A stretch of 64,000 nt of DNA from Burkholderia sp. USMB20. GTDB lineage: Bacteria; Pseudomonadota; Gammaproteobacteria; Burkholderiales; Burkholderiaceae. The translations under genes were made by a program, and so were the position numbers. The stretch lies in contig NZ_JTAN02000006.1 of the NCBI RefSeq assembly GCF_000949135.2, positions 1 to 64,000 of the forward strand, given 5' to 3'. Positions 1-64,000 of the stretch are shown piece after piece. Numbering within the stretch: the first letter of the stretch is position 1; each line of letters begins with the position of its first letter. The notes beneath the pieces were generated by a model. It was not told the DNA's origin. It did not search any database and saw only the letters and a list, made by a program, of their open reading frames with translations.

Positions 1-646
1 CCAGCTCGATCAGCTCGCTGTCCACGTCGACCTCGACGGGTATCAGCTCGCTGTCGACCGGCCTCAGCTCGACCGATAGCTCGGTCGCTTCGCTGTCGAC
101 GTCCACGTCGACCGGCTTGTCGTCGGCAACCAGCTCGATCAGCTCGCTGTCCACGTCGACCTCGACGGGTATCAGCTCGCTGTCGACCGGCCTGAGCTCG
201 ACCGATAGCTCAGTGGCTTCGCTGTCGACCTCCACGTCGACCGGCCTGTCCTCGGCAACCAGCTCGATCAGCTCGCTGTCCACGTCGACCTCGACGGGTA
301 TCAGCTCGCTGTCGACCGGCCTCAGCTCGACCGATAGCTCGGTCGCCTCGCTGTCGACCTCCACGTCGACCGGCCTCTCGTCGGCAACCAGCTCGATCAG
401 CTCGCTCTCGACCTCGACTTCGACGGGCATCAACTCGTTGTCCACGGGCCTGAGTTCGACCGATAGCACCGTGGCATCGCTGTCGACTTCGACATCGACC
501 GGCCTCTCCTCGGCAACCAGCTCGATCAGCTCGCTGTCGACTTCGACCTCGACGGGCCTGTCGTCCGCGACCAGCTCGATCGGCTCGCTGTCCACCAGCC
601 TCAGCTCGACCAACAGCTCGCTGACGTCGTTGTCCACGTCGACCGC
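1..646 (+). repeat. 129-bp tandem repeat in the adhesin stalk
   Basis: The string ccagctcgatcagctcgctg recurs at bases 1, 130, 259, 388 and 517, an exact 129-bp (43-codon) period. The array continues off the left edge. After 517 the register breaks into shorter sub-units; the next similar start is at 571, 54 bp on. Copies differ mainly at third positions and in a few Asp/Thr/Asn swaps, so the protein repeat is better kept than the DNA. Each 43-aa unit is two related sub-units of about 18 and 25 residues. Confidence 0.93.
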
Positions 647-2585
647 AAGCAGCGTCACGTCGCTGTCCACGGGTCTGAGCTCGACCGACAGCTCGGTCGC
701 CTCGCTGTCGACTTCGACCTCGACCGGCCTCTCGTCGGCGACCAGCTCGATCAGCTCGCTGTCCACCTCGACCTCGACCGGCCTGTCGTCGGCAACCAGC
801 TCGATCAACTCGTTGTCCACGTCGACCTCGACCGGTCTCTCGACGGCCACCAGCACGATCCTGTCGCTGTCCACGTCGACCTCGACGGGTCTCTCGACGG
901 CCACCAGCTCGATCACGTCGCTGTCCACCTCGACCTCGACCGCGATCGAAGCCGCGAAGACGCACTACTACAGCGTCAACGACAACGGCACGCAGCAAGG
1001 CAACTACGCCAACGACGGCGCGACGGGCGTCAACTCGCTGGCAGCCGGCGTGAACGCCAGCGCGGCAGGCGCCAGCAGCGTGGCAGTCGGCGACGGTTCG
1101 AACGCGCAGACGGCAGGCGCGGTCGCCATCGGCCAGAACGCTTCGGCCACCGGCGGCAAGGCGGTGTCGATCGGCTCCGGCAACACCGCGAGCGGCGACG
1201 GCGCGGTCGCGATCGGCGACCCGAGCATCGCGACGGGCACCGGCGCAGTCGCGCTGGGCGCGAACGACACGGCGACCGGCACCGGCGCAGTGGCACTCGG
1301 CAACGCGAACACGGCAACCGGCAACAGCGCGCTCGCCCTCGGCAGCGCAAACCAGGCCACCGCGGACAACACGATCGCGCTCGGCAATCAGGCGACGGCC
1401 AGCGCGATCGGCGCCCAGGCCTACGGCTCGAACGCGAAGGCCACGGCAACCGACGCCCTCGCCTTCGGCACGAACGCGCAGGCCAATGTCGCCAACTCGA
1501 TCGCGATGGGCGCGAACTCGACCACGGGCAACGCCGTCGGCGTGTCGAGCGTCACGGTCGGCGGCGTCACGTACCCGGTCTACGGCACCTCGCCAGTGGG
1601 CGTCTTCAGCGTCGGCGCACCCGGTGCGGAACGCCAGATCACGAACGTCGCGGCAGGCCAGGTATCGGCCACCAGCACGGACGCGATCAACGGCAGCCAG
1701 CTCAACGCGACGAATCAGGCCGTCAACAGCCTGTCCACGTCGACCGCGTCGAACATCGCGTCGCTGTCGACCGGCATCGGTTCGCTGTCCACGGGCCTCA
1801 GCTCGACGAACAGCAATCTCACGTCGTTGTCCACGTCGACCTCGACGGCGATCAACTCGCTGTCGACGGGCCTCAGCTCGACGAACAGCAACCTCACGTC
1901 GTTGTCGACGTCGACCTCGACCGGCATCGGCTCGCTGTCGACCGGCCTGAGCACGACGAACAGCACGGTGGCTTCGCTGTCGACCGGCGTGACGAACCTC
2001 GGCGATCAGGTGAACCAGTTGTCGACCACGATCAACAACAACACGACGCGTGCGACGAACAACACCGCCATCGCGGCCGACATGAACGGCACCGGTACCG
2101 ACCGGCCGACCGTCACCGCCGGCTCGAACTCGGTGGCGATCGGCGCGAATTCGAACGACGGCGGTCGCTCGAACGTGGTGTCGGTCGGCAGCGACACGCA
2201 GCAGCGCCAGATCACGAACGTCGCGCCGGGTACGCAAGGCACCGACGCGGTGAACGTGAACCAGCTGACGCAGGTGCAGACGACGCTGTCGACCGCCTTG
2301 TCCGGCCAGCAAGGGCAGATCAACGCGCTGGGTTCGCAACTGCAGCAGACCGACCAGATGGCGAAGCAGGGTATCGCGGCCGTCGGCGCGATGGCGTCGA
2401 TCCCGCAGCTCGATCGCGACGCCAACTTCGGGATGGGTATCGGCACGTCGACCTTCCTCGGCCAGAAGGCGATGGCGGTCAACATGCAGGCGCGCATCAC
2501 GGAGAACCTGAAGGCGTCGATCAACGGCGGCTTCAGCGGCGGTCAGAAGGTGATCGGCGCCGGCATGCTGTACCAGTGGAAGTAA
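1..2585 (+). CDS. Trimeric autotransporter adhesin, 3' part (YadA/Hia type)
   Basis: The 5' end lies outside the window; the frame is open from base 3 to the stop at 2583-2585 (about 860 codons visible). Order of parts: a Ser/Thr-rich stalk of repeats (SLSTSTSTGL, SLSTGLSSTDS) to about base 945; a YadA-type head with left-handed roll repeats (AVAIGQNASA, GAVALGNANT) at about 1020-1600; a neck (RQITNVAAGQ, then DAINGSQLNA); a second short Ser-rich stalk; a second neck (RQITNVAPGT, DAVNVNQL); and a C-terminal anchor ending YQWK. Family knowledge: three chains form a 12-strand outer-membrane pore and display a fibrous adhesin. The stalk is almost all Ser, Thr, Leu and Gly, so O-glycosylation is conceivable. 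No signal peptide can be seen because the start is missing. The family call is firm; ligand and trimer length are unknown. Confidence 0.95.
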   Translation, partial: SSISSLSTSTSTGISSLSTGLSSTDSSVASLSTSTSTGLSSATSSISSLSTSTSTGISSLSTGLSSTDSSVASLSTSTSTGLSSATSSISSLSTSTSTGISSLSTGLSSTDSSVASLSTSTSTGLSSATSSISSLSTSTSTGINSLSTGLSSTDSTVASLSTSTSTGLSSATSSISSLSTSTSTGLSSATSSIGSLSTSLSSTNSSLTSLSTSTASSVTSLSTGLSSTDSSVASLSTSTSTGLSSATSSISSLSTSTSTGLSSATSSINSLSTSTSTGLSTATSTILSLSTSTSTGLSTATSSITSLSTSTSTAIEAAKTHYYSVNDNGTQQGNYANDGATGVNSLAAGVNASAAGASSVAVGDGSNAQTAGAVAIGQNASATGGKAVSIGSGNTASGDGAVAIGDPSIATGTGAVALGANDTATGTGAVALGNANTATGNSALALGSANQATADNTIALGNQATASAIGAQAYGSNAKATATDALAFGTNAQANVANSIAMGANSTTGNAVGVSSVTVGGVTYPVYGTSPVGVFSVGAPGAERQITNVAAGQVSATSTDAINGSQLNATNQAVNSLSTSTASNIASLSTGIGSLSTGLSSTNSNLTSLSTSTSTAINSLSTGLSSTNSNLTSLSTSTSTGIGSLSTGLSTTNSTVASLSTGVTNLGDQVNQLSTTINNNTTRATNNTAIAADMNGTGTDRPTVTAGSNSVAIGANSNDGGRSNVVSVGSDTQQRQITNVAPGTQGTDAVNVNQLTQVQTTLSTALSGQQGQINALGSQLQQTDQMAKQGIAAVGAMASIPQLDRDANFGMGIGTSTFLGQKAMAVNMQARITENLKASINGGFSGGQKVIGAGMLYQWK

Positions 2586-2601
2586 CCCGTCGCGCCGCCA
2601 C

Positions 2602-2625
2602 GCCGCCGGCTCGCGAGCCGGCGGC
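2602..2625 (+). terminator. Perfect 24-bp palindrome after the adhesin gene
   Basis: An 11-bp GC stem (2602-2612 with 2615-2625) with only GC between the arms begins 16 bases after the adhesin stop. It has no U-run, so it may be a processing hairpin or an mRNA 3'-end stabiliser rather than a simple terminator. Confidence 0.5.
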
Positions 2626-2651
2626 GCCAGGGGGCCCCGACGGCAGGACGA

Positions 2652-2676
2652 GCCCGCCGCGCAACGCGCGGCGGGC
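2652..2676 (+). terminator. Probable factor-independent terminator of the adhesin gene
   Basis: An 11-bp stem (2652-2662 with 2666-2676) closes on a 3-base loop and is followed by TTCA. This GC-rich 'GCCCGCCGCGC' form is common downstream of Burkholderia genes. It separates the adhesin from the lipoprotein gene at 2708. Confidence 0.6.
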
Positions 2677-2707
2677 TTCAGTCAACCCAAGTATTGAGGA
2701 CGTAACC

Positions 2708-3376
2708 GTGAACAAACTCGCTCTTGCGCTCGCGCTTTCCGCGCTGGCCCTCGCCGCGTGCTCGACCGCATCCGGCCCGACCTTCAGCGCCTCCGAACTG
2801 CAGCCGCGCGACGGCGTGCGCACCTTCCAGGTGGACTGCCACGGCCTGCTGTCGGGTCCGCAGACCTGCATGAAGGCCGCCCGCAAGATCTGCGGCGACC
2901 AGCCGGTGCGCGTCGTCGATTCCGCCCGCGCGCTGCGCGACAAATCCGATCCCGCGACGCTGGTGTTCCAGTGCGGCGCCGCGCCGGCCCAAGCTGCGTC
3001 GGCGGCCGAGCCGGCCCCCGCGCCCGCCGCGGTCGAACACGTCAACCTCGCGGGCGACGCGCTGTTCGCGACGGGCCTGGCCACGCTCACGCCGGCCGCG
3101 CGCGCGTCGCTCGACAAGCTGCTGAACGAACGCGAAGACCGCACGTACACGCAGGTGACGGTCACCGGCCATACGGATTCGGTCGGCAACGACGCCGCCA
3201 ATCTCGCGCTGTCGAAGCGCCGCGCGGAAACCGTCGCAAGCTACCTGAAGGCACACGGACTGAAAGCGCAGGCCGTGTCGGTCACGGGCCGCGGCAGTGC
3301 CGATCCGGTCGCGTCCAACGCGACGGACGAAGGCCGCGCGAGCAACCGCCGCGTCGAGATCTCGCTGCAGCGCTGA
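2708..3376 (+). CDS. OmpA-family outer-membrane lipoprotein
   Basis: The 222-residue product starts at GTG 2708, preceded by TGAGGAC. Residues 1-17 are a hydrophobic signal ending in a lipobox, with Cys18 (LAAC-S) as the lipidated residue. Ser at +2 fits outer-membrane sorting. The C-terminal half is an OmpA/MotB peptidoglycan-binding domain, with TGHTDSVGND, the LSKRRAETV helix, GRGSADPVA and the closing NRRVEI motif. It probably anchors the outer membrane to peptidoglycan. It sits directly after the adhesin gene but behind a hairpin, so it probably has its own promoter. I infer it may support the envelope where the adhesin is inserted; a general envelope role is equally possible. Confidence 0.9.
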   Translation: MNKLALALALSALALAACSTASGPTFSASELQPRDGVRTFQVDCHGLLSGPQTCMKAARKICGDQPVRVVDSARALRDKSDPATLVFQCGAAPAQAASAAEPAPAPAAVEHVNLAGDALFATGLATLTPAARASLDKLLNEREDRTYTQVTVTGHTDSVGNDAANLALSKRRAETVASYLKAHGLKAQAVSVTGRGSADPVASNATDEGRASNRRVEISLQR

Positions 3377-3775
3377 GCAGCCGGCCGTCGCGGCCCCGGC
3401 GCACCCCGCGCCCGCACGCGACGGCCTTGACCGGCAACGCGCAGCCGCCCCGCCGGCCACCCCGCCCGACCGCACCGACCCCGCTTCGCCGGGGCCCCGG
3501 CTCCCGCGCGGGCGGCTATGTCAAAGTTCGTCAGGCCCCCTCCACAAGACGGCGCCTTCCGTGCCACAATCGCCGCAGACAGCTGCCGAGGCGTTCCGCC
3601 CGCGTCGCGCGCCGTGACCCGCCCGACGACACACCGGAATCCGGCGGCCGCCCCGCGATCCGCGCCGCTCGACTCATATTCCGGCGCGCGCCGGCGCGAA
3701 CACAACCACGACAATCCACGGCGCGCCGTTTCGCGGCCACGGCCGAACGCACGACGCCGCAGAGGAAACCAACCG
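3377..3775. other. 399-bp intergenic region upstream of the DUF2827 operon
   Basis: No convincing gene is visible. Rightward reading is open through part of it (from about 3518), but the composition is Arg/Pro-rich, as expected from unselected GC-rich DNA. The promoter of the DUF2827 run presumably lies here; I cannot point to firm -35/-10 boxes. Confidence 0.5.
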
Positions 3776-4921
3776 GTGACGGACATCAATCAAGCCGCCT
3801 CGGGCGGCACCCGCAAGCAACGGCCGGCCGTCGGCATCTCGCTGTTTGCGCGGGACGGCCAGGCGATCTGGGAAAACGGCATTCACCAGAACATCGCGTT
3901 CCTCGCGATGATGCTCAAGCGCTCCGATCGCGTCGGCCCCGTCTATTTCCTGAACGGCGGCGACGCCAACGCGTTTCCGGCCGGGCTCGATCTCGACGGC
4001 CTCGACGTGCCGCTCGTGAAGCCTTCCGACGTCACGCACGACCTCGACGTCGTGATCGAGATGGGCGCGCAATTGCCGCTCGAATGGCGCAGGCACATGA
4101 AGGCGCTCGGCAAGAAACTCGTCGCCTTCTTCTGCGGACACGTCTACGCCGGCCTGGGTGAAACACCGATCTTCGGCAAGCCGTCGGGGCACATCTTCAA
4201 CGACACGCCGTTCGACGAAGTATGGCTGCTGCCGCAGTACGAGAAGACCGGCGCACCGATGCTGCAAACCCTGTTGCGCGCGCCGGTGCACCTGATGCCG
4301 CATATCTGGTCGCCGTACTTCCTCGATCGCCGCATCGCCGCGCTGGCGAGCGAAGGCCTGACGTTCGGCTATCGGCCCGGCCGTCGCCCGTGGAATCTCG
4401 CCACGCTCGAGCCGAACATCTCGGTCGTGAAGTCCTGCCACTACCCGATGCTCGCGTGCGACGAGCTCTACCGCGCACATCCGGACGCCGTGCAGCATCT
4501 GTTCGTCGTCAACTCGATGCACATGAAGGCCCATCCGACCTTCTTGCACTTCGCGAACAGCCTCGACCTCGTGCGCCAGCACAAGGCGACGTTCGAGCCG
4601 CGCATCGACCTGCCGGGCTTCATGGCGCGCCACGCGGACGCCGTCGTGTCCCATCACTGGGAAAACGCGCAGAACTATCTGTACTACGACGTGCTGTACG
4701 GCGGTTATCCGCTGATCCACAACTCGACGCTGATCGGCGACGCCGGCTACTACTACCCGGACTTCGATTCCGCCGCGGGCGGCCGCGTGCTGCTCGATGC
4801 CTGGCTGCATCACGACGAGCAGCTCGACGACTACCGCGCGAAAGCCGACCGGCTGCTGCGGTCGGTCTCGATCGACAACCCCGCGAACCTCGACGCGTTC
4901 GTCTCGCGTCTGGTCGCCTGA
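3776..4921 (+). CDS. DUF2827 family protein 1 (putative glycosyltransferase-like)
   Basis: The 381-residue product starts at GTG 3776, with GAGGAAA nine bases upstream. A longer in-frame extension to 3518 is Arg/Pro-rich and unlikely. No signal peptide or membrane helix is seen, so it is probably cytoplasmic. Landmarks shared with three other proteins here are IWENGIHQN near the start, DVVIEMGAQL, LMPHIWSPYF, LEPNISVVKS, and HHWENAQNYLYYDVLYG followed by YPLIHNS at about residues 291-317. The last block resembles the C-terminal donor-binding region of GT-B glycosyltransferases, but that link is my inference; the family is officially of unknown function. It begins a run of closely spaced genes that ends at 9745. 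Confidence 0.85.
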   Translation: MTDINQAASGGTRKQRPAVGISLFARDGQAIWENGIHQNIAFLAMMLKRSDRVGPVYFLNGGDANAFPAGLDLDGLDVPLVKPSDVTHDLDVVIEMGAQLPLEWRRHMKALGKKLVAFFCGHVYAGLGETPIFGKPSGHIFNDTPFDEVWLLPQYEKTGAPMLQTLLRAPVHLMPHIWSPYFLDRRIAALASEGLTFGYRPGRRPWNLATLEPNISVVKSCHYPMLACDELYRAHPDAVQHLFVVNSMHMKAHPTFLHFANSLDLVRQHKATFEPRIDLPGFMARHADAVVSHHWENAQNYLYYDVLYGGYPLIHNSTLIGDAGYYYPDFDSAAGGRVLLDAWLHHDEQLDDYRAKADRLLRSVSIDNPANLDAFVSRLVA

Positions 4922-4935
4922 ACCGGAGAATACGC

Positions 4936-6090
4936 ATGTCGGACTCCAATGCCCGTCAAGCGCCCGGCGAGGGCAAGCGTCTCGTCGTCGGCGTGTCGCT
5001 GTTCGTGCGCGGCGCCGGCCAGTCGCTGTGGGAAAACGGCATCTTCCAGAACTGCCTGCTGCTGATCCTGCTGCTGCGCCAGTCGCCGCTCGTCGCTGAA
5101 GCCGTGATGGTGAACGGCGGCGAACAGCTCGCGGATCCGCAGATGATGCTCGGCGAATGGGACGTGCCGCTGCTGTCGATGGACGAAGCGCTCGAGCGCT
5201 GCGACGTGCTGATCGAAATGAGCGCGCAGTTCGGCGCCGACTACCTGCGCGCGTTCCGCGACCGCGGCGGCAAGATCGTCACGATGCGGGTCGGCAACGA
5301 CTACGTGATCGACATCGAACGCGCGATGTTCGACAAGCCGTCGGGCTTCCTGTTCTCGGGCGCGCCGTACGACGCGGTCTGGACGATTCCGGAATTCGAG
5401 CGCTCGTGCCTGCACTATTACCAGACGGGCCTGCGTGCGCCGGTGACGATCGTCCCGCACATCTGGCATCCGATGCTGTTCGACAAGGCACGCGCGACGC
5501 TCGGCGCCGGTTTGTCGTTCGGCTATCAGCCCGGCAAGCCGCGCTGGCGCGTGACGATGTTCGAGCCGAACATCTGCATGGTGAAGACGAGCATCATCCC
5601 GATGCTGGTGACCGAGGAAGCGTATCGCGCGAAGCCCGATTTCGTCGAATTCGTGCGCGTGTGCAATACGCTGCACCTGAAGGAACATACGACGTTCGTT
5701 CATTTCGCGAAGAGTCTCGACATCGTGAACCACGGGATCACGACGTTCGAAAGCCGCTACGCGGTGTACGAGTTCATGGCCGCCTACGGCGACGCGGTGG
5801 TGTCGCACACGTGGGAAAACGCGCAGAACTACCTGTACTACGAACTGCTGTACGGCGACTATCCGCTGATCCACAACTCGCCGTTCCTCGGCAAGGCCGG
5901 GTATTTCTATCCGGACTTCGACTGCCAGGCCGGCGGCCGCGCGCTGCTGCGGGCATTTGCCGAACACGACGCGAATCTCGATGCATACCGCGAGCAATCG
6001 AAGCACGTGCTCGACTCGGTCAGCATCTACAACCCCGACAACGTCGCCGCGTATTCCGACGCGATCGCGTCGCTCTATCGCGACGCTTGA
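4936..6090 (+). CDS. DUF2827 family protein 2 (putative glycosyltransferase-like)
   Basis: The 384-residue product starts at ATG 4936, 14 bases after the preceding stop, with GGAGAA upstream. It is clearly paralogous to the 3776 gene: LWENGIFQN, DVLIEMSAQFGADYLRAF, IVPHIWHPMLF, FEPNICMVKTS, SHTWENAQNYLYYELLYG and YPLIHNSPFLG. It differs in the N-terminal third, which would fit different acceptor or donor substrates if these are transferases. No secretion signal is visible. It is probably co-transcribed with its neighbours. Confidence 0.85.
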   Translation: MSDSNARQAPGEGKRLVVGVSLFVRGAGQSLWENGIFQNCLLLILLLRQSPLVAEAVMVNGGEQLADPQMMLGEWDVPLLSMDEALERCDVLIEMSAQFGADYLRAFRDRGGKIVTMRVGNDYVIDIERAMFDKPSGFLFSGAPYDAVWTIPEFERSCLHYYQTGLRAPVTIVPHIWHPMLFDKARATLGAGLSFGYQPGKPRWRVTMFEPNICMVKTSIIPMLVTEEAYRAKPDFVEFVRVCNTLHLKEHTTFVHFAKSLDIVNHGITTFESRYAVYEFMAAYGDAVVSHTWENAQNYLYYELLYGDYPLIHNSPFLGKAGYFYPDFDCQAGGRALLRAFAEHDANLDAYREQSKHVLDSVSIYNPDNVAAYSDAIASLYRDA

Positions 6091-6115
6091 CGCGCCACCT
6101 TCTCCGGACTCCGAC

Positions 6116-6583
6116 ATGAACGCACACCCGCCTCTCTCCCGCACGAAATGGCTGATCGGCTGCGCCGTCGCCTCGATCGCGATCGGCGCACACGCGCAAT
6201 CCGGCGACGAATCGGCGGACGCGCTGCTGCGCGATGCAGATGCAGTCTTCAAACAGCTCGACGCCGGTCAGTACGGCGCGGTGTGGACCGGCTCCGCCGG
6301 GTTCGTGAAGGCGCGCATCAAGCAGGACCAGTTCGCGGCGGACATGCAGCGCGCGCGCCAGTCGGTCGGCATGGTCAGCCATCGCGGCTGGGCGCAGATC
6401 ACGCGGATTCGCTACACGAATTCATCGTCGATGCCCGACGGGCTTTATGCGAATGTCGACTATGCGACGACGCTCACGACCGGGACGACCGTATACGAAA
6501 AGCTGAGCTTTCGCCTCGACGACGACGGCCTCTGGCACCTGACCGGCTACGTGCCGCGCCAGTCGCAGAACTACACGCCTTGA
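6116..6583 (+). CDS. Small exported DUF4019 protein
   Basis: The 155-residue product starts at ATG 6116. The N-terminus has Lys/Arg followed by a hydrophobic stretch (LIGCAVASIAIGAHA) and a likely AHA|Q signal-peptidase I site, so the mature protein should be periplasmic. The rest matches the DUF4019 pattern: an LDAGQYGAVW opening, a middle with RIKQDQFAADM, and a strand-rich end closing with WHLTGYVPR. Function is unknown. It lies between DUF2827 genes 2 and 3, with gaps of 25 and 28 bases. An exported protein inside an otherwise cytoplasmic operon suggests the operon serves an envelope process. Confidence 0.82.
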   Translation: MNAHPPLSRTKWLIGCAVASIAIGAHAQSGDESADALLRDADAVFKQLDAGQYGAVWTGSAGFVKARIKQDQFAADMQRARQSVGMVSHRGWAQITRIRYTNSSSMPDGLYANVDYATTLTTGTTVYEKLSFRLDDDGLWHLTGYVPRQSQNYTP

Positions 6584-6611
6584 ACCGCGCACCGTCCGCC
6601 CGGAGCCGCCG

Positions 6612-7748
6612 ATGAAAATCAATGTCGCGATTACGATGAACGTGCAGCGCGACGCGACGCAGTCGATCTGGTACAACGGCGCGAACCAGCATTGCGTGTA
6701 CCTGTACATGCTGCTGAAACGCTCGCCGCTGATCGGCGAAGTGTGGCTCGCGCACGACGACGGCATCACCGACTACCCGCAGGCGCTGATGATGGACGCG
6801 TTCGGCGACGCGCTGCGGCCGTTGTCGGCGATCGTCCACCAGACCGACCTGCTGATCGAGATGAACGCGTTCGTCGACCCGTCGCACACGGACGCGGTGC
6901 GCCGGCGCGGCGGCAAGTGCGTGTCGTACCGCTTCGGCAACGACTACGTGATCGCGGTCGAGACGATCAACTTCGAGAAGAACAACTGGCGGCCGAACCC
7001 GAACCGCGTGCAGTTCGACGAGATCTGGACCAACCCGCAGCACATGCACACGTGCGCGGCCTACTTCCAGGCCGTATATCGCGCGCCGGTGATCGAGCTG
7101 CCGCACATCTGGTCGCCGTACTTCATCGAACGCAGCCTCGACGCCGACCCCGAGCTGAAGGCGCGCTTCGGCTACCGCAACCACGGTCCGGCCAAGCGCA
7201 TCGCGTTCTTCGAGCCGAACCTGAACGTCGTGAAGAGTTCGATCGTGCCGATGCTGGCCGCGAACGCGTGCTATGTCGAGCATCCGGAGCTCGTCGAACA
7301 CGTGTACATGACCAACACGTTCGACAAGAAGGAAAACGTCGCCTTCAAGCATCTCGCGCTCGGGCTCGAGATGGTGCGCGACGGCAAGGCGACGGCCGAC
7401 GTGCGCGCGCCGTTCGTCGCGTGGGCCGCGCATCACACCGACATCGTCGTGTCGCACCATTGGGAAAACGGCCTGAACTACCTGCTGTACGACGCGCTGT
7501 ACGGCAACTATCCGCTCGTGCACAACTCGCCGTTCCTGCGCGACGTCGGCTATTACTACCCGGACTTCGAGATCTTCGACGCGGCACGCGCGATCGCGAC
7601 CGCCGCGCAGACGCACGACGCGCGGCTCGACGACTACGCGGCAGCGGCCCGCCGCTGCCTGCAGCAGGTCGACACGCTCGCCGACCACAACGTCCGCGCG
7701 TATTCCGGGCAGATCCAGCGCCTGTTCGCCGGGCGCGCGCTCGGCTGA
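6612..7748 (+). CDS. DUF2827 family protein 3 (putative glycosyltransferase-like)
   Basis: The 378-residue product starts at ATG 6612, with CCGGAG upstream. It carries the family landmarks: IWYNGANQHCVYL, DLLIEMNAFVD, ELPHIWSPYF, FEPNLNVVKSS, SHHWENGLNYLLYDALYG, YPLVHNSPFL and VGYYYPDFE. The first landmark reads IWYNG where copies 1 and 2 have WENG. The N-terminus MKINVAITMNVQRDA looks like the first strand of a Rossmann fold. No signal or membrane helix is visible. Only 23 bases separate it from the FkbM/glycosyltransferase gene, so the two are very likely in one transcript. Confidence 0.85.
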   Translation: MKINVAITMNVQRDATQSIWYNGANQHCVYLYMLLKRSPLIGEVWLAHDDGITDYPQALMMDAFGDALRPLSAIVHQTDLLIEMNAFVDPSHTDAVRRRGGKCVSYRFGNDYVIAVETINFEKNNWRPNPNRVQFDEIWTNPQHMHTCAAYFQAVYRAPVIELPHIWSPYFIERSLDADPELKARFGYRNHGPAKRIAFFEPNLNVVKSSIVPMLAANACYVEHPELVEHVYMTNTFDKKENVAFKHLALGLEMVRDGKATADVRAPFVAWAAHHTDIVVSHHWENGLNYLLYDALYGNYPLVHNSPFLRDVGYYYPDFEIFDAARAIATAAQTHDARLDDYAAAARRCLQQVDTLADHNVRAYSGQIQRLFAGRALG

Positions 7749-7771
7749 CCGCGCCCGTTCGCCCTCCGTTC

Positions 7772-9745
7772 ATGAAGCACACCGTCCGCCACTTCGTCGT
7801 GATCGATTCGATCCACGGCCCGTTCGTCATCGACCGGCACAGCACGCGGCAGGCCGACGCGCTGCTCGAGACCGGCCGGCCGCACAACCAGGGCGAGCTC
7901 GACACGATCATGCAGGTGATCGACCAGTTGCCCGACGGCGCGCTCGCGGTGGACGGCGGGGCCAATGCGGGACTCGTCTGCGTGCCGATCGCGCAGCGCT
8001 TGCGCGATCGCGGCGGCCACGTCCATGCGTTCGAGCCGCGGCGCACGCTGTTCCATGCGCTCGGCGGCACCGTCGCGCTCAACCAGCTCGACAACCTTCA
8101 TCTGCTGAACATGGGGCTCGCGAGCCGCAACGGCACGATGACGGTGCCCGACGCAGACGGCGGGCACCCCGCCGGCGCCGAACCGGCCGCACGCGTCGAC
8201 GCGCACGCGGCCGACGGCACGCCCGCCCCGACCGTCAGGCTCGATTCGCTCGGCCTGCCGCGCCTCGATTTCCTGAAGCTCGACATCGACGGGATGGAGA
8301 TCGACGCGCTGCACGGCGCGCGCCTGCTGATCGAAACGCATCTGCCGTGGTGCTGGATCGCCTGCCGGAACGCGGATGACGCACGCGTCATCGATACGTT
8401 CGCCGGCCTCGATTACACGTTCTACCGGTTCGACGGGCCGAATCTGTTGTGCGTGCCGAACCCGCGCTGGGACCGGCAACGCCTGTTCATCTCGGGCGAG
8501 CCCGTCGGCCGCGTATCCGCCCGCGCAAACGATGACGCGAATGCCGCCGTGTCAGCCGAGACCGACGACGCGCCCGAAACGCACTGGAACCGCGCGCTCG
8601 ACCACGAATCCCGCTGCGAATGGGGCCACGCGATCGCCCGCTGGCTGTGCGCGCGCGGCCGGGGCCTCGACGACGATGCGATCGCGTTCCAGCTCGCGTC
8701 GTGCTACGGCTTCGCCGGCGCGCCCGATGCCGGGCTCGCGGCACTCGAACGCATCGGCGAACCGGCCGCGCTGCCCGACGCGCTGCGCGGGCGCGTCGAA
8801 CTCGCGCGCTCGGCGCTGCTGCTGCGTGCCGGCCGACGCGACGAAGCCGCGCGCGCGACCATCGCCAGCGAGAACGTGCTCACGGCCGCACGGTTCGGGC
8901 TGCCGACGGAACGGCTCTACGACGGCCAGCCGCTGCACGGCAAGCGGCTGCTCGTGATCAGCTACGGCGGGGTCGGCGACCAGCTCCAGTACGCGCGCTA
9001 CCTGCATGCGCTCGACGCGCTCGACGGCGTGGCGGTGACGGTCATCGTCCCCGCCGCGCTGGCCGACCTGATGCGCCATACGTTCCCGCGCATCGAAGTC
9101 GTCGCCGCACACGGCGCGTGGGTCGACACGTCGCAGATCGCTCACGACTACTGGTGTTCGTTCCTGGTGCTGGCCGCGCAGTTCGGCTACGCGCCGGCAC
9201 CGGCCGGTGCGCCGGCCGCCTACCTGTCGTGCCCGCCCGAACGGGCGGCGGCATGGCGCGAACGCGTCGCGCGCGATGGCAGCGCACCGGGCACGCGCCG
9301 CATCGGCCTCAACTGGCGCGGCCGCGACGAAAGCGATGCGCGCTTCCTGCGCGCGGCCAGCCTGCGCGACCTCGCGCCGCTCGCGCGGCTGCGCGGCCAT
9401 GCCGCGTACTGCATCAACCGCGACATCGCCGCGCAGTCCGAGCCGTCGGATCTGCCGGTCACGTTCCCGCATCACGCGATCGGCGATTTCAGCGATCTGG
9501 CCGCACTGATGCTCGCGATGGACGCCGTGGTCACCACCTGCACCGCGCACATCCACCTGGCCGGCGCGCTAGGTGTGCCGGCCGTCCTGCTGCTGAGCCC
9601 GAAAGCCGATGCACGCTGGGAAACCGGCTCGCGTACCGCGCTGTACCCGGGCATCCGGATCGTGCGCGCCGCGCATCCGGGCCGCTGGGACGATGCGGTC
9701 GACCGCGCGCTGGCGCTCGTCCTGGGTGGCTTCGGGAAGGACTGA
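7772..9745 (+). CDS. Fusion of FkbM-type methyltransferase, TPR-like helices and GT9-like glycosyltransferase
   Basis: The 657-residue product starts at ATG 7772. Residues 1 to about 240 are an FkbM-type SAM methyltransferase: AVDGGANAGL (SAM motif I), HAFEPRRTLF, and LDFLKLDIDGMEIDAL, the FkbM hallmark. Residues about 270-385 are Ala-rich helices of TPR character (WGHAIARWLCARG, ASCYGFAGAPDAGLAAL). Residues about 395-650 resemble the TPR-linked, GT9/heptosyltransferase-like domain: LLVISYGGVGDQLQYARYL, RIGLNWRGRDES, GDFSDLAALMLAMDAVVTT, and AHIHLAGALGVPAVLLL. Such fusions may add and then methylate a sugar on a protein or polysaccharide. Substrate unknown. It is the last gene of the rightward run, and the neighbouring Ser/Thr-rich adhesin is an obvious candidate acceptor, by inference only. 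Confidence 0.83.
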   Translation: MKHTVRHFVVIDSIHGPFVIDRHSTRQADALLETGRPHNQGELDTIMQVIDQLPDGALAVDGGANAGLVCVPIAQRLRDRGGHVHAFEPRRTLFHALGGTVALNQLDNLHLLNMGLASRNGTMTVPDADGGHPAGAEPAARVDAHAADGTPAPTVRLDSLGLPRLDFLKLDIDGMEIDALHGARLLIETHLPWCWIACRNADDARVIDTFAGLDYTFYRFDGPNLLCVPNPRWDRQRLFISGEPVGRVSARANDDANAAVSAETDDAPETHWNRALDHESRCEWGHAIARWLCARGRGLDDDAIAFQLASCYGFAGAPDAGLAALERIGEPAALPDALRGRVELARSALLLRAGRRDEAARATIASENVLTAARFGLPTERLYDGQPLHGKRLLVISYGGVGDQLQYARYLHALDALDGVAVTVIVPAALADLMRHTFPRIEVVAAHGAWVDTSQIAHDYWCSFLVLAAQFGYAPAPAGAPAAYLSCPPERAAAWRERVARDGSAPGTRRIGLNWRGRDESDARFLRAASLRDLAPLARLRGHAAYCINRDIAAQSEPSDLPVTFPHHAIGDFSDLAALMLAMDAVVTTCTAHIHLAGALGVPAVLLLSPKADARWETGSRTALYPGIRIVRAAHPGRWDDAVDRALALVLGGFGKD

Positions 9746-9831
9746 CGAGCGACCTTGCCGCGCGACGCAAGCGGTAGTACTCCTGAGGAGCGTGACGAGA
9801 ACCTGACGAGGACGTGATGCACGAACCGGCG

Positions 9832-10260
9832 TCAAGCCGGCACGCGCTGCCCGCGTCGCTCGGCGAACGCACGGCCATGCCGCCGGCCGATGCGCGCAAG
9901 CCTCGCGAAACAACGTGCCGCCGCGGGGCCGACATCGCCGGCCTGTTGCGCCAGGCTGCCCGATACGCCGCACGCGATCGCCGAATCGTCGCCGCAAGCG
10001 CCCGCGAACACACCGGCGAAATAGTGTCGCGCCGCGCGCTCGCGACCGTCGGCATCGAGCGGTTTCATCCGGTGAATGTGTTGCGAGACGTTCTTCAGGC
10101 CGTGGAGAAACGGCATGACGTCGACCGGTGAAGCGGTCGCGTCAATCGCATCGGCGCCGAGTTGCTCCAGCATCTCGGCCAGTTCGGCGATCGCGACGAG
10201 CTCGCGCGCATCGGCCGCCTGCGTGCCCGTTCCGTGCCCGGCCTTCTTCGTCGCCGCCAT
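9832..10260 (-). CDS. Small hypothetical protein downstream of the EAL gene
   Basis: The 142-residue frame starts at ATG 10260. The first two thirds have natural composition (ELVAIAELAEMLEQLGADAI, VDVMPFLHGLKNVSQHIHRM); the tail is Arg/Ala-rich. It lies 62 bases downstream of the EAL-domain gene on the same strand and is probably co-transcribed with it. I recognise no domain. The segment with MLEQLGADAI and HGLKNVSQHI could be a short helical adaptor. The upstream sequence has only a weak AGGGG ribosome site. Moderate confidence that this is a gene. Confidence 0.55.
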   Translation of the reverse strand: MAATKKAGHGTGTQAADARELVAIAELAEMLEQLGADAIDATASPVDVMPFLHGLKNVSQHIHRMKPLDADGRERAARHYFAGVFAGACGDDSAIACGVSGSLAQQAGDVGPAAARCFARLARIGRRHGRAFAERRGQRVPA

Positions 10261-10322
10261 GCCCACGCCCCTATTCAATTCTTCGTTGTCCGATGCCGGC
10301 GCGCCACGCCCGCGCCGCGGCG

Positions 10323-11126
10323 TCATGCGGCGGCCGGTGACCGCCATGTAAAGCGGATGCCCTGCGCCCATGAGACGCCGGAATCCAGGATGATCTGCCG
10401 GTCGATCTCGTTCTCCACGCCTTCGACGACGACGTGCCGCGCGCTTTCGTGCGCGAACGCGATCAGCCGGCGAAACTGGTAGCGCCCGATCGCGTTGCGC
10501 TTGATCAGCGACAGGACCGACCTGTCGAGCTTCACGATGTCGGGGTTGCCGACCACCAGGTTGTTCAGCGCGCTGAAGCCGACGCCGAAATCGTCGATCG
10601 CGACGCGGCACCCGGCCTGGCGAAACCGGTTCACGAACGACCGGCCCGCGACGGGGTTCAGCGGCCCCGTCTCGGTGATTTCGACGACCAGCCGCGCCGC
10701 GACCGACGGCTCGCGCTCGAGCCGCCTGAACAGGGCGAGCCACGCGTCGTCCACGACCGCGCTCGTCGCCGTGACGTTGCAGCCGTACACGGCCTTCGGA
10801 TCGGCGCGCAGCGCGTCGATCGTCCGGCCCACCACGAGCCGGTCGAACCAGCGCATCAGCCCGAGCGATTCGAGGCGCGGCAGGAACGCGAGCGGCGGCA
10901 AGACATCGCGCGCGCCCCAGCGCAGCCGCGCGAGGCATTCGTGATACAGCACGCCGCCCGACAAATCGGCGCGGCAAACCGGCTCTCGCGCGAATCCGAG
11001 CCGGCTTTCGACGAAACTGCGTACCGACGCAAGGTCGGGGTGATCGTCAGGCGCGCCGAATACGAGATCGATCTCGTCCCGATTCGCTACGCTGTTCGCC
11101 TCCAGGCGAGGTTCGACCGCATTCAT
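10323..11126 (-). CDS. EAL-domain protein (c-di-GMP phosphodiesterase type)
   Basis: The 267-residue product starts at ATG 11126, with GGAG upstream; a longer start at 11210 is Arg-rich and less likely. It is almost entirely one EAL domain without visible sensor or membrane segment. The signature EAL is ECL (YHECLARLRW), keeping the catalytic Glu. Other landmarks are largely present: EITETGPL, DDFGVGFSAL, IVKLDRS, VVEGVEN and AQGIRF. The normal A-E-G-V-E is V-E-G-V-E. The N-binding motif reads GCNVTATS. Most metal ligands appear kept, so activity is possible, though an effector-only role cannot be excluded. Its position between surface genes fits c-di-GMP control of adhesion or sugar production (inference). 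Confidence 0.85.
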   Translation of the reverse strand: MNAVEPRLEANSVANRDEIDLVFGAPDDHPDLASVRSFVESRLGFAREPVCRADLSGGVLYHECLARLRWGARDVLPPLAFLPRLESLGLMRWFDRLVVGRTIDALRADPKAVYGCNVTATSAVVDDAWLALFRRLEREPSVAARLVVEITETGPLNPVAGRSFVNRFRQAGCRVAIDDFGVGFSALNNLVVGNPDIVKLDRSVLSLIKRNAIGRYQFRRLIAFAHESARHVVVEGVENEIDRQIILDSGVSWAQGIRFTWRSPAAA

Positions 11127-11729
11127 CCGGCGCTCCGGCAATTGTCGGACCGCCGATGACGGCCCGCGCTCTCGATACATGTGGCGCGAGCCGACCACGA
11201 CGCGCACCACCGCCTACCCGGCCCAACCTCTTTTTCGATCTTTTTCGGGAGCGTACTTTTTATTCCGGCGTGCCGTCAAATCAGATATTGTCAATGATAT
11301 TCAAACACCGAAAATACACCACACGCGCACGTCGACAACAGTGCGACAGGTTACACAAAAACGTCGGCGATACTCCGATCGATACTGGTTATTTGCCCCA
11401 CCCGAACATCTTCGGGTGAATCGATTTATCGCAAGACCCGTTTCAAAAATCGGATGTTTGAAATATCATATGACAAATGCGCGCCAGCGAAACGCTACCC
11501 GGACCCGACGGCCGGATTCCTCGCAGCCGCTGGCAAACCGTGCAGCCATTGCGTTGCGACGACGCATTCGGTCTCCACAGAATTCAATTTTGCCGTTTCA
11601 AACGATATTGAAAATATTTGAATGATAATCCGGCTGACTTGAACTACAATAATTAAGTCAAATTATACGGCAACCATCGATCGAAAGATATTTAACAATC
11701 TTTCCGACTAGTTAACCTATAAAATTATT

Positions 11730-11758
11730 TTTGACGGACTTCCCTCGGAGCCGTCAAA
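11730..11758 (+). ncRNA. Hairpin, possible small RNA body
   Basis: TTTGACGG (11730-11737) pairs exactly with CCGTCAAA (11751-11758) across a 13-base loop. It lies 13 bases before a U-tailed terminator hairpin and behind AT-rich promoter-like DNA. No rightward gene ends or begins nearby, so a short untranslated RNA ending at about 11810 is plausible. This is a structural guess only. Confidence 0.3.
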
Positions 11759-11771
11759 TTCGTGCCTTCAA

Positions 11772-11809
11772 AAACCGTCGAATCTCCCCGGTTCGGCGGT
11801 TTCTTTTTT
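11772..11809. terminator. Factor-independent terminator, possibly bidirectional
   Basis: AAACCGTCGAA (11772-11782) pairs with TTCGGCGGTTT (11792-11802) with one wobble, and is followed by CTTTTTTA. An A-run on the left arm gives a U-tail when read leftward, so it can also end the DUF2827 gene whose stop is at 11946. Confidence 0.7.
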
Positions 11810-11945
11810 AACGGCTCATTTCTTCAGACATTAACCCGGGACAATCCGGTTGACGGCAGGCGGCGAAATCGAGCCGACCGCCTCGATCGCGCAAATCGCG
11901 ATCGAATGCGCCCGCAGGCAGCGGCGCGTGCCGCGTCGTGCAGCC

Positions 11946-13088
11946 TTATGCCGCCGTCGCGCCGATCAGGTTCGCGAGCAGCGCGTCGTAGTCGGCGACG
12001 AGCGCGGGGTTCGCCGACGTATAGCGGCGCAGGATCTCGCGCTGCCGCCGCGCATACCCTTGCCAGTCGTCGTCGTGCGTATGCAGCACGTGCAGCAGCG
12101 CCTCGGTGCCCTTCTGCACGTCGTTGCCAGGATAGTAGTAGCCGAGGTCCGGCACGAGGCTCGCGTTGTGCACGAGCGGATAACCCTGCCAGCACACGTC
12201 GAAATAGAAATAGTTGAGCGGGTTCGCCCATTGATGCGACACGACGATGTCGGTCATGTCGGCCAGGAACAACGGCGTGTCGAAACGCCCGACGAAGCTC
12301 GCCTTGCCCGCGCGCACGATGTCCAGGTAGTTCATCAGCGTCACGAACTCGGGGCTGTTGTGCGCGAGGCGATCGGCGTTCGTCACGTGCGTGAAGCAGA
12401 TCGCGTCGGGATCGCGGCGATACGCCTCGTCGATGATCAGCATCGGATACATGCAGAACTTCACGACGTTGTGGTTCGGCTCCATCACCGTCAGCCGCTT
12501 GCCCGGTTCGGTGCGCGGCCGGTATTCGCCACGCTCCGGCAGCGATTGCGCACGCGCCTCCAGACACATCGGGTCCCACACGAACGGCACGACGCGCCCC
12601 GGGCAACGGCGCAGCGACTGCAGGAACGGCAGCGACGACTCCGCGATCTGCGGAATGGCCCACAATTCGTCGTAGCCGCGGTTGATGAACAGCGAATCCC
12701 ACATGCGGCGGCCGAACAGTATCGATTCCATCGAGGTGATGTATTCGAAGCCGCAGCAGTAGCTGACGATCTTCGCGCCGCGCGCCTTCAGGTAGGCCGT
12801 CTGCTCGCCGTCGATCTGACCGCCCAGCTCGATCACCACGTCGAGCGCATCCTTCATGTCGGCGAACGCGCGCGTGTCGTATACGCGGCGATCCCAAGGC
12901 AGCGCGTCGGTAAGCGCCACGTCGGTCGTGTTGACCAGCGTCACGCGATACCCATGCGGCGACGCCATCAACAACTTCGCGAGAAACAACGCGTTCTGCT
13001 TGATGCCGTTGATCCACAGGCTTTCGTCGGGGGCGCGCAGGCCGATCGTGATACCGATGCGCAGGCCGTTCAGGGCAGGAGACTTCAT
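11946..13088 (-). CDS. DUF2827 family protein 4, opposite strand
   Basis: The 380-residue product starts at ATG 13088. It is a more distant paralogue of the three rightward DUF2827 proteins: LWINGIKQNALFL, DVVIELGGQIDG, VMEPNHNVVKFC, SHQWANPLNYFYFDVCW, GYPLVHNASLV and LGYYYPGND. The block HHWENAQNY of copies 1 and 2 becomes HQWANPLNY here, so the Glu is Ala. No secretion signal is seen. It is monocistronic, ending before a terminator at about 11772-11809. Family membership is firm and function unknown; the Glu-to-Ala change may mean altered or lost catalysis if that Glu is catalytic. Confidence 0.82.
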   Translation of the reverse strand: MKSPALNGLRIGITIGLRAPDESLWINGIKQNALFLAKLLMASPHGYRVTLVNTTDVALTDALPWDRRVYDTRAFADMKDALDVVIELGGQIDGEQTAYLKARGAKIVSYCCGFEYITSMESILFGRRMWDSLFINRGYDELWAIPQIAESSLPFLQSLRRCPGRVVPFVWDPMCLEARAQSLPERGEYRPRTEPGKRLTVMEPNHNVVKFCMYPMLIIDEAYRRDPDAICFTHVTNADRLAHNSPEFVTLMNYLDIVRAGKASFVGRFDTPLFLADMTDIVVSHQWANPLNYFYFDVCWQGYPLVHNASLVPDLGYYYPGNDVQKGTEALLHVLHTHDDDWQGYARRQREILRRYTSANPALVADYDALLANLIGATAA

Positions 13089-13287
13089 CTCGTCGGCGGG
13101 GTGGATGATTGAATGGATGCAGTGTAGCTCACGGCAATGGCCGCGTGAGCAATCCGCCAGTCTAGCGGAGCGCCGGCCGCCAGACTGTCAGGCATGGTCA
13201 TACGCGATGCGGCCGAGAGCCGTCGTCCGCACCGTGCGGGCCTGGCCATGCACGCCATCGCCGACGGCCGGATGCGAAATGCGACGA

Positions 13288-13321
13288 GGCCGGCGCCGCG
13301 CCGCGAGGCGCCACGCCGGCC
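13288..13321 (-). terminator. Hairpin after the liu operon
   Basis: GGCCGGCG (13288-13295) pairs with CGCCGGCC (13314-13321), with further pairing inside. It lies about 20 bases beyond the liuD stop at 13343. There is no clear U-run, so the call is tentative. Confidence 0.4.
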
Positions 13322-13342
13322 CCTGCGCGGCACACGCCGCGG

Positions 13343-15343
13343 TCAGCCTTCCGCCATCATCAGCAACTGCGCGCCATCCGCGACCTGGTCGCCGACGCCG
13401 TACAGCACTTCCGCGACGACACCCGCGCCCGGCGCGCCGATCGTGTGCTCCATCTTCATCGCTTCCATCACGATCAGCGGCGTGCCGGCCTCGACCTTCT
13501 GGCCCGGCTCGACCAGCACCGCGATCACCTTGCCGGGCATCGGCGCAGTGAGGCGGCCGCCGCCATGCTCGGCATCGCCCGCGTGCGCGAGCACGTTGCG
13601 CCATTCGAAGGTCTCGGCGACACCCTGTGTGAACACGTGGAAACTGTCGCCGTCCGCATACACGCGGCCGCTGCTGCGCACGCCGTCGAGCGTCACGTCG
13701 AAGTCGAGCGGCGTCGCGCCGCGCGTCCACGCGAACGGCTGCGCGGCCGCGTCGCCGGTGGCGAGGCGCGTGCTGCCGCGGTCGTCCTCGTAGGTGACCG
13801 TCACGTCCGCGTCGCGATCGGGCGCATGCCATTCGAGCGTGCGGCGATAGCCGCCGTTCAGCCGCCAGTCCGGCAGTGCACCCCACGGCGACGCGCCTTC
13901 CCGTGCGGCCGCGCCGCGTTCGCGCGCGAGGAGTGCCGCGCAGGCCAGCGCGAGCGTCGCGCGCGGCGGCTGTTGCGGCGCGAACAGCGCATCGTGGTTG
14001 CGCTCGATCAGGCCCGTGTCGAGATCGGCGCTCGCAAACGGCCCGCAGTTGACGATCCGCTGCAGGAACGCGGCATTCGTGTGCAGGCCCACCACCTCGC
14101 AGGCCCGCAGCGCGCGCAGCATCCGGCCGAGCGCTTCCGCGCGGTCCGCGCCGTGCACGATCAGCTTCGCGATCATCGGATCGTAGAACGGCGTGATCGC
14201 GTCGCCCTCGCGCACGCCGCTGTCGACGCGCACCGGCGCGCCGATCGCGAACTCGACGCCTTCCGGCAGCCGCAGGTGCTTCAGCGTGCCGGTGGACGGC
14301 AGGAAGCCGCGCGCCGGATTCTCCGCGTAAAGACGCGCCTCGATCGCATGACCCTGCACGCGCAGTTCGTCCTGCTTCAGCGGCAGCGGCTCGCCCGCTG
14401 CGACGCGCAGCTGCCATTCGACGAGATCGAGCCCCGTGACCATCTCGGTGACCGGATGCTCGACCTGCAGGCGCGTGTTCATTTCCATGAAGTAGAACGC
14501 TTCGCCCGTCATGATGAACTCGACGGTGCCCGCACCGACGTAATTCACCGCGCGCGCGGCCGCGACGGCCGCCTCGCCCATCGCCTGGCGCACGTCTTCA
14601 TGCAGCCCCGGCGCCGGCGCTTCCTCGAGCACCTTCTGGTGACGACGCTGCACCGAACAGTCGCGATCGAACAGGTAGACGGTGTTGCCGTGCGTGTCGC
14701 CGAACACCTGCACTTCGACGTGACGCGGGCGCGTCAGGTATTTCTCGATCAGCACGCGGTCGTTGCCGAAGCTGCTCGCGGCCTCGCGCTGGCACGACGC
14801 GAGCGCCGCCGGGAAGTCCTCGGAGCGCTCGACCACGCGCATGCCCTTGCCGCCGCCGCCCGCGCTCGCCTTCAGCAGCACCGGGTAGCCGATCTCGTCG
14901 GCTTCGAGATGCAGGTTCGCCGCGTCCTGGTCGTCGCCGTGATAGCCGGGCACGAGCGGTACCGCGGCCGCGTGCATCAGCGCCTTGGCGGCAGCCTTCG
15001 AGCCCATCGCCGCGATCGCGTCGACCGGCGGCCCGATGAACGCGATGCCGGCCGCCTCGCAGGCATGCGCGAAATCCTCGTTCTCCGACAGGAAGCCGTA
15101 GCCCGGATGGATGGCCTGCGCACCGGTCGCGCGCGCGGCCTCGATGATGCGCTCGATGCGCAGGTAGCTGTCCGCGGCCGCCGCGCCGCCGATGTGCACG
15201 GCTTCGTCGCATGCGGCGACGTGCTTCGCGTTCGCGTCCGCGTCAGAATAGACGGCGACGCTCGCGATCCCGAGACGTTTGCACGTCGCGGCGACGCGGC
15301 AGGCGATTTCACCGCGGTTGGCGATCAGAATCTTGTCGAACAT
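13343..15343 (-). CDS. liuD: Methylcrotonyl-CoA carboxylase, biotin carboxylase/BCCP subunit
   Basis: The 666-residue product starts at ATG 15343 (MFDKILIANRGEIACRV, the usual opening). The biotin carboxylase domain fills about residues 1-450, with ASAGGGGKGM (ATP loop), FLSENEDFAHACE, FMEMNTRLQVEHPVTEM and EARLYAENP. A linker follows, and the C-terminal biotinyl domain has VMEAMKMEH, with Lys as biotin site. With LiuB it carboxylates 3-methylcrotonyl-CoA in leucine breakdown. It is the last gene of liuA-liuB-liuC-liuD, 37 bases after liuC. Size and subunit pairing separate it from acetyl- and propionyl-CoA carboxylases. Confidence 0.95.
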   Translation of the reverse strand: MFDKILIANRGEIACRVAATCKRLGIASVAVYSDADANAKHVAACDEAVHIGGAAAADSYLRIERIIEAARATGAQAIHPGYGFLSENEDFAHACEAAGIAFIGPPVDAIAAMGSKAAAKALMHAAAVPLVPGYHGDDQDAANLHLEADEIGYPVLLKASAGGGGKGMRVVERSEDFPAALASCQREAASSFGNDRVLIEKYLTRPRHVEVQVFGDTHGNTVYLFDRDCSVQRRHQKVLEEAPAPGLHEDVRQAMGEAAVAAARAVNYVGAGTVEFIMTGEAFYFMEMNTRLQVEHPVTEMVTGLDLVEWQLRVAAGEPLPLKQDELRVQGHAIEARLYAENPARGFLPSTGTLKHLRLPEGVEFAIGAPVRVDSGVREGDAITPFYDPMIAKLIVHGADRAEALGRMLRALRACEVVGLHTNAAFLQRIVNCGPFASADLDTGLIERNHDALFAPQQPPRATLALACAALLARERGAAAREGASPWGALPDWRLNGGYRRTLEWHAPDRDADVTVTYEDDRGSTRLATGDAAAQPFAWTRGATPLDFDVTLDGVRSSGRVYADGDSFHVFTQGVAETFEWRNVLAHAGDAEHGGGRLTAPMPGKVIAVLVEPGQKVEAGTPLIVMEAMKMEHTIGAPGAGVVAEVLYGVGDQVADGAQLLMMAEG

Positions 15344-15380
15344 GGCTTCGATGTCGTCCGGAAAGTTAGGGGCACGCCGG

Positions 15381-16166
15381 TCATTCACGCCACGCAGGCG
15401 TGCGTTTCTCGAGGAAGGACGCGATCCCTTCGCGCGCTTCCGCGCCGGCGCGGGTGCGCGCGATCCAGTCGGCCGTCTGCTCGATCAGCGTCGCGTCGAG
15501 CGGCCGGCCGGCCACGTCGGCGACGAGCCGCTTGCACGCCTGCACGGCGTCGGGGCCGTTCGCGACGAGCGTCGCGGCCAGCTTCGCGACCGTTTCGTCG
15601 AGCGCATCGGCCGGCACCGCGTCGTGAATGAAGCCGAGCGACGCGGCGCGCGCGCTATCGAACACCTCGGCCGTCGTGAAGTAGCGGCGCGCCGCGCGCT
15701 CGCCCATCGCCCGCACGACGTACGGCGCGATCGTCGCGGGAATCAGCCCGAGCCGCGCTTCGGACAGGCAGAACTTCACGCCGTCGGCGGCGATCGCGAT
15801 GTCGGCCGCCGCGACGAGACCCACGCCGCCCGCATACGCGTCGCCATGCACGCGCGCGATCACCGGCTTGCCGCAGCGGTGGATCGCCTCGAGCATGCGC
15901 GCGAGCTTGCGCGCGTCGGCGCGGTTCTCGTCGTCCGAGTAACCGGCCATCTTCTTCATCCAGTTCAGGTCCGCGCCCGCGCAGAACGCCGCGCCTTCCG
16001 CGGCGAGCACGATCGCACGCACGCCGGCGTGCGCGTCGAGCCACTCGAACGCGGTGGTCAGCTCGGCGATCGTCGTCTCGTTGAACGCGTTGCGCACGTC
16101 GGGCCGCGCGAGCGTGACGGTCGCCACGCGGCCGGCTTCGCTTACCTTGATCGTTTCGTATCGCAT
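15381..16166 (-). CDS. liuC: Enoyl-CoA hydratase family, 3-methylglutaconyl-CoA hydratase
   Basis: The 261-residue crotonase-fold protein has the oxyanion-hole segments AAFCAGADLNWMKKM and YAGGVGLVAAADIAIA and the FCLSEARLGLIPA block. ADLNWMKK is typical of methylglutaconyl-CoA hydratases of liu operons. It hydrates 3-methylglutaconyl-CoA to HMG-CoA. Starting at ATG 16166, it begins 19 bases after the liuB stop and is co-transcribed. No HMG-CoA lyase (liuE) is in this operon; it is presumably elsewhere. Confidence 0.92.
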   Translation of the reverse strand: MRYETIKVSEAGRVATVTLARPDVRNAFNETTIAELTTAFEWLDAHAGVRAIVLAAEGAAFCAGADLNWMKKMAGYSDDENRADARKLARMLEAIHRCGKPVIARVHGDAYAGGVGLVAAADIAIAADGVKFCLSEARLGLIPATIAPYVVRAMGERAARRYFTTAEVFDSARAASLGFIHDAVPADALDETVAKLAATLVANGPDAVQACKRLVADVAGRPLDATLIEQTADWIARTRAGAEAREGIASFLEKRTPAWRE

Positions 16167-16185
16167 CGGTCAGCCCTCCCGGCCG

Positions 16186-17793
16186 TTACATGCGGAACAC
16201 GCCGAAGCGCGTGTCGTCGATCGGCGCGTTCATCGACGCGGCGAGGCCGAGGCCCAGCACGTCGCGCGTCTGCGCGGGGTCGATCACGCCGTCGTCCCAC
16301 AAGCGCGCACTCGCGTAGTACGGATGCCCCTGGCGCTCGTACTGGTCGCGGATCGGCTGCTTGAATGCCTCTTCGTCCTCGGCCGACCACGCGCCGCCCT
16401 TTGCCTCGATGCCGTCGCGGCGCACGGTCGCGAGCACCGACGCCGCCTGCTCGCCGCCCATCACCGAGATCCGCGCGTTCGGCCACATCCACAGGAAACG
16501 CGGGCCGAACGCGCGGCCGCACATCCCGTAGTTGCCGGCGCCGAACGAGCCGCCGATGATCACCGTGAACTTCGGCACCTTCGCATTCGACACGGCCGTC
16601 ACCATCTTCGCGCCATGGCGCGCGATGCCTTCGTTCTCGTACTTGCGGCCGACCATGAAGCCCGTGATGTTCTGCAGGAACACGAGCGGAATCTTGCGCT
16701 GGCAGCACAGCTCGATGAAATGCGCGCCCTTCACGGCCGATTCGGAGAACAGGATGCCGTTGTTCGCGACGATCCCGACCGGATGGCCCCAGATGTGCGC
16801 GAAGCCCGTGACGAGCGTCGTGCCGAAGCGCGCCTTGAATTCGTCGAACTCCGAATCATCGACGATGCGCGCGATCACCTCGCGCACGTCGAACGGCTTG
16901 CGCGTGTCGACCGGAATCACGCCGTACAGGCTCTTCGCGTCGTAGCGCGGCGGCTTCGGTTCGCGCAGCGCCACCGGCGACGCGATCTTCGGCGCGAGGT
17001 GATCGACGATGTTGCGCGCGATCGACAGCGCATGCGCGTCGTTCTGCGCGAGGTGGTCGGCCACGCCCGACAGGCGCGTGTGCACGTCGCCGCCGCCGAG
17101 ATCCTCGGCGCTCACTTCCTCGCCGGTCGCGGCCTTCACGAGCGGCGGGCCGCCGAGGAAAATCGTGCCCTGGTTCTTCACGATGATCGACTCGTCGCTC
17201 ATCGCCGGCACATACGCGCCGCCCGCCGTGCACGAGCCCATCACGACCGCGATCTGCGCGATCCCCGCCGCGGACATCGTCGCCTGGTTGAAGAAGATGC
17301 GGCCGAAGTGGTCGCGATCGGGAAACACGTCGTCCTGGTTCGGCAGGTTCGCGCCGCCCGAATCGACGAGATACACGCACGGCAGCCGGTTTTCCGCGGC
17401 GATTTCCTGCGCGCGCACGTGCTTCTTCACGGTCATCGGGTAGTAGGTGCCGCCCTTGACCGTCGCGTCGTTGCACACGATCACGCACTCGCGGCCCGCG
17501 ATCCGGCCGATGCCGGTGATCACGCCCGCGCCCGGCGCGTCGTCGTTGTACATGCCGTTCGCCGCGAGCTGCGACAGCTCGAGGAACGGCGCACCCGGAT
17601 CGAGCAGTTGCGCGATGCGGTCGCGCGGCAGCAGCTTGCCGCGCGACAGGTGCTTGTCGCGCGCGGCCGGGCCGCCGCCTTGCGCGAGCTGTTCGATCTT
17701 CGCGCGCAGGTCGGCGACGACCGCCTCCAGCGCCGCGGCGTTCGCGCGGAATTCTTCCGAACGCGGGTTCAGTTTCGATTCGATGATCGGCAT
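16186..17793 (-). CDS. liuB: Methylcrotonyl-CoA carboxylase, carboxyltransferase subunit
   Basis: The 535-residue protein is of the acyl-CoA carboxyltransferase (crotonase) superfamily. Visible are [54 protein letters not shown], and in the second half [31 protein letters not shown] and [16 protein letters not shown]. The length and the [18 protein letters not shown] block are typical of the MCC beta chain. It transfers CO2 from biotin on LiuD to 3-methylcrotonyl-CoA. It follows liuA by 31 bases. Confidence 0.95.
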
Positions 17794-17824
17794 CGACGGG
17801 GCTCCGTTCGCGTGACGTGGGGCG

Positions 17825-19006
17825 TTACATCGTTTCCGCGAACAGCTCGCGGCCGATCAGCATCCGGCGGATCTCGCTCGTGCCGGCGCCGATCTCGTAG
17901 AGCTTCGCGTCGCGCCACAGACGGCCGACCGGGTATTCGTTGATGTAGCCGTTGCCGCCGAGGATCTGGATCGCCTCGCCGGCCATCCACGTCGCCTTCT
18001 CGGCCGTGTAGAGGATCACGCCCGCGCAGTCCTTGCGCACCTGGCGGATGTGGTCGCTGCCCGCCGAGTCGAGATGGCGGCCGACCGCGTACAGGTACGC
18101 GCGGCACGCCTGGAACGTGGTGTACATGTCGGCGACCTTGCCCTGGATCAGCTGGAATTCGCCGATCGACTGGCCGAACTGCTTGCGGTCGTGGATATAC
18201 GGCACCACCGCGTCGAGACACGCGGCCATGATGCCCGTCGGGCCGCCCGACAGCACCGCGCGTTCGTAGTCGAGGCCGCTCATCAGCACCTTCACGCCGC
18301 CGTTGAGCTGGCCGAGGATGTTCTCCTCCGGCACCTCGACGTCCTGGAACACGAGTTCGCCCGTGTGCGACCCGCGCATGCCGAGCTTGTCGAGCTTCTG
18401 CGCGACCGAGAAGCCCTTCATCCCCTTCTCGACGATGAACGCGGTGATGCCGCGCGGGCCGGCGTCGAGGTCCGTCTTCGCGTAGACGACGAGCGTGTCG
18501 CAGTCGGGGCCGTTGGTGATCCACATCTTCGTGCCGTTGAGCACGTAACGGTCGCCGCGCTTGTCCGCGCGCAGCTTCATGCTGACGACGTCGGAGCCCG
18601 CGTTCGGCTCGCTCATCGCGAGCGCGCCGATGTGTTCGCCCGACACGAGCTTCGGCAGGTACTTCTGCTTCTGCGCGTCGGTGCCGTTGCGGTGGATCTG
18701 GTTCACGCACAGGTTCGAGTGCGCGCCGTACGACAGGCCGATCGACGCCGATGCGCGCGAGATCTCCTCCATCGCGACCATGTGCGCGGTATAGCCCATG
18801 TTCGCGCCGCCGTATTCCTCGGCCACCGTCATGCCGAGCACGCCGAGATCGCCGAACTTCTTCCACAGATCCATCGGAAACTGGTCGGTGCGGTCGACCT
18901 CCGCCGCGCGCGGCGTGATTTCCTTCGCCGCGAACGTCGCGACGGCGTCGCGCAGCATCTCGATGTCCTCACCGAGCATGAATTGCACACCGGGCAGGTT
19001 GATCAT
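17825..19006 (-). CDS. liuA: Isovaleryl-CoA dehydrogenase
   Basis: The 393-residue product starts at ATG 19006, behind a strong GGAGGAGA ribosome site; the longer frame to 19072 is not needed. It is an FAD acyl-CoA dehydrogenase: [51 protein letters not shown], and the catalytic Glu region [10 protein letters not shown] in the order typical of isovaleryl-CoA dehydrogenase. The C-terminus has [20 protein letters not shown]. It starts leucine/isovalerate catabolism by making 3-methylcrotonyl-CoA. It is the first gene of the operon, divergent from the TetR gene at 19178. Confidence 0.95.
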
Positions 19007-19048
19007 GTCTCCTCCGTTTCCAGAAAGTGGGTCGCACGCGCCGATTTC

Positions 19049-19061
19049 TGAGTTTCGCTCA
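19049..19061. promoter_or_regulatory. Operator-like palindrome 1 upstream of liuA
   Basis: TGAGTTTCGCTCA lies inside a longer near-palindrome, CCGATTT...AAATCGG (19041-19067), about 45 bases before the liuA start. It shares the TGAGT...CTCA plan with the site at 19151, so both probably bind the divergent TetR regulator. Confidence 0.6.
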
Positions 19062-19150
19062 AATCGGATCAATGCGTCGATTCATTAAGCCAATACAGCG
19101 GAAATTTTGCACAGTTTCGCGCCTCGTCCGGCTTGCCGTCAATAGTTTTT

Positions 19151-19163
19151 TGAGTGACACTCA
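19151..19163. promoter_or_regulatory. Operator-like palindrome 2, upstream of the TetR gene
   Basis: TGAGTGACACTCA is a perfect palindrome of 6-base arms around one A, 14 bases before the regulator's start. It suggests autoregulation and joint control of the liu operon. Confidence 0.65.
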
Positions 19164-19177
19164 GATATCATTGCGAG

Positions 19178-19924
19178 ATGACAGCCGCTACCGCCGACAC
19201 CATGACCGCCACCGCCAAAGCCGATCGCGCCGAGCCGTCGCGCGCCCCCGCCGGGCGCAAGTCCCAGCAGCGCGTGCAGGACATCCTGCGCGCCGGCCGC
19301 GAAGTGTTCGCCGAAAAGGGCTACGAGCATGCGACGGCCGCCGAGATCGCGCAGCGCGTCGGCGTGTCGGAGGCGACGGTGTTCAGCTACTTCCGCGGCA
19401 AGCGCGAGCTGTGCGCGCGTGTGATCGCCGACTGGTACGACGAAATCATTGCCGCGTTCGAACTCGGGATGCCGCAGGACGCGCCGGTGCAACAGCAGTT
19501 CGCGTTCATCGTGCGCACGCACTTGCGGCTGATGCTGGTGAACGGCACGGGGCTGTGCGCGCTGGTGCTGTCGGAGGGGCGTGCGAAGCAGCATGCGCTG
19601 AGCGACGAGCTCACCGCGCTGCAGCGCCGCTACACGGCGCCGCTGATGGACGTGCTCGCGCGCGGCCAGGCGGCCGGGCAGGTGCGCCGCGACATGCCGC
19701 TGAGCCTGCTGCGCTCGATGGTGTTCGGGCCGATCGAGCACGTGCTGTGGGATGCGATCCTCGGGCACCGCAAGCTCGATACGGAAACGACGGCCACGCA
19801 GCTGATCGACATGCTGTGGGCGGCCGTGCAGCCGCCCGCGCCGGAGCAGGCGGCGCTGGTGCGCTTCAGGAACGAAGTCGCGGAAGCGGTGCTGCGGCTG
19901 GAAGGCGAAGCGTCACGCGCGTGA
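19178..19924 (+). CDS. TetR-family regulator, probably of the liu operon
   Basis: The 248-residue product is chosen from ATG 19178; a start at 19154 would overlap the palindrome. The HTH is at about residues 30-75 (QQRVQDILRAGREVFAEKGY, TAAEIAQRVGVSEATVFSYF, RGKRELC), followed by an all-helical ligand domain. It is divergent from liuA with two matching palindromes between them, so local repression of leucine/isovalerate genes, relieved by an acyl-CoA intermediate, is the natural reading. TetR-type liu regulators (LiuQ) have been proposed in beta-proteobacteria; whether this is that orthologue I cannot confirm. Confidence 0.87.
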   Translation: MTAATADTMTATAKADRAEPSRAPAGRKSQQRVQDILRAGREVFAEKGYEHATAAEIAQRVGVSEATVFSYFRGKRELCARVIADWYDEIIAAFELGMPQDAPVQQQFAFIVRTHLRLMLVNGTGLCALVLSEGRAKQHALSDELTALQRRYTAPLMDVLARGQAAGQVRRDMPLSLLRSMVFGPIEHVLWDAILGHRKLDTETTATQLIDMLWAAVQPPAPEQAALVRFRNEVAEAVLRLEGEASRA

Positions 19925-19993
19925 CGCCGGCAGGCGGTGCGGCGCGCCTGGCGCCTTGCCGCATCACCTGCTCCATCGAGCCGAGTCCAACCG

Positions 19994-20482
19994 CTACGAT
20001 TCCTCGCTCACCCGCAGCGGCGCGCGGCTCTGCTCGTTATTCAGATGGACGAACTTGCGCAACAAGCGCATCAGTTCCTGCGAATCGTCCTCGCCCATGC
20101 CGTCGAACAGGCCAGCGCGCAATTCCTTCACCGACGGAATCAGGTGCGTGAGCAGCTCGACGCCCGCCGGCGTCAGCAGCAGGCGCCGCTGACGCCGCGG
20201 CAGCACTTCGCGGACGATCAATCCTTTCGCCTCGAGCCGGACCGCGAGATCGGCAGTGGTCGACGTGTCGAGCGCCACCCGCTGCGCGAGCGTCACCTGA
20301 TCGAGCCCCGGGCACTCGTAGAGCATCCGCAGGACCGCGTACTGCACCGGCGTCACGTCCCGGCCCAGCTTCTCGTAGAACATCGCGACTGCGATCTGGT
20401 GCGCGCGCCGGATCAGGTGCCCGGGCTCGTCGTACAGGTCGAGCGGGAAAACCGGCGTGTCGGCGGGATTCGTTTTTTCCAT
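19994..20482 (-). CDS. MarR-family regulator of the vanillate cluster
   Basis: The 162-residue product starts at ATG 20482. The winged-helix domain is at about residues 40-110: VTPVQYAVLRMLYECPGLDQ, TLAQRVALDTSTTADLAVRL, EAKGLIVREVLPRRQRRLLL. It is divergent from vanA, with a perfect ACTGAAT-CAC-ATTCAGT palindrome in the gap. Vanillate operons are often repressed by GntR-type VanR; a MarR-type regulator here is an alternative seen in some lineages. Vanillate or a related aromatic acid is the likely inducer (inference). Confidence 0.87.
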   Translation of the reverse strand: MEKTNPADTPVFPLDLYDEPGHLIRRAHQIAVAMFYEKLGRDVTPVQYAVLRMLYECPGLDQVTLAQRVALDTSTTADLAVRLEAKGLIVREVLPRRQRRLLLTPAGVELLTHLIPSVKELRAGLFDGMGEDDSQELMRLLRKFVHLNNEQSRAPLRVSEES

Positions 20483-20606
20483 GAATGAGTCGATGACATA
20501 GGCGGCGCACGCCGTTGCGTGCGCCGACGGCATGGCGCTGCCTCGCGCCATTTCCCGGGAAAACCAGTATACCGCTCGCCTTGCTCCAGCCAATCTCAAT
20601 GAGTAC

Positions 20607-20623
20607 ACTGAATCACATTCAGT
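20607..20623. promoter_or_regulatory. MarR-type operator palindrome before vanA
   Basis: ACTGAAT (20607-20613) and ATTCAGT (20617-20623) form a perfect inverted repeat around CAC, extended imperfectly by GTAC on both flanks. It lies between the divergent MarR gene and vanA, about 60 bases before vanA. Confidence 0.65.
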
Positions 20624-20680
20624 ACACGGAATGCCGAGTTGCCGCGTACCGGCGGCACCGCCCTGAAGGAGACGAACAAC

Positions 20681-21760
20681 GTGTTTCTCAAGAACGCTTG
20701 GTATGTGGCCTGCACGCCCGACGAGATCGACGGCAAGCCGCTGGGACGCAAGATTTGCAACGAATCGATGGTGTTCTACCGCGCGGCGGACGGCCGGGTC
20801 GCCGCGCTCGAGGATTTCTGCCCGCACCGCGGTGCGCCGCTGTCGCTGGGTTTCGTGCGTGACGGCGTGCTCGTGTGCGGCTATCACGGGCTGGAAATGG
20901 GCTGCAACGGCAAGACGGCCGGCATGCCGGGCCAGCGCGTCGGCGGCTTCCCGCCGATCCGCAGCTTTCCGGTGGTCGAACGGTACGGATTCGTGTGGGT
21001 CTGGCCGGGCGACGCGTCCGAAGCCGATCCCGCGAGGCTGCCCGCGCTGCAGTGGGCCGAAGATCCGGCCTGGGCACACGGCGGCGGCCTGTATCACATC
21101 CGTTGCGACTACCGGCTGATGATCGACAACCTGATGGACCTCACGCACGAGACTTACGTGCATGCAACGAGCATCGGCCAGAAGGAAATCGACGAAGCCG
21201 CGCCGAAGACCACCAGCAATGGCGACGAAGTCGTCACCAGCCGCTTCATGGAGAACGTGATGCCGCCGCCGTTCTGGCGGATGGCGCTGCGCGGCAACGG
21301 CCTCGCCGACGACGTGCCGGTCGACCGCTGGCAGATCTGCCGCTTCACGCCGCCGAGCCACGTGATGATCGAAGTGGGCGTCGCGCATGCGGGCCACGGC
21401 GGCTACGACGCGCCGGCGGAGCTGAAGGCGTCGTCGATCGTGGTCGACTTCATCACACCGGAGACGGACACCTCGATCTGGTACTTCTGGGGGATGGCGC
21501 GCAACTTCCGGCCCGACGATCACGCGCTGACCGCCGAGATCCGCGAAGGCCAGGGCAAGATCTTCGCCGAGGATCTCGAGATGCTCGAGCGCCAGCAGCT
21601 CAACCTCGAGCAGTGGCCGGAGCGCAAGCTGCTCAAGCTCAACATCGACGCCGGCGGCGTGCTGTCGCGCAAGGTGATCGAGCGGCTGCTCGCCGAGGAA
21701 AATGCGGCGAGCCCGCAACGGCCCGTGATTCCGGTCGCGCAGATCAAGGAGGCGTCATGA
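20681..21760 (+). CDS. vanA: Vanillate O-demethylase oxygenase subunit
   Basis: The 359-residue product is chosen from GTG 20681 (VFLKNAWYVACTPDEI), with AAGGAG nine bases upstream; the TTG at 20639 adds a non-family tail. The Rieske centre is Cys47-Pro-His49 and Cys66-Gly-Tyr-His69. The mononuclear iron site is in DNLMDLTHETYVH. It demethylates vanillate to protocatechuate and formaldehyde using electrons from VanB. Its stop overlaps the vanB start (ATGA). Length and motifs fit the family. Confidence 0.93.
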   Translation: MFLKNAWYVACTPDEIDGKPLGRKICNESMVFYRAADGRVAALEDFCPHRGAPLSLGFVRDGVLVCGYHGLEMGCNGKTAGMPGQRVGGFPPIRSFPVVERYGFVWVWPGDASEADPARLPALQWAEDPAWAHGGGLYHIRCDYRLMIDNLMDLTHETYVHATSIGQKEIDEAAPKTTSNGDEVVTSRFMENVMPPPFWRMALRGNGLADDVPVDRWQICRFTPPSHVMIEVGVAHAGHGGYDAPAELKASSIVVDFITPETDTSIWYFWGMARNFRPDDHALTAEIREGQGKIFAEDLEMLERQQLNLEQWPERKLLKLNIDAGGVLSRKVIERLLAEENAASPQRPVIPVAQIKEAS

Positions 21761-22722
21761 GCGCCGCGACGCTGACGGTTCGCGTGGCCCGCAAGTGGCA
21801 GGAAGCGCGCGACATCTGCGGCTTCGAATTCGTCAGCGATGACGGTTCGCCCCTGCCGCGCTTCGACGCCGGCGCCCATATCGACGTGCATCTGCCGGGC
21901 GGCCTCGTGCGCCAGTACTCGCTGTGCAACCACCCGGAGCACGGCGATCGCTACCAGATCGCGGTGCTGCGCGATGCCGAGGGCCGCGGCGGGTCGCGCG
22001 CGATTCACGACGAAGTCCGGCAAGGCGATACCGTGCGGATCGGCATGCCGCGCAATCAGTTCCCGCTCGCGCCCGACGCCCCGCACCACCTGTTGCTCGC
22101 CGGCGGAATCGGCGTGACGCCGATCCTCAGCATGGCCGAACGGCTGTTCTCGTCCGGCCTGCCGTTCGACATGCACTACTGCGCGCGTTCGACCGATCGC
22201 ATGGCCTTCGTCGAGCGGATCAACGCTGCCGGGTTCCATGACCGCGTCCGCTTCCACGTCGACGACGGCGACCCCGCGCAACGCTTCGACCTCGCCGCGG
22301 TGCTCGCCGCCGCGCCGGACGGCACGCACCTGTACGTATGCGGCCCGCGCGGCTTCATGGATGCGGTGCTGAACGCCGCGCGCGAGCGCAACTGGGCCGA
22401 AGCGCGGCTGCACTACGAGTTCTTCGGCGGCGCGGTTGCGTCGTCCGGCGCGGATCGCGCGTTCCAGGTCCGGATCGCGAGCAGCGGCAAGGTGATCGAC
22501 GTGCCGGCCGAATGCACGGTCATCGCGGCGCTGGCGGCCAACGGCATCGACGTGCTGACGTCGTGCGAACAAGGCGTATGCGGCACCTGCATGACGCGCG
22601 TGCTCGAAGGCGAGCCCGATCATCGCGATTCGTATCTGACGGAAGCGGAACAAGCGGCCGGCGATCAGTTCATGCCGTGCTGCTCCCGCTCGCGAAGCGA
22701 CCTGCTGGTCCTCGATCTGTAG
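21757..22722 (+). CDS. vanB: Vanillate O-demethylase reductase subunit
   Basis: The 321-residue product starts at ATG 21757 and overlaps the vanA stop by four bases, indicating translational coupling. Order: flavin-binding barrel (GAHIDVHLPGGLVRQYSLCN, with RQYSL as flavin motif), NADH-binding domain (HHLLLAGGIGVTPILSMAE, YVCGPRGFMD), and C-terminal plant-type 2Fe-2S domain (CEQGVCGTC, distal Cys in FMPCCSR). It passes electrons from NADH to VanA, and possibly also to the Rieske protein encoded next. Confidence 0.93.
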   Translation: MSAATLTVRVARKWQEARDICGFEFVSDDGSPLPRFDAGAHIDVHLPGGLVRQYSLCNHPEHGDRYQIAVLRDAEGRGGSRAIHDEVRQGDTVRIGMPRNQFPLAPDAPHHLLLAGGIGVTPILSMAERLFSSGLPFDMHYCARSTDRMAFVERINAAGFHDRVRFHVDDGDPAQRFDLAAVLAAAPDGTHLYVCGPRGFMDAVLNAARERNWAEARLHYEFFGGAVASSGADRAFQVRIASSGKVIDVPAECTVIAALAANGIDVLTSCEQGVCGTCMTRVLEGEPDHRDSYLTEAEQAAGDQFMPCCSRSRSDLLVLDL

Positions 22723-22770
22723 ACGGACCGCCCGATACGCGGCGGCCAACCACAATACTGGAGACGATCA

Positions 22771-23832
22771 ATGGAACGACCTGCCCAGGCCCCCATCAGT
22801 ACTGCTCAATTCCCGGTCGACCGATGGTGGGTCGCCGCGCTGTCATCCGAACTGACGGACCGCCCCGTCGCCCGCACGCTGCTCGGCCGCCCGGTCGTCC
22901 TGTTCCGGTTGCCGTCCGGGGAAGTCGGCGCGCTGGAGGATCGCTGCTGCCACAAGTCGCTGCCGCTGTCGTGCGGCTCGCTCGAAGCGCGCGGCCTGCG
23001 CTGCGGCTATCACGGGCTGCTGTTCGACCGCGGCGGCACCTGCGTGGAGATTCCCGGGCAGGAACGCATTCCGGCGAAGGCATGCGTGGCGTCGTATCCG
23101 GTTCAGGAGCAGGACGCGATCGTATGGATCTGGATCGGCGCCGACGCGCACGCCAAACCGACCTGCGCGCCGCCGCGCTATGCGTTCCACACGGATCCGC
23201 AATACCGGTTCGGCGGCGGCCACTACCATTACGACGCGCCGTATCAGCTGATTCACGACAACCTGATGGACCTGAGCCACCTCGGCTACGTTCATCTGAA
23301 AACGATCGGCGGTAACGCGCCGCTGCATATGGGCGCGGAAACCCGCGTCAGCAGCGACGGCGACACGGTGACGCTGGTCCGCCGGATGCCGGCGTCCGAC
23401 CCGCCGCCGACCTACACGGCCGCGTGGCCGTTCACGGGCCGCGTCGACCGCTGGCAGGAAATCGAATTCCACGTGTCGCATATCCGGATCTGGACCGGCG
23501 CGATGGACGCCGGCACCGGCGACCTGCACGACCCGGCGCGCGGCGGTTTTCACATGCGCGGCTTCCACGGCATTACGCCCGAGTCGGAAACGACGACGCA
23601 CTACTTCTGGACCGTCGCGACCAATCCGCAACACGACGTCGAACGCATCGCGCGAACGGTCATCGAGCAATCCGCGGCGACGTTCGATGAAGACAAGACC
23701 GTGATCGAAGCGCAATACCGCAATCAGTTGCGGTTTCCGGACGGCCGCCAGATCGACATTCATGTCGACGCGGGCCCCAATCGCGCGCGGCGCGTGATCG
23801 AGCGGCTGCTGCTGCAGCCCGACCCCGCGTAA
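22771..23832 (+). CDS. Second Rieske aromatic oxygenase, VanA-like
   Basis: The 353-residue product starts at ATG 22771. The Rieske centre is Cys59-Cys-His61 and Cys78-Gly-Tyr-His81; the mononuclear site is in DNLMDLSHLGYVH. It belongs to the vanillate/toluene-sulfonate demethylase type but is clearly different from the vanA product (FRLPSGEVGALED, RCCHKSLPLS). It has no reductase of its own and follows vanB by 48 bases, so sharing VanB is likely. A different methoxylated or hydroxylated aromatic acid, such as a syringate-like substrate, is possible; the sequence does not decide. Confidence 0.88.
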   Translation: MERPAQAPISTAQFPVDRWWVAALSSELTDRPVARTLLGRPVVLFRLPSGEVGALEDRCCHKSLPLSCGSLEARGLRCGYHGLLFDRGGTCVEIPGQERIPAKACVASYPVQEQDAIVWIWIGADAHAKPTCAPPRYAFHTDPQYRFGGGHYHYDAPYQLIHDNLMDLSHLGYVHLKTIGGNAPLHMGAETRVSSDGDTVTLVRRMPASDPPPTYTAAWPFTGRVDRWQEIEFHVSHIRIWTGAMDAGTGDLHDPARGGFHMRGFHGITPESETTTHYFWTVATNPQHDVERIARTVIEQSAATFDEDKTVIEAQYRNQLRFPDGRQIDIHVDAGPNRARRVIERLLLQPDPA

Positions 23833-23988
23833 CCCTCGCGCCGGCGCGCGAACGACGCGAGCCGGCCGCGCTGGGCGTTCCCCGGGTTTGCCGTCAACCC
23901 ACGCATTCGCTTTCGCCCCATTCGCCGCTGTCGGCTTCGATTTCATCCCATTCGATTAGTCATACTATTTTTATCAAGGATCTTTGAC

Positions 23989-25332
23989 GTGAGCGAAAAT
24001 ATCCGCAATACGATCGACGCGTCCCCGATGAGCGCGTTCCAGACGATGGCGGTCACGGCCTGCGTCGTGCTGAACATGCTCGACGGCTTCGACGTGCTGG
24101 CCATCGCGTTTGCCGCGCCGCACCTGGCGGCCGAGTGGAAACTGAGCGGCAAGGAAATCGGCCTGCTGCTGAGCGCCGGGCTGGCCGGCATGGGGATCGG
24201 CTCGGTGCTGATCGCCCCGCTCGCCGACCGCGTCGGGCGCCGCCGCATCATCCTGCTCTGCCTCGCGGTGATCTCGACCGGCATGCTGGCCTGTGCGGCC
24301 ACGCACAGCACGTTGCAACTCGCCGTCGCGCGCGCCTATACGGGGCTCGGCATCGGCGGGATGCTCGCAAGCCTGACCGTCATCAGCGGCGAATACGCAT
24401 CGAACAAATGGCGCAGCGCCGCGATCGGCATGCAGTCGACCGGCTACGCGATCGGCGCCACCGCGGGCGGCGTTCTCGCCGGTTACCTCCTGTCGGTATG
24501 GGGATGGCGCAGCGTGTTCGCGTTCGGCGGCATCCTGACCTTGATGGCGATCCCGATGGTGCTCGCGCTGTTGCCGGAATCGCTCGACTTCCTGCTGGCG
24601 CGGCGTCCGGACGACGCGCTGCAGAAGATCAACCGCATCCTCGCGAGAATGAAGCGCGCGCCGATCGACGCGCTGCCGGCCGCGAGCGCATCCATCGACA
24701 CGGCGAGCCCCGCGTCAAGTTGGACAGCCGTGCTGCGCGCGCCGCTCACGCGCCGCACGATCGCGCTGTGGGTCGCATTCTTCCTTGTGATGGGCAGCTT
24801 CTATTTCGTCGTGAGCTGGACGCCGAAGCTGCTGGTCCAGGCCGGCCTGTCGGCCTCGCAGGGGGTGACGGGCGGCGTGCTGCTCAACCTCGGCGGCATC
24901 GCGGGCGCGTCGCTGTTCAGCCTGCTGTCGACCCGGTTCCGCCTGCGCAGCCTGCTGGGCGCGACGCTGTTGCTGGGCGGCGCATTGATGGTCGCGTTCG
25001 GCGCGAACACCGGCTCGCTCGGCACCGGGATGATCGTCGCGGTGTTCCTCGGCGCCGTGATCAACGCGTGCGTGGCCGGCATGTACGCGCTGTCGCCGAC
25101 GCCGTATCCCGCCGAGATCCGCACGACCGGCATCGGTCTCGCGGTCGGCATCGGACGCCTCGGCGCGATCCTATCGCCAATGACGGTCGGCGCGCTGCTG
25201 GACGACGGCTGGTCCGTGCCCCACCTCTATTTCGCGTTCCTCGTGCCGATGGCCGGCGCGGCGATCGCCGTCGCCGTGGCGGGCGCGCGTGTCGCGGCGC
25301 CGCACCGGCAACGCGATCCGGCGATCTCGTAA
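23989..25332 (+). CDS. MFS aromatic acid:H+ symporter (AAHS type)
   Basis: The 447-residue product starts at GTG 23989, with AAGGA upstream. It has 12 predicted membrane helices. N-terminal DGFDVLAIAFAAPHLAAEW matches the AAHS signature; ADRVGRRRIILL is the loop 2-3 MFS motif; a longer central loop falls between helices 6 and 7. The family brings benzoate-type acids in with protons (PcaK, BenK, VanK). Position after the demethylase genes points to vanillate or protocatechuate uptake. Confidence 0.88.
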   Translation: MSENIRNTIDASPMSAFQTMAVTACVVLNMLDGFDVLAIAFAAPHLAAEWKLSGKEIGLLLSAGLAGMGIGSVLIAPLADRVGRRRIILLCLAVISTGMLACAATHSTLQLAVARAYTGLGIGGMLASLTVISGEYASNKWRSAAIGMQSTGYAIGATAGGVLAGYLLSVWGWRSVFAFGGILTLMAIPMVLALLPESLDFLLARRPDDALQKINRILARMKRAPIDALPAASASIDTASPASSWTAVLRAPLTRRTIALWVAFFLVMGSFYFVVSWTPKLLVQAGLSASQGVTGGVLLNLGGIAGASLFSLLSTRFRLRSLLGATLLLGGALMVAFGANTGSLGTGMIVAVFLGAVINACVAGMYALSPTPYPAEIRTTGIGLAVGIGRLGAILSPMTVGALLDDGWSVPHLYFAFLVPMAGAAIAVAVAGARVAAPHRQRDPAIS

Positions 25333-25435
25333 CACGCGACAACCGCAATCCTGCCGATACCCGTCGGCATCCCGGTCGGGTCCGGGGCAAATAAAAAAAT
25401 CGATAAGTACATCTACATACTGTTTGGAGACAACC

Positions 25436-26527
25436 ATGAAAACGAAACTGGGCGTCGCACTCGCGACGGCGATGGCGCTGGCCGGACCGGCCTGTGCGCA
25501 AAGCAGCGTCACGCTGTACGGGATCATCGATACCGGCGTGTCCTATTACAACAACGCCGCGCGCGGCGGATCGTTCACCGGGATGCCGACGCTGACCGGC
25601 GAAGTGCCGTCACGCTGGGGCCTGAGAGGCACGGAGGATCTCGGCGGCGGCTACCAGGCCTTCTTCGTGCTCGAAAACGGCTTCCAGCCCGGCACCGGTG
25701 CGCTGAACTACGGCGGGCGCCTGTTCGGGCGGCAGGCCAACGTGGGCGTGAACAGCCCGTTCGGCGCGCTGACCCTCGGCCGCCAGATGAACATGTCGAT
25801 GATCGTGCTGACCAATGCCGACGTGATCGGCCCGTCGATTCATTCGATGGCGGATTTCGACTCGTATCTGCCGAACGCGCGCAGCGACAATGCGATCGGC
25901 TACAAGGGCACGTTCCACGGCGTGACGCTCGGCGCGACCTACAGCTTCGGCCGCGACGCGGCCGGGCCGGCGGGGCCGTCGGCGACGGGCTGCGCCGGAC
26001 AGGTGCCCGGCGACATCGTCGCGTGCCGCCAATACACGGCGATGCTCGCGTATGACGCGAGCAATTTCGGGCTGGCCGCGTCGCACGACGTGATGCGCGG
26101 CGGCGGCGGCGCGCTCGCGCCGCTGAACAATCCGGCCTACACCGACACGCGCGACATCGTCACCGGCTACGTGAAGATCGGCCCCGCGAAACTCGGCGCC
26201 GGGTGGATCCGCCGCAACCTCGCGGCAGCCGAGCACCTGCAGGCCGACATCGTGTTCGCGGGCGGCACGTACTACGCGACGCCCTACCTCGCGCTCGACC
26301 TGCAGGGCGTGCGCTACCTGCAACGCCGCGAAAACAAGGAAGGCACGAACGCGACGCTGGTCGTCGGGCGCGCGAACTATTTCCTGTCGAAGCGGACGAC
26401 CGTCTATACGTCGGTGGGCTACATGTTCAACAGCGCGCTGGCCGCGAACGCGGTCGCGGCCGGCGGGACGGTCGGCACCGGGATGAATCAGCTCGGCGTG
26501 ATGGCCGGCATCCAGCAGAAGTTCTGA
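25436..26527 (+). CDS. Gram-negative porin
   Basis: The 363-residue product starts at ATG 25436, with GGAGAC upstream. A 21-residue signal peptide ends ACA|QSSVTLYG, the standard Burkholderia porin start. Motifs VTLYGIIDTG, SRWGLRGTEDLGGG, AFFVLENGFQ and GRLFGRQANVGV fit the 16-strand OmpC-type general porin; the protein ends in Phe (GIQQKF), as needed for outer-membrane assembly. It is at the end of the vanillate cluster and probably admits the aromatic acid. Confidence 0.93.
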   Translation: MKTKLGVALATAMALAGPACAQSSVTLYGIIDTGVSYYNNAARGGSFTGMPTLTGEVPSRWGLRGTEDLGGGYQAFFVLENGFQPGTGALNYGGRLFGRQANVGVNSPFGALTLGRQMNMSMIVLTNADVIGPSIHSMADFDSYLPNARSDNAIGYKGTFHGVTLGATYSFGRDAAGPAGPSATGCAGQVPGDIVACRQYTAMLAYDASNFGLAASHDVMRGGGGALAPLNNPAYTDTRDIVTGYVKIGPAKLGAGWIRRNLAAAEHLQADIVFAGGTYYATPYLALDLQGVRYLQRRENKEGTNATLVVGRANYFLSKRTTVYTSVGYMFNSALAANAVAAGGTVGTGMNQLGVMAGIQQKF

Positions 26528-26548
26528 ACGCCGGACACCGCACCTCGA

Positions 26549-26995
26549 TCAATCGGCGAGCCGGCAATGCGACAGCTTCAGCCCGGGCAGCACCGGCGCG
26601 TCGATATAACCTTCGTTCACGCAGCTGAAGCGGAAATTCGCGGACGCCGTGAACGGCTTGATCTCGCCGCCCGGGAATTTCGGTTTCAACGCGGCCTGGT
26701 CGGCCGCGTCGAAATGCGTGTCGAACTGCTCGCCGTCGGCCGTCAACGCACCGAAGTACGTGCCGCCCGGGTCGCTGCCCATCCGCATCACCGCGCCGAC
26801 GAACGCGAGGCGCCTGCCGTCGTATTTCGTCTTCGCGGCGGCCATGTCCTGCGTGTAGGCCTCGATCACGGTGGCGTAGTGCGCGTCGATCGCGGGCTCG
26901 GCGGCCGGCGCGGCGTAGCCGCTCTGGTGAACGCCCGCCAGCATCGCGCAGGCAGCCAGCGCGGCCGTCATGAACGGCGCGGAACTCTTTTTCAT
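26549..26995 (-). CDS. Small exported protein, function unknown
   Basis: The 148-residue product starts at ATG 26995 (MKKSSAPFMTAALAACAML, cleavage near GYA|AP). The mature part has KYDGRRLAFVGAVMRMG and FGALTADGEQFDTHF, followed by SANFRFSCVN and GLKLSHCRLAD near the end. The strand pattern is reminiscent of a small OB-fold (tRNA_anti-like) protein, but I am not certain. Two Cys in the mature part could pair. It is convergent with the porin gene and monocistronic. Confidence 0.7.
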   Translation of the reverse strand: MKKSSAPFMTAALAACAMLAGVHQSGYAAPAAEPAIDAHYATVIEAYTQDMAAAKTKYDGRRLAFVGAVMRMGSDPGGTYFGALTADGEQFDTHFDAADQAALKPKFPGGEIKPFTASANFRFSCVNEGYIDAPVLPGLKLSHCRLAD

Positions 26996-27419
26996 TGGGT
27001 GGTCTCCCGTCAAGCGTGGTGGTTGAAGTAATCGATCGCGGCGCTTCGCCGGCTGCGCGGCGAAACACCCGAGCATGATCGTGCGGCCGTTGCGTCAATC
27101 GTTCGAATCGTGGAACACGGCTGCGATCACTTCAGCACCCGCGTGGTCGGCTGCGGTGCGCGACGTCGCGCGGCACGCGACGTGACACGAAGATGACATG
27201 GTGCGGCCCCCGGCTCTCATTGAATTTCACTGCGTCTGTTTTTGGGCGCTACGGTAGCAGACGGCCGGCGGCCCGGCAATCGCGATGCCCGGTCCGCATC
27301 GGCCTCTTTACAATTGCAAACGATTCTCATTCCGCATATCATGCGCATCCTCCGCGCGACGCAGTAAAGGCGCCGCGGTCCGCGTCATCGTCCTTAGCAC
27401 TCCGTCCATTCATCGATTC
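26996..27419. other. 424-bp divergent intergenic region
   Basis: It carries promoters for the small exported protein (leftward) and the TonB receptor (rightward). The only site I recognise is the Fur-like box at 27316. Confidence 0.5.
27316..27334. promoter_or_regulatory. Fur-box-like site upstream of the TonB receptor
   Basis: GCAAACGATTCTCATTCCG matches the 19-base Fur consensus at about 11 positions. Its complement contains AATGAGAATCGTTTGC, a form common at iron-regulated promoters of Burkholderia and Bordetella. It lies 86 bases before the receptor start. Confidence 0.65.
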
Positions 27420-29606
27420 ATGCCATCCCGCCGAACGCCCCACCGCGCCCGGACGCTTCGTCCGTGGCGCGCGAGCCTGCCTGCCCTGATCACGCTTTGC
27501 GTCGCAAGCGGCGCGCATGCGGATGTTGAACCTGCCGCCACGGCTTCGGCGGCCACGTCCTCGCCCTCGTCGACACCCGCGCGCCCCGAACGCGAACTGC
27601 CGACGATCAGCGTCAGCGCATCGTCAGCCGTCGATCCGACCGTCGGCTACCAGCCGCGCACGAGCAGCGTCGCCGGCGGCGACGATCGCCCGCTCAAGGA
27701 GATTCCGCAATCGGTCGCCGTGGTCAGCAGCAGCGTGATGCAGGACCAGCAGGCGCGCTCGCTCGACGACGTGCTCGGCAACATCAGCGGCGTCACGCAG
27801 ACCAACACGCTCGGCGGCACGCGCGACGCGTTCATCAAGCGCGGCTTCGGCTCGAACAACGACGGCTCCGTGCTGGTCGACGGCGTGCGCACGCCGGTGC
27901 TGCACAGCTACCTCGCGACGATCGACCGCGTCGAAGTGCTGAAGGGCCCGGCTTCGCTGCTGTACGGGATGCAGGACCCGGGCGGCGTGATCAACCTCGT
28001 CACGCGCAAGCCGGAGGACACGTTCGGCGGCTCGATCTCGGCCTCGCGCACAAGCCACGGCGGCAGCAGCGCGCAGTTCGACCTGACCGGCCCGCTCGGC
28101 AAACCGTGCCAGGTCGCGGGCGGCACGCTCGCGTTCCGGCTCACCGGCGAATACGACACGAGCCGCTACTGGCGCAGCTTCGGCCGCGAGCGCAATGCGC
28201 TGATCGCGCCCGCGCTGTCGTGGCACGACGCGAACACGTCGATCGACGTCAGCTACCAGTACGTCGACTACACGATGCCGTTCGATCGCGGAACGGTGCT
28301 CGTGAACGGCCGCCCCGACGATGCGCTGCGCTATCGCCGCTACGAGGAAGCGTGGGCACAAAGCGGCGGCATCCAGGAAACGCTGCGCGCGCGCGTCGAA
28401 CATCGCTTCTCCGACGCATGGCGCGTGCGCGCGACCTACGGCTGGGGCCGCGACCGCTACGATCAATACATCGCCCGCGCGACCGCTTTCAACAGCACGA
28501 CCGGCGCGCTGTCGCGCTCGTCCGACGCGAACCTCGGACGCAACGACTCCGACCAGATCGCGACGCTCGGCCTGCTCGGCAACCTGACGCTCGCGGGGAT
28601 GAGCCACGCGCTCTATGTCGGCGGCGAATACGAGCGGCAGCGCAGCTTCCGCGGCGACACGATCCGCGGCACCGCGACGAAGGGCTTCGATCTCTACGAT
28701 CCCGTCTACGGCCTGCTCGCGCCCGGCGGCACGGTGAGCACGAAGCAGAGCGATTCGCTCTCGAAGGTCCACACGTACTCGATGATCGTGCAGGACTCGG
28801 TGAAGATCACCGACCGGCTCACCGCGGTCGGCGGGCTGCGCTGGGAGGACTGGCAGCAGGAATCGGGAATGGGGCGGCCGTTCGTGTTCGCCGACCGCTC
28901 GCACGGCAACGTGTGGCTGCCGCAGTTCGGGCTCGCGTATGCGCTCACGCCGTCGCTGACCGCGTATGCGAACGTGAGCCGTTCGTTCAAGCCGAACGTC
29001 GCGTCGAATGTGGCCGCGCCGCTCGCGCCGGAATTCGGCCGCGTGCTGGAAGCCGGCGTGAAGTTCAGCCTGAAGCCCGGCATCACCGGCACGCTCGCGG
29101 CCTACCAGATCGACAAGCGCAACGTCGCGGTCACGGTCAACGACATCACGTCGACGATCGGCACCGCGCGCTCGCGCGGAATCGAACTCGACGTCGCCGG
29201 GCAGCTCACGCGGCACCTGAGCCTGATCGGCAGCTATGCGTACACGAACGCGAACGACCGCGACAGCAACACACCGCTCGTCAACGTCGCGCGCCACACC
29301 GGCAGCCTGTTCGCGGTGTACGACACGGCGATCGCGAGCCTCCCGGGACGCTGGCGCTTCGGCGGCGGCGCGCGGCTCGTCGGCGCACGGCCCGGCGACA
29401 CCGCGAACAGCTTCACGCTGCCCGGCTACGTGACCGTCGATGCGTTCGCGGCCTACGAAACGACGATCGGCAAGTTCCCGACGCGCATCCAGCTCAACGT
29501 GAAGAACCTGCTCGACAAGACCTACTATCCGTCGAGCAACAGCAACCTGATCGTCGCGGTCGGCGAGCCGCGGCTCGTCACGCTGACGACGACGGTGTCG
29601 TTCTGA
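27420..29606 (+). CDS. TonB-dependent ferric-siderophore receptor
   Basis: The 728-residue product starts at ATG 27420. The signal peptide ends SGAHA|DVE, followed by a short low-complexity stretch and a TonB-box-like ELPTISVSA. The plug domain has GGDDRPLKEIPQSVAVV, LDDVLGNISGV, VLKGPASLLYGMQDPGGVIN. The rest is a 22-strand barrel, ending LVTLTTTVSF with terminal Phe. The plug resembles hydroxamate receptors (FhuA/FoxA-like), but the ligand cannot be read from sequence. There is no siderophore biosynthesis gene nearby, so it may take up xenosiderophores. A Fur-like box upstream suggests iron repression. Confidence 0.92.
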   Translation: MPSRRTPHRARTLRPWRASLPALITLCVASGAHADVEPAATASAATSSPSSTPARPERELPTISVSASSAVDPTVGYQPRTSSVAGGDDRPLKEIPQSVAVVSSSVMQDQQARSLDDVLGNISGVTQTNTLGGTRDAFIKRGFGSNNDGSVLVDGVRTPVLHSYLATIDRVEVLKGPASLLYGMQDPGGVINLVTRKPEDTFGGSISASRTSHGGSSAQFDLTGPLGKPCQVAGGTLAFRLTGEYDTSRYWRSFGRERNALIAPALSWHDANTSIDVSYQYVDYTMPFDRGTVLVNGRPDDALRYRRYEEAWAQSGGIQETLRARVEHRFSDAWRVRATYGWGRDRYDQYIARATAFNSTTGALSRSSDANLGRNDSDQIATLGLLGNLTLAGMSHALYVGGEYERQRSFRGDTIRGTATKGFDLYDPVYGLLAPGGTVSTKQSDSLSKVHTYSMIVQDSVKITDRLTAVGGLRWEDWQQESGMGRPFVFADRSHGNVWLPQFGLAYALTPSLTAYANVSRSFKPNVASNVAAPLAPEFGRVLEAGVKFSLKPGITGTLAAYQIDKRNVAVTVNDITSTIGTARSRGIELDVAGQLTRHLSLIGSYAYTNANDRDSNTPLVNVARHTGSLFAVYDTAIASLPGRWRFGGGARLVGARPGDTANSFTLPGYVTVDAFAAYETTIGKFPTRIQLNVKNLLDKTYYPSSNSNLIVAVGEPRLVTLTTTVSF

Positions 29607-29675
29607 CGCATCTTCGCGCCGGGTGGCCAGGGCCGGGGCCGTGCCGCGCGCCCCGGTCGGCGACACGAGCCGATC

Positions 29676-30707
29676 TCAGCCGCCCGCGAAATCGAGCAGG
29701 ATCTTGCAGCTTTGCTCGGGATTGCGATCGGCCATCTCGAACGCCTGCGCGACGTCGCGAAAGCCCACCTTGTGCGTAACGATGTGCTCCGGCTGGATCA
29801 GCCCGCGGGCAATCCAGTCGATCACCTGCGGGAACATCGCGCAGTTCAGCCGCGATGCCGCGAGCGTCAACTCCTTCTTCGTCAGCTCCGCCTGCACGAT
29901 CGCCGACGGCTCAGACGAAAACCCGAGCACGCCGATCCGGCCGGCCGGCGCGGCGATCCGCACGGCCTCCTCGAGAATCGACGGATGGCAGACCGCATCG
30001 AAGATCAGCGTCGGGCCGCCGTCGACACCGCGCTTTTCCAGCGCGTCGGGCAACGACTCGACGCTCGTGTCGATGATTTCGTCCTCGGCCGCGCCGCACT
30101 TGCGCGCGAGCTGAAGCCGTGCGTCGAGCCGGTCGGTAATGAATGCGCGAATGCCATACACGCGCTTGAGCACCTGCAGGATCGTCAGCCCGACCGTGCC
30201 GGCGCCATAGATCAACGCGACGTCGCCCGGCAGCACGCCGGTGCGCGACGTCGCGTTCGCGGCCACCGCGAACGGCTCGACGATCGCCGCGCAGGGTTCG
30301 GCGATCGCGTCCGGAATCCGGTACGCATTGCCGGCCGGCACACACGTGTACTGGCTGAAGCCGCCGTCGCGATGCACGCCGAGCACGGTCAGGTGCCGGC
30401 AGACGTTGCGCCGGCCGATCGTGCACGCGTGGCAATGCCCGCAGCTGATCACCGGATCGACCGCGACGGTCTCGCCGAGCCGCGCGGCGTCGACGCCCGC
30501 GCCGACCGACTCGATCGTGCCGACGAACTCGTGGCCGATGATGCGCGGATACGACACGAACGGATTCTTGCCGTGAAAGATGTGCAGGTCCGACCCGCAG
30601 ATGCCCGCATAGCGCACCTTCACGCGCACTTCTCCGGCGGCGGGCACGGGCAGCGGCACTTCGCGCACGCCCATGCTGTTCGGACGATCGACAACGACGC
30701 TCAACAT
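29676..30707 (-). CDS. Zn-dependent dehydrogenase (RspB / L-gulonate 5-dehydrogenase type)
   Basis: The 343-residue medium-chain alcohol dehydrogenase starts at ATG 30707. The catalytic zinc region is in YAGICGSDLHIFHGKNP and IIGHEFVGTIESVGAG; the structural zinc Cys set is CGHCHACTIGRRNVC; the NAD fold is ALIYGAGTVGL. It follows manD by 29 bases. RspB-like enzymes next to ManD oxidise acid sugars, and some turn L-gulonate into D-fructuronate. With the divergent UxuB-type reductase this makes a short route to KDG; galactonate or idonate are other possible substrates. Confidence 0.87.
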   Translation of the reverse strand: MLSVVVDRPNSMGVREVPLPVPAAGEVRVKVRYAGICGSDLHIFHGKNPFVSYPRIIGHEFVGTIESVGAGVDAARLGETVAVDPVISCGHCHACTIGRRNVCRHLTVLGVHRDGGFSQYTCVPAGNAYRIPDAIAEPCAAIVEPFAVAANATSRTGVLPGDVALIYGAGTVGLTILQVLKRVYGIRAFITDRLDARLQLARKCGAAEDEIIDTSVESLPDALEKRGVDGGPTLIFDAVCHPSILEEAVRIAAPAGRIGVLGFSSEPSAIVQAELTKKELTLAASRLNCAMFPQVIDWIARGLIQPEHIVTHKVGFRDVAQAFEMADRNPEQSCKILLDFAGG

Positions 30708-30736
30708 TTCGGTTCTCTCCTTCTGGTCTTCGGCGC

Positions 30737-31945
30737 TCACCAGTTCCACATCGATCCGTCGCGCAACCGGGCGACCGGCAGGTACGCGCGCTCGTACGGA
30801 TATTTCGCGGCCAGCGTCTCGTCGATGTCGACGCCGAGGCCCGGCACGTCGTCCATCACGAGATAGCCGTCCTCGAAGCGGTAGCTGTGCGGAAACACTT
30901 CGTCGGTCAGCGCGCTGTGCGGCATCAGTTCCTGGATGCCGAAGTTCGGCGCCCACAGCCCGAAGTTCACGGCCGCCGCCATGCAGACGGGCGACAGGTC
31001 GGTCGCGCCGTGGAAACCGGTGCGCACCTGGTACATCGCCGCGTAGTCGGCGATGCGCCGTACGTGCGTGATGCCGCCCGCGTGCACGATGGTCGCGCGG
31101 ATGTAGTCGATCAGCTGGTCGCGGATCAGGTCCTTGCAATCCCAGATCGAGTTGAATACCTCGCCGACCGCGAGCGGCGTCGTCGTGTGCTGGCGGATCA
31201 GGCGAAACGCGTCCTGGTTCTCCGCGGGTGTCGCGTCCTCGAGCCAGAACAGGCGATGCGGCTCGAGATCGCGACCGAGCCGCGCGGCCTCGATCGGCGT
31301 GAGCCTGTGATGTGCGTCGTGGAGCAGGTGCGGCGCATCGCCGACCGCGTCGCGCACCTTGCGGAACAGTTCCGGCGTGTGGCGCAGGTAGAGCGCGGTG
31401 TCCCACGGCTCCTCGGGCGGCAGCCCCTTCTCGGCGGGCTCGTACGCGCCTGCCGTCTTGCCGACACCGTACACCTTGTCGAGCCCCGGCACGCCCGACT
31501 GTACGCGGATCGCGCGGTAGCCGGCCTCGACGTGCGCGCGCACCGCGTCGACTGCTTCCTCGTGATCGCGCCCGTTCGCGTGGCCATACACCATCAGGCC
31601 GTCGCGGCTCTTGCCGCCGAGCAACCGATAGACGGGCATGCCCGCGAGCTTGCCCAGGATGTCCCACAGCGCCATGTCGATCGCGGCGATCGCCGTCATC
31701 GTCACGGGCCCGCGCCGCCAGTACGCGCCGCGATACAGGTATTGCCAGATGTCCTCGATGTTGCGCGGGTCGCGTCCGACGAGGCACGGAAACACGTGGT
31801 CTTCCAGGTACGCGCGCACCGCGAGCTCACGCCCGTTGAGCGTCGCGTCGCCGAGGCCGTAGACGCCTTCGTCGGTCACGATCTTCACCGTCACGAAATT
31901 CCGGCCCGGACACGTGACGATGGTCTGCAAGCGTTCGATTTTCAC
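30737..31945 (-). CDS. manD: D-mannonate dehydratase, enolase superfamily (ManD/RspA)
   Basis: The 402-residue product starts at GTG 31945, with GGAGGAG upstream. The N-terminal capping domain is followed by a TIM barrel with metal ligands in [23 protein letters not shown] and [10 protein letters not shown]. It also has [12 protein letters not shown] and ends in DGSMWNW. ManD converts D-mannonate to 2-keto-3-deoxygluconate. The usual EDP(T/V)P reads EDATP here, a small departure. It is the middle gene of gntR-manD-adh, leftward. KDG kinase and aldolase are not in the window. Confidence 0.9.
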
Positions 31946-31966
31946 TGCGCTCCTCCAGCGGGCGTT

Positions 31967-32698
31967 TCAGTCGACAAAGTAATGAGGCGCGCGGCTGCGC
32001 ACTTCCGGCAGATGCGAGCCGATCCGGTCGACGTGCGCCGCGACCGATGCGCCGAGCAGCGCCATGTTGCGCGACGCGATGTGCGCGAGGATCTGTTCGT
32101 GTTCCTGCAGCGCGCGGCGCGCGTGATCCTCGACACGTTCGAGCAGCAGCCAGCGCACACGGTCGAACTGACGCTTCATCGGCTGCAGCATTTCCCACAC
32201 GTGCGGCCGGCCCGCGAACGCGAACATCCGGCCGTGCATTGCCTCGTCGAGATCGAAGAACGCTTCGACGTCGCCCGCGGCCACCGCCTCGCGCTGCGCG
32301 TCGATGATCCGCGACAGCTCCGCGAGCTGCGCCGGCGTGATCTTCTGCGCGAGCTCGACATGGTTCGCGCATTCGAGCGTGCTGCGCGCGAAGCGCCCTT
32401 CCTCGAGGATCGACACCGGAATCGGCGCGACCAGCGTGCCGACCTTCCGGATGATCTGCACGAGCCGCTCGTCGGCGAGCTGCGCGAACGCTTCGCGCAC
32501 CGGCGTGCGGCTGACCTTGATCGTCGTGGAGATCACCGCCTCCGACAGCGCGGTGCGCGGCGGCAGCGCACCGCGCACGATCGCGTGGCGCAGCAGCGCA
32601 TGCACCTGCTCCGTATACGACCGGCTCTCGTCCAGCGAGAACCCCTGCAACGCCGTGACCACGACGTCTGCTTCTTCCAGTGCTGCCGTTTCGCTCAT
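31967..32698 (-). CDS. GntR-family regulator, FCD subfamily
   Basis: The 243-residue product starts at ATG 32698. The winged helix lies at about residues 20-85: SEAVISTTIKVSRTPVREAF, LADERLVQIIRKVGTLVAPI. The FCD ligand domain follows, with helices and His/Asp metal-ligand positions (LIDAQREAVAAGD, LDEAMHGRMFAFAG, EHEQILAHIA). It precedes manD by 21 bases and is divergent from uxuB, with two TACCATGGTA sites between them. It probably represses both units until a sugar acid is present. Confidence 0.88.
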   Translation of the reverse strand: MSETAALEEADVVVTALQGFSLDESRSYTEQVHALLRHAIVRGALPPRTALSEAVISTTIKVSRTPVREAFAQLADERLVQIIRKVGTLVAPIPVSILEEGRFARSTLECANHVELAQKITPAQLAELSRIIDAQREAVAAGDVEAFFDLDEAMHGRMFAFAGRPHVWEMLQPMKRQFDRVRWLLLERVEDHARRALQEHEQILAHIASRNMALLGASVAAHVDRIGSHLPEVRSRAPHYFVD

Positions 32699-32730
32699 GG
32701 TTGCGATGGATCCGACTTGATATCGATGTC

Positions 32731-32740
32731 TACCATGGTA
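32731..32740. promoter_or_regulatory. GntR operator palindrome, site 1
   Basis: TACCATGGTA, in the context TCTACCATGGTACA, is a perfect 10-bp palindrome 33 bases upstream of the regulator's start. The same 14 bases recur at site 2. Confidence 0.7.
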
Positions 32741-32826
32741 CATAAGCAGTCGATTTCAGGCGATCTAGCGTTTACACCGATAACTTCGCCGTAAAACTCG
32801 AAATAACCTGCAAGCATTCCCGCATC

Positions 32827-32836
32827 TACCATGGTA
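32827..32836. promoter_or_regulatory. GntR operator palindrome, site 2
   Basis: TACCATGGTA again in the context TCTACCATGGTACA, 96 bp from site 1 and only 19 bases before the uxuB start. The leader must be very short or the site lies at the transcription start. Confidence 0.7.
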
Positions 32837-32855
32837 CAAACCGTTGCCGACTGTC

Positions 32856-34319
32856 ATGTTATCTGCCCCCGATTTTCTGCGCGCCGCGCCGCCCGGCACG
32901 GGCCGTCCCGGTTATGACCGGCAGGCGGTTCGCACAGGTATCGTCCATCTCGGCCTCGGCGCGTTCCATCGCGCGCACCAGGCGCTGCATACGGAAACGG
33001 TGCTCGAACAGGGTGACCTGCGCTGGGGCATCGTCGGCGTCGAACTGCGGCGGCGCCATACCGTCGACCTGCTCGCCGCGCAGGATCACCTGTACACGGT
33101 GATCGAACGCGATGGCCAAGGCGCGCGCGCGCGCATCGTCGGTGCGGTGCACGACGCGCTGTTCGCGCCCGAATCGCTGCCCGCGCTACTGGCGCTGATC
33201 GCCGATCCGGCCGTGTCGATCATCAGCCTGACCGTCACCGAGAAAGGTTATTGCCGCCGCCCCGGCGGCGGTCTCGATACCGACGATCCCGCGATCCGGC
33301 AGGATCTCGCGACGCCCGGCACGCCGCGCACCGCGCTCGGCGTGATCGCGGCCGGCCTGCGCCTGCGGCCGGCCCATGCGCCGCTGACCGTCGTCTGCTG
33401 CGACAACATGACGTCGAACGGCGACACGCTGCGCGCGCTGCTGATCGACTACGCGGAACGCATCGACGGCGCGCTCGCGCGGCGCATCCGCGACGACGTC
33501 GCGTTCCCGAACAGCATGGTCGACCGGATCGTGCCGGCCGCGACGCCCGAATCGCTCGACTGGGCGCACGCCCATCTCGGCGCGCGCGACGCGGCTGCGA
33601 TCGTCTGCGAGCCGTTCTCGCAATGGGTGATCGAGGATCGCTTCGCCGGCCCGCGCCCGCGCTGGGAAGACGCCGGCGCGCACCTCGTCGGCGACGTGCG
33701 GCCCTACGAAACGATGAAGCTGCGGCTGCTGAACGGCTCGCATTCGGCGATCGCGTATGCGGGACAGTTGCGCGGCCGCGCGACGGTGTCCGACGCGATG
33801 GCCGATCCGGCGATCGCGGCGCTCGTCGACGGCGTGATGACGCGCGACCTGCTCGCGACCGTCGACGTGCCGTCCGGATATGACGCGCACGGCTATTGCG
33901 CGACGCTCGTGCAGCGCTTCCGCAATCCGACGCTCGCGCATCGCACCGAACAGATCGCGATGGACGGCACGCAGAAGGTGCCGCTGCGCTGGCTTCCCGC
34001 GCTCGCCGAAAGCGCGCGGGCCGGCGTCGAGCTGCCCTATCTGGAACGCGCGCTCGCGCTCTGGCTGCACTACCTCGCCACCGCGCGCGACGAATCGGGC
34101 CGCGCACTCGCGGTCGGCGATCCGGGCGCGGCCGCACTCGGCGCGGCGCTGTCGGCAGCCGGCGATGCCGCCAGCGCGGTTCGGGCCGCCCTCGGCAGCC
34201 TCGTGCTCGCCGGTTCGGCGGCATGGCCGGATGCAGTGATCACGCGCATCGGTGCCCATCTCTCGACGCTTCGCGCGAGCGGCACCGATGGGCTGCTCGC
34301 ACCGTTGTACGTGCGCTGA
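32856..34319 (+). CDS. uxuB: Fructuronate reductase / mannitol dehydrogenase family
   Basis: The 487-residue product is chosen from ATG 32856 (MLSAPDFLR); a TTG at 32844 is the other option. The N-terminal Rossmann fold has GIVHLGLGAFHRAHQALHTE, SIISLTVTEKGYCR and CDNMTSNG. The helical C-terminal domain has MKLRLLNGSHSAIAYAG, containing the Lys/Asn/His of the family. It reduces D-fructuronate to D-mannonate. No clear ribosome site is visible. It is followed 135 bases later by an MFS carrier. D-arabinitol or mannitol oxidation is possible but less consistent with manD nearby. Confidence 0.88.
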   Translation: MLSAPDFLRAAPPGTGRPGYDRQAVRTGIVHLGLGAFHRAHQALHTETVLEQGDLRWGIVGVELRRRHTVDLLAAQDHLYTVIERDGQGARARIVGAVHDALFAPESLPALLALIADPAVSIISLTVTEKGYCRRPGGGLDTDDPAIRQDLATPGTPRTALGVIAAGLRLRPAHAPLTVVCCDNMTSNGDTLRALLIDYAERIDGALARRIRDDVAFPNSMVDRIVPAATPESLDWAHAHLGARDAAAIVCEPFSQWVIEDRFAGPRPRWEDAGAHLVGDVRPYETMKLRLLNGSHSAIAYAGQLRGRATVSDAMADPAIAALVDGVMTRDLLATVDVPSGYDAHGYCATLVQRFRNPTLAHRTEQIAMDGTQKVPLRWLPALAESARAGVELPYLERALALWLHYLATARDESGRALAVGDPGAAALGAALSAAGDAASAVRAALGSLVLAGSAAWPDAVITRIGAHLSTLRASGTDGLLAPLYVR

Positions 34320-34454
34320 ACGACCGCTTACCCCGGTTCGCAGGATTCCTGAGCGAACCGCGCAGTGCCCCTGCCCGCTGACGCACATGCCGACGCGGCA
34401 AACGATCGACAAGACAACCATGACGGCCGGCCCACCGGTACGAAGGAGACGGAC

Positions 34455-35750
34455 ATGAAGCAGAAGTCGCAGGCGTGGTTCACGGTATTCCTGCTGTTCC
34501 TGGTGTATGGCATCAACTATCTCGACCGCGTCGCGCTGTCGATCGTCGCGCCGATCGTGCAGACCGATCTCGGCATCGACGCCGCGCAGATGGGCCTCGT
34601 CTTCAGCACGTTCTTCATCGGCTACGCGCTGTTCAATTTCATCGGCGGGCTCGCGTCCGACCGGCTCGGGCCGAAGCTCGTATACGTGCTGTCGGTCGGG
34701 CTGTGGTCGGTGTTCTGCGGAATGACCGCGCTCACCGTCGGCTTCGTGAGCCTGCTGATCGTGCGGCTGCTGTTCGGCATGGCCGAAGGGCCGCTGTGCT
34801 CGGCCGCGAACAAGATGGTCAACAACTGGCTGCCGCGCGACGCCGCCGCGACCGCGATGGGCCTGCTCAGCGCCGGCTCGCCGCTCGGCGGCGCGATCGC
34901 CGGGCCGATCGTCGGCCTGCTGGCCGCGCACTTCGGCTGGCGACCGGCGTTCTGGATCGTATGTGCGATCGGGCTCGTGTGGGTCGTCGTGTGGATGATG
35001 TCGACCTCGGACCGTCCGGCCACGCCGGTCGGCGGCGCAGCGGGTGCGCCCGCAGCGACACCCGCCGCTGCGCCCCCCCACGCAGGTGCCGCCGCCGGCC
35101 CCGCAACGCCCGCACACACGCTGTCGCACTACGTGCGCCAGCCGCGCATCCTCGCGACGGCCGCCGCGTTCTTCAGCTACAACTACGTGCTGTTCTTCTT
35201 CCTGAGCTGGTTCCCGAGCTACCTCGTGCGTGCGCACCATCTGAACATCAAGGAGATGAGCGTCGCCACCGTCGTGCCCTGGCTCGTCGGCACGGTCGGC
35301 CTCGCGTGCGGCGGCGCGATCTCGGATGCGCTGTACCGGCTCACCGGCAACCTGCTGCTGTCGCGCCGGATCGTGCTCGTCACCTGCCTGCTCGGCGCCG
35401 GCGCGTGCGTGGCCGTCGCGGGCGCCGTGCAGTCGACCCAAGGCGCGGTCGCGCTGATGTCGGTGTCGCTGTTCTTCCTGTACGTGACGGGTGCGATCTA
35501 TTGGGCGATCGTTCAGGATGTCGTGCATCCGGCGCGCGTCGGCGGCGTCAGCGGCTTCCTGCATTGCATGGGCAGCCTGTCGGGCGTGATCGGGCCGGCG
35601 GTGACCGGCTTCATCGTCGAGCGCAGCGGCTCGTTCGCGTCCGCGTTCGTGCTGGCCGGCGCGATTGCACTCGCGGGCGCGGTGCTGGCCGGCGTGTTCG
35701 TGCGCAACGCACGGCAGTCGGAAGTGCTGCGCGAACGCACCGCACACTGA
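34455..35750 (+). CDS. MFS anion:cation symporter for sugar acids (ACS family)
   Basis: The 431-residue product starts at ATG 34455, with AAGGAGA upstream. It has 12 membrane helices with the ACS opening VYGINYLDRVALSIVAPI, FLVRL-type loops (ASDRLGPKLV) and MAEGPLCSAANKMVNNWLP. A Pro/Ala-rich loop lies between helices 6 and 7 at about residues 190-220. The family includes glucarate, galactonate and hexuronate carriers. It is in the uxuB unit, so it should import the substrate of this pathway. Confidence 0.9.
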   Translation: MKQKSQAWFTVFLLFLVYGINYLDRVALSIVAPIVQTDLGIDAAQMGLVFSTFFIGYALFNFIGGLASDRLGPKLVYVLSVGLWSVFCGMTALTVGFVSLLIVRLLFGMAEGPLCSAANKMVNNWLPRDAAATAMGLLSAGSPLGGAIAGPIVGLLAAHFGWRPAFWIVCAIGLVWVVVWMMSTSDRPATPVGGAAGAPAATPAAAPPHAGAAAGPATPAHTLSHYVRQPRILATAAAFFSYNYVLFFFLSWFPSYLVRAHHLNIKEMSVATVVPWLVGTVGLACGGAISDALYRLTGNLLLSRRIVLVTCLLGAGACVAVAGAVQSTQGAVALMSVSLFFLYVTGAIYWAIVQDVVHPARVGGVSGFLHCMGSLSGVIGPAVTGFIVERSGSFASAFVLAGAIALAGAVLAGVFVRNARQSEVLRERTAH

Positions 35751-35766
35751 CCTTTCAAGGCTGACG

Positions 35767-35807
35767 AAGGCCGCGCGGCGCCGCATGAGTCGGCACCGCG
35801 CGGCCTT
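35767..35807 (+). terminator. Terminator of the uxuB-MFS unit
   Basis: A perfect 12-bp stem, AAGGCCGCGCGG (35767-35778) with CCGCGCGGCCTT (35796-35807), lies 17 bases after the carrier stop, followed by GTCGTTTC. Confidence 0.8.
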
Positions 35808-35964
35808 GTCGTTTCATCCAATCATCGCACCCTCGAATATCTCCCATCCGATATCGCGATTTCCGCTGTCGATCGCGCGCCTCTAGACTGGCTACGCGAT
35901 GGCGACGCTGCGCAGCGGCACGGCGCAGCGGCACGCCCCCACGAAAACGATATGGGAGAGTTCG

Positions 35965-36756
35965 ATGTCCGACCGGGATGCGCGCCGCGGCGCGCTCAAG
36001 ACACTCGGCCTCGCGGCCGCCACGGCGCTGCTCGGCGCCGCGCGCACCGCGCAGGCTGCGACGCCCGAATCCGGCGCGCTGCTGGCCGGCGGCGCGACGC
36101 GCCTCGCCGACCTCACCCGCCGCCTCGCGGCCACGCCGAGACGACGCGACTTCAAGACGGTGCCGATGATCGTCGAGCGCCCCGATCAATGGGATCACAC
36201 GGCACTCATGGAAGTGATCGGCTATCGCGGCGGCCCGAAGCAGGTGTGGGACAACACCGAGCTCGGCGGCCCGTGGCTGAACCTGATGCGCAATGCGCTG
36301 AACGCGCAGGTCTGGGGGTTTGGTCACCCGGACTTCCTCGTCGTGTCGGCCACGCACGGCGCCGCGCATCTTGCGCTGTTCGATCCGGCCGCGTGGGACA
36401 AATACGGCCTCGCGACATTCGCCGGCACCGCGTTCGCGACCAACACGCTGCTCGCCGCGAAACCCGCGCAGTCGAAAGACGCGAAGGATCACGAACTACC
36501 TGATGGCGCGTTCTCGTCGCACGACAACAGCATCGCCGCGCTGCAGCAGCGCGGCGTCGTGTTCCTGGCATGCCACAACGCGATCTGGGAGCTCGCGGAA
36601 CGGCTCGACCGCGCGAATGCGAATCCGGACAAGCTCCCGCTCGACGCGCTCGCCGCCGACCTGACCAACCACGTGATTCCGTCGGTGATCGTCACGCCGG
36701 GCGTGGTCGGTACGCTGCCCGAGCTGCAGCACGCCGGTTTCACTTACGCGAAGTGA
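35965..36756 (+). CDS. Tat-exported DsrE-like protein
   Basis: The 263-residue product starts at ATG 35965, with GGGAGAG upstream. The N-terminus carries a twin-arginine signal: Arg7-Arg8-x-x-Leu-Lys, then a hydrophobic stretch ending AQA. The mature part has a DsrE/TusD-like pattern: LQQRGVVFLACHNAIWELAE with a single Cys, and at the end VIPSVIVTPGVVGTLPELQ followed by GFTYAK. DsrE-fold proteins carry or handle sulfur. It begins a unit with a solute-binding protein and two cytochromes, one of them TsdA-like, which supports a role in periplasmic sulfur oxidation. Confidence 0.72.
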   Translation: MSDRDARRGALKTLGLAAATALLGAARTAQAATPESGALLAGGATRLADLTRRLAATPRRRDFKTVPMIVERPDQWDHTALMEVIGYRGGPKQVWDNTELGGPWLNLMRNALNAQVWGFGHPDFLVVSATHGAAHLALFDPAAWDKYGLATFAGTAFATNTLLAAKPAQSKDAKDHELPDGAFSSHDNSIAALQQRGVVFLACHNAIWELAERLDRANANPDKLPLDALAADLTNHVIPSVIVTPGVVGTLPELQHAGFTYAK

Positions 36757-36764
36757 GGCGCCCG

Positions 36765-37817
36765 ATGACATCGATCCGCACGCGTTCTCCGTGGCGACGC
36801 CGGTGGCTCACAGCGCTGTCCGCCACGCTGGCCGCGCTCTGCTGCACGTCGGCGCTGTCGCTCGCTGCCCCGGCCGATGCTTCAAACAGCGTCTTTCCGC
36901 CGTGGCAGGACGGCCGCAACAATGACGCGACGAACCGCGGCCTCGAATTCACGGTGCCGCAGGTCGACGTGCTCGCCGATTTCCACGGCGACCTCACCGC
37001 GCCGAAGCTCGTGCTGTACGTCGGCGGCAACTACTTCTTCGCGATGGCGCCGCTCGTCGCGCAGTTCGAGACCGACCATCCGGAATACCGCGGCCGCATC
37101 TACTGGGAAACGATCCCGCCCGGCCTGCTCGTGAAGCAGATCCACGCGGGCGGCACGATCACCGTCGGCAACATGACGTGGACGGTCGAGCCCGACGCGT
37201 ATTTCGCCGGGCTCGGCAAGATCGACGAACTGATCGCGGACGGCACGCTCGACGGTCCGGCCGTGCCCTATGTGACCAACCAGTTGACGATCATGGTGCG
37301 CGCCGGCAATCCGAAGCACATCGCGTCGCTGAGCGATCTCGCGCGGCCCGACGTGAAGCTCGCGATGCCGAACCCGGCGTTCGAAGGCGTCGCGCGGCAG
37401 ATCCGCGCATCGCTCGTGAAAGCCGGCGGCGATACGCTCGCGCGCACCGTCTACGACGACAAGGTGCGCGCCGGCACGACCGAACTCACGCACATCCATC
37501 ATCGGGAAACCGCGCTGTTCCTGATGCAGGGGCGCGCGAACGCCGGCGTGCTGTGGCAATCGGAAGCGGCGTTCCAGGAACAGGTCGGGCATCCGCTGAT
37601 GCACATCGACATTCCGGCCGCGCACAATACGACGGCGATCTATGCAGGCGCGATGGTGAAGCACGCGCCGCATCCGGAAGCCGCACGCGCTTGGCTCGCG
37701 TTCATCCGGTCGCCCAAGGCGTTCCGGATTTTCGCGCGCTACGGCTTCGGGCGATACGACGCGACCGCACCGACACCGCAGCTTGCGCCACGGCAAGACC
37801 GGCCCGACGCGGGCTGA
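36765..37817 (+). CDS. Periplasmic solute-binding protein, ModA/sulfate-binding type
   Basis: The 350-residue product starts at ATG 36765, nine bases after the preceding stop. The signal peptide has RRRWLTALSATLAALCC and a cleavage near LSLA|AP. The mature protein has the type 2 binding fold used for oxyanions: KLVLYVGGNYFFAMAPLVAQ, TVGNMTWTVEPDAYFAG, PYVTNQLTIMVRAGNP, RPDVKLAMPNPAFEGVARQI, and IYAGAMVKHAPHPEAARAWL. No ABC permease or ATPase gene is adjacent, so it may act as a periplasmic carrier or sensor rather than in classic import. The oxyanion is unknown; a sulfur oxyanion fits the neighbours. Confidence 0.75.
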   Translation: MTSIRTRSPWRRRWLTALSATLAALCCTSALSLAAPADASNSVFPPWQDGRNNDATNRGLEFTVPQVDVLADFHGDLTAPKLVLYVGGNYFFAMAPLVAQFETDHPEYRGRIYWETIPPGLLVKQIHAGGTITVGNMTWTVEPDAYFAGLGKIDELIADGTLDGPAVPYVTNQLTIMVRAGNPKHIASLSDLARPDVKLAMPNPAFEGVARQIRASLVKAGGDTLARTVYDDKVRAGTTELTHIHHRETALFLMQGRANAGVLWQSEAAFQEQVGHPLMHIDIPAAHNTTAIYAGAMVKHAPHPEAARAWLAFIRSPKAFRIFARYGFGRYDATAPTPQLAPRQDRPDAG

Positions 37818-37863
37818 CCGCGCAATTGCACACGCCACAAGACAGACAACAAGGAGGGGACCC

Positions 37864-38550
37864 GTGAACGATTCGGTCGACACACCGCGACGCCGGTTCG
37901 CGCCGCTGCTGCTCGCCGCGGCAGCGCTCCTGGCCGGCAATGCGCGCGCGGACGACGTCGCGCTCGGCAAGACCATCGCCACCCGGGGCACGACGACGGG
38001 CGTGGCTGCATGCATCGGCTGCCACGGCGCCCAGGGCGAAGGCAACGCGGCCGCAGGCTTTCCGCGGCTCGCCGGCACACATGCCGCCTATCTTTCGGCT
38101 CAACTCGCCGCGTTCGCCGACGGCAGCCGCCAGAATCCGGTCATGCAGCCGCTCGCGAAACTGCTGTCGCCGCGCGATCGCGACGCGGTCTCCGCGTACT
38201 TCGCGAGCCTGCCCGCGCCGCCCGCCATTGCCGCTTCCGACGCCGCGTCGATCGACCCGGCGAACACCGGCGCCTGGCTCGCGACGCGCGGACGCTGGTC
38301 GCAGGGCCTGCCCGCCTGTGCGCAATGCCACGGCGCGGGCGGCCTCGGCGTAGGCACCGCGTTTCCGCCGCTCGCCGGCCAGCCGGCCGCGTACATCGCG
38401 GGCCAGCTGAACGGCTGGAAGCGCGGCACGCGCGCGCCCGGCCCGATGGCGCTGATGCCGATGATTGCCGGCAAGCTGTCCGACGCCGATATCGACGCGG
38501 TGGCCGCCTACTATGCGCGCGGCGGCGCCGCGAACGGAGAACAACGATGA
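37864..38550 (+). CDS. Diheme cytochrome c (c4-like), probable TsdA partner
   Basis: The 228-residue product starts at GTG 37864, behind GGAGGGGA. The signal peptide is RRRFAPLLLAAAALLAGNARA|DD. Two heme sites are visible, ACIGCHG at about residues 53-59 and ACAQCHG at about 154-160, each followed by FPRLAG/FPPLAG and YLSAQL/YIAGQL, the c4 plan of two similar halves. It ends before the TsdA-like gene and likely accepts its electrons (TsdB-like role). Confidence 0.88.
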   Translation: MNDSVDTPRRRFAPLLLAAAALLAGNARADDVALGKTIATRGTTTGVAACIGCHGAQGEGNAAAGFPRLAGTHAAYLSAQLAAFADGSRQNPVMQPLAKLLSPRDRDAVSAYFASLPAPPAIAASDAASIDPANTGAWLATRGRWSQGLPACAQCHGAGGLGVGTAFPPLAGQPAAYIAGQLNGWKRGTRAPGPMALMPMIAGKLSDADIDAVAAYYARGGAANGEQR

Positions 38551-38580
38551 TCGATCGCTCGATGGTGGTCCGCGGCGCGC

Positions 38581-39591
38581 GTGCCGCGCTGCTCGGTGCG
38601 CCTGGCTGCCGCGCTCGCGTGCGCGGCCGCGCCGCAGGACGCCCCGGCGCCGCTTCCGCTCCGCCGCCTCCGCGCTTCCGCCTCCGCCGTTCCGCCTCCG
38701 CCGCTTCCGCCTCCGCCGCCTCCGCCGCTTCCCCTCCGCCTTCCGCCTCCCCGCTTCCGCCTCCGCCGCGGCCACCGTTCCGCGACGACTACGACGACGG
38801 CGAAGCCATTCACGCCGCCGCCCGAATCCGCGATACCCGCCGACGACTTCGGCAAGACCGTGAAGCTCGGCGAGCAGATCTTCCTGCACACGCCCGAGCT
38901 CGCGGGCAAGTACGTCGGCAACAAGCTGACCTGCGCGAGCTGCCACCTCGACGCGGGCCGCCGGCCCGAGTCGGGCCCGATGTGGGCCGCCTACCTGCTG
39001 TACCCGGCCTACCGCATCAAGAACGGCCACGTGAACACGTTCGCCGAACGCTTGCAGGGTTGCTTCAGATACAGCATGAACGGCAAGGCGCCGCCGGCCG
39101 GCGATCCGATTCTCGTTGCGCTCGAAACCTATTCGTACTGGCTCGCGCAGGGCGCGCCGGTCGGCGCGAAACTGCCCGGCCAGGGTTTCCCGAAACTGCC
39201 GCCGCCCGCGCAAAAAGCCGACTACGCGCGCGGCGCCGCCGTCTACACGCAGCACTGCGCGCTGTGTCACGGCGCGGACGGCCAGGGACAATCGAGCGGC
39301 GGCAAGCCGGTCTTTCCGGCGCTCTGGGGCGCACGCTCATTCAACTGGGGCGCGGGGATGGGCGACATCCGCAACGCGGCCGGCTTCGTGAAGGCCAACA
39401 TGCCGCTCGGGCTCGGCGGCACGCTGACCGATCAGGAAGCATGGGACGTCGCGACCTTCATGGACAGCCACGAACGCCCGCAGGACCCGCGCTTCACCGG
39501 CTCGGTGCAGGACACCCGCGCGAAATTCCACGACACGCCCGACTCGATGTACGGACGCGAGGTGAACGGCCGCGTGCTCGGCGCGCCATGA
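38581..39591 (+). CDS. tsdA: TsdA-like diheme thiosulfate dehydrogenase; start uncertain
   Basis: The catalytic part is intact: KLTCASCHLDAG (heme 1), VNTFAERLQGCFRYSMNG, whose Cys matches the unusual axial Cys of TsdA, PVGAKLPGQGFPKL, and CALCHGADGQGQ (heme 2). TsdA joins two thiosulfate molecules to tetrathionate in the periplasm. The only start in frame is GTG 38581, giving a short odd signal (VPRCSVRLAAALACAAAP). An ATG at 38547 in another frame opens a much better signal (MIDRSMVVRGARAALLGA). A one-base indel near 38590-38610, real or technical, would join them. A low-complexity Pro/Leu/Arg stretch follows. Confidence 0.8.
   Translation: MPRCSVRLAAALACAAAPQDAPAPLPLRRLRASASAVPPPPLPPPPPPPLPLRLPPPRFRLRRGHRSATTTTTAKPFTPPPESAIPADDFGKTVKLGEQIFLHTPELAGKYVGNKLTCASCHLDAGRRPESGPMWAAYLLYPAYRIKNGHVNTFAERLQGCFRYSMNGKAPPAGDPILVALETYSYWLAQGAPVGAKLPGQGFPKLPPPAQKADYARGAAVYTQHCALCHGADGQGQSSGGKPVFPALWGARSFNWGAGMGDIRNAAGFVKANMPLGLGGTLTDQEAWDVATFMDSHERPQDPRFTGSVQDTRAKFHDTPDSMYGREVNGRVLGAP
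38648..38770 (+). repeat. Low-complexity CCGCYTCCGCCT repeat in tsdA
   Basis: Degenerate CCGCTTCCGCCTCCGCCG-type units run for about 120 bp. In the tsdA frame they encode Pro/Leu/Arg; one frame over they encode Ala/Ser (SASAASASAAS), a more usual linker. Such tracts change length easily by slippage. Confidence 0.75.
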
Positions 39592-39625
39592 GACCTGGCC
39601 GGCGCGGGCGGCGCGGCTTGCACCA

Positions 39626-41548
39626 TCACGGACGCCAGCGATACACGACGAGGCTCGACCCGTTGTAGTTGTCCTTCGTGATCACGTATTCGCCGGTCGA
39701 GCGCAGGTACGCACGGATGCCGTACATCGAGTCGACGTCGTTACCGACGTCCATCGCCGACGTGTTCGAGTTCGTCAACGTGGTGACGAGGCTGCCGGTG
39801 TTCAGGTCGAACACGTCGACGTTCGGTACCGTGTGCACGTAGCCGACGAACAGGTAGTGGCCGGCCGCCGCCATCGATTTCGGATTCGCGCTCGTCAGGT
39901 TGATCGCCACGTTCGGCGTGCTCGTGTTGCCGGCCATCCAGCCGCGATAGACCTCGATGTGCCCGTTCATCGCGGTCCAGTCCCAGCTGCCCGAGATGCC
40001 CTGCGCGAGGATCATCGTGTCGCTGTCGGCCTGGTAGATGATCCGCGTGAGCGGCAGCACGGTGCGCGGAATCGGAATCTGCACCGGCTTGCCCCATGTC
40101 GGCTTCCCGGCCGCGTCGAAACCCGTCATCGGATAGTGCGAGATGTTGTTGGTGCGATCGAGCCCGGCCCACACGTCGCCATTGTCGTCGAGCGCGAAAC
40201 CGGCCGTTACCTGCAGCGTCGTGTTGAACGGCTTGCCGGGAATCGAGCCGTCCGGAATCGCGATGTAGCCGCTGGCGCCGTTGAAGTGATAGAGGTTGTA
40301 GTTGCCCGGGTTCTGCCCGGTCGCGACGAGCATCCGGGTGCCCTTTACCAGCGCCAGCTGGCCGAAATGCTGGCCGCGCTGGTAGTCGTTCATGTCGAGG
40401 CGCGGGTCCTTCGGATAGCTGAACGGATCGATCGTGTTCGCGACGAACGTGCCGCCCGCGGTGCCGGTATACACGTTGTTGCCGCTGTAGAAGAACGCGC
40501 CGTCGGTCGCCGGATCGGGCGCGGCGGCGCCTTCGAAGTTCAGCGCCTGCAGCTTCCATTGCAGCGCGCCCGTCGGGTTGTACGAATGCAGGTCGGTGCT
40601 GCCGTTGCGCCCGAGATCCCAGCCGCCGCCCCACGCGTTGTTCAGCACGTACAGGTTGCCGGCCGCGTCCTTGCCGATGCCTGCGACGCGCGTGAAGCGC
40701 TTGTCGCCGACCTGCCCCTTGATGCCCGACGTCGTGTCGAGATAGCCGCCCTGCACGCCGAACGTGCCGAGCTGCACGGGCTGGCCCACGAGCGCGTAGA
40801 TCTTGATGTTCATGTCGGGGCCTTCGTCGCCCACCAGCAACTGCCCGCGCGGCGCATCGAAATACAGCGATGCCGGCCGCGCACGCGCCGCCATCTGGAT
40901 CGTGCTCATCGCCGTGCCCGTCGGGCTGAACTGCGCGACGACGCCCGCGCTCTTGCGCGCGACCCACAGGTTGCCGGCCCCATCCAGCGCCAGCGCGCCG
41001 GGCCCCGATACGCCGATGTCGCGCTGCCACACGCCGTCCGTCGTGTAGACGCGCACGCGGTTGCCGTAGAAGTCGCTCACGTACAGCAGGTTGCCCGCCG
41101 TCGCGAGGCCCGTGATCACGTCCGCGTACTGGATGCCCGTCCACGTGCTGACCGGAATGCGCAGGTCGCGCTGGTTCGTGCTGCGGTTGTAGCGGCCGAC
41201 CGAGCCGCTGCCGAACGTGCGGTTGTAGCCGAGCGCGACGAACAGCGCGTTCGCGTTGCCGGTGATCGCGCCGCCCTGGAATTCGTCATGGATGCCGATC
41301 GTGCCGAGCGTCTGCCCGTTCTGGTAGATCGCGACGCCGCCCGCGTTCTCGTCCCAGCGTGACGCCGTATAGATCACGCCCTCGGGGGCGACCCACAGCG
41401 AGCGCGCGCCGTTGCCGACGTGCGCGGCGAGCGTGCCGAACGTGTTCGCGAGCCAGTCCGTCGTGTATTGCGCTTGTGCGTGACTGACCGGCGCCAGCAT
41501 TGCCATGCACAATCCAAGCAATGCCGCGCGAATTTGTTTCGATAACAT
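39626..41548 (-). CDS. Secreted beta-propeller (NHL-like) protein
   Basis: The 640-residue product starts at ATG 41548, with GGGAG upstream. The signal peptide LLGLCMAMLAPVSHAQA is typical of export. The rest is strand-rich, with repeating short blades of the type GALALDGAGNLWVARKSAG, GIGKDAAGNLYVLNNAWGGG, GFALDDNGDVWAGLD and LFVGYVHTVPNVDVFDLN. The D-x-x-G-N-x-[YW]-V motif is typical of NHL/SMP-30-type propellers. No catalytic motif is clear. It could bind ligands at the surface or in the periplasm. It is monocistronic, convergent with tsdA, and preceded by an AT-rich stretch. Confidence 0.75.
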   Translation of the reverse strand: MLSKQIRAALLGLCMAMLAPVSHAQAQYTTDWLANTFGTLAAHVGNGARSLWVAPEGVIYTASRWDENAGGVAIYQNGQTLGTIGIHDEFQGGAITGNANALFVALGYNRTFGSGSVGRYNRSTNQRDLRIPVSTWTGIQYADVITGLATAGNLLYVSDFYGNRVRVYTTDGVWQRDIGVSGPGALALDGAGNLWVARKSAGVVAQFSPTGTAMSTIQMAARARPASLYFDAPRGQLLVGDEGPDMNIKIYALVGQPVQLGTFGVQGGYLDTTSGIKGQVGDKRFTRVAGIGKDAAGNLYVLNNAWGGGWDLGRNGSTDLHSYNPTGALQWKLQALNFEGAAAPDPATDGAFFYSGNNVYTGTAGGTFVANTIDPFSYPKDPRLDMNDYQRGQHFGQLALVKGTRMLVATGQNPGNYNLYHFNGASGYIAIPDGSIPGKPFNTTLQVTAGFALDDNGDVWAGLDRTNNISHYPMTGFDAAGKPTWGKPVQIPIPRTVLPLTRIIYQADSDTMILAQGISGSWDWTAMNGHIEVYRGWMAGNTSTPNVAINLTSANPKSMAAAGHYLFVGYVHTVPNVDVFDLNTGSLVTTLTNSNTSAMDVGNDVDSMYGIRAYLRSTGEYVITKDNYNGSSLVVYRWRP

Positions 41549-42208
41549 GAATGATGCTCCCGGACGATCGTTTTTCGACACTCTAATTCGCCGCGTATGA
41601 AATATCGGTGATTTTTTAAAAAACCGGTTCAATTGCATGTCGAATTGTTAATTGCGTTCCTTTACCGCGCGACGCCGGCTGACTGAAGATGGACCGATCC
41701 GGAAGTCGCACCGCGGATCCCCGCCAGGCAGCGCTCTCGCGATCCACGGTTTTCGGCACTTTATTCCGAATCGCCCAATACAAATACGTCATTTTTTCTG
41801 ATTCAAACGCATTGAATTTCCATTGCCGGCAAGTCGATTCAATGATTACAAATCGAAATTAAAATGAAAGAAAAAAAATATGGTTCGGCGCATGCGACAT
41901 CACGTTACCGGACGCGCGGGCCGCATACCGTATTGCCGGGAAATCGTGAAGAAGTGAAATAAGACGATGCGCAACGGAATGCCGTTGCCGATGCAGGCAG
42001 CCCGGAGGAGGTGCCGAGAATTCGGCGGAAGGAGACACGGCCGCAGGTCAACCGGGAAGGCCGCACGCCGGCCGGACGTGAAGGCGATGCGCTCCGGTGC
42101 GGGCCGTCGGGCATCGCGCCGTCCGAGCCGCCCGGATACGACAGGATTGGGTACACGTCGCGCAGCCGGTGGCCCGCATCGAGTGCGGGCCACTGGCTGC
42201 ACATGCCA
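41549..42208. other. 660-bp intergenic region, AT-rich at its left
   Basis: No gene is supported. Bases 41570-41900 are much more AT-rich than the surroundings and should hold the promoter of the propeller gene. The right end holds the porin hairpin. Confidence 0.55.
42164..42198 (-). terminator. Long hairpin after the second porin
   Basis: A 15-bp stem with one wobble (42164-42178 with 42184-42198), loop of 5, begins 11 bases after the porin stop. There is no U-tail, but position and strength suggest a transcript end. Confidence 0.65.
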
Positions 42209-43402
42209 TCAGAACTTCTGACGCAGCCCGAGGCTGACGATCGCCTGCGATCGCGAGTCGGACGAGTGGCCGTTCGCCTTGTCCGACACCGATGCGGTCG
42301 CCGCCACCGGCCGGCCGAGCGCGTCGAGCGTCGTGCCCGACGCATGCTGGTACGCGCCGAGCAGGTACACGCTGGTGCGCTTCGACAGGTCGTAGACCGC
42401 ACCGAGCGTGACGTTGTGATACTGCGCGCGGTTGTCGATGCCGTCGACGTCGCTGCCGCGCGTGTAGCTGTAGCCTGCGAACAGTTGCGTCTGCGGCTGC
42501 ACGTTCCAGCGCGTGAACACGCCCGCGACGTTGAACGTCGCATGACCGCTGAACAGCGACTGGGCACCGCTGCGGTACTGCACGTTGCTGTAGTTCACCC
42601 CGACCACGGCCGGGCCGAAGTCGTACGTCGCGCCGGTCGCGATGATCTGCTGCGACTGCGCGCTCGCATAGCCTTCGTTGATCGACGAGTTGAACAGGCC
42701 GTCGTCGGTGCTCCGCCACTTGCCGGCGGTCGGGTCGGTCGCGCCCGTCTTGCTGTTGTCCGAACGCTCGTAGCCGACGCCCACGCGCAGCGGCCCCGCC
42801 GCGTACGCCGCGCCGACGCTCCACGTGTTGCGCTGCTTCATGCTGCCCGGCTGGCTGCCGAAGCCGTACAGCGCGCCGAACGTGAAGCCCGCGTAGTTCG
42901 CGCTCGTGTACTTGATCGAGCTGTCGACGCGCGCGGTCTGGTCGAGGTCGTCGATGTCGCCCGGATGCGCGCCGAAGCCGCCGATGAAGGACGACGGGCC
43001 GACCGGGCTCACGAAGTCGTCGAGCGACGTGTACTGGCGACCGAGCGTGACCGTGCCGTAGCGGTCGCTGCCGACGCCGACGAACGCCTGCCGGCCGAAC
43101 TGGCGGCCGCCCTGGCCCGACGTGCCGTTGGTGATGTCGAAGCCGTTCTCGAGCACGAACAGCGCGCGCATCCCGCCGCCGAGATCCTCGGCGCCCTTGA
43201 TGCCCCAGCGGCTGCCGGACAGGTTGCCGGTGGTCAGGGCGACGTCCGAGTGCCCCGTATAGGCGCCCGGCGAGCCGACCCGTTCGTTGCTGCGATAGGT
43301 CACGCCCGCATCGACGATGCCGTACAGCGTGACGGAGCTTTGCGCGGAGGCGATGCCCGCGAGCGAGAGCAGCAGCGGTGCTGCGATCAGTTGCTTGTTC
43401 AT
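42209..43402 (-). CDS. Gram-negative porin 2
   Basis: The 397-residue product starts at ATG 43402, with GGAG upstream. The signal peptide MNKQLIAAPLLLSLAGIASA|QSSVTLYG is of the standard Burkholderia type. Motifs SRWGIKGAEDLGGGMRALFV, GRQFGRQAFVGVGSDRYGTV and ending SLGLRQKF with terminal Phe are typical. Loops differ from the porin at 25436, so permeation specificity should differ. It is monocistronic. A GGAACCGGTTCC palindrome lies in its upstream region. Confidence 0.93.
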   Translation of the reverse strand: MNKQLIAAPLLLSLAGIASAQSSVTLYGIVDAGVTYRSNERVGSPGAYTGHSDVALTTGNLSGSRWGIKGAEDLGGGMRALFVLENGFDITNGTSGQGGRQFGRQAFVGVGSDRYGTVTLGRQYTSLDDFVSPVGPSSFIGGFGAHPGDIDDLDQTARVDSSIKYTSANYAGFTFGALYGFGSQPGSMKQRNTWSVGAAYAAGPLRVGVGYERSDNSKTGATDPTAGKWRSTDDGLFNSSINEGYASAQSQQIIATGATYDFGPAVVGVNYSNVQYRSGAQSLFSGHATFNVAGVFTRWNVQPQTQLFAGYSYTRGSDVDGIDNRAQYHNVTLGAVYDLSKRTSVYLLGAYQHASGTTLDALGRPVAATASVSDKANGHSSDSRSQAIVSLGLRQKF

Positions 43403-43575
43403 GGTTTTTTAGCGTCTCCGGGCGGTGAACCCGTTGTTCTATGCGAGTAGCGCGTGCGGTCGGCGAGATCCACCGGCATGGCGAGGCCGGCGGCGTCCGC
43501 ACACGGGAACGCGCGCATGCGAAACGCGCGCGCGACGTCGCGGCCAGCATGCCCGCCGCGGCCGCCATGGTAGTT

Positions 43576-43587
43576 GGAACCGGTTCC
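43576..43587. promoter_or_regulatory. Perfect palindrome GGAACCGGTTCC
   Basis: A 12-bp perfect palindrome centred on CG lies about 175 bases upstream of the porin and 130 bases before the LysE-like gene. The AACCGGTT core is a pattern seen in LacI-family operators. The regulator is not in the window. Confidence 0.4.
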
Positions 43588-43719
43588 GGTCGATAGCGCA
43601 ATAATGAAAACAGCTTCTTGCCAAAATCGAGATAATCAGCCGCGCGGCGGACGTCCCTGTACAGCGCGAGGCCGCGCGTCCGATAATCGGACACCCGCCT
43701 TCCACCGGGAGTCTTCGGC

Positions 43720-44352
43720 ATGCATCAATCGACCCTGCTGATCTTCGCCGCCGTCGCGTTCGTCGGGATCGCGACGCCCGGCCCGACCGTGCTGCTCGCA
43801 CTGACCAACGGCTCGCGCTACGGCGTGCGCCGCGCGGCCTACGGCTTCGCCGGCGCGATGCTGTCCGACTTCGTGCTGATCGTCGCGGTCGCGCTCGGGC
43901 TCGGCGCGCTGCTGATGGCCTCGGCGTTCTAGTTCTCGGTGGTGAAATGGCTCGGCGCCGCCTATCTCGCGTACGTCGGCATCCGGCTGCTCACGTCGAA
44001 GGGCTCGCTCGACGTCGCCGTCGCGCATGGCGGCGCGGCGTACGAACGCAACGCGTCGATCTTCGCGAAGAGCTTCCTGACCGCGGTGACGAATCCGAAG
44101 GGCTATCTGTTCTTCTCCGCGTTCCTGCCGCAGTTCCTCGATCCGGCCGCCCCGCTCGCGCCGCAATACGTTGCGCTCGCGGTCACGTTCGCGCTGCTCG
44201 ACGGCGCGGTGATGTTCGGCTACGCGCTGCTCGGCGCGCGCGCCGTGCGGCTGCTGAAGCGCTCGGGCGCGCTGTGGCTCGAACGCACGTGCGGTGCGAT
44301 GCTGCTCGCGCTGGCGGGATCGCTCGCGCTGTATCGGCGGCATGCTGCGTAG
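43720..44352 (+). pseudogene. LysE/RhtB-family exporter interrupted by an amber codon
   Basis: The frame from ATG 43720 to 44352 (210 codons) encodes a typical LysE/RhtB carrier: ATPGPTVLLALTNGSRYGVR near the start, then VVKWLGAAYLAYVGIRLL, and KSFLTAVTNPKGYLFFSAFL. A single TAG at 43930-43932 (TTC TAG TTC) stops it after 70 codons; the frame resumes at once with no shift. One base change from GAG, TGG or AAG would explain it. The whole product would have six membrane helices and export an amino acid. Unless TAG is suppressed or a GTG at 43936/43939 restarts, the protein is broken. Confidence 0.88.
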
Positions 44353-44448
44353 GAGCATCGGCATGCGCGGTGCTTCGAGCGCTTCGAGCACTTCAGACGC
44401 GCCGTTCGCGGGGGTCGCATTGCCCGCAACGGTCTCAACAGGCTCGCG

Positions 44449-44985
44449 GTGAGAATCGACGTCCCTCCCCGCTCCGGTTTCCCCGGCCTGTCGCTCCGCC
44501 AACTCGACCGCGCGGATCTCGACACGTGGTACGCATACCTGTCGAATCCCGACGTCGTCCGCCACACGAGCTGGAACCTGCATGCGCGCGACGATCTGCT
44601 GCCGCTGTTCGACGGCATCGAATCGGCTCATCCGGATTCGATCCGCCGCCTCGCGATCGTCGACGACGCGTCGGGCGTGCTCGCCGGGACCATCGGGCTG
44701 CATACGGTATCCACCGCGAACCGCTCGGCCGAGATCGCGTACGACCTCGCGCCGTCGCACTGGGGGCGCGGCATCGCGAGCGCGCTGTGCGCGAGCGTCA
44801 CCGCATGGGCGTTCGCCGAAGGCGGCTTCATGCGGATCCAGGGCGTCGTGCTGACCAGCAATGCCGGCTCCGCGCGCGTGCTGCAGAAATGCGGCTACCG
44901 GTACGAAGGATTGCTGCGCGCATACCGGATGGTGCGCGGCGCGCCGGGCGATTTCGCGCTGTACGCGCGCCTCGCGACCGACTGA
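44449..44985 (+). CDS. GNAT acetyltransferase (RimJ/RimL type)
   Basis: The 178-residue product starts at GTG 44449. It is of the acetyltransferase_3 type: LSLRQLDRADLDTWYAYLSN at the N-terminus; DLAPSHWGRGIASALCASVT is the acetyl-CoA loop (R/Q-x-x-G-x-A motif), followed by GVVLTSNAGSARVLQKCGYRY. It may acetylate a protein N-terminus or small amine. It is not clearly in an operon with the LysE remnant. Substrate unknown. Confidence 0.85.
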   Translation: MRIDVPPRSGFPGLSLRQLDRADLDTWYAYLSNPDVVRHTSWNLHARDDLLPLFDGIESAHPDSIRRLAIVDDASGVLAGTIGLHTVSTANRSAEIAYDLAPSHWGRGIASALCASVTAWAFAEGGFMRIQGVVLTSNAGSARVLQKCGYRYEGLLRAYRMVRGAPGDFALYARLATD

Positions 44986-45084
44986 CGGGCCGACGCGACG
45001 CGCCGATCCGCACGCCGTCGACGCGAATGGACGACCCGCGGCGAATTCGCGACAATCGCCGTTCCCCGCTTCGACTCCTTCGCC

Positions 45085-45819
45085 ATGAAAATCGCCGCGC
45101 TGTCCGACATCCACGGCAACCTCGCCGCGCTCGACGCGGTGCTCGACGACGTGCGCCGCCGCGGCGCCGACGTGATCGTCAACCTCGGCGACATCGTGTC
45201 GGGCGCACTCCATCCGGCCGCAACGGCCGACCGCCTGATCGCGCTCGACCTGCCGACCATCAAGGGCAATCACGAACGGCAACTGCTGACCGGCGATCGC
45301 GACGCGATGCGGCTGTCCGACCGCTGGGCGCACGACACGCTGCGCGACGACCAGCGCGCATGGATCGCCGCGCTGCCCGAGCGCCTGACGCTCGGCGACG
45401 ATGTGCTGATGGTGCATGGCACGCCTGCCAGCGACCTCGTCTACTTCCTCGAGACGGTCACGCCCGACGGCTGCCGCGCGGCGACGCCCGATGAAATCGC
45501 GCAGCGCGCGGGCGACGAGACGGCCTCGCTGATTCTGTGCGGCCATACGCATGTGCCGCGCCTCGCGAAACTCGACGACGGCCGGCTGATCGTCAACCCC
45601 GGCAGCGTCGGGCTGCAGGCGTACGTGGACGATCTACCGCACCCGCACCGGATCGAAACGGGTTCGCCGCATGCGCGCTACGCGATGGTGTCGCGCACGC
45701 CGGCCGGCTGGCACGCCGAATTCCATGCGGTCGAATACGACTGGCATACGGCCGCCGCCACCGCGGCATCGCGCGGCCGCGACGACTGGAGCGTCGCGCT
45801 GCGCACCGGCCGGTGCTGA
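45085..45819 (+). CDS. Metallophosphoesterase
   Basis: The 244-residue product starts at ATG 45085. All five family metal motifs are seen: ALSDIHGNLAAL, VNLGDIVSGAL, IKGNHERQ, MVHGTPAS and LCGHTHVPR, then VNPGSVGLQAY. It resembles YfcE/DR1281-like phosphodiesterases that use two metals. Probably cytoplasmic; natural substrate unknown. Spacing to the GNAT gene is about 100 bases. Confidence 0.9.
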   Translation: MKIAALSDIHGNLAALDAVLDDVRRRGADVIVNLGDIVSGALHPAATADRLIALDLPTIKGNHERQLLTGDRDAMRLSDRWAHDTLRDDQRAWIAALPERLTLGDDVLMVHGTPASDLVYFLETVTPDGCRAATPDEIAQRAGDETASLILCGHTHVPRLAKLDDGRLIVNPGSVGLQAYVDDLPHPHRIETGSPHARYAMVSRTPAGWHAEFHAVEYDWHTAAATAASRGRDDWSVALRTGRC

Positions 45820-45871
45820 CGCATCGCCGCCTTCCATTCACCCGCTTCCTTCACCAGAAAGCCGATCCGTC

Positions 45872-46483
45872 ATGCCCGTTCCGTCACAACTGCTGTTCCT
45901 GCCCGGCGCATCGGGCAGCACCGCCTTCTGGCAACCGCTCGCGAGCCGCCTCGCGCATCCGGCCGAGCGTCGGATCGTCGGCTATCCGGGCTTCGGCGAC
46001 ACGCCGCGCGATCCGGCCGTCGACGACTTCGACGGTCTCGTGCGCCATGTGCTGAGCGCGATCGACCGGCCGACCGCCGTGATCGCGCAATCGATGGGCG
46101 GCGTGATCGCGATGCGCGCGGCACTCGAACGTGCGCCGCTCGTCACGCACCTGGTGCTGACGGTCACGTCGGGTGGCCTCGACATGCAGGGGCTCGGCGC
46201 GCAGGACTGGCGCGCCGGCTTCGCGCAAGCGAACCCGCAATTGCCCGACTGGTTCCTGACGTTGCGCGCCGACCTGTCGCAGGGCATCGGCCGCATCGCG
46301 CAGCCGACGCTGCTGCTGTGGGGCGACGACGATCCGATCAGCCCGGTCGCGGCAGGCAAACGCCTGCTCGAACGGCTGCCCGATGCACGGCTGCACGTGG
46401 TGCCGGGCGGCCGGCACGATCTCGCGGCCGTGCATGCCGAAACGCTCGCGCCGCTCGTCGACGCGCATCTGCAGCGCGTGTGA
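45872..46483 (+). CDS. Alpha/beta hydrolase
   Basis: The 203-residue product starts at ATG 45872. The fold is marked by LLFLPGASGSTAFWQPLASR (oxyanion region), AVIAQSMGGVIAMRAAL with the nucleophile Ser in QSMGG, LLLWGDDDPISPV (Asp) and PGGRHDLAAV (His). It is shorter than most of the family, with a small lid. Substrate unknown. It lies 52 bases after the phosphoesterase and may be co-transcribed. Confidence 0.87.
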   Translation: MPVPSQLLFLPGASGSTAFWQPLASRLAHPAERRIVGYPGFGDTPRDPAVDDFDGLVRHVLSAIDRPTAVIAQSMGGVIAMRAALERAPLVTHLVLTVTSGGLDMQGLGAQDWRAGFAQANPQLPDWFLTLRADLSQGIGRIAQPTLLLWGDDDPISPVAAGKRLLERLPDARLHVVPGGRHDLAAVHAETLAPLVDAHLQRV

Positions 46484-46544
46484 CGCAGCCCGCTTCGACT
46501 CCGAAGCCCGCGACGCGCTTGGCACCGCATTACACGGCGTCGCG

Positions 46545-47867
46545 TCAGGTCGCGTTCACCAGCGTCAACCGCGCTTCGAGTCCGCCGCCGTCCGGCCGGT
46601 TGCGCAACGTGAGCGTGCCGCCCATCGCGAGCGCAAGCTGCCGCGCGATCGCGAGGCCGAGCCCCGTGCCGCCGGTCTCGCGATTGCGCGACGTCTCCAC
46701 GCGCCGGAACGGTTCGAACACCGCGTCGAGCTGATCGTCCGGAATGCCCGGCCCGCGATCGAGCACCGCGATGACCGCGCCGCCGCCCGGCGCCGCCTGC
46801 ACGTCGATCTCGGCCGCGCCCGCGAACTTCAGCGCGTTGTCGACGAGGTTGCCGACGATCCGGCGCAGCGCCTTCGGCCGCGTGACAAGCGCGAGCGGGC
46901 CGCCGCCATGCAGCGCGACGTCCTGCCCCGCATCCGTGTAGTCGCACACGATGCTGTCGAGCAGCGCATCGAGATCGATGCGGCGCGCGGCCTCTTCCGT
47001 GCCGTGCAGCGTGCGCGCATACGCGACGCCTTCCTTCACCAGATGCTCCATCTCGAGCAGGTCCTGGCGCAGCTTCGCGCCCTGCGCGTCGTCGTCCATC
47101 ACGTCGACGCGCAGCCGCATCCGCGTGATCGGCGTCTGCAGGTCGTGCGAGATCGACGCGAGGATCTGCATGCGCTCGGCCATGTACTGCGCGATGCGGT
47201 CCTGCATCGCGTTGAACGCCCGCGCGGCACGCGCGACTTCGGACGGCCCGTCCTCGTTCAGGCGTTCGCCCTTCAGGTCGGGGCCGAGCGCGTCGGCCGC
47301 CTGCGCGAGCTGCTTCAGCGGCCGCGTCGCGAGCCGCACCGCGAGCCAGCAGCACGCGGCCAGCACCGCGAGCTGCAGCGCGAGCACGACCGGTAGCCAG
47401 CCCGACAGCGGCACCGTGGACATCGGGTGGATGTCGATCGTCAGCGGCGAGCCGTCGGTCAGGCGCAGATGCACCTGAAGATGCTCGCGATCGCCGGGGA
47501 TCGCGTTCGCCGTCAGCGGATAGTCGCCGCCGATGCCGTCCGAGATCGAGCGCTCGACGCGCGCCGAGAGCCGCGCCTCCGGCGGCGTGCCCGTCTCGCC
47601 GGGCCCGAGGATGAACGCGTAGCTGCGCCGTGCGAGACGCGGCAGCCACGCGGCACGCTGGTCGGGCGGCAGGTGATCGAGCAGCGCGACCGAACTCGCG
47701 ACCTCGCGTTCGATGTAGCCCATCATCAGGTTGGTGGTCGCCTGGTCGCGCTCGGTGACGGTGAGCCAGAACGACAGCGTCTGCGCGAGCGCGAGGCCCA
47801 CGCACAGGATCAGCGCGAGCCGCGCGAACAGCGAGCGCGGCCAGTGCCACGGGGTGCGCGCGCTCAT
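46545..47867 (-). CDS. Sensor histidine kinase
   Basis: The 440-residue product starts at ATG 47867 and overlaps the response regulator by four bases (ATGA), so it is translated with it. Order: membrane helix (RLALILCVGLALAQTLSFWL), periplasmic part of about 120 residues, second helix (GWLPVVLALQLAVLAACCWL), HAMP (RLATRPLKQLAQAADALG), H-box ASISHDLQTPITRMRLRV, N-box VGNLVDNALKFAG, G-boxes DRGPGIPDDQL and TGGTGLGLAIARQLA. It is EnvZ/RstB-like in plan. Signal unknown. Confidence 0.93.
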   Translation of the reverse strand: MSARTPWHWPRSLFARLALILCVGLALAQTLSFWLTVTERDQATTNLMMGYIEREVASSVALLDHLPPDQRAAWLPRLARRSYAFILGPGETGTPPEARLSARVERSISDGIGGDYPLTANAIPGDREHLQVHLRLTDGSPLTIDIHPMSTVPLSGWLPVVLALQLAVLAACCWLAVRLATRPLKQLAQAADALGPDLKGERLNEDGPSEVARAARAFNAMQDRIAQYMAERMQILASISHDLQTPITRMRLRVDVMDDDAQGAKLRQDLLEMEHLVKEGVAYARTLHGTEEAARRIDLDALLDSIVCDYTDAGQDVALHGGGPLALVTRPKALRRIVGNLVDNALKFAGAAEIDVQAAPGGGAVIAVLDRGPGIPDDQLDAVFEPFRRVETSRNRETGGTGLGLAIARQLALAMGGTLTLRNRPDGGGLEARLTLVNAT

Positions 47868-48604
47868 GCGTCGCCTTCGACCGCGGTCACCGCCGACGAG
47901 AACACGTAGCCCTCGTTGCGCAGCGTCTTGATGTAGCGCGGCTCGCGCGCGCCGTCGCGCAGGCGCTGGCGCAGCCGGCTCACGAGCAGGTCGATCGACC
48001 GGTCGAACGGATCGGACTGCCGGCCCTGCGTGAGGTTGAGCAACTGGTCGCGCGTCAGCACGCGCTGCGGATTGTCGAGGAACACGCGCAACAGCCGGTA
48101 TTCGGCGCCGCTCAACGCGACCAGCGTGCCTTCGGCGTCGAGCAGGTGACGCCCCGTCGTGTCGAGCCGCCATTCACCGAACGCGAGCATCGCGGCCGAC
48201 TCCGTCACCTGCATGCCAGGGGGCAGCATGCGCGCGCGGCGCAGCACCGAGCGGATCCGCGCGAGCAGCTCGCGCACCGCGAACGGCTTTGCGAGATAGT
48301 CGTCGGCGCCCATCTCCAGACCGATGATGCGGTCGGTTTCCTCGCCGCGCGCGGTCAGCATCAGCACCGGCACCGTCCGGAACTTGCCCGCGCGCAGATC
48401 GCGGCACAGCGTGAGGCCGTCCTCGCCGGGCATCATCAGGTCGAGCACGATCAGGTCGGGCGCGCCGTCGTCGAGCGCGTTGCGCATCTCGCGGCCGTTC
48501 GCGGCGAGCGACACGCGCATGCCGTTCTTCTCCAGGTAGTCCGCGATCAGTTCGCGGATCGCGCGATCGTCGTCGACGATCAGTACGTGGTCGATCTTGT
48601 CCAT
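47864..48604 (-). CDS. OmpR-family response regulator
   Basis: The 246-residue product starts at ATG 48604. The receiver domain has LIVDDDRAIRE, the phospho-Asp in LIVLDLMMPGEDG, MLTARGEE and DDYLAKPFAV. The winged-helix domain has LSGAEYRLLRVFLDNPQRVL and RSIDLLVSRLRQRLRD. It pairs with the following kinase. The gene is divergent from the thioredoxin-like gene at 48832, which may be a target (inference). Confidence 0.93.
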   Translation of the reverse strand: MDKIDHVLIVDDDRAIRELIADYLEKNGMRVSLAANGREMRNALDDGAPDLIVLDLMMPGEDGLTLCRDLRAGKFRTVPVLMLTARGEETDRIIGLEMGADDYLAKPFAVRELLARIRSVLRRARMLPPGMQVTESAAMLAFGEWRLDTTGRHLLDAEGTLVALSGAEYRLLRVFLDNPQRVLTRDQLLNLTQGRQSDPFDRSIDLLVSRLRQRLRDGAREPRYIKTLRNEGYVFSSAVTAVEGDA

Positions 48605-48831
48605 GGGCGGTGTCGTTGGCGTGATGTTCCGGCTGGCGATGTCCGCTTTTATACCCCACCGCGGGCACCCGTTTGTATCCCAATGTATCGCGCCGCCGTG
48701 ACGACACACAACATTGCACACGCACGGCCGGCCGGACACATCGCAGATACGTCGGCGCGGCCCAATGACGGCTGTCGAAACCTGTCCGGCCGCCGCCCCC
48801 GCGCGGCGGCCGGCCGAACCGGAGAACCGCC

Positions 48832-49422
48832 ATGCCGACCAGACTCAAGACCGCCGCCCTCGTGATCGCCCTCGCCGCCACGGCCGGGCTCGCCGCGTTC
48901 GCCGGCACCCGCGACGACGCGGGCATGACCGCCTCGCTGGCCGGCACGCCGGCGCCCGACTTCACCGGCATCGAGCGCTGGCACAACAGCGCGCCGCTCA
49001 AGCTCGACCAGCTGCGCGGCAAGGTCGTGCTGGTCGATTTCTGGACGTACTCGTGCATCAACTGCATTCATACGATTCCGTACGTGAACGACTGGTACCG
49101 GAAGTATCGCGACCAGGGGCTCGTCGTGGTCGGCGTGCATACGCCGGAGTATCCGTTCGAACGCGATGCGAAGAACGTCGCCGATGCGGTCAAGCGCTTC
49201 GGCATCCAGTATCCCGTCGCGCAGGACAACCGCTACGACACGTGGCGCGCGTACGGCAACCAGTACTGGCCCGCGCTGTACCTGATCGACGCGAACGGGA
49301 AAGTCGTCTATACGCGGTATGGCGAGGGCGGGTATGACAAGACGGAAGCGGCGATTCGGGGGGCGCTGGCGCAGGCGGCAGAAGGAACGATGGGGACGAA
49401 GGGCGCGACGCGTACGCAGTAG
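48832..49422 (+). CDS. Exported thioredoxin-like protein with CxxC site (TlpA/DipZ-C type)
   Basis: The 196-residue product starts at ATG 48832. A hydrophobic N-terminal segment (ALVIALAATAGLAAFAG) makes it exported or membrane-anchored. The thioredoxin-like fold has VVLVDFWTYSCINCIHTIPY, with the Cys-Ile-Asn-Cys site, VVGVHTPEYPFE and the cis-Pro region YWPALYLIDANGK. The CINC site and HTPE motif resemble the C-terminal domain of DipZ rather than ResA. It may handle thiols or peroxides in the periplasm. It is divergent from the two-component pair. Confidence 0.88.
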   Translation: MPTRLKTAALVIALAATAGLAAFAGTRDDAGMTASLAGTPAPDFTGIERWHNSAPLKLDQLRGKVVLVDFWTYSCINCIHTIPYVNDWYRKYRDQGLVVVGVHTPEYPFERDAKNVADAVKRFGIQYPVAQDNRYDTWRAYGNQYWPALYLIDANGKVVYTRYGEGGYDKTEAAIRGALAQAAEGTMGTKGATRTQ

Positions 49423-49471
49423 CGTGCGCCGGCGGGGGCGCGACATGCGCCCCCGTGCGATTCACCGTGAC

Positions 49472-50110
49472 TCACCCGCGCTTCGCGTCGGCTTCCGCCA
49501 GCATCGCCTCCCCGATCGCGAGATTCCCGTCCGCGATCAGCGCGTCGCCCGCGCCGCGAATATCGTCGACCGCCTTGTTCTGCCCGAGCTTGCGCTTGCC
49601 GACGAGCCGCGTGATCTCGATCTGCAGCCCGACGATCGACTGCAGCATCGTGTCGAGATAGTCCTTCGGCGCGTCGGCCATCTTCCACGGCGCCGGCTGC
49701 GACGCCTCGTGCGTGCGCGTCAGCCGCGCGACCACGCCGCGCACGAACTTCTCGTCGTCGCGCACGGTGATGCGGCCGTGCGCATGCACGACCACGTAGT
49801 TCCACGTCGGCACCTGCCGATGCGCGACGTGCTTGCTCGGGTACCAGTTCGGCGAGATGTACGCGTCGCCGGCGCGGAAGATCACGAGCACCTCGTCGCC
49901 GTCCGCGACGTCCTGCCAGAGCGGATTCGCGCGCGCGACGTGCGCATGCAGTTCGCCGAGGCCGCCGTCGCCCGGCAGCAGTTCGAACGGAAGGTGGTTC
50001 GCGTCGAGCCCGCTGTTCCCGCGCGTGACCAGGGTGCCGAACGGATGCTGGACGATCAGTTCGCGCAGCACGTCGGGACGGGATTCGGCGAAATCGGCGG
50101 GGACATACAT
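49472..50110 (-). CDS. PaiB-family FMN-binding protein
   Basis: The 212-residue product starts at ATG 50110. Motifs MYVPADFAESRPDVLRELI, HPFGTLVTRGNSGLDANHLP, HAHVARANPLW, YISPNWYPSK and VPTWNYVVVHAHGRI are those of the PaiB/split-barrel FMN-binding family, sometimes called negative transcriptional regulators. Whether it truly regulates genes is unclear. It is divergent from a MocR-type regulator, which is the likely controller. Confidence 0.9.
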   Translation of the reverse strand: MYVPADFAESRPDVLRELIVQHPFGTLVTRGNSGLDANHLPFELLPGDGGLGELHAHVARANPLWQDVADGDEVLVIFRAGDAYISPNWYPSKHVAHRQVPTWNYVVVHAHGRITVRDDEKFVRGVVARLTRTHEASQPAPWKMADAPKDYLDTMLQSIVGLQIEITRLVGKRKLGQNKAVDDIRGAGDALIADGNLAIGEAMLAEADAKRG

Positions 50111-50186
50111 GGCGGCTCCACGGTCGGACAGGGTTGGGAGGGAACGGGTCGGAACCGGCCCGTCATGCCCCGATTGTGATCGCTAA

Positions 50187-50212
50187 CTGGTTTATGCTGT
50201 AGAGCCGGTTTA
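50187..50212. promoter_or_regulatory. MocR-type direct repeats
   Basis: CTGGTTTA (50187-50194) and CCGGTTTA (50205-50212) are direct repeats spaced 18 bases start to start, between the divergent PaiB-like and MocR genes. MocR/PdxR regulators usually bind direct repeats in such gaps. Confidence 0.6.
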
Positions 50213-50236
50213 GAACATTTTCAGCAGACCAGAATC

Positions 50237-51790
50237 ATGGCCAGGACCGCCCGGATCGTCGAAATCCCGTCGCTCGGCGCGCTCGACCGCGCGGCCGGCG
50301 ACCTGAGCCGCCAGCTCGCGCAGGTGTTGCGGGACGCAGTGCGCCGCGGCGACGTGCGGCCCGGCGACACGCTGCCGTCCACGCGGCTGCTCGCGGCGTC
50401 GCTGCAGGTCTCGCGCGGCACCGTCGTCGACGCGTATGCGCAACTCGTCGCCGAAGGCTTCCTGGAGTCGCGCGGCGGCGCCGGCACGCGGGTCGCGAAC
50501 GCGCTGGCCGAGCCGTCGCCGCCGGCTGGCGGACCGCCGCCGCCCGCCAGCGCGCCGCCCATGCCGGCCTGCCCGAACCGGCCCGCGACGTTCGCGCGGA
50601 TCGCCCGCGAATTCCGTCCGCTGCCGGCCGCGCCGTTCGCGATCTCGGTGCCGGTCGGGCTCACCGCGCCCGACGACATCTGGCGCCGGCTCGGCAACCG
50701 CCTGCGCGCCCGCGGCGCCGGCGCGCCGTCCGGTTATGCGGATCCGCAAGGCGCGCTACCGCTGCGCGAAGCGATCGCCGATTACGTGCGCCGCTCGCGC
50801 TCGGTGCGCTGCAGCGCCGAGCAGGTCGTTATCACCAGCGGCACGCAACCGGGCCTGCACCTCGCGAGCCAGGTCCTGCTCGGCCCGAACGATCGCGCGT
50901 GGGTCGAGAATCCCGCCTATCGCGGCATCACCGCGCTGCTCGAGAGCACCGGGCGGCACGACGCGATGGTCCGCGTGCCGGTCGACGCGGACGGCATCGA
51001 CGTCGAGGCCGGCATCCGTCTCGCGCCGGACGCGCGTGCGGCGTTCGTCACGCCATCGCACCAGTATCCGCTCGGGATGCCGATGAGCATGGCGCGCCGC
51101 AACGCGCTGCTCGGCTGGGCGCGCGCGCATCGCGCATGGGTGGTCGAGGACGACTACGACAGCGAGCTGCGCTACGAAGGCTATCCGTTCCCGTCGCTGC
51201 AAGGCCTGGATCCGGAACACGTGATCTATCTCGGCACGTTCAGCAAGATCCTGTTCCCGTCGCTGCGACTCGGCTACGTGATCGCGCCCGCCGAGCTCGT
51301 GCCCGCGTTCTGCGGCGCGCGCGCGCTGATGGATCGCCATGCGCCGACCGCCGATCAGCACGTACTCGCCGCCTTCATCGCGGAAGGCCATCTCGACCGC
51401 CACATCCGCCGCGTGCGCGGCGTCTACGCGGAACAGCGCGCGCTGCTGATCGACACGCTCGGCGCGCGGCTGCCGCGCGAGCGCGCCTGGGTGCAGCCGG
51501 GCGATCAGGGGATGCACGTCGTGCTGTGGCTCGCGGAAGGGATCGACGATCTCGACGTGGTGGCGCGCGCCGCGCAGGCGGGCGTGGCGGTGCGCGCGGT
51601 GTCGCCGATGTTCGCGCCGGGCACCGCGCGTCCGGGCCTCGTGCTCGGCTTCGGCGGGTTCGATCGCGCACGGATGGAAGCGGCCGCGCAGCGGCTCGCT
51701 GATGTGGTCGGCGAAGCGGCCGGCGTCGATTCGTCGGAGGAATCGCGACGACGCACGCGACCAAAGGTTGTCTGCGGGCAACAAACGTAA
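50237..51790 (+). CDS. MocR-family regulator (GntR HTH + aminotransferase fold)
   Basis: The 517-residue product starts at ATG 50237. The GntR winged helix is at about residues 20-85: GDTLPSTRLLAASLQVSRGT, VVDAYAQLVAEGFL. A Pro/Ala linker (PPAGGPPPPASAPP) is followed by a fold-type I aminotransferase domain with VVEDDYDSELRYEGYP and IYLGTFSKILFPSLRLGY, whose Lys holds PLP. The family senses PLP or amino compounds. It is divergent from the PaiB-like gene with direct repeats between them. Confidence 0.92.
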   Translation: MARTARIVEIPSLGALDRAAGDLSRQLAQVLRDAVRRGDVRPGDTLPSTRLLAASLQVSRGTVVDAYAQLVAEGFLESRGGAGTRVANALAEPSPPAGGPPPPASAPPMPACPNRPATFARIAREFRPLPAAPFAISVPVGLTAPDDIWRRLGNRLRARGAGAPSGYADPQGALPLREAIADYVRRSRSVRCSAEQVVITSGTQPGLHLASQVLLGPNDRAWVENPAYRGITALLESTGRHDAMVRVPVDADGIDVEAGIRLAPDARAAFVTPSHQYPLGMPMSMARRNALLGWARAHRAWVVEDDYDSELRYEGYPFPSLQGLDPEHVIYLGTFSKILFPSLRLGYVIAPAELVPAFCGARALMDRHAPTADQHVLAAFIAEGHLDRHIRRVRGVYAEQRALLIDTLGARLPRERAWVQPGDQGMHVVLWLAEGIDDLDVVARAAQAGVAVRAVSPMFAPGTARPGLVLGFGGFDRARMEAAAQRLADVVGEAAGVDSSEESRRRTRPKVVCGQQT

Positions 51791-51887
51791 TCGTCTGTAA
51801 CGCCTGCAGGAAAACCGGCGTTTTGGCCACAGGTGACGCTGCGCGGTTTGCTAGGATCGCGCCTTTTCCGCTCGCGCTCCTGCCGCC

Positions 51888-54086
51888 GTGAATCGCTTCG
51901 TGCCGTATCTTCGAGATCTGTGGCTTCGCTGCCGTACCGGCGCACGCGCGCTCGGCGCCGGCGCGTGGCATCGCCTGCGCCATTCGACGCGCCGCGGCGT
52001 CGCGCTGACGCTTGCCGCGATCCCCGTGCTCGGCCTGCTGGTCCTGCTCGCGTTCGTGCCGTTCACGCCGAGCATCGGCGACATCCGCAAGGCGCGCATC
52101 GACCGTCCGGCGCGCGTGCTGTCGGCCGACGGCCAGCTGATCGCCGAGTTCCGGCCCGTGAACCGCGAATGGGTGCCGCTCAAGCAGATCTCGCCGCACA
52201 TGGTCGACGCACTGATCGCGACCGAGGACCACCGCTTCTACGCGCATCACGGCATCGACTGGCGCCGCACGCTCGCGGCCGGGCTGCATACATTCTCGGG
52301 CAGCCGCCAGGGCGGCTCGACGATCACGCAGCAGCTCGCCCGCAATCTGTATCCGGACGAAGTCGGCCGCGCGCCGACGCTCACGCGCAAGGTGAAGGAG
52401 CTGATCACCGCGTTCAAGATCGAGGCGGTGTACAGCAAGGACGAGATTCTCGAAACTTACCTGAACACCGTGCCGTTCCTGTACAACGCGTACGGCGTCG
52501 AAATGGCCGCGCGCACCTATTTCGGCAAATCGGCGGACCAGCTCGACATCGTCGAAAGCGCGACGCTCGTCGGGATGCTGAAGGGCAACAGCTACTACAA
52601 CCCGGTGCTGAATCCGGAGCGCGCGGTCCAGCGCCGCAACATCGTGCTCGCGCGGATGGCCGCGATGGGCATGCTGTCGCCGCGGCAGCTCGCGCAACTG
52701 CAGCGCCGCCCGCTGCGCGTCGACTTCGAGCCGCAGACCGCGCAACCCGGCCCGGCCCCGCACTTCGCGGTGCAGCTGCGCAAGTGGCTGATCGCCTGGG
52801 CCGATCGCAACAACTACGACCTCTACGCGGACGGCCTCGTCGTGCGCACGACGCTCGATGCGCAGCTGCAGGACATCGCGACGCGAGCGCTGACGCAGCA
52901 AACCGACCGCCTGCAGGCGATCGCCGATGACGCGTGGCACAACTCGTCCGGCTGCGGGCTGCGCAACGACCTGTTCCGCGGCTTCATCCGGCAGACGCCC
53001 GACTATCGCGACGCGCGCGCCGCCGGGCTCGCCGACGCGGCCGCGCTGAAGCAGCTCGGCGCGAATCGCGCGTTCGTGCGCGCGTTGTGCGAGCGCAAGA
53101 CGCAGGTACAGGCCGGCTTCGTCGCGCTCGATCCGCGCAACGGCGCGATTCGCGCGTGGGTCGGCAGCCCCGACTTCGGCAGCGAGCCGTTCGATCACGT
53201 CGTGCAGGCGCGGCGCCAGCCGGGCTCGACATTCAAGCCGTTCGTCTATGGCGCCGCGTTCGCGGACGGCATGCGGCCGGACGATACGTTCGTCGATCGT
53301 CCGGTGGCGATCCCGATCGGCGCGCACGCGGTGTGGCGTCCGACCGATGCCGAACCGCCGACGGACGCGCCGATGACCCTGCGCGACGCGCTCGCCCTGT
53401 CGCGCAATCGCATCACCGCGCAGGTGATGCAGCGCGAAGGCGCGCCCAGGGTCGCACAGCTCGCACGTGCGATGGGCGTGCGCGAAAGCCCGCTCGACGC
53501 GGTGCCGTCGCTCGCGCTCGGTACGAGCCCCGTCACGCTGAAGGAAATGGTGTCCGCGTACGGGACGATCGCGAACCGCGGCGTGTACGTCGCGCCGCAG
53601 ATGATCACGCGCATCGAGGATCGCGACGGCAAGGTGCTCGCCGCATTCGGCAGCGCGCCGCCCGAACGCGCGATGCCGGTGGCCGCGGCACAGACGCTGG
53701 TCGACGTGATGCGTGGCGTCGTCGATTACGGGACCGGTGCCGACATCCGCTCGCGCTACGGGATTCGCATCGACGTCGCGGGCAAGACCGGCACGACGCA
53801 GGACAACACGGACGGCTGGTTCATCCTGATGCATCCGCAACTGGTGGCCGGCGCCTGGGTCGGCTTCGACGACGGCAACGTGACGCTGCGCAGCGACTAT
53901 TGGGGCGCGGGCGCGCACAGCGCGCTGCCGATCGTCGGCTCGTTCTACGATGCGGCGCTGCGTGCGCGTGCGATCGACCCGCATGTGCAGTTCTCGCCCG
54001 ACTTCCGGCCGCGCAGCGCGCCGGCGCCGGCACCGAGGCGGCGTCCGCATCCGGGCCTGTTCGACTGGCTGAAGATTTTCCGCTGA
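51888..54086 (+). CDS. Class A penicillin-binding protein (PBP1-type)
   Basis: The 732-residue product starts at GTG 51888. One membrane helix (GVALTLAAIPVLGLLVLLAF) is followed by the GT51 transglycosylase domain: ATEDHRFYAHHGIDWRRTLA, GGSTITQQLARNLYP, KIEAVYSKDEILETYLNTV. The transpeptidase has RQPGSTFKPFVYG (active Ser), LSRNR and AGKTGTTQDN. It makes and crosslinks peptidoglycan. The transpeptidase contains an insert around residues 330-400 with several Cys. It ends in a basic tail. Not clearly the housekeeping PBP1a; an accessory copy is likely. Confidence 0.93.
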   Translation: MNRFVPYLRDLWLRCRTGARALGAGAWHRLRHSTRRGVALTLAAIPVLGLLVLLAFVPFTPSIGDIRKARIDRPARVLSADGQLIAEFRPVNREWVPLKQISPHMVDALIATEDHRFYAHHGIDWRRTLAAGLHTFSGSRQGGSTITQQLARNLYPDEVGRAPTLTRKVKELITAFKIEAVYSKDEILETYLNTVPFLYNAYGVEMAARTYFGKSADQLDIVESATLVGMLKGNSYYNPVLNPERAVQRRNIVLARMAAMGMLSPRQLAQLQRRPLRVDFEPQTAQPGPAPHFAVQLRKWLIAWADRNNYDLYADGLVVRTTLDAQLQDIATRALTQQTDRLQAIADDAWHNSSGCGLRNDLFRGFIRQTPDYRDARAAGLADAAALKQLGANRAFVRALCERKTQVQAGFVALDPRNGAIRAWVGSPDFGSEPFDHVVQARRQPGSTFKPFVYGAAFADGMRPDDTFVDRPVAIPIGAHAVWRPTDAEPPTDAPMTLRDALALSRNRITAQVMQREGAPRVAQLARAMGVRESPLDAVPSLALGTSPVTLKEMVSAYGTIANRGVYVAPQMITRIEDRDGKVLAAFGSAPPERAMPVAAAQTLVDVMRGVVDYGTGADIRSRYGIRIDVAGKTGTTQDNTDGWFILMHPQLVAGAWVGFDDGNVTLRSDYWGAGAHSALPIVGSFYDAALRARAIDPHVQFSPDFRPRSAPAPAPRRRPHPGLFDWLKIFR

Positions 54087-54184
54087 GCGCGGCACGACTA
54101 AGACGCTTCGTCCACCCGGACGAAGCGATCCCGGCCCGCACCGCGCATCATCGACGCAACCCGTCCATCGATGCCGGAGGCCGC

Positions 54185-54631
54185 ATGACCCACAGCGCTG
54201 TCCAAATCGCGAACCTGCTGTACCGCTACGCGGAGCTGCTCGACGCCGGTGACCTGCCGGGGATGGCGGCGCTGTTCCGGCATGCGCGGATCAAGGTCGC
54301 GGAAGCGGCGCCGACGATCGGCGCCGATGAATTGCTCGCGCTGTTCGACGCGCGCGTGAAGCGCTACGCGTGCGGCACGCCGCGCACGAAGCATGTAATC
54401 ACGAATCCGCTCATCGAGATCGACGAAGCCGCGCATCGCGCGACAGCTCGCTCGTACTACACGGTGCTGCAGGCCGTCGACGGCCTCGCGCTGCAGCCGA
54501 TCGCGGCGGGCCGCTATCACGACGCGTTCGAGCGCGTCGACGGCGCATGGCGTTTCGCGTTCCGCGACTACACGCTGTTCGATTTCGCGGGCGACCTGCG
54601 TCGCCACCTGAACGATGCGCCGGCCGCTTGA
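54185..54631 (+). CDS. SnoaL/NTF2-like protein
   Basis: The 148-residue product starts at ATG 54185. The cone-shaped NTF2 fold is suggested by VQIANLLYRYAELLDAGDLP, MAALFRHARI, HVITNPLIEIDEAAHRATAR and GRYHDAFERVDGAWRFAFRD. Such proteins include polyketide cyclases, isomerases and dehydratases, but no catalytic residues can be assigned. It follows the penicillin-binding protein by about 100 bases on the same strand. Confidence 0.85.
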   Translation: MTHSAVQIANLLYRYAELLDAGDLPGMAALFRHARIKVAEAAPTIGADELLALFDARVKRYACGTPRTKHVITNPLIEIDEAAHRATARSYYTVLQAVDGLALQPIAAGRYHDAFERVDGAWRFAFRDYTLFDFAGDLRRHLNDAPAA

Positions 54632-54751
54632 CGCGCCGGCCGGCGAACGCGGCCGGCAATGCGCTCAGGCCGCCGCGAGCGTCGCGACCAGTGCGTCGAA
54701 CTGCGGCGCCCACGCCGCGCAACCTTCGTCGCGCCGGCGGACCGGCTGTCG

Positions 54752-56062
54752 TCAGTCCGCCGTGTCGCCGCTCTTCGGCAGCTTCGACCATGCGTTGCGT
54801 CCCGGCGCCGGCGACCATGCCGGACGCGTCTTGCGCGCGCTGTCGATCACGACCAGGTAGCGCCCGGCGATCGGCGTGACGTCGCGATCGCGGCGCAGCA
54901 CCCACAACGACTTGCCGTCCTCGACGCGCGCCTCGTAGTCGTCGTCGAGGATGCCGTGCTGGTCCAGGAACGCGTTCAGCGAAGCAGGAATCCGCACGCA
55001 GCCTTTCGAGTGCCGGATGCCGAGCAGCGGCTCGAGGCGATCGGGATCGGTCGCGTGCATCTGGAAGCGCATCGGCGACTTGCCGCCCTTGCCCCAGCCG
55101 CGCTCGCCGTCCACCCAGCCGAAGTCGTAGATGCGCATGTCGCGCTTGCCGTAGCCGCGAATACCGTTGTCGTTCGTCGTGCCTTCCGCGCGGAAATCCA
55201 TGTTGTCGGGCGAGTGATGGAACACGCCGAGCGGCGTCAGGAAGTGATCGTATTTGCCGGGCCAGCCGGTGCCGACCGGCGACGCGCCGATCATCAGCCA
55301 CGCATTGGTCGGCGTCGCGCGGAAGTAGATAAACAGCGCCTGCACGTTCGGCGCGCGGTCGACGATCGCGACGTATTCGCCGGCCAGGTCGCCGAGGTCA
55401 GCATCGGCGAGCGCCTGCTGAAGACGGACGCCATACGCGCGCTGCTCGCTCGCGGGCACGCTCAGGCGTCGCGTGACTTCCTGCGTGAAGCGCTTGCGCA
55501 TGTCGATCGCACGCGCGGTTGCGCTCTTCGCTTCGTCGGCCGACAGCGGCGGGTGCCGGCGCGGCGGCGTCGGTGCGGGTGCTTCGGCTTCGCTTGCCGG
55601 CGTGCCGGATGCTGCCGATGCAGGCGAGGCCTCCGATGCTGCCGATGCGGCGGAAGCCGGGGATGCCCCGCTGGCAGGCGACGCATGATGCGCGGCGGAT
55701 GCCGCGGATGACGGAGCGACTCCGGACGACACATGCGCCGGCGAAGCCGGATGCGCGGCCGAAGCCGCGGATGACGACGCGACTCCCGACGACCCATGCG
55801 CCGGCGAAGCCGAACGCGCGGCCGAAGCCGCGGACGACGGCGCGACTCCCGACGACCCATGCGCCGACGAAGCCGAATGCGCGGCCGAAGCCGTTGATGA
55901 GGACGACGTAGCAGTGGCCGACGGCACGTCGGACGCGGCAAAGGCGGGCCGCGCGACAAGCACGGAGATCGGGAGAACGGCCGCGAGCCACACATACGTG
56001 GCGACCGCGAGAGTATGGCAACGCGGCTTGGACAACCGCCGCGTCAGGTCGGAGAGCATCAT
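54752..56062 (-). CDS. L,D-transpeptidase with repeat linker
   Basis: About 436 residues from ATG 56062 (or 56059). The N-terminus has a basic stretch and hydrophobic helix TLAVATYVWLAAVLPISVLV, ending FA|ASD, so it is exported or anchored. Residues about 40-160 are an Ala/Ser/Pro/His-rich linker with 63-bp repeats. The YkuD domain follows: VGTGWPGKYDHFLTPLGVFH, then IRHSKGCVRIPASLNAFLD with the catalytic Cys. The usual S-H-G-C is H-S-K-G-C here. It probably forms 3-3 crosslinks or ties outer-membrane proteins to peptidoglycan. A start at 56197 is possible but adds a basic tail. Confidence 0.85.
   Translation of the reverse strand: MMLSDLTRRLSKPRCHTLAVATYVWLAAVLPISVLVARPAFAASDVPSATATSSSSTASAAHSASSAHGSSGVAPSSAASAARSASPAHGSSGVASSSAASAAHPASPAHVSSGVAPSSAASAAHHASPASGASPASAASAASEASPASAASGTPASEAEAPAPTPPRRHPPLSADEAKSATARAIDMRKRFTQEVTRRLSVPASEQRAYGVRLQQALADADLGDLAGEYVAIVDRAPNVQALFIYFRATPTNAWLMIGASPVGTGWPGKYDHFLTPLGVFHHSPDNMDFRAEGTTNDNGIRGYGKRDMRIYDFGWVDGERGWGKGGKSPMRFQMHATDPDRLEPLLGIRHSKGCVRIPASLNAFLDQHGILDDDYEARVEDGKSLWVLRRDRDVTPIAGRYLVVIDSARKTRPAWSPAPGRNAWSKLPKSGDTAD
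55680..55885 (-). repeat. 63-bp tandem repeat in the L,D-transpeptidase linker
   Basis: The string catgcgccg recurs at 55732, 55795 and 55858, an exact 63-bp (21-codon) period, about three copies, coding for AHGSSGVAPSSAASAARSASP-like units. Copies differ by a few substitutions. Confidence 0.85.
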
Positions 56063-56447
56063 GCGATCGAAGCCATCGGCCGAACCGGCCGCCGCACGTT
56101 GCGAACGGCGCATCTCCCGCGCGAGCCATCGACACGCCGGCCGCACGCATGTGCCCGGCGCCGACGCCTCTTCGCGGTGGAGTCGTTCGCAGTACAACGC
56201 GTTCGGTCCAATGGCGGCTAATGAGTCGTCAGATCTTTCATTCTACCCGCGCGGACACGAATCGGCAGGGCCGCCTCCCCGGTTTCGCCGCGGTTTTGCG
56301 TTTCGTCACGCTTTGTTTCAACTCATTGCTGCTTGATGCGCCGCTGCATGGCAGGTTGCTTCGCCGGACGTGTCCGGCAATACAAAACCGAAACGCCCGG
56401 AAATTCACTCGCATGCTGCATACGACACGCGAGCGCGCAACCCCCGT
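56063..56447. other. 385-bp intergenic region
   Basis: It lies between two leftward genes. It should contain the promoter of the L,D-transpeptidase and the 3' end of the MFS transcript. I see no clear gene or site. Confidence 0.45.
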
Positions 56448-57866
56448 CTACTTCGAAATGGTTTCGAGCGCGATGCCCTTGGTGCGCGGCCCCATGAACC
56501 CGATCGCGGCCATCACGATCACCATCGCGCCGGCGATGAACGCGAACACGCCGAACGTGCCGAAACCCTTCAGCACGGCCGCGATCACGAACGACGAGAA
56601 GATCGCCGAGAAGCGGCTCCACGAGTAGACGAAGCCCACCGCGCGCGCGCGGATCGACGTCGGGAACAGCTCGGCCTGATACGCGTGGAAGCTGTACGAC
56701 ATGATGTTGCTCGCGAGCGTGAGGCCGATGCCGAGCACGATCAGGAACGCGCCCACCGTCGTCTGGCTGAACAACAGCCCGCAGACGACGATCGCCGCCG
56801 CCATCGCGACGATCACCGACTTGCGCTCGAAGCGGTCGGCGATCACGAGGCCGATCAGCGGGCCGAGCGGCGCCGCGAGCGCGATCACGCTCGAATACAT
56901 GAGACTCGACGTGATCGTGATGCCCTGCTTGATCAGCAGCGTCGGCACCCAGTTCGCGAAGCCGTAGAAGCCGACCGTCTGGAACACGTTGAAGATCGTC
57001 ATCATGATCGTGCGGCTGCGATACGGCGGCACCCACATGTCGCGGAAGCTGCCGCGCGGCGGCACCGGCTCGGCCGGCGCGGGCGGCGGCAGCGGCCGGC
57101 CGTATTCGGCTTCGACCTTCGCCTCGAGCGCGCGCATGATGCGATCGGCTTCGTCGACGCGGCCCTGCTGCGCAAGCCAGCGCGGGCTCTCCGGCAGCGC
57201 GCGGCGAATCCACCACACGAACAGCGCGCCGTGCGCGCCGATCAGCACGACCCAGCGCCAGCCGTCGAGGCCGAACGGTGCATGGGGCACGAGCAGATAC
57301 GCGAGGAATGCGACCACCGGCACCGCGACGAACCCGACCGCCTGCTCGCACGCGAACGCGCGGCCGCGGATCTGCTTCGGCACGAGTTCGGAGATGTACG
57401 TGCCGATCGTCACCATCTCGACGCCGAGGCCGAGACCGACGACGAAGCGCCAGAAGTTCAGCCCGCCTGCCGTGTCCTGGAACGCCATCACGACGTTGGC
57501 GGCCGTGTACCACAGCAGCGACCACGTGAAGATCGCGCGGCGGCCGAAGCGGTCCGCGAGGAAGCCGCATGCGATCGTGCCGATGAAGAGGCCGGAGAAC
57601 AGCGCGGCGATGAAGCTCGCGACGCCCGTGGTGCCGAACAGGCCGTGCGTCGTCGCGGACAGGATCCCGCTTTTCACGAGGCCCGGCGCGACGTAGCCGC
57701 TGTACAGCAGATCGTAGAGTTCGAAGAAGAAGCCAAGGCTCAGCAGCACGACGAGCTTCCAGACGCTGCGGGTCGGCGGCAGGCGGTCGAGGCGGGCTGA
57801 AATCGAGCCGGCGTCGATGGAAGAGGACGAGGTGGCTGCCTGGGGAAAGCTGTCCGTTGAGACCAT
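56448..57866 (-). CDS. MFS transporter, sugar-porter/metabolite:H+ type
   Basis: The 472-residue product starts at ATG 57866. It has 12 membrane helices: LVVLLSLGFFFELYDLLYSG (helix 1), GFLADRFGRRAIFTWSLLWY (loop 2-3 motif), GLGLGVEMVTIGTYISELVP, RRALPESPRWLAQQGRVDE (PESPRWL motif of the sugar-porter group). A Pro-rich loop lies between helices 6 and 7. It resembles niacin/benzoate-type and sialate-type carriers; the substrate is not clear. It is divergent from the mechanosensitive channel gene. Confidence 0.88.
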   Translation of the reverse strand: MVSTDSFPQAATSSSSIDAGSISARLDRLPPTRSVWKLVVLLSLGFFFELYDLLYSGYVAPGLVKSGILSATTHGLFGTTGVASFIAALFSGLFIGTIACGFLADRFGRRAIFTWSLLWYTAANVVMAFQDTAGGLNFWRFVVGLGLGVEMVTIGTYISELVPKQIRGRAFACEQAVGFVAVPVVAFLAYLLVPHAPFGLDGWRWVVLIGAHGALFVWWIRRALPESPRWLAQQGRVDEADRIMRALEAKVEAEYGRPLPPPAPAEPVPPRGSFRDMWVPPYRSRTIMMTIFNVFQTVGFYGFANWVPTLLIKQGITITSSLMYSSVIALAAPLGPLIGLVIADRFERKSVIVAMAAAIVVCGLLFSQTTVGAFLIVLGIGLTLASNIMSYSFHAYQAELFPTSIRARAVGFVYSWSRFSAIFSSFVIAAVLKGFGTFGVFAFIAGAMVIVMAAIGFMGPRTKGIALETISK

Positions 57867-58288
57867 CTGGGTCGTGTCTCCTGATCGTGTCGTGTGTTGT
57901 TGTCCGGCGGCCGATCGGCCCGGCCGCCGTCGGGCGATTCGTCGCATTGTACCGGCACGCCGCGCGCGCCGCGTCGCGTGGCGAACCGGTTCGGACACCC
58001 CACTTTCGCGCCGGACCATGTGTAACTTGCGTAACTGTCTGTCGAATCCGTAAGGTTCGAAGGCATCGCGATCGTCTGCCACTCGCGCGCATCCGAAACC
58101 GGCACGGGCCCGTCTGCAAGGGGCTGCCGGGCCGTCGCGCGCCCGCGCCGGCACCGCGAGACACGACAGGCAACGTGCGCAATCGGCAGCGCCGCCGCCG
58201 CCACGCCCCGGTAACATGCTACCGGGCCAACTCCCGGCTTCCGGGCGCCTTTCGGCACCCGACATTGTCGGCAAAACGTAAGCATTCC
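57867..58288. other. 422-bp divergent intergenic region
   Basis: It holds promoters for the MFS gene and the mechanosensitive channel gene. No operator or RNA was recognised. Confidence 0.4.
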
Positions 58289-60748
58289 ATGTTCATACAA
58301 CGACTCTCCACGTACGCACGCCGGATCGCGCTGTTCGCACTGCTGCAGTTCGCGGCGATCGCGACCGCGTCGGCGTTTCCGACGGCTGCGTCCGCACCGG
58401 GCGCGAGCGGCGTCGGCGTCCCCGTGCCGACCATTTCGCTGAACGACGCGGTTGCGCGGCTCAAGCAGATGCAGGTGCAACAGGACCGCATCAAGCAGCA
58501 GACATCGAACGCGACCAACAGCAAGGAGCTCGACGAGCTCGGCGACGCGACCCAGGAACTGAGCGCCGACGTCGACAAGCTGCAGAGCCAGCTCGCGCCG
58601 CAGCGCACGCAAGTCCAGGCGCAGCTTGACGTGCTCGGCCCGCCGCCGGCCCCGGGCGCATCGCCCGAAACGCCTGCCGTCGAACAGCAGCGGGAGACGC
58701 TGAACGCGCGCAAGGCGCAGATCGACGCGGCGCTGAAACAGGCCGCCGACCAGAAGACCAACCTCGCGAACCTGAACGACCAGTTTGCGAAACTGCACCG
58801 CAGCCTGCTGAAGAACCAGCTCGCGTTCCGTTCGGGCAGCATCTTCGGTGCGCAGTTCTGGCTGCCGCTGTTCCACCTGTCGCCGGACGACGTCCAGCGG
58901 CTCGAGGACTTCAACGACGAACTGCGCGACATGCTGCGCTCGTCCTGGACACCCGGCCAGCGCGCCATCACCACGCTGCTGCTGATCGCCGCGCTCGCTG
59001 CGTGGCTCGGCGGCCGCCGCGTCGTCGAACGCGGGCTCGCGTGGTTCTGCCTGAACCGCCTGCCGCCCACCCGGCTGCGCCGCAGCGCGCTGGCGCTGGC
59101 GACGGCGTTCTCGACACTGCTCGCGACCGCGGTCGCCGTACAGATCCTCTATCTCGCGCTCGCCCGCCACTCCGAGCTCACGTCTTCGATGACCGATCTG
59201 TGGGACCAGTTCGCGAAGCTCGCCGTGACCTGCGCGCTGATCGCCGGCCTCGGCCGCGCGCTGCTCTGCACGAAGCATCCGTCATGGCGGCTGCCGGCGC
59301 TCGCCGATCCCGTCGCGCTCGCGATGAAGCCGTTCCCCGGCGTGCTGGCCGCGCTGCTGCTGATGTCCGGCACGCTCGAGTCGATCAACCGGATCGTCGA
59401 TACCAGCCTGTCCGTCACGCTGTTCGGCCGCGGCATCGTCTCGCTCGTCGTCGCGCTGACCGTCGGCGCGTCGATCCTGCGCGCGAATCGCGTCCGCACC
59501 GCGCTGGCGGCATCCGGCGAGGCGCCCGAGGAACGCTCGACGCTCGCCGGGCTGATTCACGCCGGCGTCACGCTGGCGATCGTCGTGTCGCTGGTCGCGC
59601 TGCTGATCGGCTACATCACGGTCGCGCGCTTCATCACGTACGAGCTCGTCTGGTTCGAGATCGTGGTGTGCAGCGTCTACATTCTGACGCAGCTGACGCG
59701 CGACGCCAGCGAAAGCCTGTTCTCCGCGAACCTGTCGACCGGCAAGCAGATCAAGCACCTGTTCGCGCTCGACGACCGGCATCTCGACCAGGCCCACACC
59801 GTCGTGTCCGGCCTCGGCACGAGCCTGCTGATGCTGATCGCGGCGATCGCGCTGCTGACGGGCGGCTTCGGCACGACGCCGAGCGACTTGCTCGACAGCG
59901 CGGTCGCGATGATCGGCGGCCAGCGGCTGCAGAGCCTGAACATCATGCCCGACCGGATCCTCAACGCGGTGATCGGGTTCGCGATCGGCTTCTACCTGCT
60001 GCGCTCGGTGCGCCGCTGGCTTGACGGCGAGTTCATGCCGGCACTCGGCATGGACGCGGGGATGCGCGTGTCGCTGATCACGCTGTTCACCAACGTCGGC
60101 TACGTGCTGCTCGTGCTGATGACGCTGGGGCTGCTCGGCGTCAGGTGGAGCAACCTCGCGTGGATCGTCAGCGCGCTGTCGGTCGGTATCGGTTTCGGCC
60201 TGCAGGAGATCGTGAAGAACTTCGTGTCGGGGCTGATCCTGCTGACCGAGCGGCCGGTGAAGGTGGGCGACATGGTCAGCATCGCGGGCGTCGAAGGCGA
60301 CATCCGCCGCATCAACGTGCGCGCGACCGAGATCCAGCTCAGCGACCGCTCGACCGTCATCGTGCCGAACTCGCAGCTGATCTCGCAGAACGTGCGCAAC
60401 GTGACGATGGGCAACAGCACGCAGGGCGTCGCGACGCTGATGCTCACGTTCCCGCTGAACACCGACCCCGAGCAGGTGCGCGACCTGCTGCTCGACGCGT
60501 ATCGCGAGCACCCGGCGATTCTCGACAAGCCGGCGCCGTCGGTCACGTTCAGCCAGCTCGCGCCGGACGGGATCACGCTGAGCGTCACGGGCTACGTGGC
60601 GAGCCCGCGGATCGCCAGCTCGACGAAGAGCGACCTGCTGTTCGAGATCCTCAAGCAGTTGCGGGCGGCGCAGATCACGCTGTCGACGCCGCAGATGCTG
60701 GTCGTGCAGAACATGCCGGCAAGCGACGCTTCCGCCCCGCACGAGTAA
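58289..60748 (+). CDS. Mechanosensitive ion channel with DUF3772 domain
   Basis: The 819-residue product starts at ATG 58289. The signal peptide is ALFALLQFAAIATASA. The periplasmic part, residues about 45-200, is rich in Gln and predicted coiled coil (LKQMQVQQDRIKQQ, ADVDKLQSQLAPQRTQVQAQ), the DUF3772 region. About nine membrane helices follow. The C-terminal MscS core has NLAWIVSALSVGIGFGLQEI, VKNFVSGLILLTERPVKVGD, STVIVPNSQLISQNVRN. It opens under membrane tension. YbiO/MscM-like rather than MscK. A terminator hairpin follows. Confidence 0.92.
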   Translation: MFIQRLSTYARRIALFALLQFAAIATASAFPTAASAPGASGVGVPVPTISLNDAVARLKQMQVQQDRIKQQTSNATNSKELDELGDATQELSADVDKLQSQLAPQRTQVQAQLDVLGPPPAPGASPETPAVEQQRETLNARKAQIDAALKQAADQKTNLANLNDQFAKLHRSLLKNQLAFRSGSIFGAQFWLPLFHLSPDDVQRLEDFNDELRDMLRSSWTPGQRAITTLLLIAALAAWLGGRRVVERGLAWFCLNRLPPTRLRRSALALATAFSTLLATAVAVQILYLALARHSELTSSMTDLWDQFAKLAVTCALIAGLGRALLCTKHPSWRLPALADPVALAMKPFPGVLAALLLMSGTLESINRIVDTSLSVTLFGRGIVSLVVALTVGASILRANRVRTALAASGEAPEERSTLAGLIHAGVTLAIVVSLVALLIGYITVARFITYELVWFEIVVCSVYILTQLTRDASESLFSANLSTGKQIKHLFALDDRHLDQAHTVVSGLGTSLLMLIAAIALLTGGFGTTPSDLLDSAVAMIGGQRLQSLNIMPDRILNAVIGFAIGFYLLRSVRRWLDGEFMPALGMDAGMRVSLITLFTNVGYVLLVLMTLGLLGVRWSNLAWIVSALSVGIGFGLQEIVKNFVSGLILLTERPVKVGDMVSIAGVEGDIRRINVRATEIQLSDRSTVIVPNSQLISQNVRNVTMGNSTQGVATLMLTFPLNTDPEQVRDLLLDAYREHPAILDKPAPSVTFSQLAPDGITLSVTGYVASPRIASSTKSDLLFEILKQLRAAQITLSTPQMLVVQNMPASDASAPHE

Positions 60749-60804
60749 GCGATCGAGCGGGCATGCGCCGATCGGGCATCGGCGCGCACGCATCGCCGCA
60801 AGCG

Positions 60805-60844
60805 ACAAGGGCCGGTTACCGCTTTCGCGGCAACCGGCCCTTGT
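60805..60844. terminator. Terminator between convergent genes
   Basis: A perfect 13-bp stem, ACAAGGGCCGGTT (60805-60817) with AACCGGCCCTTGT (60832-60844), loop of 14, lies 56 bases after the channel stop and 47 before the convergent dehydrogenase stop. It may serve both directions. Confidence 0.8.
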
Positions 60845-60890
60845 CATTCGATCGATTCGACCGTCGCGGCGCCCTCCCGGACGCGCTCCG

Positions 60891-62402
60891 TCAGACGTCG
60901 AACTTCACACCCTGCGCCAGCGGCAACTGACGGCTGTAGTTGATCGTGTTCGTCGCCCGGCGCATATACGCCTTCCACGCATCCGAACCCGACTCGCGGC
61001 CGCCGCCCGTTTCCTTTTCGCCGCCGAACGCACCACCGATCTCCGCGCCGCTCGTGCCGATGTTCACGTTGACGATCCCGCAGTCGCTGCCCGCTGCCGA
61101 CATGAACTGCTCGGCCTCGCGCATGTCGTTCGTGAAGATCGCCGACGACAGGCCTTGCGGCACCGCGTTGTGCAGTTCGATCGCATCGTCGAAATTGTCG
61201 TACACCATCACGTACAGGATCGGCGCGAACGTCTCGCGCTCGACCACGGCCGACTGCTTCGGCATCCGCACGATGGCCGGGCGCACGTAGTACGCATCCG
61301 CGTGACCGACGTCGACGCGCTCGCCGCCCTTCACCTCGCCGCCCTGCTCGCGTGCGTCGCCCAGCGCCTTCTGCATCGCATCGAACGACGCGCGATCGAC
61401 CAGCGGGCCGACCAGCGTGCCTTCTTCAAGCGGGTTGCCGACCTTCACCGACGCGTAGGCCTTCTCGATGCGCGGCAGCAATTGCTCGACCAGGCTGCGA
61501 TGCACGATCAGGCGGCGCAGCGTCGTGCAGCGCTGGCCGGCCGTGCCGACCGCCGCGAACGTAACTGCACGCACGACGAGATCCAGATCCGCGCTCGGCG
61601 CGACGATCATCCCGTTGTTGCCGCCGAGCTCGAGGATGCCGCGCGCGAGACGCTGGCTCAGCACCTTCGCGACTTCCTGGCCCATCCGCACGCTGCCCGT
61701 CGCGCTGACGACCGGCACCTTCTTCGACGCCGTCAGCACCTCGCCGACATCGCGCATGCCGAGCACCAGCTGGCTCAGCTCTGCCGGCGCGACACCCGGA
61801 TGCGTCTTGTCGAATTCGCGGATCGCCTTCTGGAGCAGCACGTGGCACGCGATTGCCGTGAGCGGCGTCTTCTCGGACGGCTTCCACACGACCGAATCGC
61901 CGCATACGAATGCGAGCGCCGCATTCCACGCCCACACCGCGACCGGGAAGTTGAACGCCGAGATCACGCCACACACGCCGATCGGGTGCCACGTTTCCAT
62001 CATCCGGTGGCCCGGGCGCTCGGACGCGATCGTCAGGCCGTAAAGCTGGCGCGACAGGCCGACCGCGAAATCGCAGATGTCGATCATTTCCTGCACTTCG
62101 CCAAGGCCTTCGGACGTGATCTTGCCGGCCTCGAGCGTGACGAGGCGGCCGAGCTCGGCCTTGTGCTCGCGCAGCACGTTGCCGAACACGCGCACGAGCT
62201 CGCCGCGCACCGGCGCCGGCACCGTGCGCCACTTGAGGAATGCGTCGTGCGCGGCGTCGATCTTGCGCTCGGCGTCGGCGGGCGAGTCGACCGCCAGCGT
62301 CGCGAGCGTCGCGCCGTCGAGCGGCGAACGCGCGGTCAGCGCATTGCCTTTCCACTGGGCGAGATCGATGTCGAGCGCAGCAAGAATGTCGTTGAATTGC
62401 AT
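60891..62402 (-). CDS. ALDH7-family aldehyde dehydrogenase (aminoadipate-semialdehyde type)
   Basis: The 503-residue product starts at ATG 62402. Motifs: SAFNFPVAVWAWNAALAFVC, WKPSEKTPLTAIACH, LELGGNNGMIVAPSADLD (Glu), GTAGQRCTTLRRLIVH (catalytic Cys), PLEEGTLVGPLVDRASFDAM, FGGEKETGGGRESGSDAWKA. The GTAGQRCTTxRR motif is typical of ALDH7 (antiquitin). This enzyme oxidises delta-1-piperideine-6-carboxylate to aminoadipate in lysine breakdown. It is divergent from lysP at 63045, which supports that role. The usual bacterial name would be amaB; not certain here. Confidence 0.9.
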   Translation of the reverse strand: MQFNDILAALDIDLAQWKGNALTARSPLDGATLATLAVDSPADAERKIDAAHDAFLKWRTVPAPVRGELVRVFGNVLREHKAELGRLVTLEAGKITSEGLGEVQEMIDICDFAVGLSRQLYGLTIASERPGHRMMETWHPIGVCGVISAFNFPVAVWAWNAALAFVCGDSVVWKPSEKTPLTAIACHVLLQKAIREFDKTHPGVAPAELSQLVLGMRDVGEVLTASKKVPVVSATGSVRMGQEVAKVLSQRLARGILELGGNNGMIVAPSADLDLVVRAVTFAAVGTAGQRCTTLRRLIVHRSLVEQLLPRIEKAYASVKVGNPLEEGTLVGPLVDRASFDAMQKALGDAREQGGEVKGGERVDVGHADAYYVRPAIVRMPKQSAVVERETFAPILYVMVYDNFDDAIELHNAVPQGLSSAIFTNDMREAEQFMSAAGSDCGIVNVNIGTSGAEIGGAFGGEKETGGGRESGSDAWKAYMRRATNTINYSRQLPLAQGVKFDV

Positions 62403-63044
62403 CACTTCCTCTTCAGGGACAGATTGATCGGTGCGGCGGCGACGCCGCCCGCGTGATTCGATTGGAGCGCGTTCGCGCGCCCTGTGCAAGCGGATGCGCA
62501 GCTCGGCAGGCCCGGTGCGCCGCACGGCGCATCGCGCGGCGCCGCCGCCGGAAACCCGGCCGGGCGGCGCGCCCCCGCCTCGCGAGGCACGATCCATGAG
62601 ACACATTGTCGATGGCCACAAGTTCGGCCGCTATTGATATTAACTCACGACTTCATTCCCAAAACGCAACAACCCAGCGGGACGAATCCGCCCGTTTCGG
62701 CACCGGCATGGGACGTATCCAAGGCCGATGACCGGGCCGCCGCGGCGGTTTCGATGTGCGGCAAGTTGATGACAAAGTTGCATCACCCTGTGCGGAAATA
62801 TCGTTTGCCGCGCTTGCGGCCGGCACCCACAATCGGGGCGGCGTCGAGGTGCACCGCACCCGGCGCGCCGACGGCCGCCCAACGGGCGGCCGACGACAGA
62901 CGAAGGCAACACGCGTCGCGGCCCGGCGGTCCCGGTCGATCCGGACCAGCCCCGCGAAGCAGTGCCGCCGCCCGGCCGGCGGCCGGCAACGCGCCGCCCT
63001 TCGTAACCAAAAAACAATCCCGGAGACAGCGCCCAGCACCCGCC
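62403..63044. other. 642-bp divergent intergenic region
   Basis: It separates the ALDH7 gene from lysP and should hold both promoters; a small AT-richer patch at about 62625-62680 is the best place. I could not recognise a lysine riboswitch or a clear operator. The leftward open frames here are Arg/Gly-rich and look random. Confidence 0.5.
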
Positions 63045-64000
63045 ATGCATTCAGATGCCCGCCCCGACTCGCCCCGTCCGTCCGGCTCGCCGCCCGCGCA
63101 GCCGTCCCTCCACCGCAGCCTGCAGGCGCGCCATCTGCGGATGATCGCGATCGGCGGCTCGATCGGCACCGGCCTGTTCGTCGCGTCCGGCGCGTCGATC
63201 TCGCAGGCCGGCCCCGGCGGCGCGCTGGTCGCGTACATGCTGATCGGCCTGATGGTCTATTTCCTGATGACGAGCCTCGGCGAAATGGCCGCGTTCATGC
63301 CGGTGTCGGGCTCGTTCGCGACCTACGGCGCGAAATTCGTCGACGAAGGCTTCGGCTTCGCACTCGGCTGGAACTACTGGTACAGCTGGGCCGTGACGCT
63401 CGCGGTGGAACTCGTCGCCGCGCAGCTCGTGATGCACTACTGGTTCCCGCACGTGCCGGGCGTCTGGTGGAGCGCGATCTTCCTCACGTTGATCTTCGCG
63501 CTCAACGCGCTGTCGGTGCGCGGCTTCGGCGAAGCCGAATACTGGTTCGCGCTGATCAAGGTGCTGACGGTGCTCGCGTTCGTCGGCGTCGGCCTGCTGA
63601 TGATCTTCGGGATCATGCAGGGCGGCCCGAGCGCGGGCTGGGGCAACTTCACGATCGGCGACGCGCCGTTCGCGGGCGGCTGGGCCACGATGCTCGGCGT
63701 CGCGATGATCGCGGGCTTCTCGTTCCAGGGCACCGAAATGATCGGCGTCGCGGCCGGCGAATCGGAAAATCCGCGCACGACGATCCCGCGCGCGGTCAGC
63801 CAGATCTTCTGGCGCATCCTGCTGTTCTACGTGTTCGCGATCTTCGTGATCGGCGTGCTGATTCCGTACACCGACCCGAGCCTGCTGAAGAGCGACGTGA
63901 CCGACGTCGGCGTGAGCCCGTTCACGCTCGTATTCCGCCACGCGGGCCTCGCGTTCGCGGCCGGCGTGATGAACGCGGTGATCCTGACGGCCGTGCTGTC
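63045..64000 (+). CDS. lysP: Lysine-specific permease, N-terminal part
   Basis: The gene starts at ATG 63045 and runs off the right edge with 318 codons visible and no stop. It is an APC-family amino-acid transporter: RHLRMIAIGGSIGTGLFVAS (helix 1), SLGEMAAFMPVSGSFATYGA, GFGFALGWNYWYSWAV, NALSVRGFGEAEYWFALIKV, GFSFQGTEMIGVAAGESENP, FWRILLFYVFAIFVIGVLIP, SPFTLVFRHAGLAFAAGVMN. These match E. coli LysP closely, including the GEAEYW and GESE regions. It imports lysine with protons. Its divergent neighbour is an ALDH7-type dehydrogenase. Confidence 0.92.
   Translation, partial: MHSDARPDSPRPSGSPPAQPSLHRSLQARHLRMIAIGGSIGTGLFVASGASISQAGPGGALVAYMLIGLMVYFLMTSLGEMAAFMPVSGSFATYGAKFVDEGFGFALGWNYWYSWAVTLAVELVAAQLVMHYWFPHVPGVWWSAIFLTLIFALNALSVRGFGEAEYWFALIKVLTVLAFVGVGLLMIFGIMQGGPSAGWGNFTIGDAPFAGGWATMLGVAMIAGFSFQGTEMIGVAAGESENPRTTIPRAVSQIFWRILLFYVFAIFVIGVLIPYTDPSLLKSDVTDVGVSPFTLVFRHAGLAFAAGVMNAVILTAVL

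Follow-up and report, generated by a model that had tools for sequence, protein, structure and literature searches.

Predicted DUF2827 glycosyltransferases are linked to Ser/Thr-rich trimeric autotransporters in Burkholderia and other bacteria and probably glycosylate their stalks

Glycosylation of type V secreted proteins, according to a 2021 review, proceeds by two mechanisms, HMW1C-like and BAHT, both of which are cytoplasmic (PMC8151025). The BAHT heptosyltransferases, including TibC, AAH and BimC, the last encoded beside the trimeric autotransporter BimA in Burkholderia, add sugars to Ser/Thr in the cytoplasm (PMC8151025, PMC11499645), and the system is portrayed as a single enzyme that uses heptose and contains iron-binding cysteines (PMC11499645). 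The HMW1C-like N-glycosyltransferases (GT41) also act in the cytoplasm, where a linked or unlinked enzyme modifies type V adhesins, trimeric ones included (PMC8151025). In Gram-positive bacteria, Ser-rich repeat adhesins are glycosylated intracellularly before export (PMC7948813). This is the Gtf system, in which GtfA/GtfB act first and further glycosyltransferases follow. Burkholderia possesses in addition the PglL pathway, in which a trisaccharide encoded by a five-gene cluster is attached to periplasmic proteins (PMC12152626), the glycan being transferred en bloc from lipid (PMC12645811). Here, a locus is described in which proteins of the family DUF2827 probably serve a trimeric autotransporter adhesin (TAA); no description of this adhesin-glycosylation route was found in the literature searched, and the name DUF2827 occurred there in a single paper, on a cysteine database.

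The window analysed is a stretch of 64,000 nucleotides, and its positions 1-13088, with the adhesin cluster, belong to a Burkholderia. The preliminary description had listed in this part an adhesin with a Ser/Thr stalk, an OmpA lipoprotein, four DUF2827 proteins, a DUF4019 protein, a fusion and an EAL gene, and all of them were recovered, as follows:

3..2585, +: YadA-like TAA adhesin, C-terminal 860 residues, with Ser/Thr-rich coiled-coil stalk, head repeats and membrane anchor
1..556, +: 129-bp tandem repeat array encoding a stalk of the SLSTSTSTG type, with further arrays to 943
2708..3376, +: OmpA-type lipoprotein (PF00691, 1.7e-23; lipobox by eye)
3776..4921, +: DUF2827 class 1, predicted GT-B glycosyltransferase (PF10933, 4.4e-160; tree)
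4936..6090, +: DUF2827 class 2, predicted GT-B glycosyltransferase, the copy modelled (PF10933, 2.7e-157; model and Foldseek)
6116..6583, +: exported DUF4019 protein, accessory (PF13211, 1.6e-23; signal-peptide-like N-terminus by eye)
6612..7748, +: DUF2827 class X, divergent fourth glycosyltransferase-like paralogue (PF10933, 1.3e-109; separate tree branch)
7772..9745, +: fusion of an FkbM methyltransferase, TPR-like helices and a GT9/heptosyltransferase-like GT-B domain (FkbM, 5.8e-13; GT part by fold)
9832..10260, -: small conserved protein adjoining the EAL gene, without Pfam or NCBIfam match
10323..11126, -: EAL protein (PF00563, 7.4e-40)
11946..13088, -: DUF2827 class 3, predicted GT-B glycosyltransferase (PF10933, 1.7e-145; tree and order patterns)

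The E-values of these matches exclude chance as the source of the protein identities. By its profile matches (YadA_stalk PF05662, 1.6e-18; YadA_head PF05658, 9.5e-16; YadA_anchor PF03895, 4e-15), the adhesin is a trimeric autotransporter (type Vc) in which YadA-like anchor, stalk and head repeats are all present. Its frame is open at the left edge and its N-terminus lies before the window; at locus L035, a relative runs as one uninterrupted frame through 2744 codons and carries an ESPR marker close to its beginning. Among the first 300 residues encoded by the window piece, 135 are Ser and 67 Thr, and the tandem repeats in this piece are of 129 bp and 54 bp. SLSTS repeats are likewise present in BpaC of B. 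mallei and B. pseudomallei (PMC4021183), and TAA genes followed by a gene for a lipoprotein or an OmpA-family protein are already known from BCAM0219-0220 (PMC3404963) and bpaE (PMC4382181). A term search of the BpaC paper returned no mention of operon, glycosylation or OmpA (PMC4021183), and DUF2827 is unmentioned in the passages on BpaC, BCAM0219-0220 and bpaE (PMC4021183, PMC3404963, PMC4382181).

The four DUF2827 proteins of the window match PF10933 with 367-533 bits against a gathering score of 25, each over about 360 of the 362 positions, and no signal peptide was seen by eye in any of these four copies. The DUF2827 tree contains three old classes, which match operon positions 1, 2 and 3, and a fourth (X); most loci carry two to five copies. 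Class 2 comes immediately after class 1 in 96/96 loci with both, and class 3, inverted in the window, occupies the third place in most other genera with all three classes. Seven polar residues (E210, N212, K217, H291, N298, H313 and N314 in class 2 numbering) are identical in 116/116 representatives, so no DUF2827 class looks dead. The class 2 model (pLDDT 92.4, pTM 0.90) retrieved 148 PDB matches by Foldseek at E up to 0.001. The best 50 of the 148 are led by glycosyltransferases such as MshA (1.2e-9), methylmannose polysaccharide mannosyltransferase (1.5e-9) and BshA (2.2e-9); GtfA, the O-GlcNAc transferase of pneumococci (4pqg, 2.6e-8), is also among them. The matches listed have moderate query TM-scores (0.44-0.65) at 10-15% identity. 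On this model, DUF2827 is confidently predicted to be a GT-B glycosyltransferase with a GT4-like fold, and the similarity to solved GT-B enzymes that the preliminary description had proposed to look for was thus found; the fold was modelled for class 2, and classes 1, 3 and X were assigned by the 33-42% median identity between classes. At the level of sequence, Pfam gave PF10933 only, NCBIfam gave none, so that no named glycosyltransferase family was matched, and the DUF2827 profile yielded one match among PDB sequences, at E 0.2. TIGR04414 (TibC/AAH type) was not matched by DUF2827 in the NCBIfam scan, and HMW1C_N or Glyco_transf_41 (GT41) was matched by none of ten window proteins scanned. 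By these profile tests, DUF2827 falls in neither of the known adhesin-modifying families named at the outset of the work, the TibC/AAH type and the GT41-like enzymes.

Linkage was examined at 107 loci, which are a selection among the matches listed, with regions from 79 of the 86 positive genomes (left out were G033 and six others, G022, G023, G043, G064, G228 and G273, most of which are fragments or have weak matches). A TAA marker was present within 5 kb in 87/107 loci, many of which are related as orthologues and 10 of which rest on the ESPR marker alone. At the genome level, a TAA anchor was present in 83/86 genomes with DUF2827 versus 100/213 without it (Fisher 3e-18). Confinement of DUF2827 to Burkholderiaceae, suggested by 0/273 other genomes of the class, was rejected, as the family occurs elsewhere; in a wider draw, 6/398 genomes were positive, three of the six outside Burkholderiaceae. 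Outside this family, a TAA marker was found at 19/26 loci, in Variovorax, Polaromonas, Snodgrassella and others, and the DUF2827 match starts 59-137 bp past the TAA frame in 15/18 readable loci. Conjugative plasmids of B. glumae and B. ambifaria also carry a DUF2827 set and a TAA gene, and of 13 further DUF2827 sets in 34 of the positive genomes, the six that could be judged have a listed TAA anchor within about 1 kb. The conserved neighbourhood that was to be looked for in other genomes therefore exists in several genera and families, and chance is excluded for the linkage because it recurs.

No TAA marker lay within 5 kb at 20/107 loci, two of which (L039 and L056) are the same record. Among them are class 1-2 pairs, seven in genus g10, and, in genus g21, four loci that carry a GT34-like gene and methyltransferase-like genes (one locus scanned); all four Collimonas loci outside the 107 set were also without the marker, their DUF2827 sets adjoining a penicillin-binding protein gene and pilM. 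Such sets, some among other glycan genes, are what would be expected if the DUF2827 enzymes made a surface polysaccharide or glycolipid and shared no more than a surface island with the adhesin gene. This alternative is nevertheless unlikely, because the Ser/Thr richness of the adhesin tracks linkage, as detailed below, which a polysaccharide would not require, and because the distance to the adhesin frame is below 140 bp in the 15/18 readable loci mentioned above. Furthermore, the DUF2827 pair of a Verrucomicrobia MAG adjoins an RTX-repeat protein rather than a TAA, which would fit a secreted repeat protein as the substrate, and no Wzx/Wzy-type gene was detected among 50 proteins scanned, a small sample with one ABC-transporter ATPase (L056).

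The composition of the adhesins was compared between linked TAAs, i.e., those with a frame inside a DUF2827 region at any distance, and unlinked ones. Ser/Thr accounted for at least 30% of the passenger, a cut-off set after the distribution was seen, in 68/74 linked versus 7/57 unlinked TAAs, and in 0/20 TAAs sampled from family genomes without DUF2827. The 40 control TAAs were open frames of at least 800 codons among the E-value-ranked matches listed, all from DUF2827-positive genomes. When all 40 were compared with DUF2827 positions, only L146 (0.3 kb), L149 (<0.1 kb) and L172 (3.8 kb from the gene's far end, 20 kb from the anchor) were within 5 kb, and all three were Ser/Thr-rich; L146 and L149 were counted as linked and L172 was dropped, the counts before being 66/72 linked, 10/40 controls and 0/20 in DUF2827-free genomes. 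The controls L167, L177 and L180, with DUF2827 (for L180 a broken fragment) 6 to 13 kb off, were all Ser/Thr-poor. Xenophilus L285 (masked runs) and L272 (short frame) were left out of the count outside Burkholderiaceae, and two TAA frames with passengers below 150 residues were left out of the in-frame comparison. Mean Ser/Thr was higher in linked than in unlinked TAAs in 31/31 genomes with both, and among frames of at least 800 codons on both sides the median was 49% (62 linked) versus 20% (37 unlinked). The enrichment concerns Ser/Thr, not Asn. Exceptions below 30% were 6/74 linked TAAs, and 4/17 of the readable linked ones outside Burkholderiaceae.

Ser/Thr richness might instead be a lineage trait of adhesins with slippage-prone repeats, co-inherited with DUF2827 linkage and not caused by it; most linked Burkholderia adhesins are indeed orthologues, and a tree-based independent-pair test had only two supported pairs and was underpowered. 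We consider this explanation quite improbable, since rich stalks occur on differing anchors (C-termini LYQWK, SYQW, GYSW, GWKWK and SWKWR) in Burkholderia, genus g20, Variovorax and Polaromonas, and since the anchor tree, which is poorly resolved (17/104 branches starred), requires no fewer than 8 changes of linkage and 13 of Ser/Thr richness. That the general PglL system glycosylates the stalk in the periplasm while DUF2827 has another job is very improbable, for although Burkholderia PglL favours serine and modifies conserved proteins genus-wide, its substrates are described as disordered Ala- and Pro-rich regions, a term search of the main text gave no mention of YadA, adhesin or trimeric (PMC8423747), and the 0/20 count stands against it.

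The remaining genes vary between loci. The genes between 3776 and 9745 on the + strand are probably one operon, because they are spaced by only 14-28 bp. The OmpA lipoprotein, probably a peptidoglycan-anchored partner, has matches in 57/107 loci, and DUF4019 in 36/107. The EAL protein, matched in 44/107 loci, is by its sequence probably a c-di-GMP phosphodiesterase and possibly a regulator of the adhesin locus; relatives of the small frame beside it were found in 37/107, window included. Putative leucine-degradation genes (ORFs read by eye) start at about 13.3 kb. In the fusion, sequence gives the GT9 part weak support (PF01075, 0.029; TIGR04414, 0.017, neither of which reaches the cut-off), but the fold supports it: it resembles TibC, with a TIGR04414 score of 14.1 bits against a cut-off of 200. 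Only the GT part of the model (mostly pLDDT 75-93 by block) was used, because the N-terminal part, 265 residues mostly below 50, was poor. It had been proposed that the DUF2827 proteins and the fusion build or attach a methylated sugar on the adhesin. The fold, linkage and Ser/Thr enrichment favour the first half of this proposal, DUF2827 as glycosyltransferases serving the adhesin; a methylated sugar is no more than possible. The methyltransferase fusion is an accessory that only some loci have, with FkbM-type matches in 22/107 loci, all Burkholderia or Burkholderia plasmid-collection records, and the window copy differs at two FkbM positions conserved in the six other full fusions aligned.

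A glycosyltransferase-like fold, together with co-occurrence with Ser/Thr adhesins in many bacteria, makes it probable that the DUF2827 enzymes sugar-coat the adhesin stalk, and they are likely to be cytoplasmic enzymes that O-glycosylate it before export. Classes 1 and 2, usually with class 3, would act in the cytoplasm, successively or together in a complex, while the passenger is nascent or still unfolded, leaving short O-glycans on outward-facing Ser/Thr of the coiled-coil stalk. At loci that also have class X or the fusion, these proteins may lengthen the glycan or methylate it, and the glycosylated adhesin would then pass through Sec to the BAM machinery. The OmpA lipoprotein and the DUF4019 protein may be envelope helpers for the adhesin, and the EAL protein may link expression to c-di-GMP.

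The proposed route resembles BAHT in a dedicated enzyme for an autotransporter, Ser/Thr sugars and the cytoplasmic site, whereas DUF2827 differs in the missing TIGR04414 match, the GT4-like fold and the several paralogues, only the fusion being TibC-like. With HMW1C it would share cytoplasmic modification of a type V adhesin, but HMW1C adds single hexoses to Asn in NX(S/T), and DUF2827 has neither a GT41/HMW1C match nor Asn-enriched linked adhesins. In the Gtf system several glycosyltransferases are encoded together with the adhesin, and GtfB is a partner that lacks catalytic activity. One of the PDB fold matches of DUF2827 is GtfA; unlike GtfB, however, all DUF2827 classes keep the conserved residues, and in contrast to the Gram-positive setting with accessory Sec and a cell-wall anchor, the window adhesin is Gram-negative, of type Vc, with a YadA outer-membrane anchor. 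No Pfam relationship to the Gtf system was found, nor any accessory Sec gene among the ten window proteins or the further neighbours scanned at other loci. Like PglL, DUF2827 would place O-glycans on serine of exported proteins in the same genus, with different genes.

More broadly, there is about an even chance that type V adhesins have in DUF2827 a third class of dedicated glycosyltransferase, organised as a multi-enzyme line with a fixed order that coats the coiled-coil stalk of Ser/Thr-rich TAAs with oligosaccharides before export, spread through Betaproteobacteria, Frateuria, possibly other phyla, and plasmids. It would be to Gram-negative bacteria what the glycosylation of serine-rich repeat adhesins is to Gram-positive ones, and the stalk, nearly without charged residues, would depend for solubility and stiffness on its sugar coat. 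If true, DUF2827 would be a third mechanism for type V secreted proteins, and a widespread uncharacterised family gains a functional hypothesis. DUF2827 linkage suggests which among the several trimeric adhesins of a bacterium are glycoproteins, the family could supply new O-glycosylation enzymes, and the reason for largely Ser/Thr stalks can be tested directly, in environmental and bee-gut bacteria as well.

The locus at positions 1-13088 of the window is composed of the C-terminal piece of a YadA-like trimeric autotransporter adhesin (TAA, type Vc), four genes of the family DUF2827 (PF10933), here named D1 to D4, and several accessory genes, arranged as follows:

3-2585, + strand: TAA, 860 C-terminal residues, first gene of the 13.1-kb locus
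after the TAA and before D1: OmpA-type lipoprotein
3776-4921, + strand: DUF2827 protein D1
4936-6090, + strand: DUF2827 protein D2, consecutive with D1
between D2 and D3: exported DUF4019 protein
6612-7748, + strand: DUF2827 protein D3, between the DUF4019 gene and the fusion
7772-9745, + strand: FkbM methyltransferase/TPR/GT9-like fusion
after the fusion, opposite strand: small unknown protein
next, opposite strand: EAL protein
11946-13088, - strand: DUF2827 protein D4

Judged from the coordinates, the intergenic gaps from D1 through the fusion are 14 to 28 bp, and this spacing makes it probable that these genes form a single operon. Consensus matching alone marks three promoter-like sites and a single 13-pair terminator-like site, every one of them on the + strand, in the AT-richer stretch between the EAL gene and D4 (11210-11945; G+C 54% in 11001-12000). 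The closest relatives of D3 in the plasmid collection are found in Burkholderia cenocepacia, B. arboris, B. multivorans and B. stagnalis (89-95% identity). The stalk of the adhesin is unusual, with 135 Ser and 67 Thr among the first 300 residues of the piece. Its Leu, Ile and Val residues are mostly spaced by 3, 4, 7 or 8, with autocorrelation peaks at 18, 25 and 43 residues, a pattern from which we infer a coiled coil with Ser/Thr on its outer faces.

PF10933 was present in 86 of 299 Burkholderiaceae genomes. A total of 107 loci were compared, including 100 regions from 79 of the 86 positive genomes (taken from the matches listed), six plasmid-collection records and the window. In a tree of 116 representatives, constructed by a quick method with SH-aLRT support, the DUF2827 classes track gene position: class 1 (D1), class 2 (D2), class 3 (D4) and a divergent class X (D3), with three sequences from genus g19 falling in no class. 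Class 1 occurs in 100 of the 107 loci, class 2 in 97, class 3 in 80 and class X in 38. Classes 1 and 2 are found together in 96 loci, in tandem and with 1 before 2 in every one, and classes 1, 2 and 3 are all present in 76. In most genera with all three, class 3 directly follows classes 1-2; it stands first in genus g24 and is inverted at the locus end in Burkholderia. All three classes of a B. ambifaria plasmid set (L037) cluster with those of genera g20 and g25 instead of with the chromosomal sets of Burkholderia, which suggests that the DUF2827 set was transferred as a unit. B. glumae and B. ambifaria carry TAA plus DUF2827 sets on plasmids (L036, L037, L038, L040), three typed as conjugative and one as mobilizable, and some of these sets have genes of H-NS, type VI secretion or insertion sequences nearby.

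Linkage to TAAs was examined using YadA-anchor and ESPR signal-peptide profiles made in this analysis, with a limit of 5 kb. A marker was detected in 87 of the 107 loci, 10 of them by ESPR alone; two of the 20 loci without a marker (L039, L056) are the same record. The rates were 44/45 in Burkholderia (including the window), 14/16 in g20, 15/23 in g10, 4/4 in g25, 2/2 in g24, 0/4 in g21, 0/2 in g19, 1/3 in g11, 1/1 in g13, 1/1 in g3 and 5/6 in the plasmid collection. At least 13 further DUF2827 sets exist in 34 of these genomes; six (in G084, G119, G163, G200, G241 and G269) have a listed TAA anchor within about 1 kb, and the other seven were not judgeable. Because DUF2827-positive genomes hold only 1 to 13 TAA anchors among the matches listed, we estimate that chance would put an anchor so close to a random position no more than a few per cent of the time. 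At the genome level, a TAA anchor was found in 83 of 86 genomes with DUF2827 versus 100 of 213 without. Two of the three exceptions (G118, G162) had no anchor on repeat search and carry class X only, and in the third (G022) the listed DUF2827 matches are fragments. The lone class X gene of G118 (L061, 9342-10475) adjoins SPI-1-type type III secretion genes (PrgH, YscJ, OrgA, secretin).

The accessory genes occur in only part of the 107 loci (GT9-like TPR proteins in 33, FkbM-type in 22, DUF4019 in 36, OmpA lipoprotein in 57, EAL in 44) and are therefore optional additions to a core of DUF2827 and TAA. In fold, the GT part of the fusion is similar to GT9 heptosyltransferases, to TPR-containing O-GlcNAc transferases and to TibC. 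Its FkbM part reads KLDIDG and WIACRN, compared with KLDIEG and W(I/V)EYW in the six other full fusions aligned, and this methyltransferase domain may be decaying. Other glycosyltransferase genes were observed near DUF2827 triplets. In L063 (genus g10), an HMW1C/GT41-like N-glycosyltransferase gene (15993-17855) lies about 4 kb from the triplet, with the ESPR marker on the side away from it; perhaps two adhesin-glycosylation systems are close together there. In L048 (5619-10383) and L268, both of the Hydromonas-like genus g21, the triplet is accompanied by a GT34-like galactosyltransferase gene, and in L048 also by methyltransferase-like genes; no TAA marker was found near either triplet.

The association extends to other families. 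A search of genome contigs gave 311 relatives, and among the best 80 of these, 26 were outside Burkholderiaceae according to record titles, MAGs without a genus included. The families of Variovorax, Polaromonas, Snodgrassella, Glaciimonas and Hydromonas were checked individually, Hydromonas falling inside Burkholderiaceae; the other genera among the 26 were taken to lie outside it. A TAA marker was present in the 6-kb flank of 19 of the 26 loci (Variovorax 5, Polaromonas 4, Ramlibacter 2, Snodgrassella 2, Glaciimonas, Xenophilus, Comamonas, Frateuria and two MAGs). The DUF2827 match starts 59 to 137 bp past the TAA frame in 15 of 18 readable loci and 473 to 792 bp from it in the remaining three. 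The loci with no marker in this flank are four from Collimonas, two on contigs about 4 kb long, and one in a Verrucomicrobia MAG, where an RTX-repeat protein is followed by a DUF2827 pair and a GT2-FkbM fusion, as if the client were a different secreted repeat protein.

If DUF2827 enzymes decorate adhesin Ser/Thr, linked adhesins are expected to be rich in these residues. The median passenger Ser+Thr was 47% in linked TAAs (n=72), versus 20.6% in TAAs of DUF2827-positive genomes that had been selected as unlinked (n=40) and 21.7% in those of DUF2827-negative genomes (n=20); values of at least 30% were reached by 66/72, 10/40 and 0/20, respectively. When all 40 controls were compared with DUF2827 positions, three (L146, L149, L172) lay within 5 kb, each among the ten rich ones, and three Ser/Thr-poor controls (L167, L177, L180) had one at a distance of 6 to 13 kb. 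After L146 and L149 were reassigned to the linked group and L172 was omitted, 68/74 linked versus 7/57 unlinked TAAs were rich. The linked mean exceeded the unlinked mean in 31 of 31 genomes holding both kinds. Throughout this comparison the TAAs are related to one another, and the anchor tree offers only two supported independent pairs, too few for a test. Charged residues are lower in linked TAAs (Lys+Arg 0.8 vs 4.0%, Asp+Glu 2.3 vs 7.3%) and Asn does not rise, which points to Ser/Thr, not Asn, as the putative acceptor. Outside Burkholderiaceae, where only linked adhesins were compared, 13 of 17 readable TAAs reached 30%; of the four below that value, two are fragments some 300 residues long.

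In profile searches, the window DUF2827 proteins matched no other Pfam or NCBIfam family, and the sole match of the DUF2827 profile among PDB sequences was a TnpArep protein (E 0.2). An AlphaFold2 model of D2, the only protein modelled (with 78 relatives; pLDDT 92.4, pTM 0.90), placed glycosyltransferases on top in a Foldseek search of the PDB: MshA (1.2e-9), a methylmannose polysaccharide mannosyltransferase (1.5e-9) and BshA (2.2e-9), with the pneumococcal O-GlcNAc transferase GtfA lower (2.6e-8) and query TM-scores of 0.44-0.65 among the best 50 matches. We take these enzymes to be of the GT-B fold and mostly GT4-type; GtfA initiates O-glycosylation of Ser-rich adhesins. The other classes show a median identity of 33-42% to D2 or to one another. 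Seven polar residues are invariant in all 116 representatives and are candidate catalytic residues.

For type V proteins, cytoplasmic glycosylation ahead of export by HMW1C-like or BAHT enzymes is known (PMC8151025), and Burkholderia itself has a BAHT-TAA pair, BimC/BimA (PMC11499645). DUF2827 fails both the HMW1C family profile test (Pfam) and the BAHT family profile test (NCBIfam), and no description of it as a glycosyltransferase was found in the open literature, with most subscription papers and all preprints outside reach. We therefore propose, as a likely reading, that DUF2827 proteins constitute an O-glycosylation system for TAAs, whose enzymes would act in sequence in the cytoplasm on the Ser/Thr-rich stalk.
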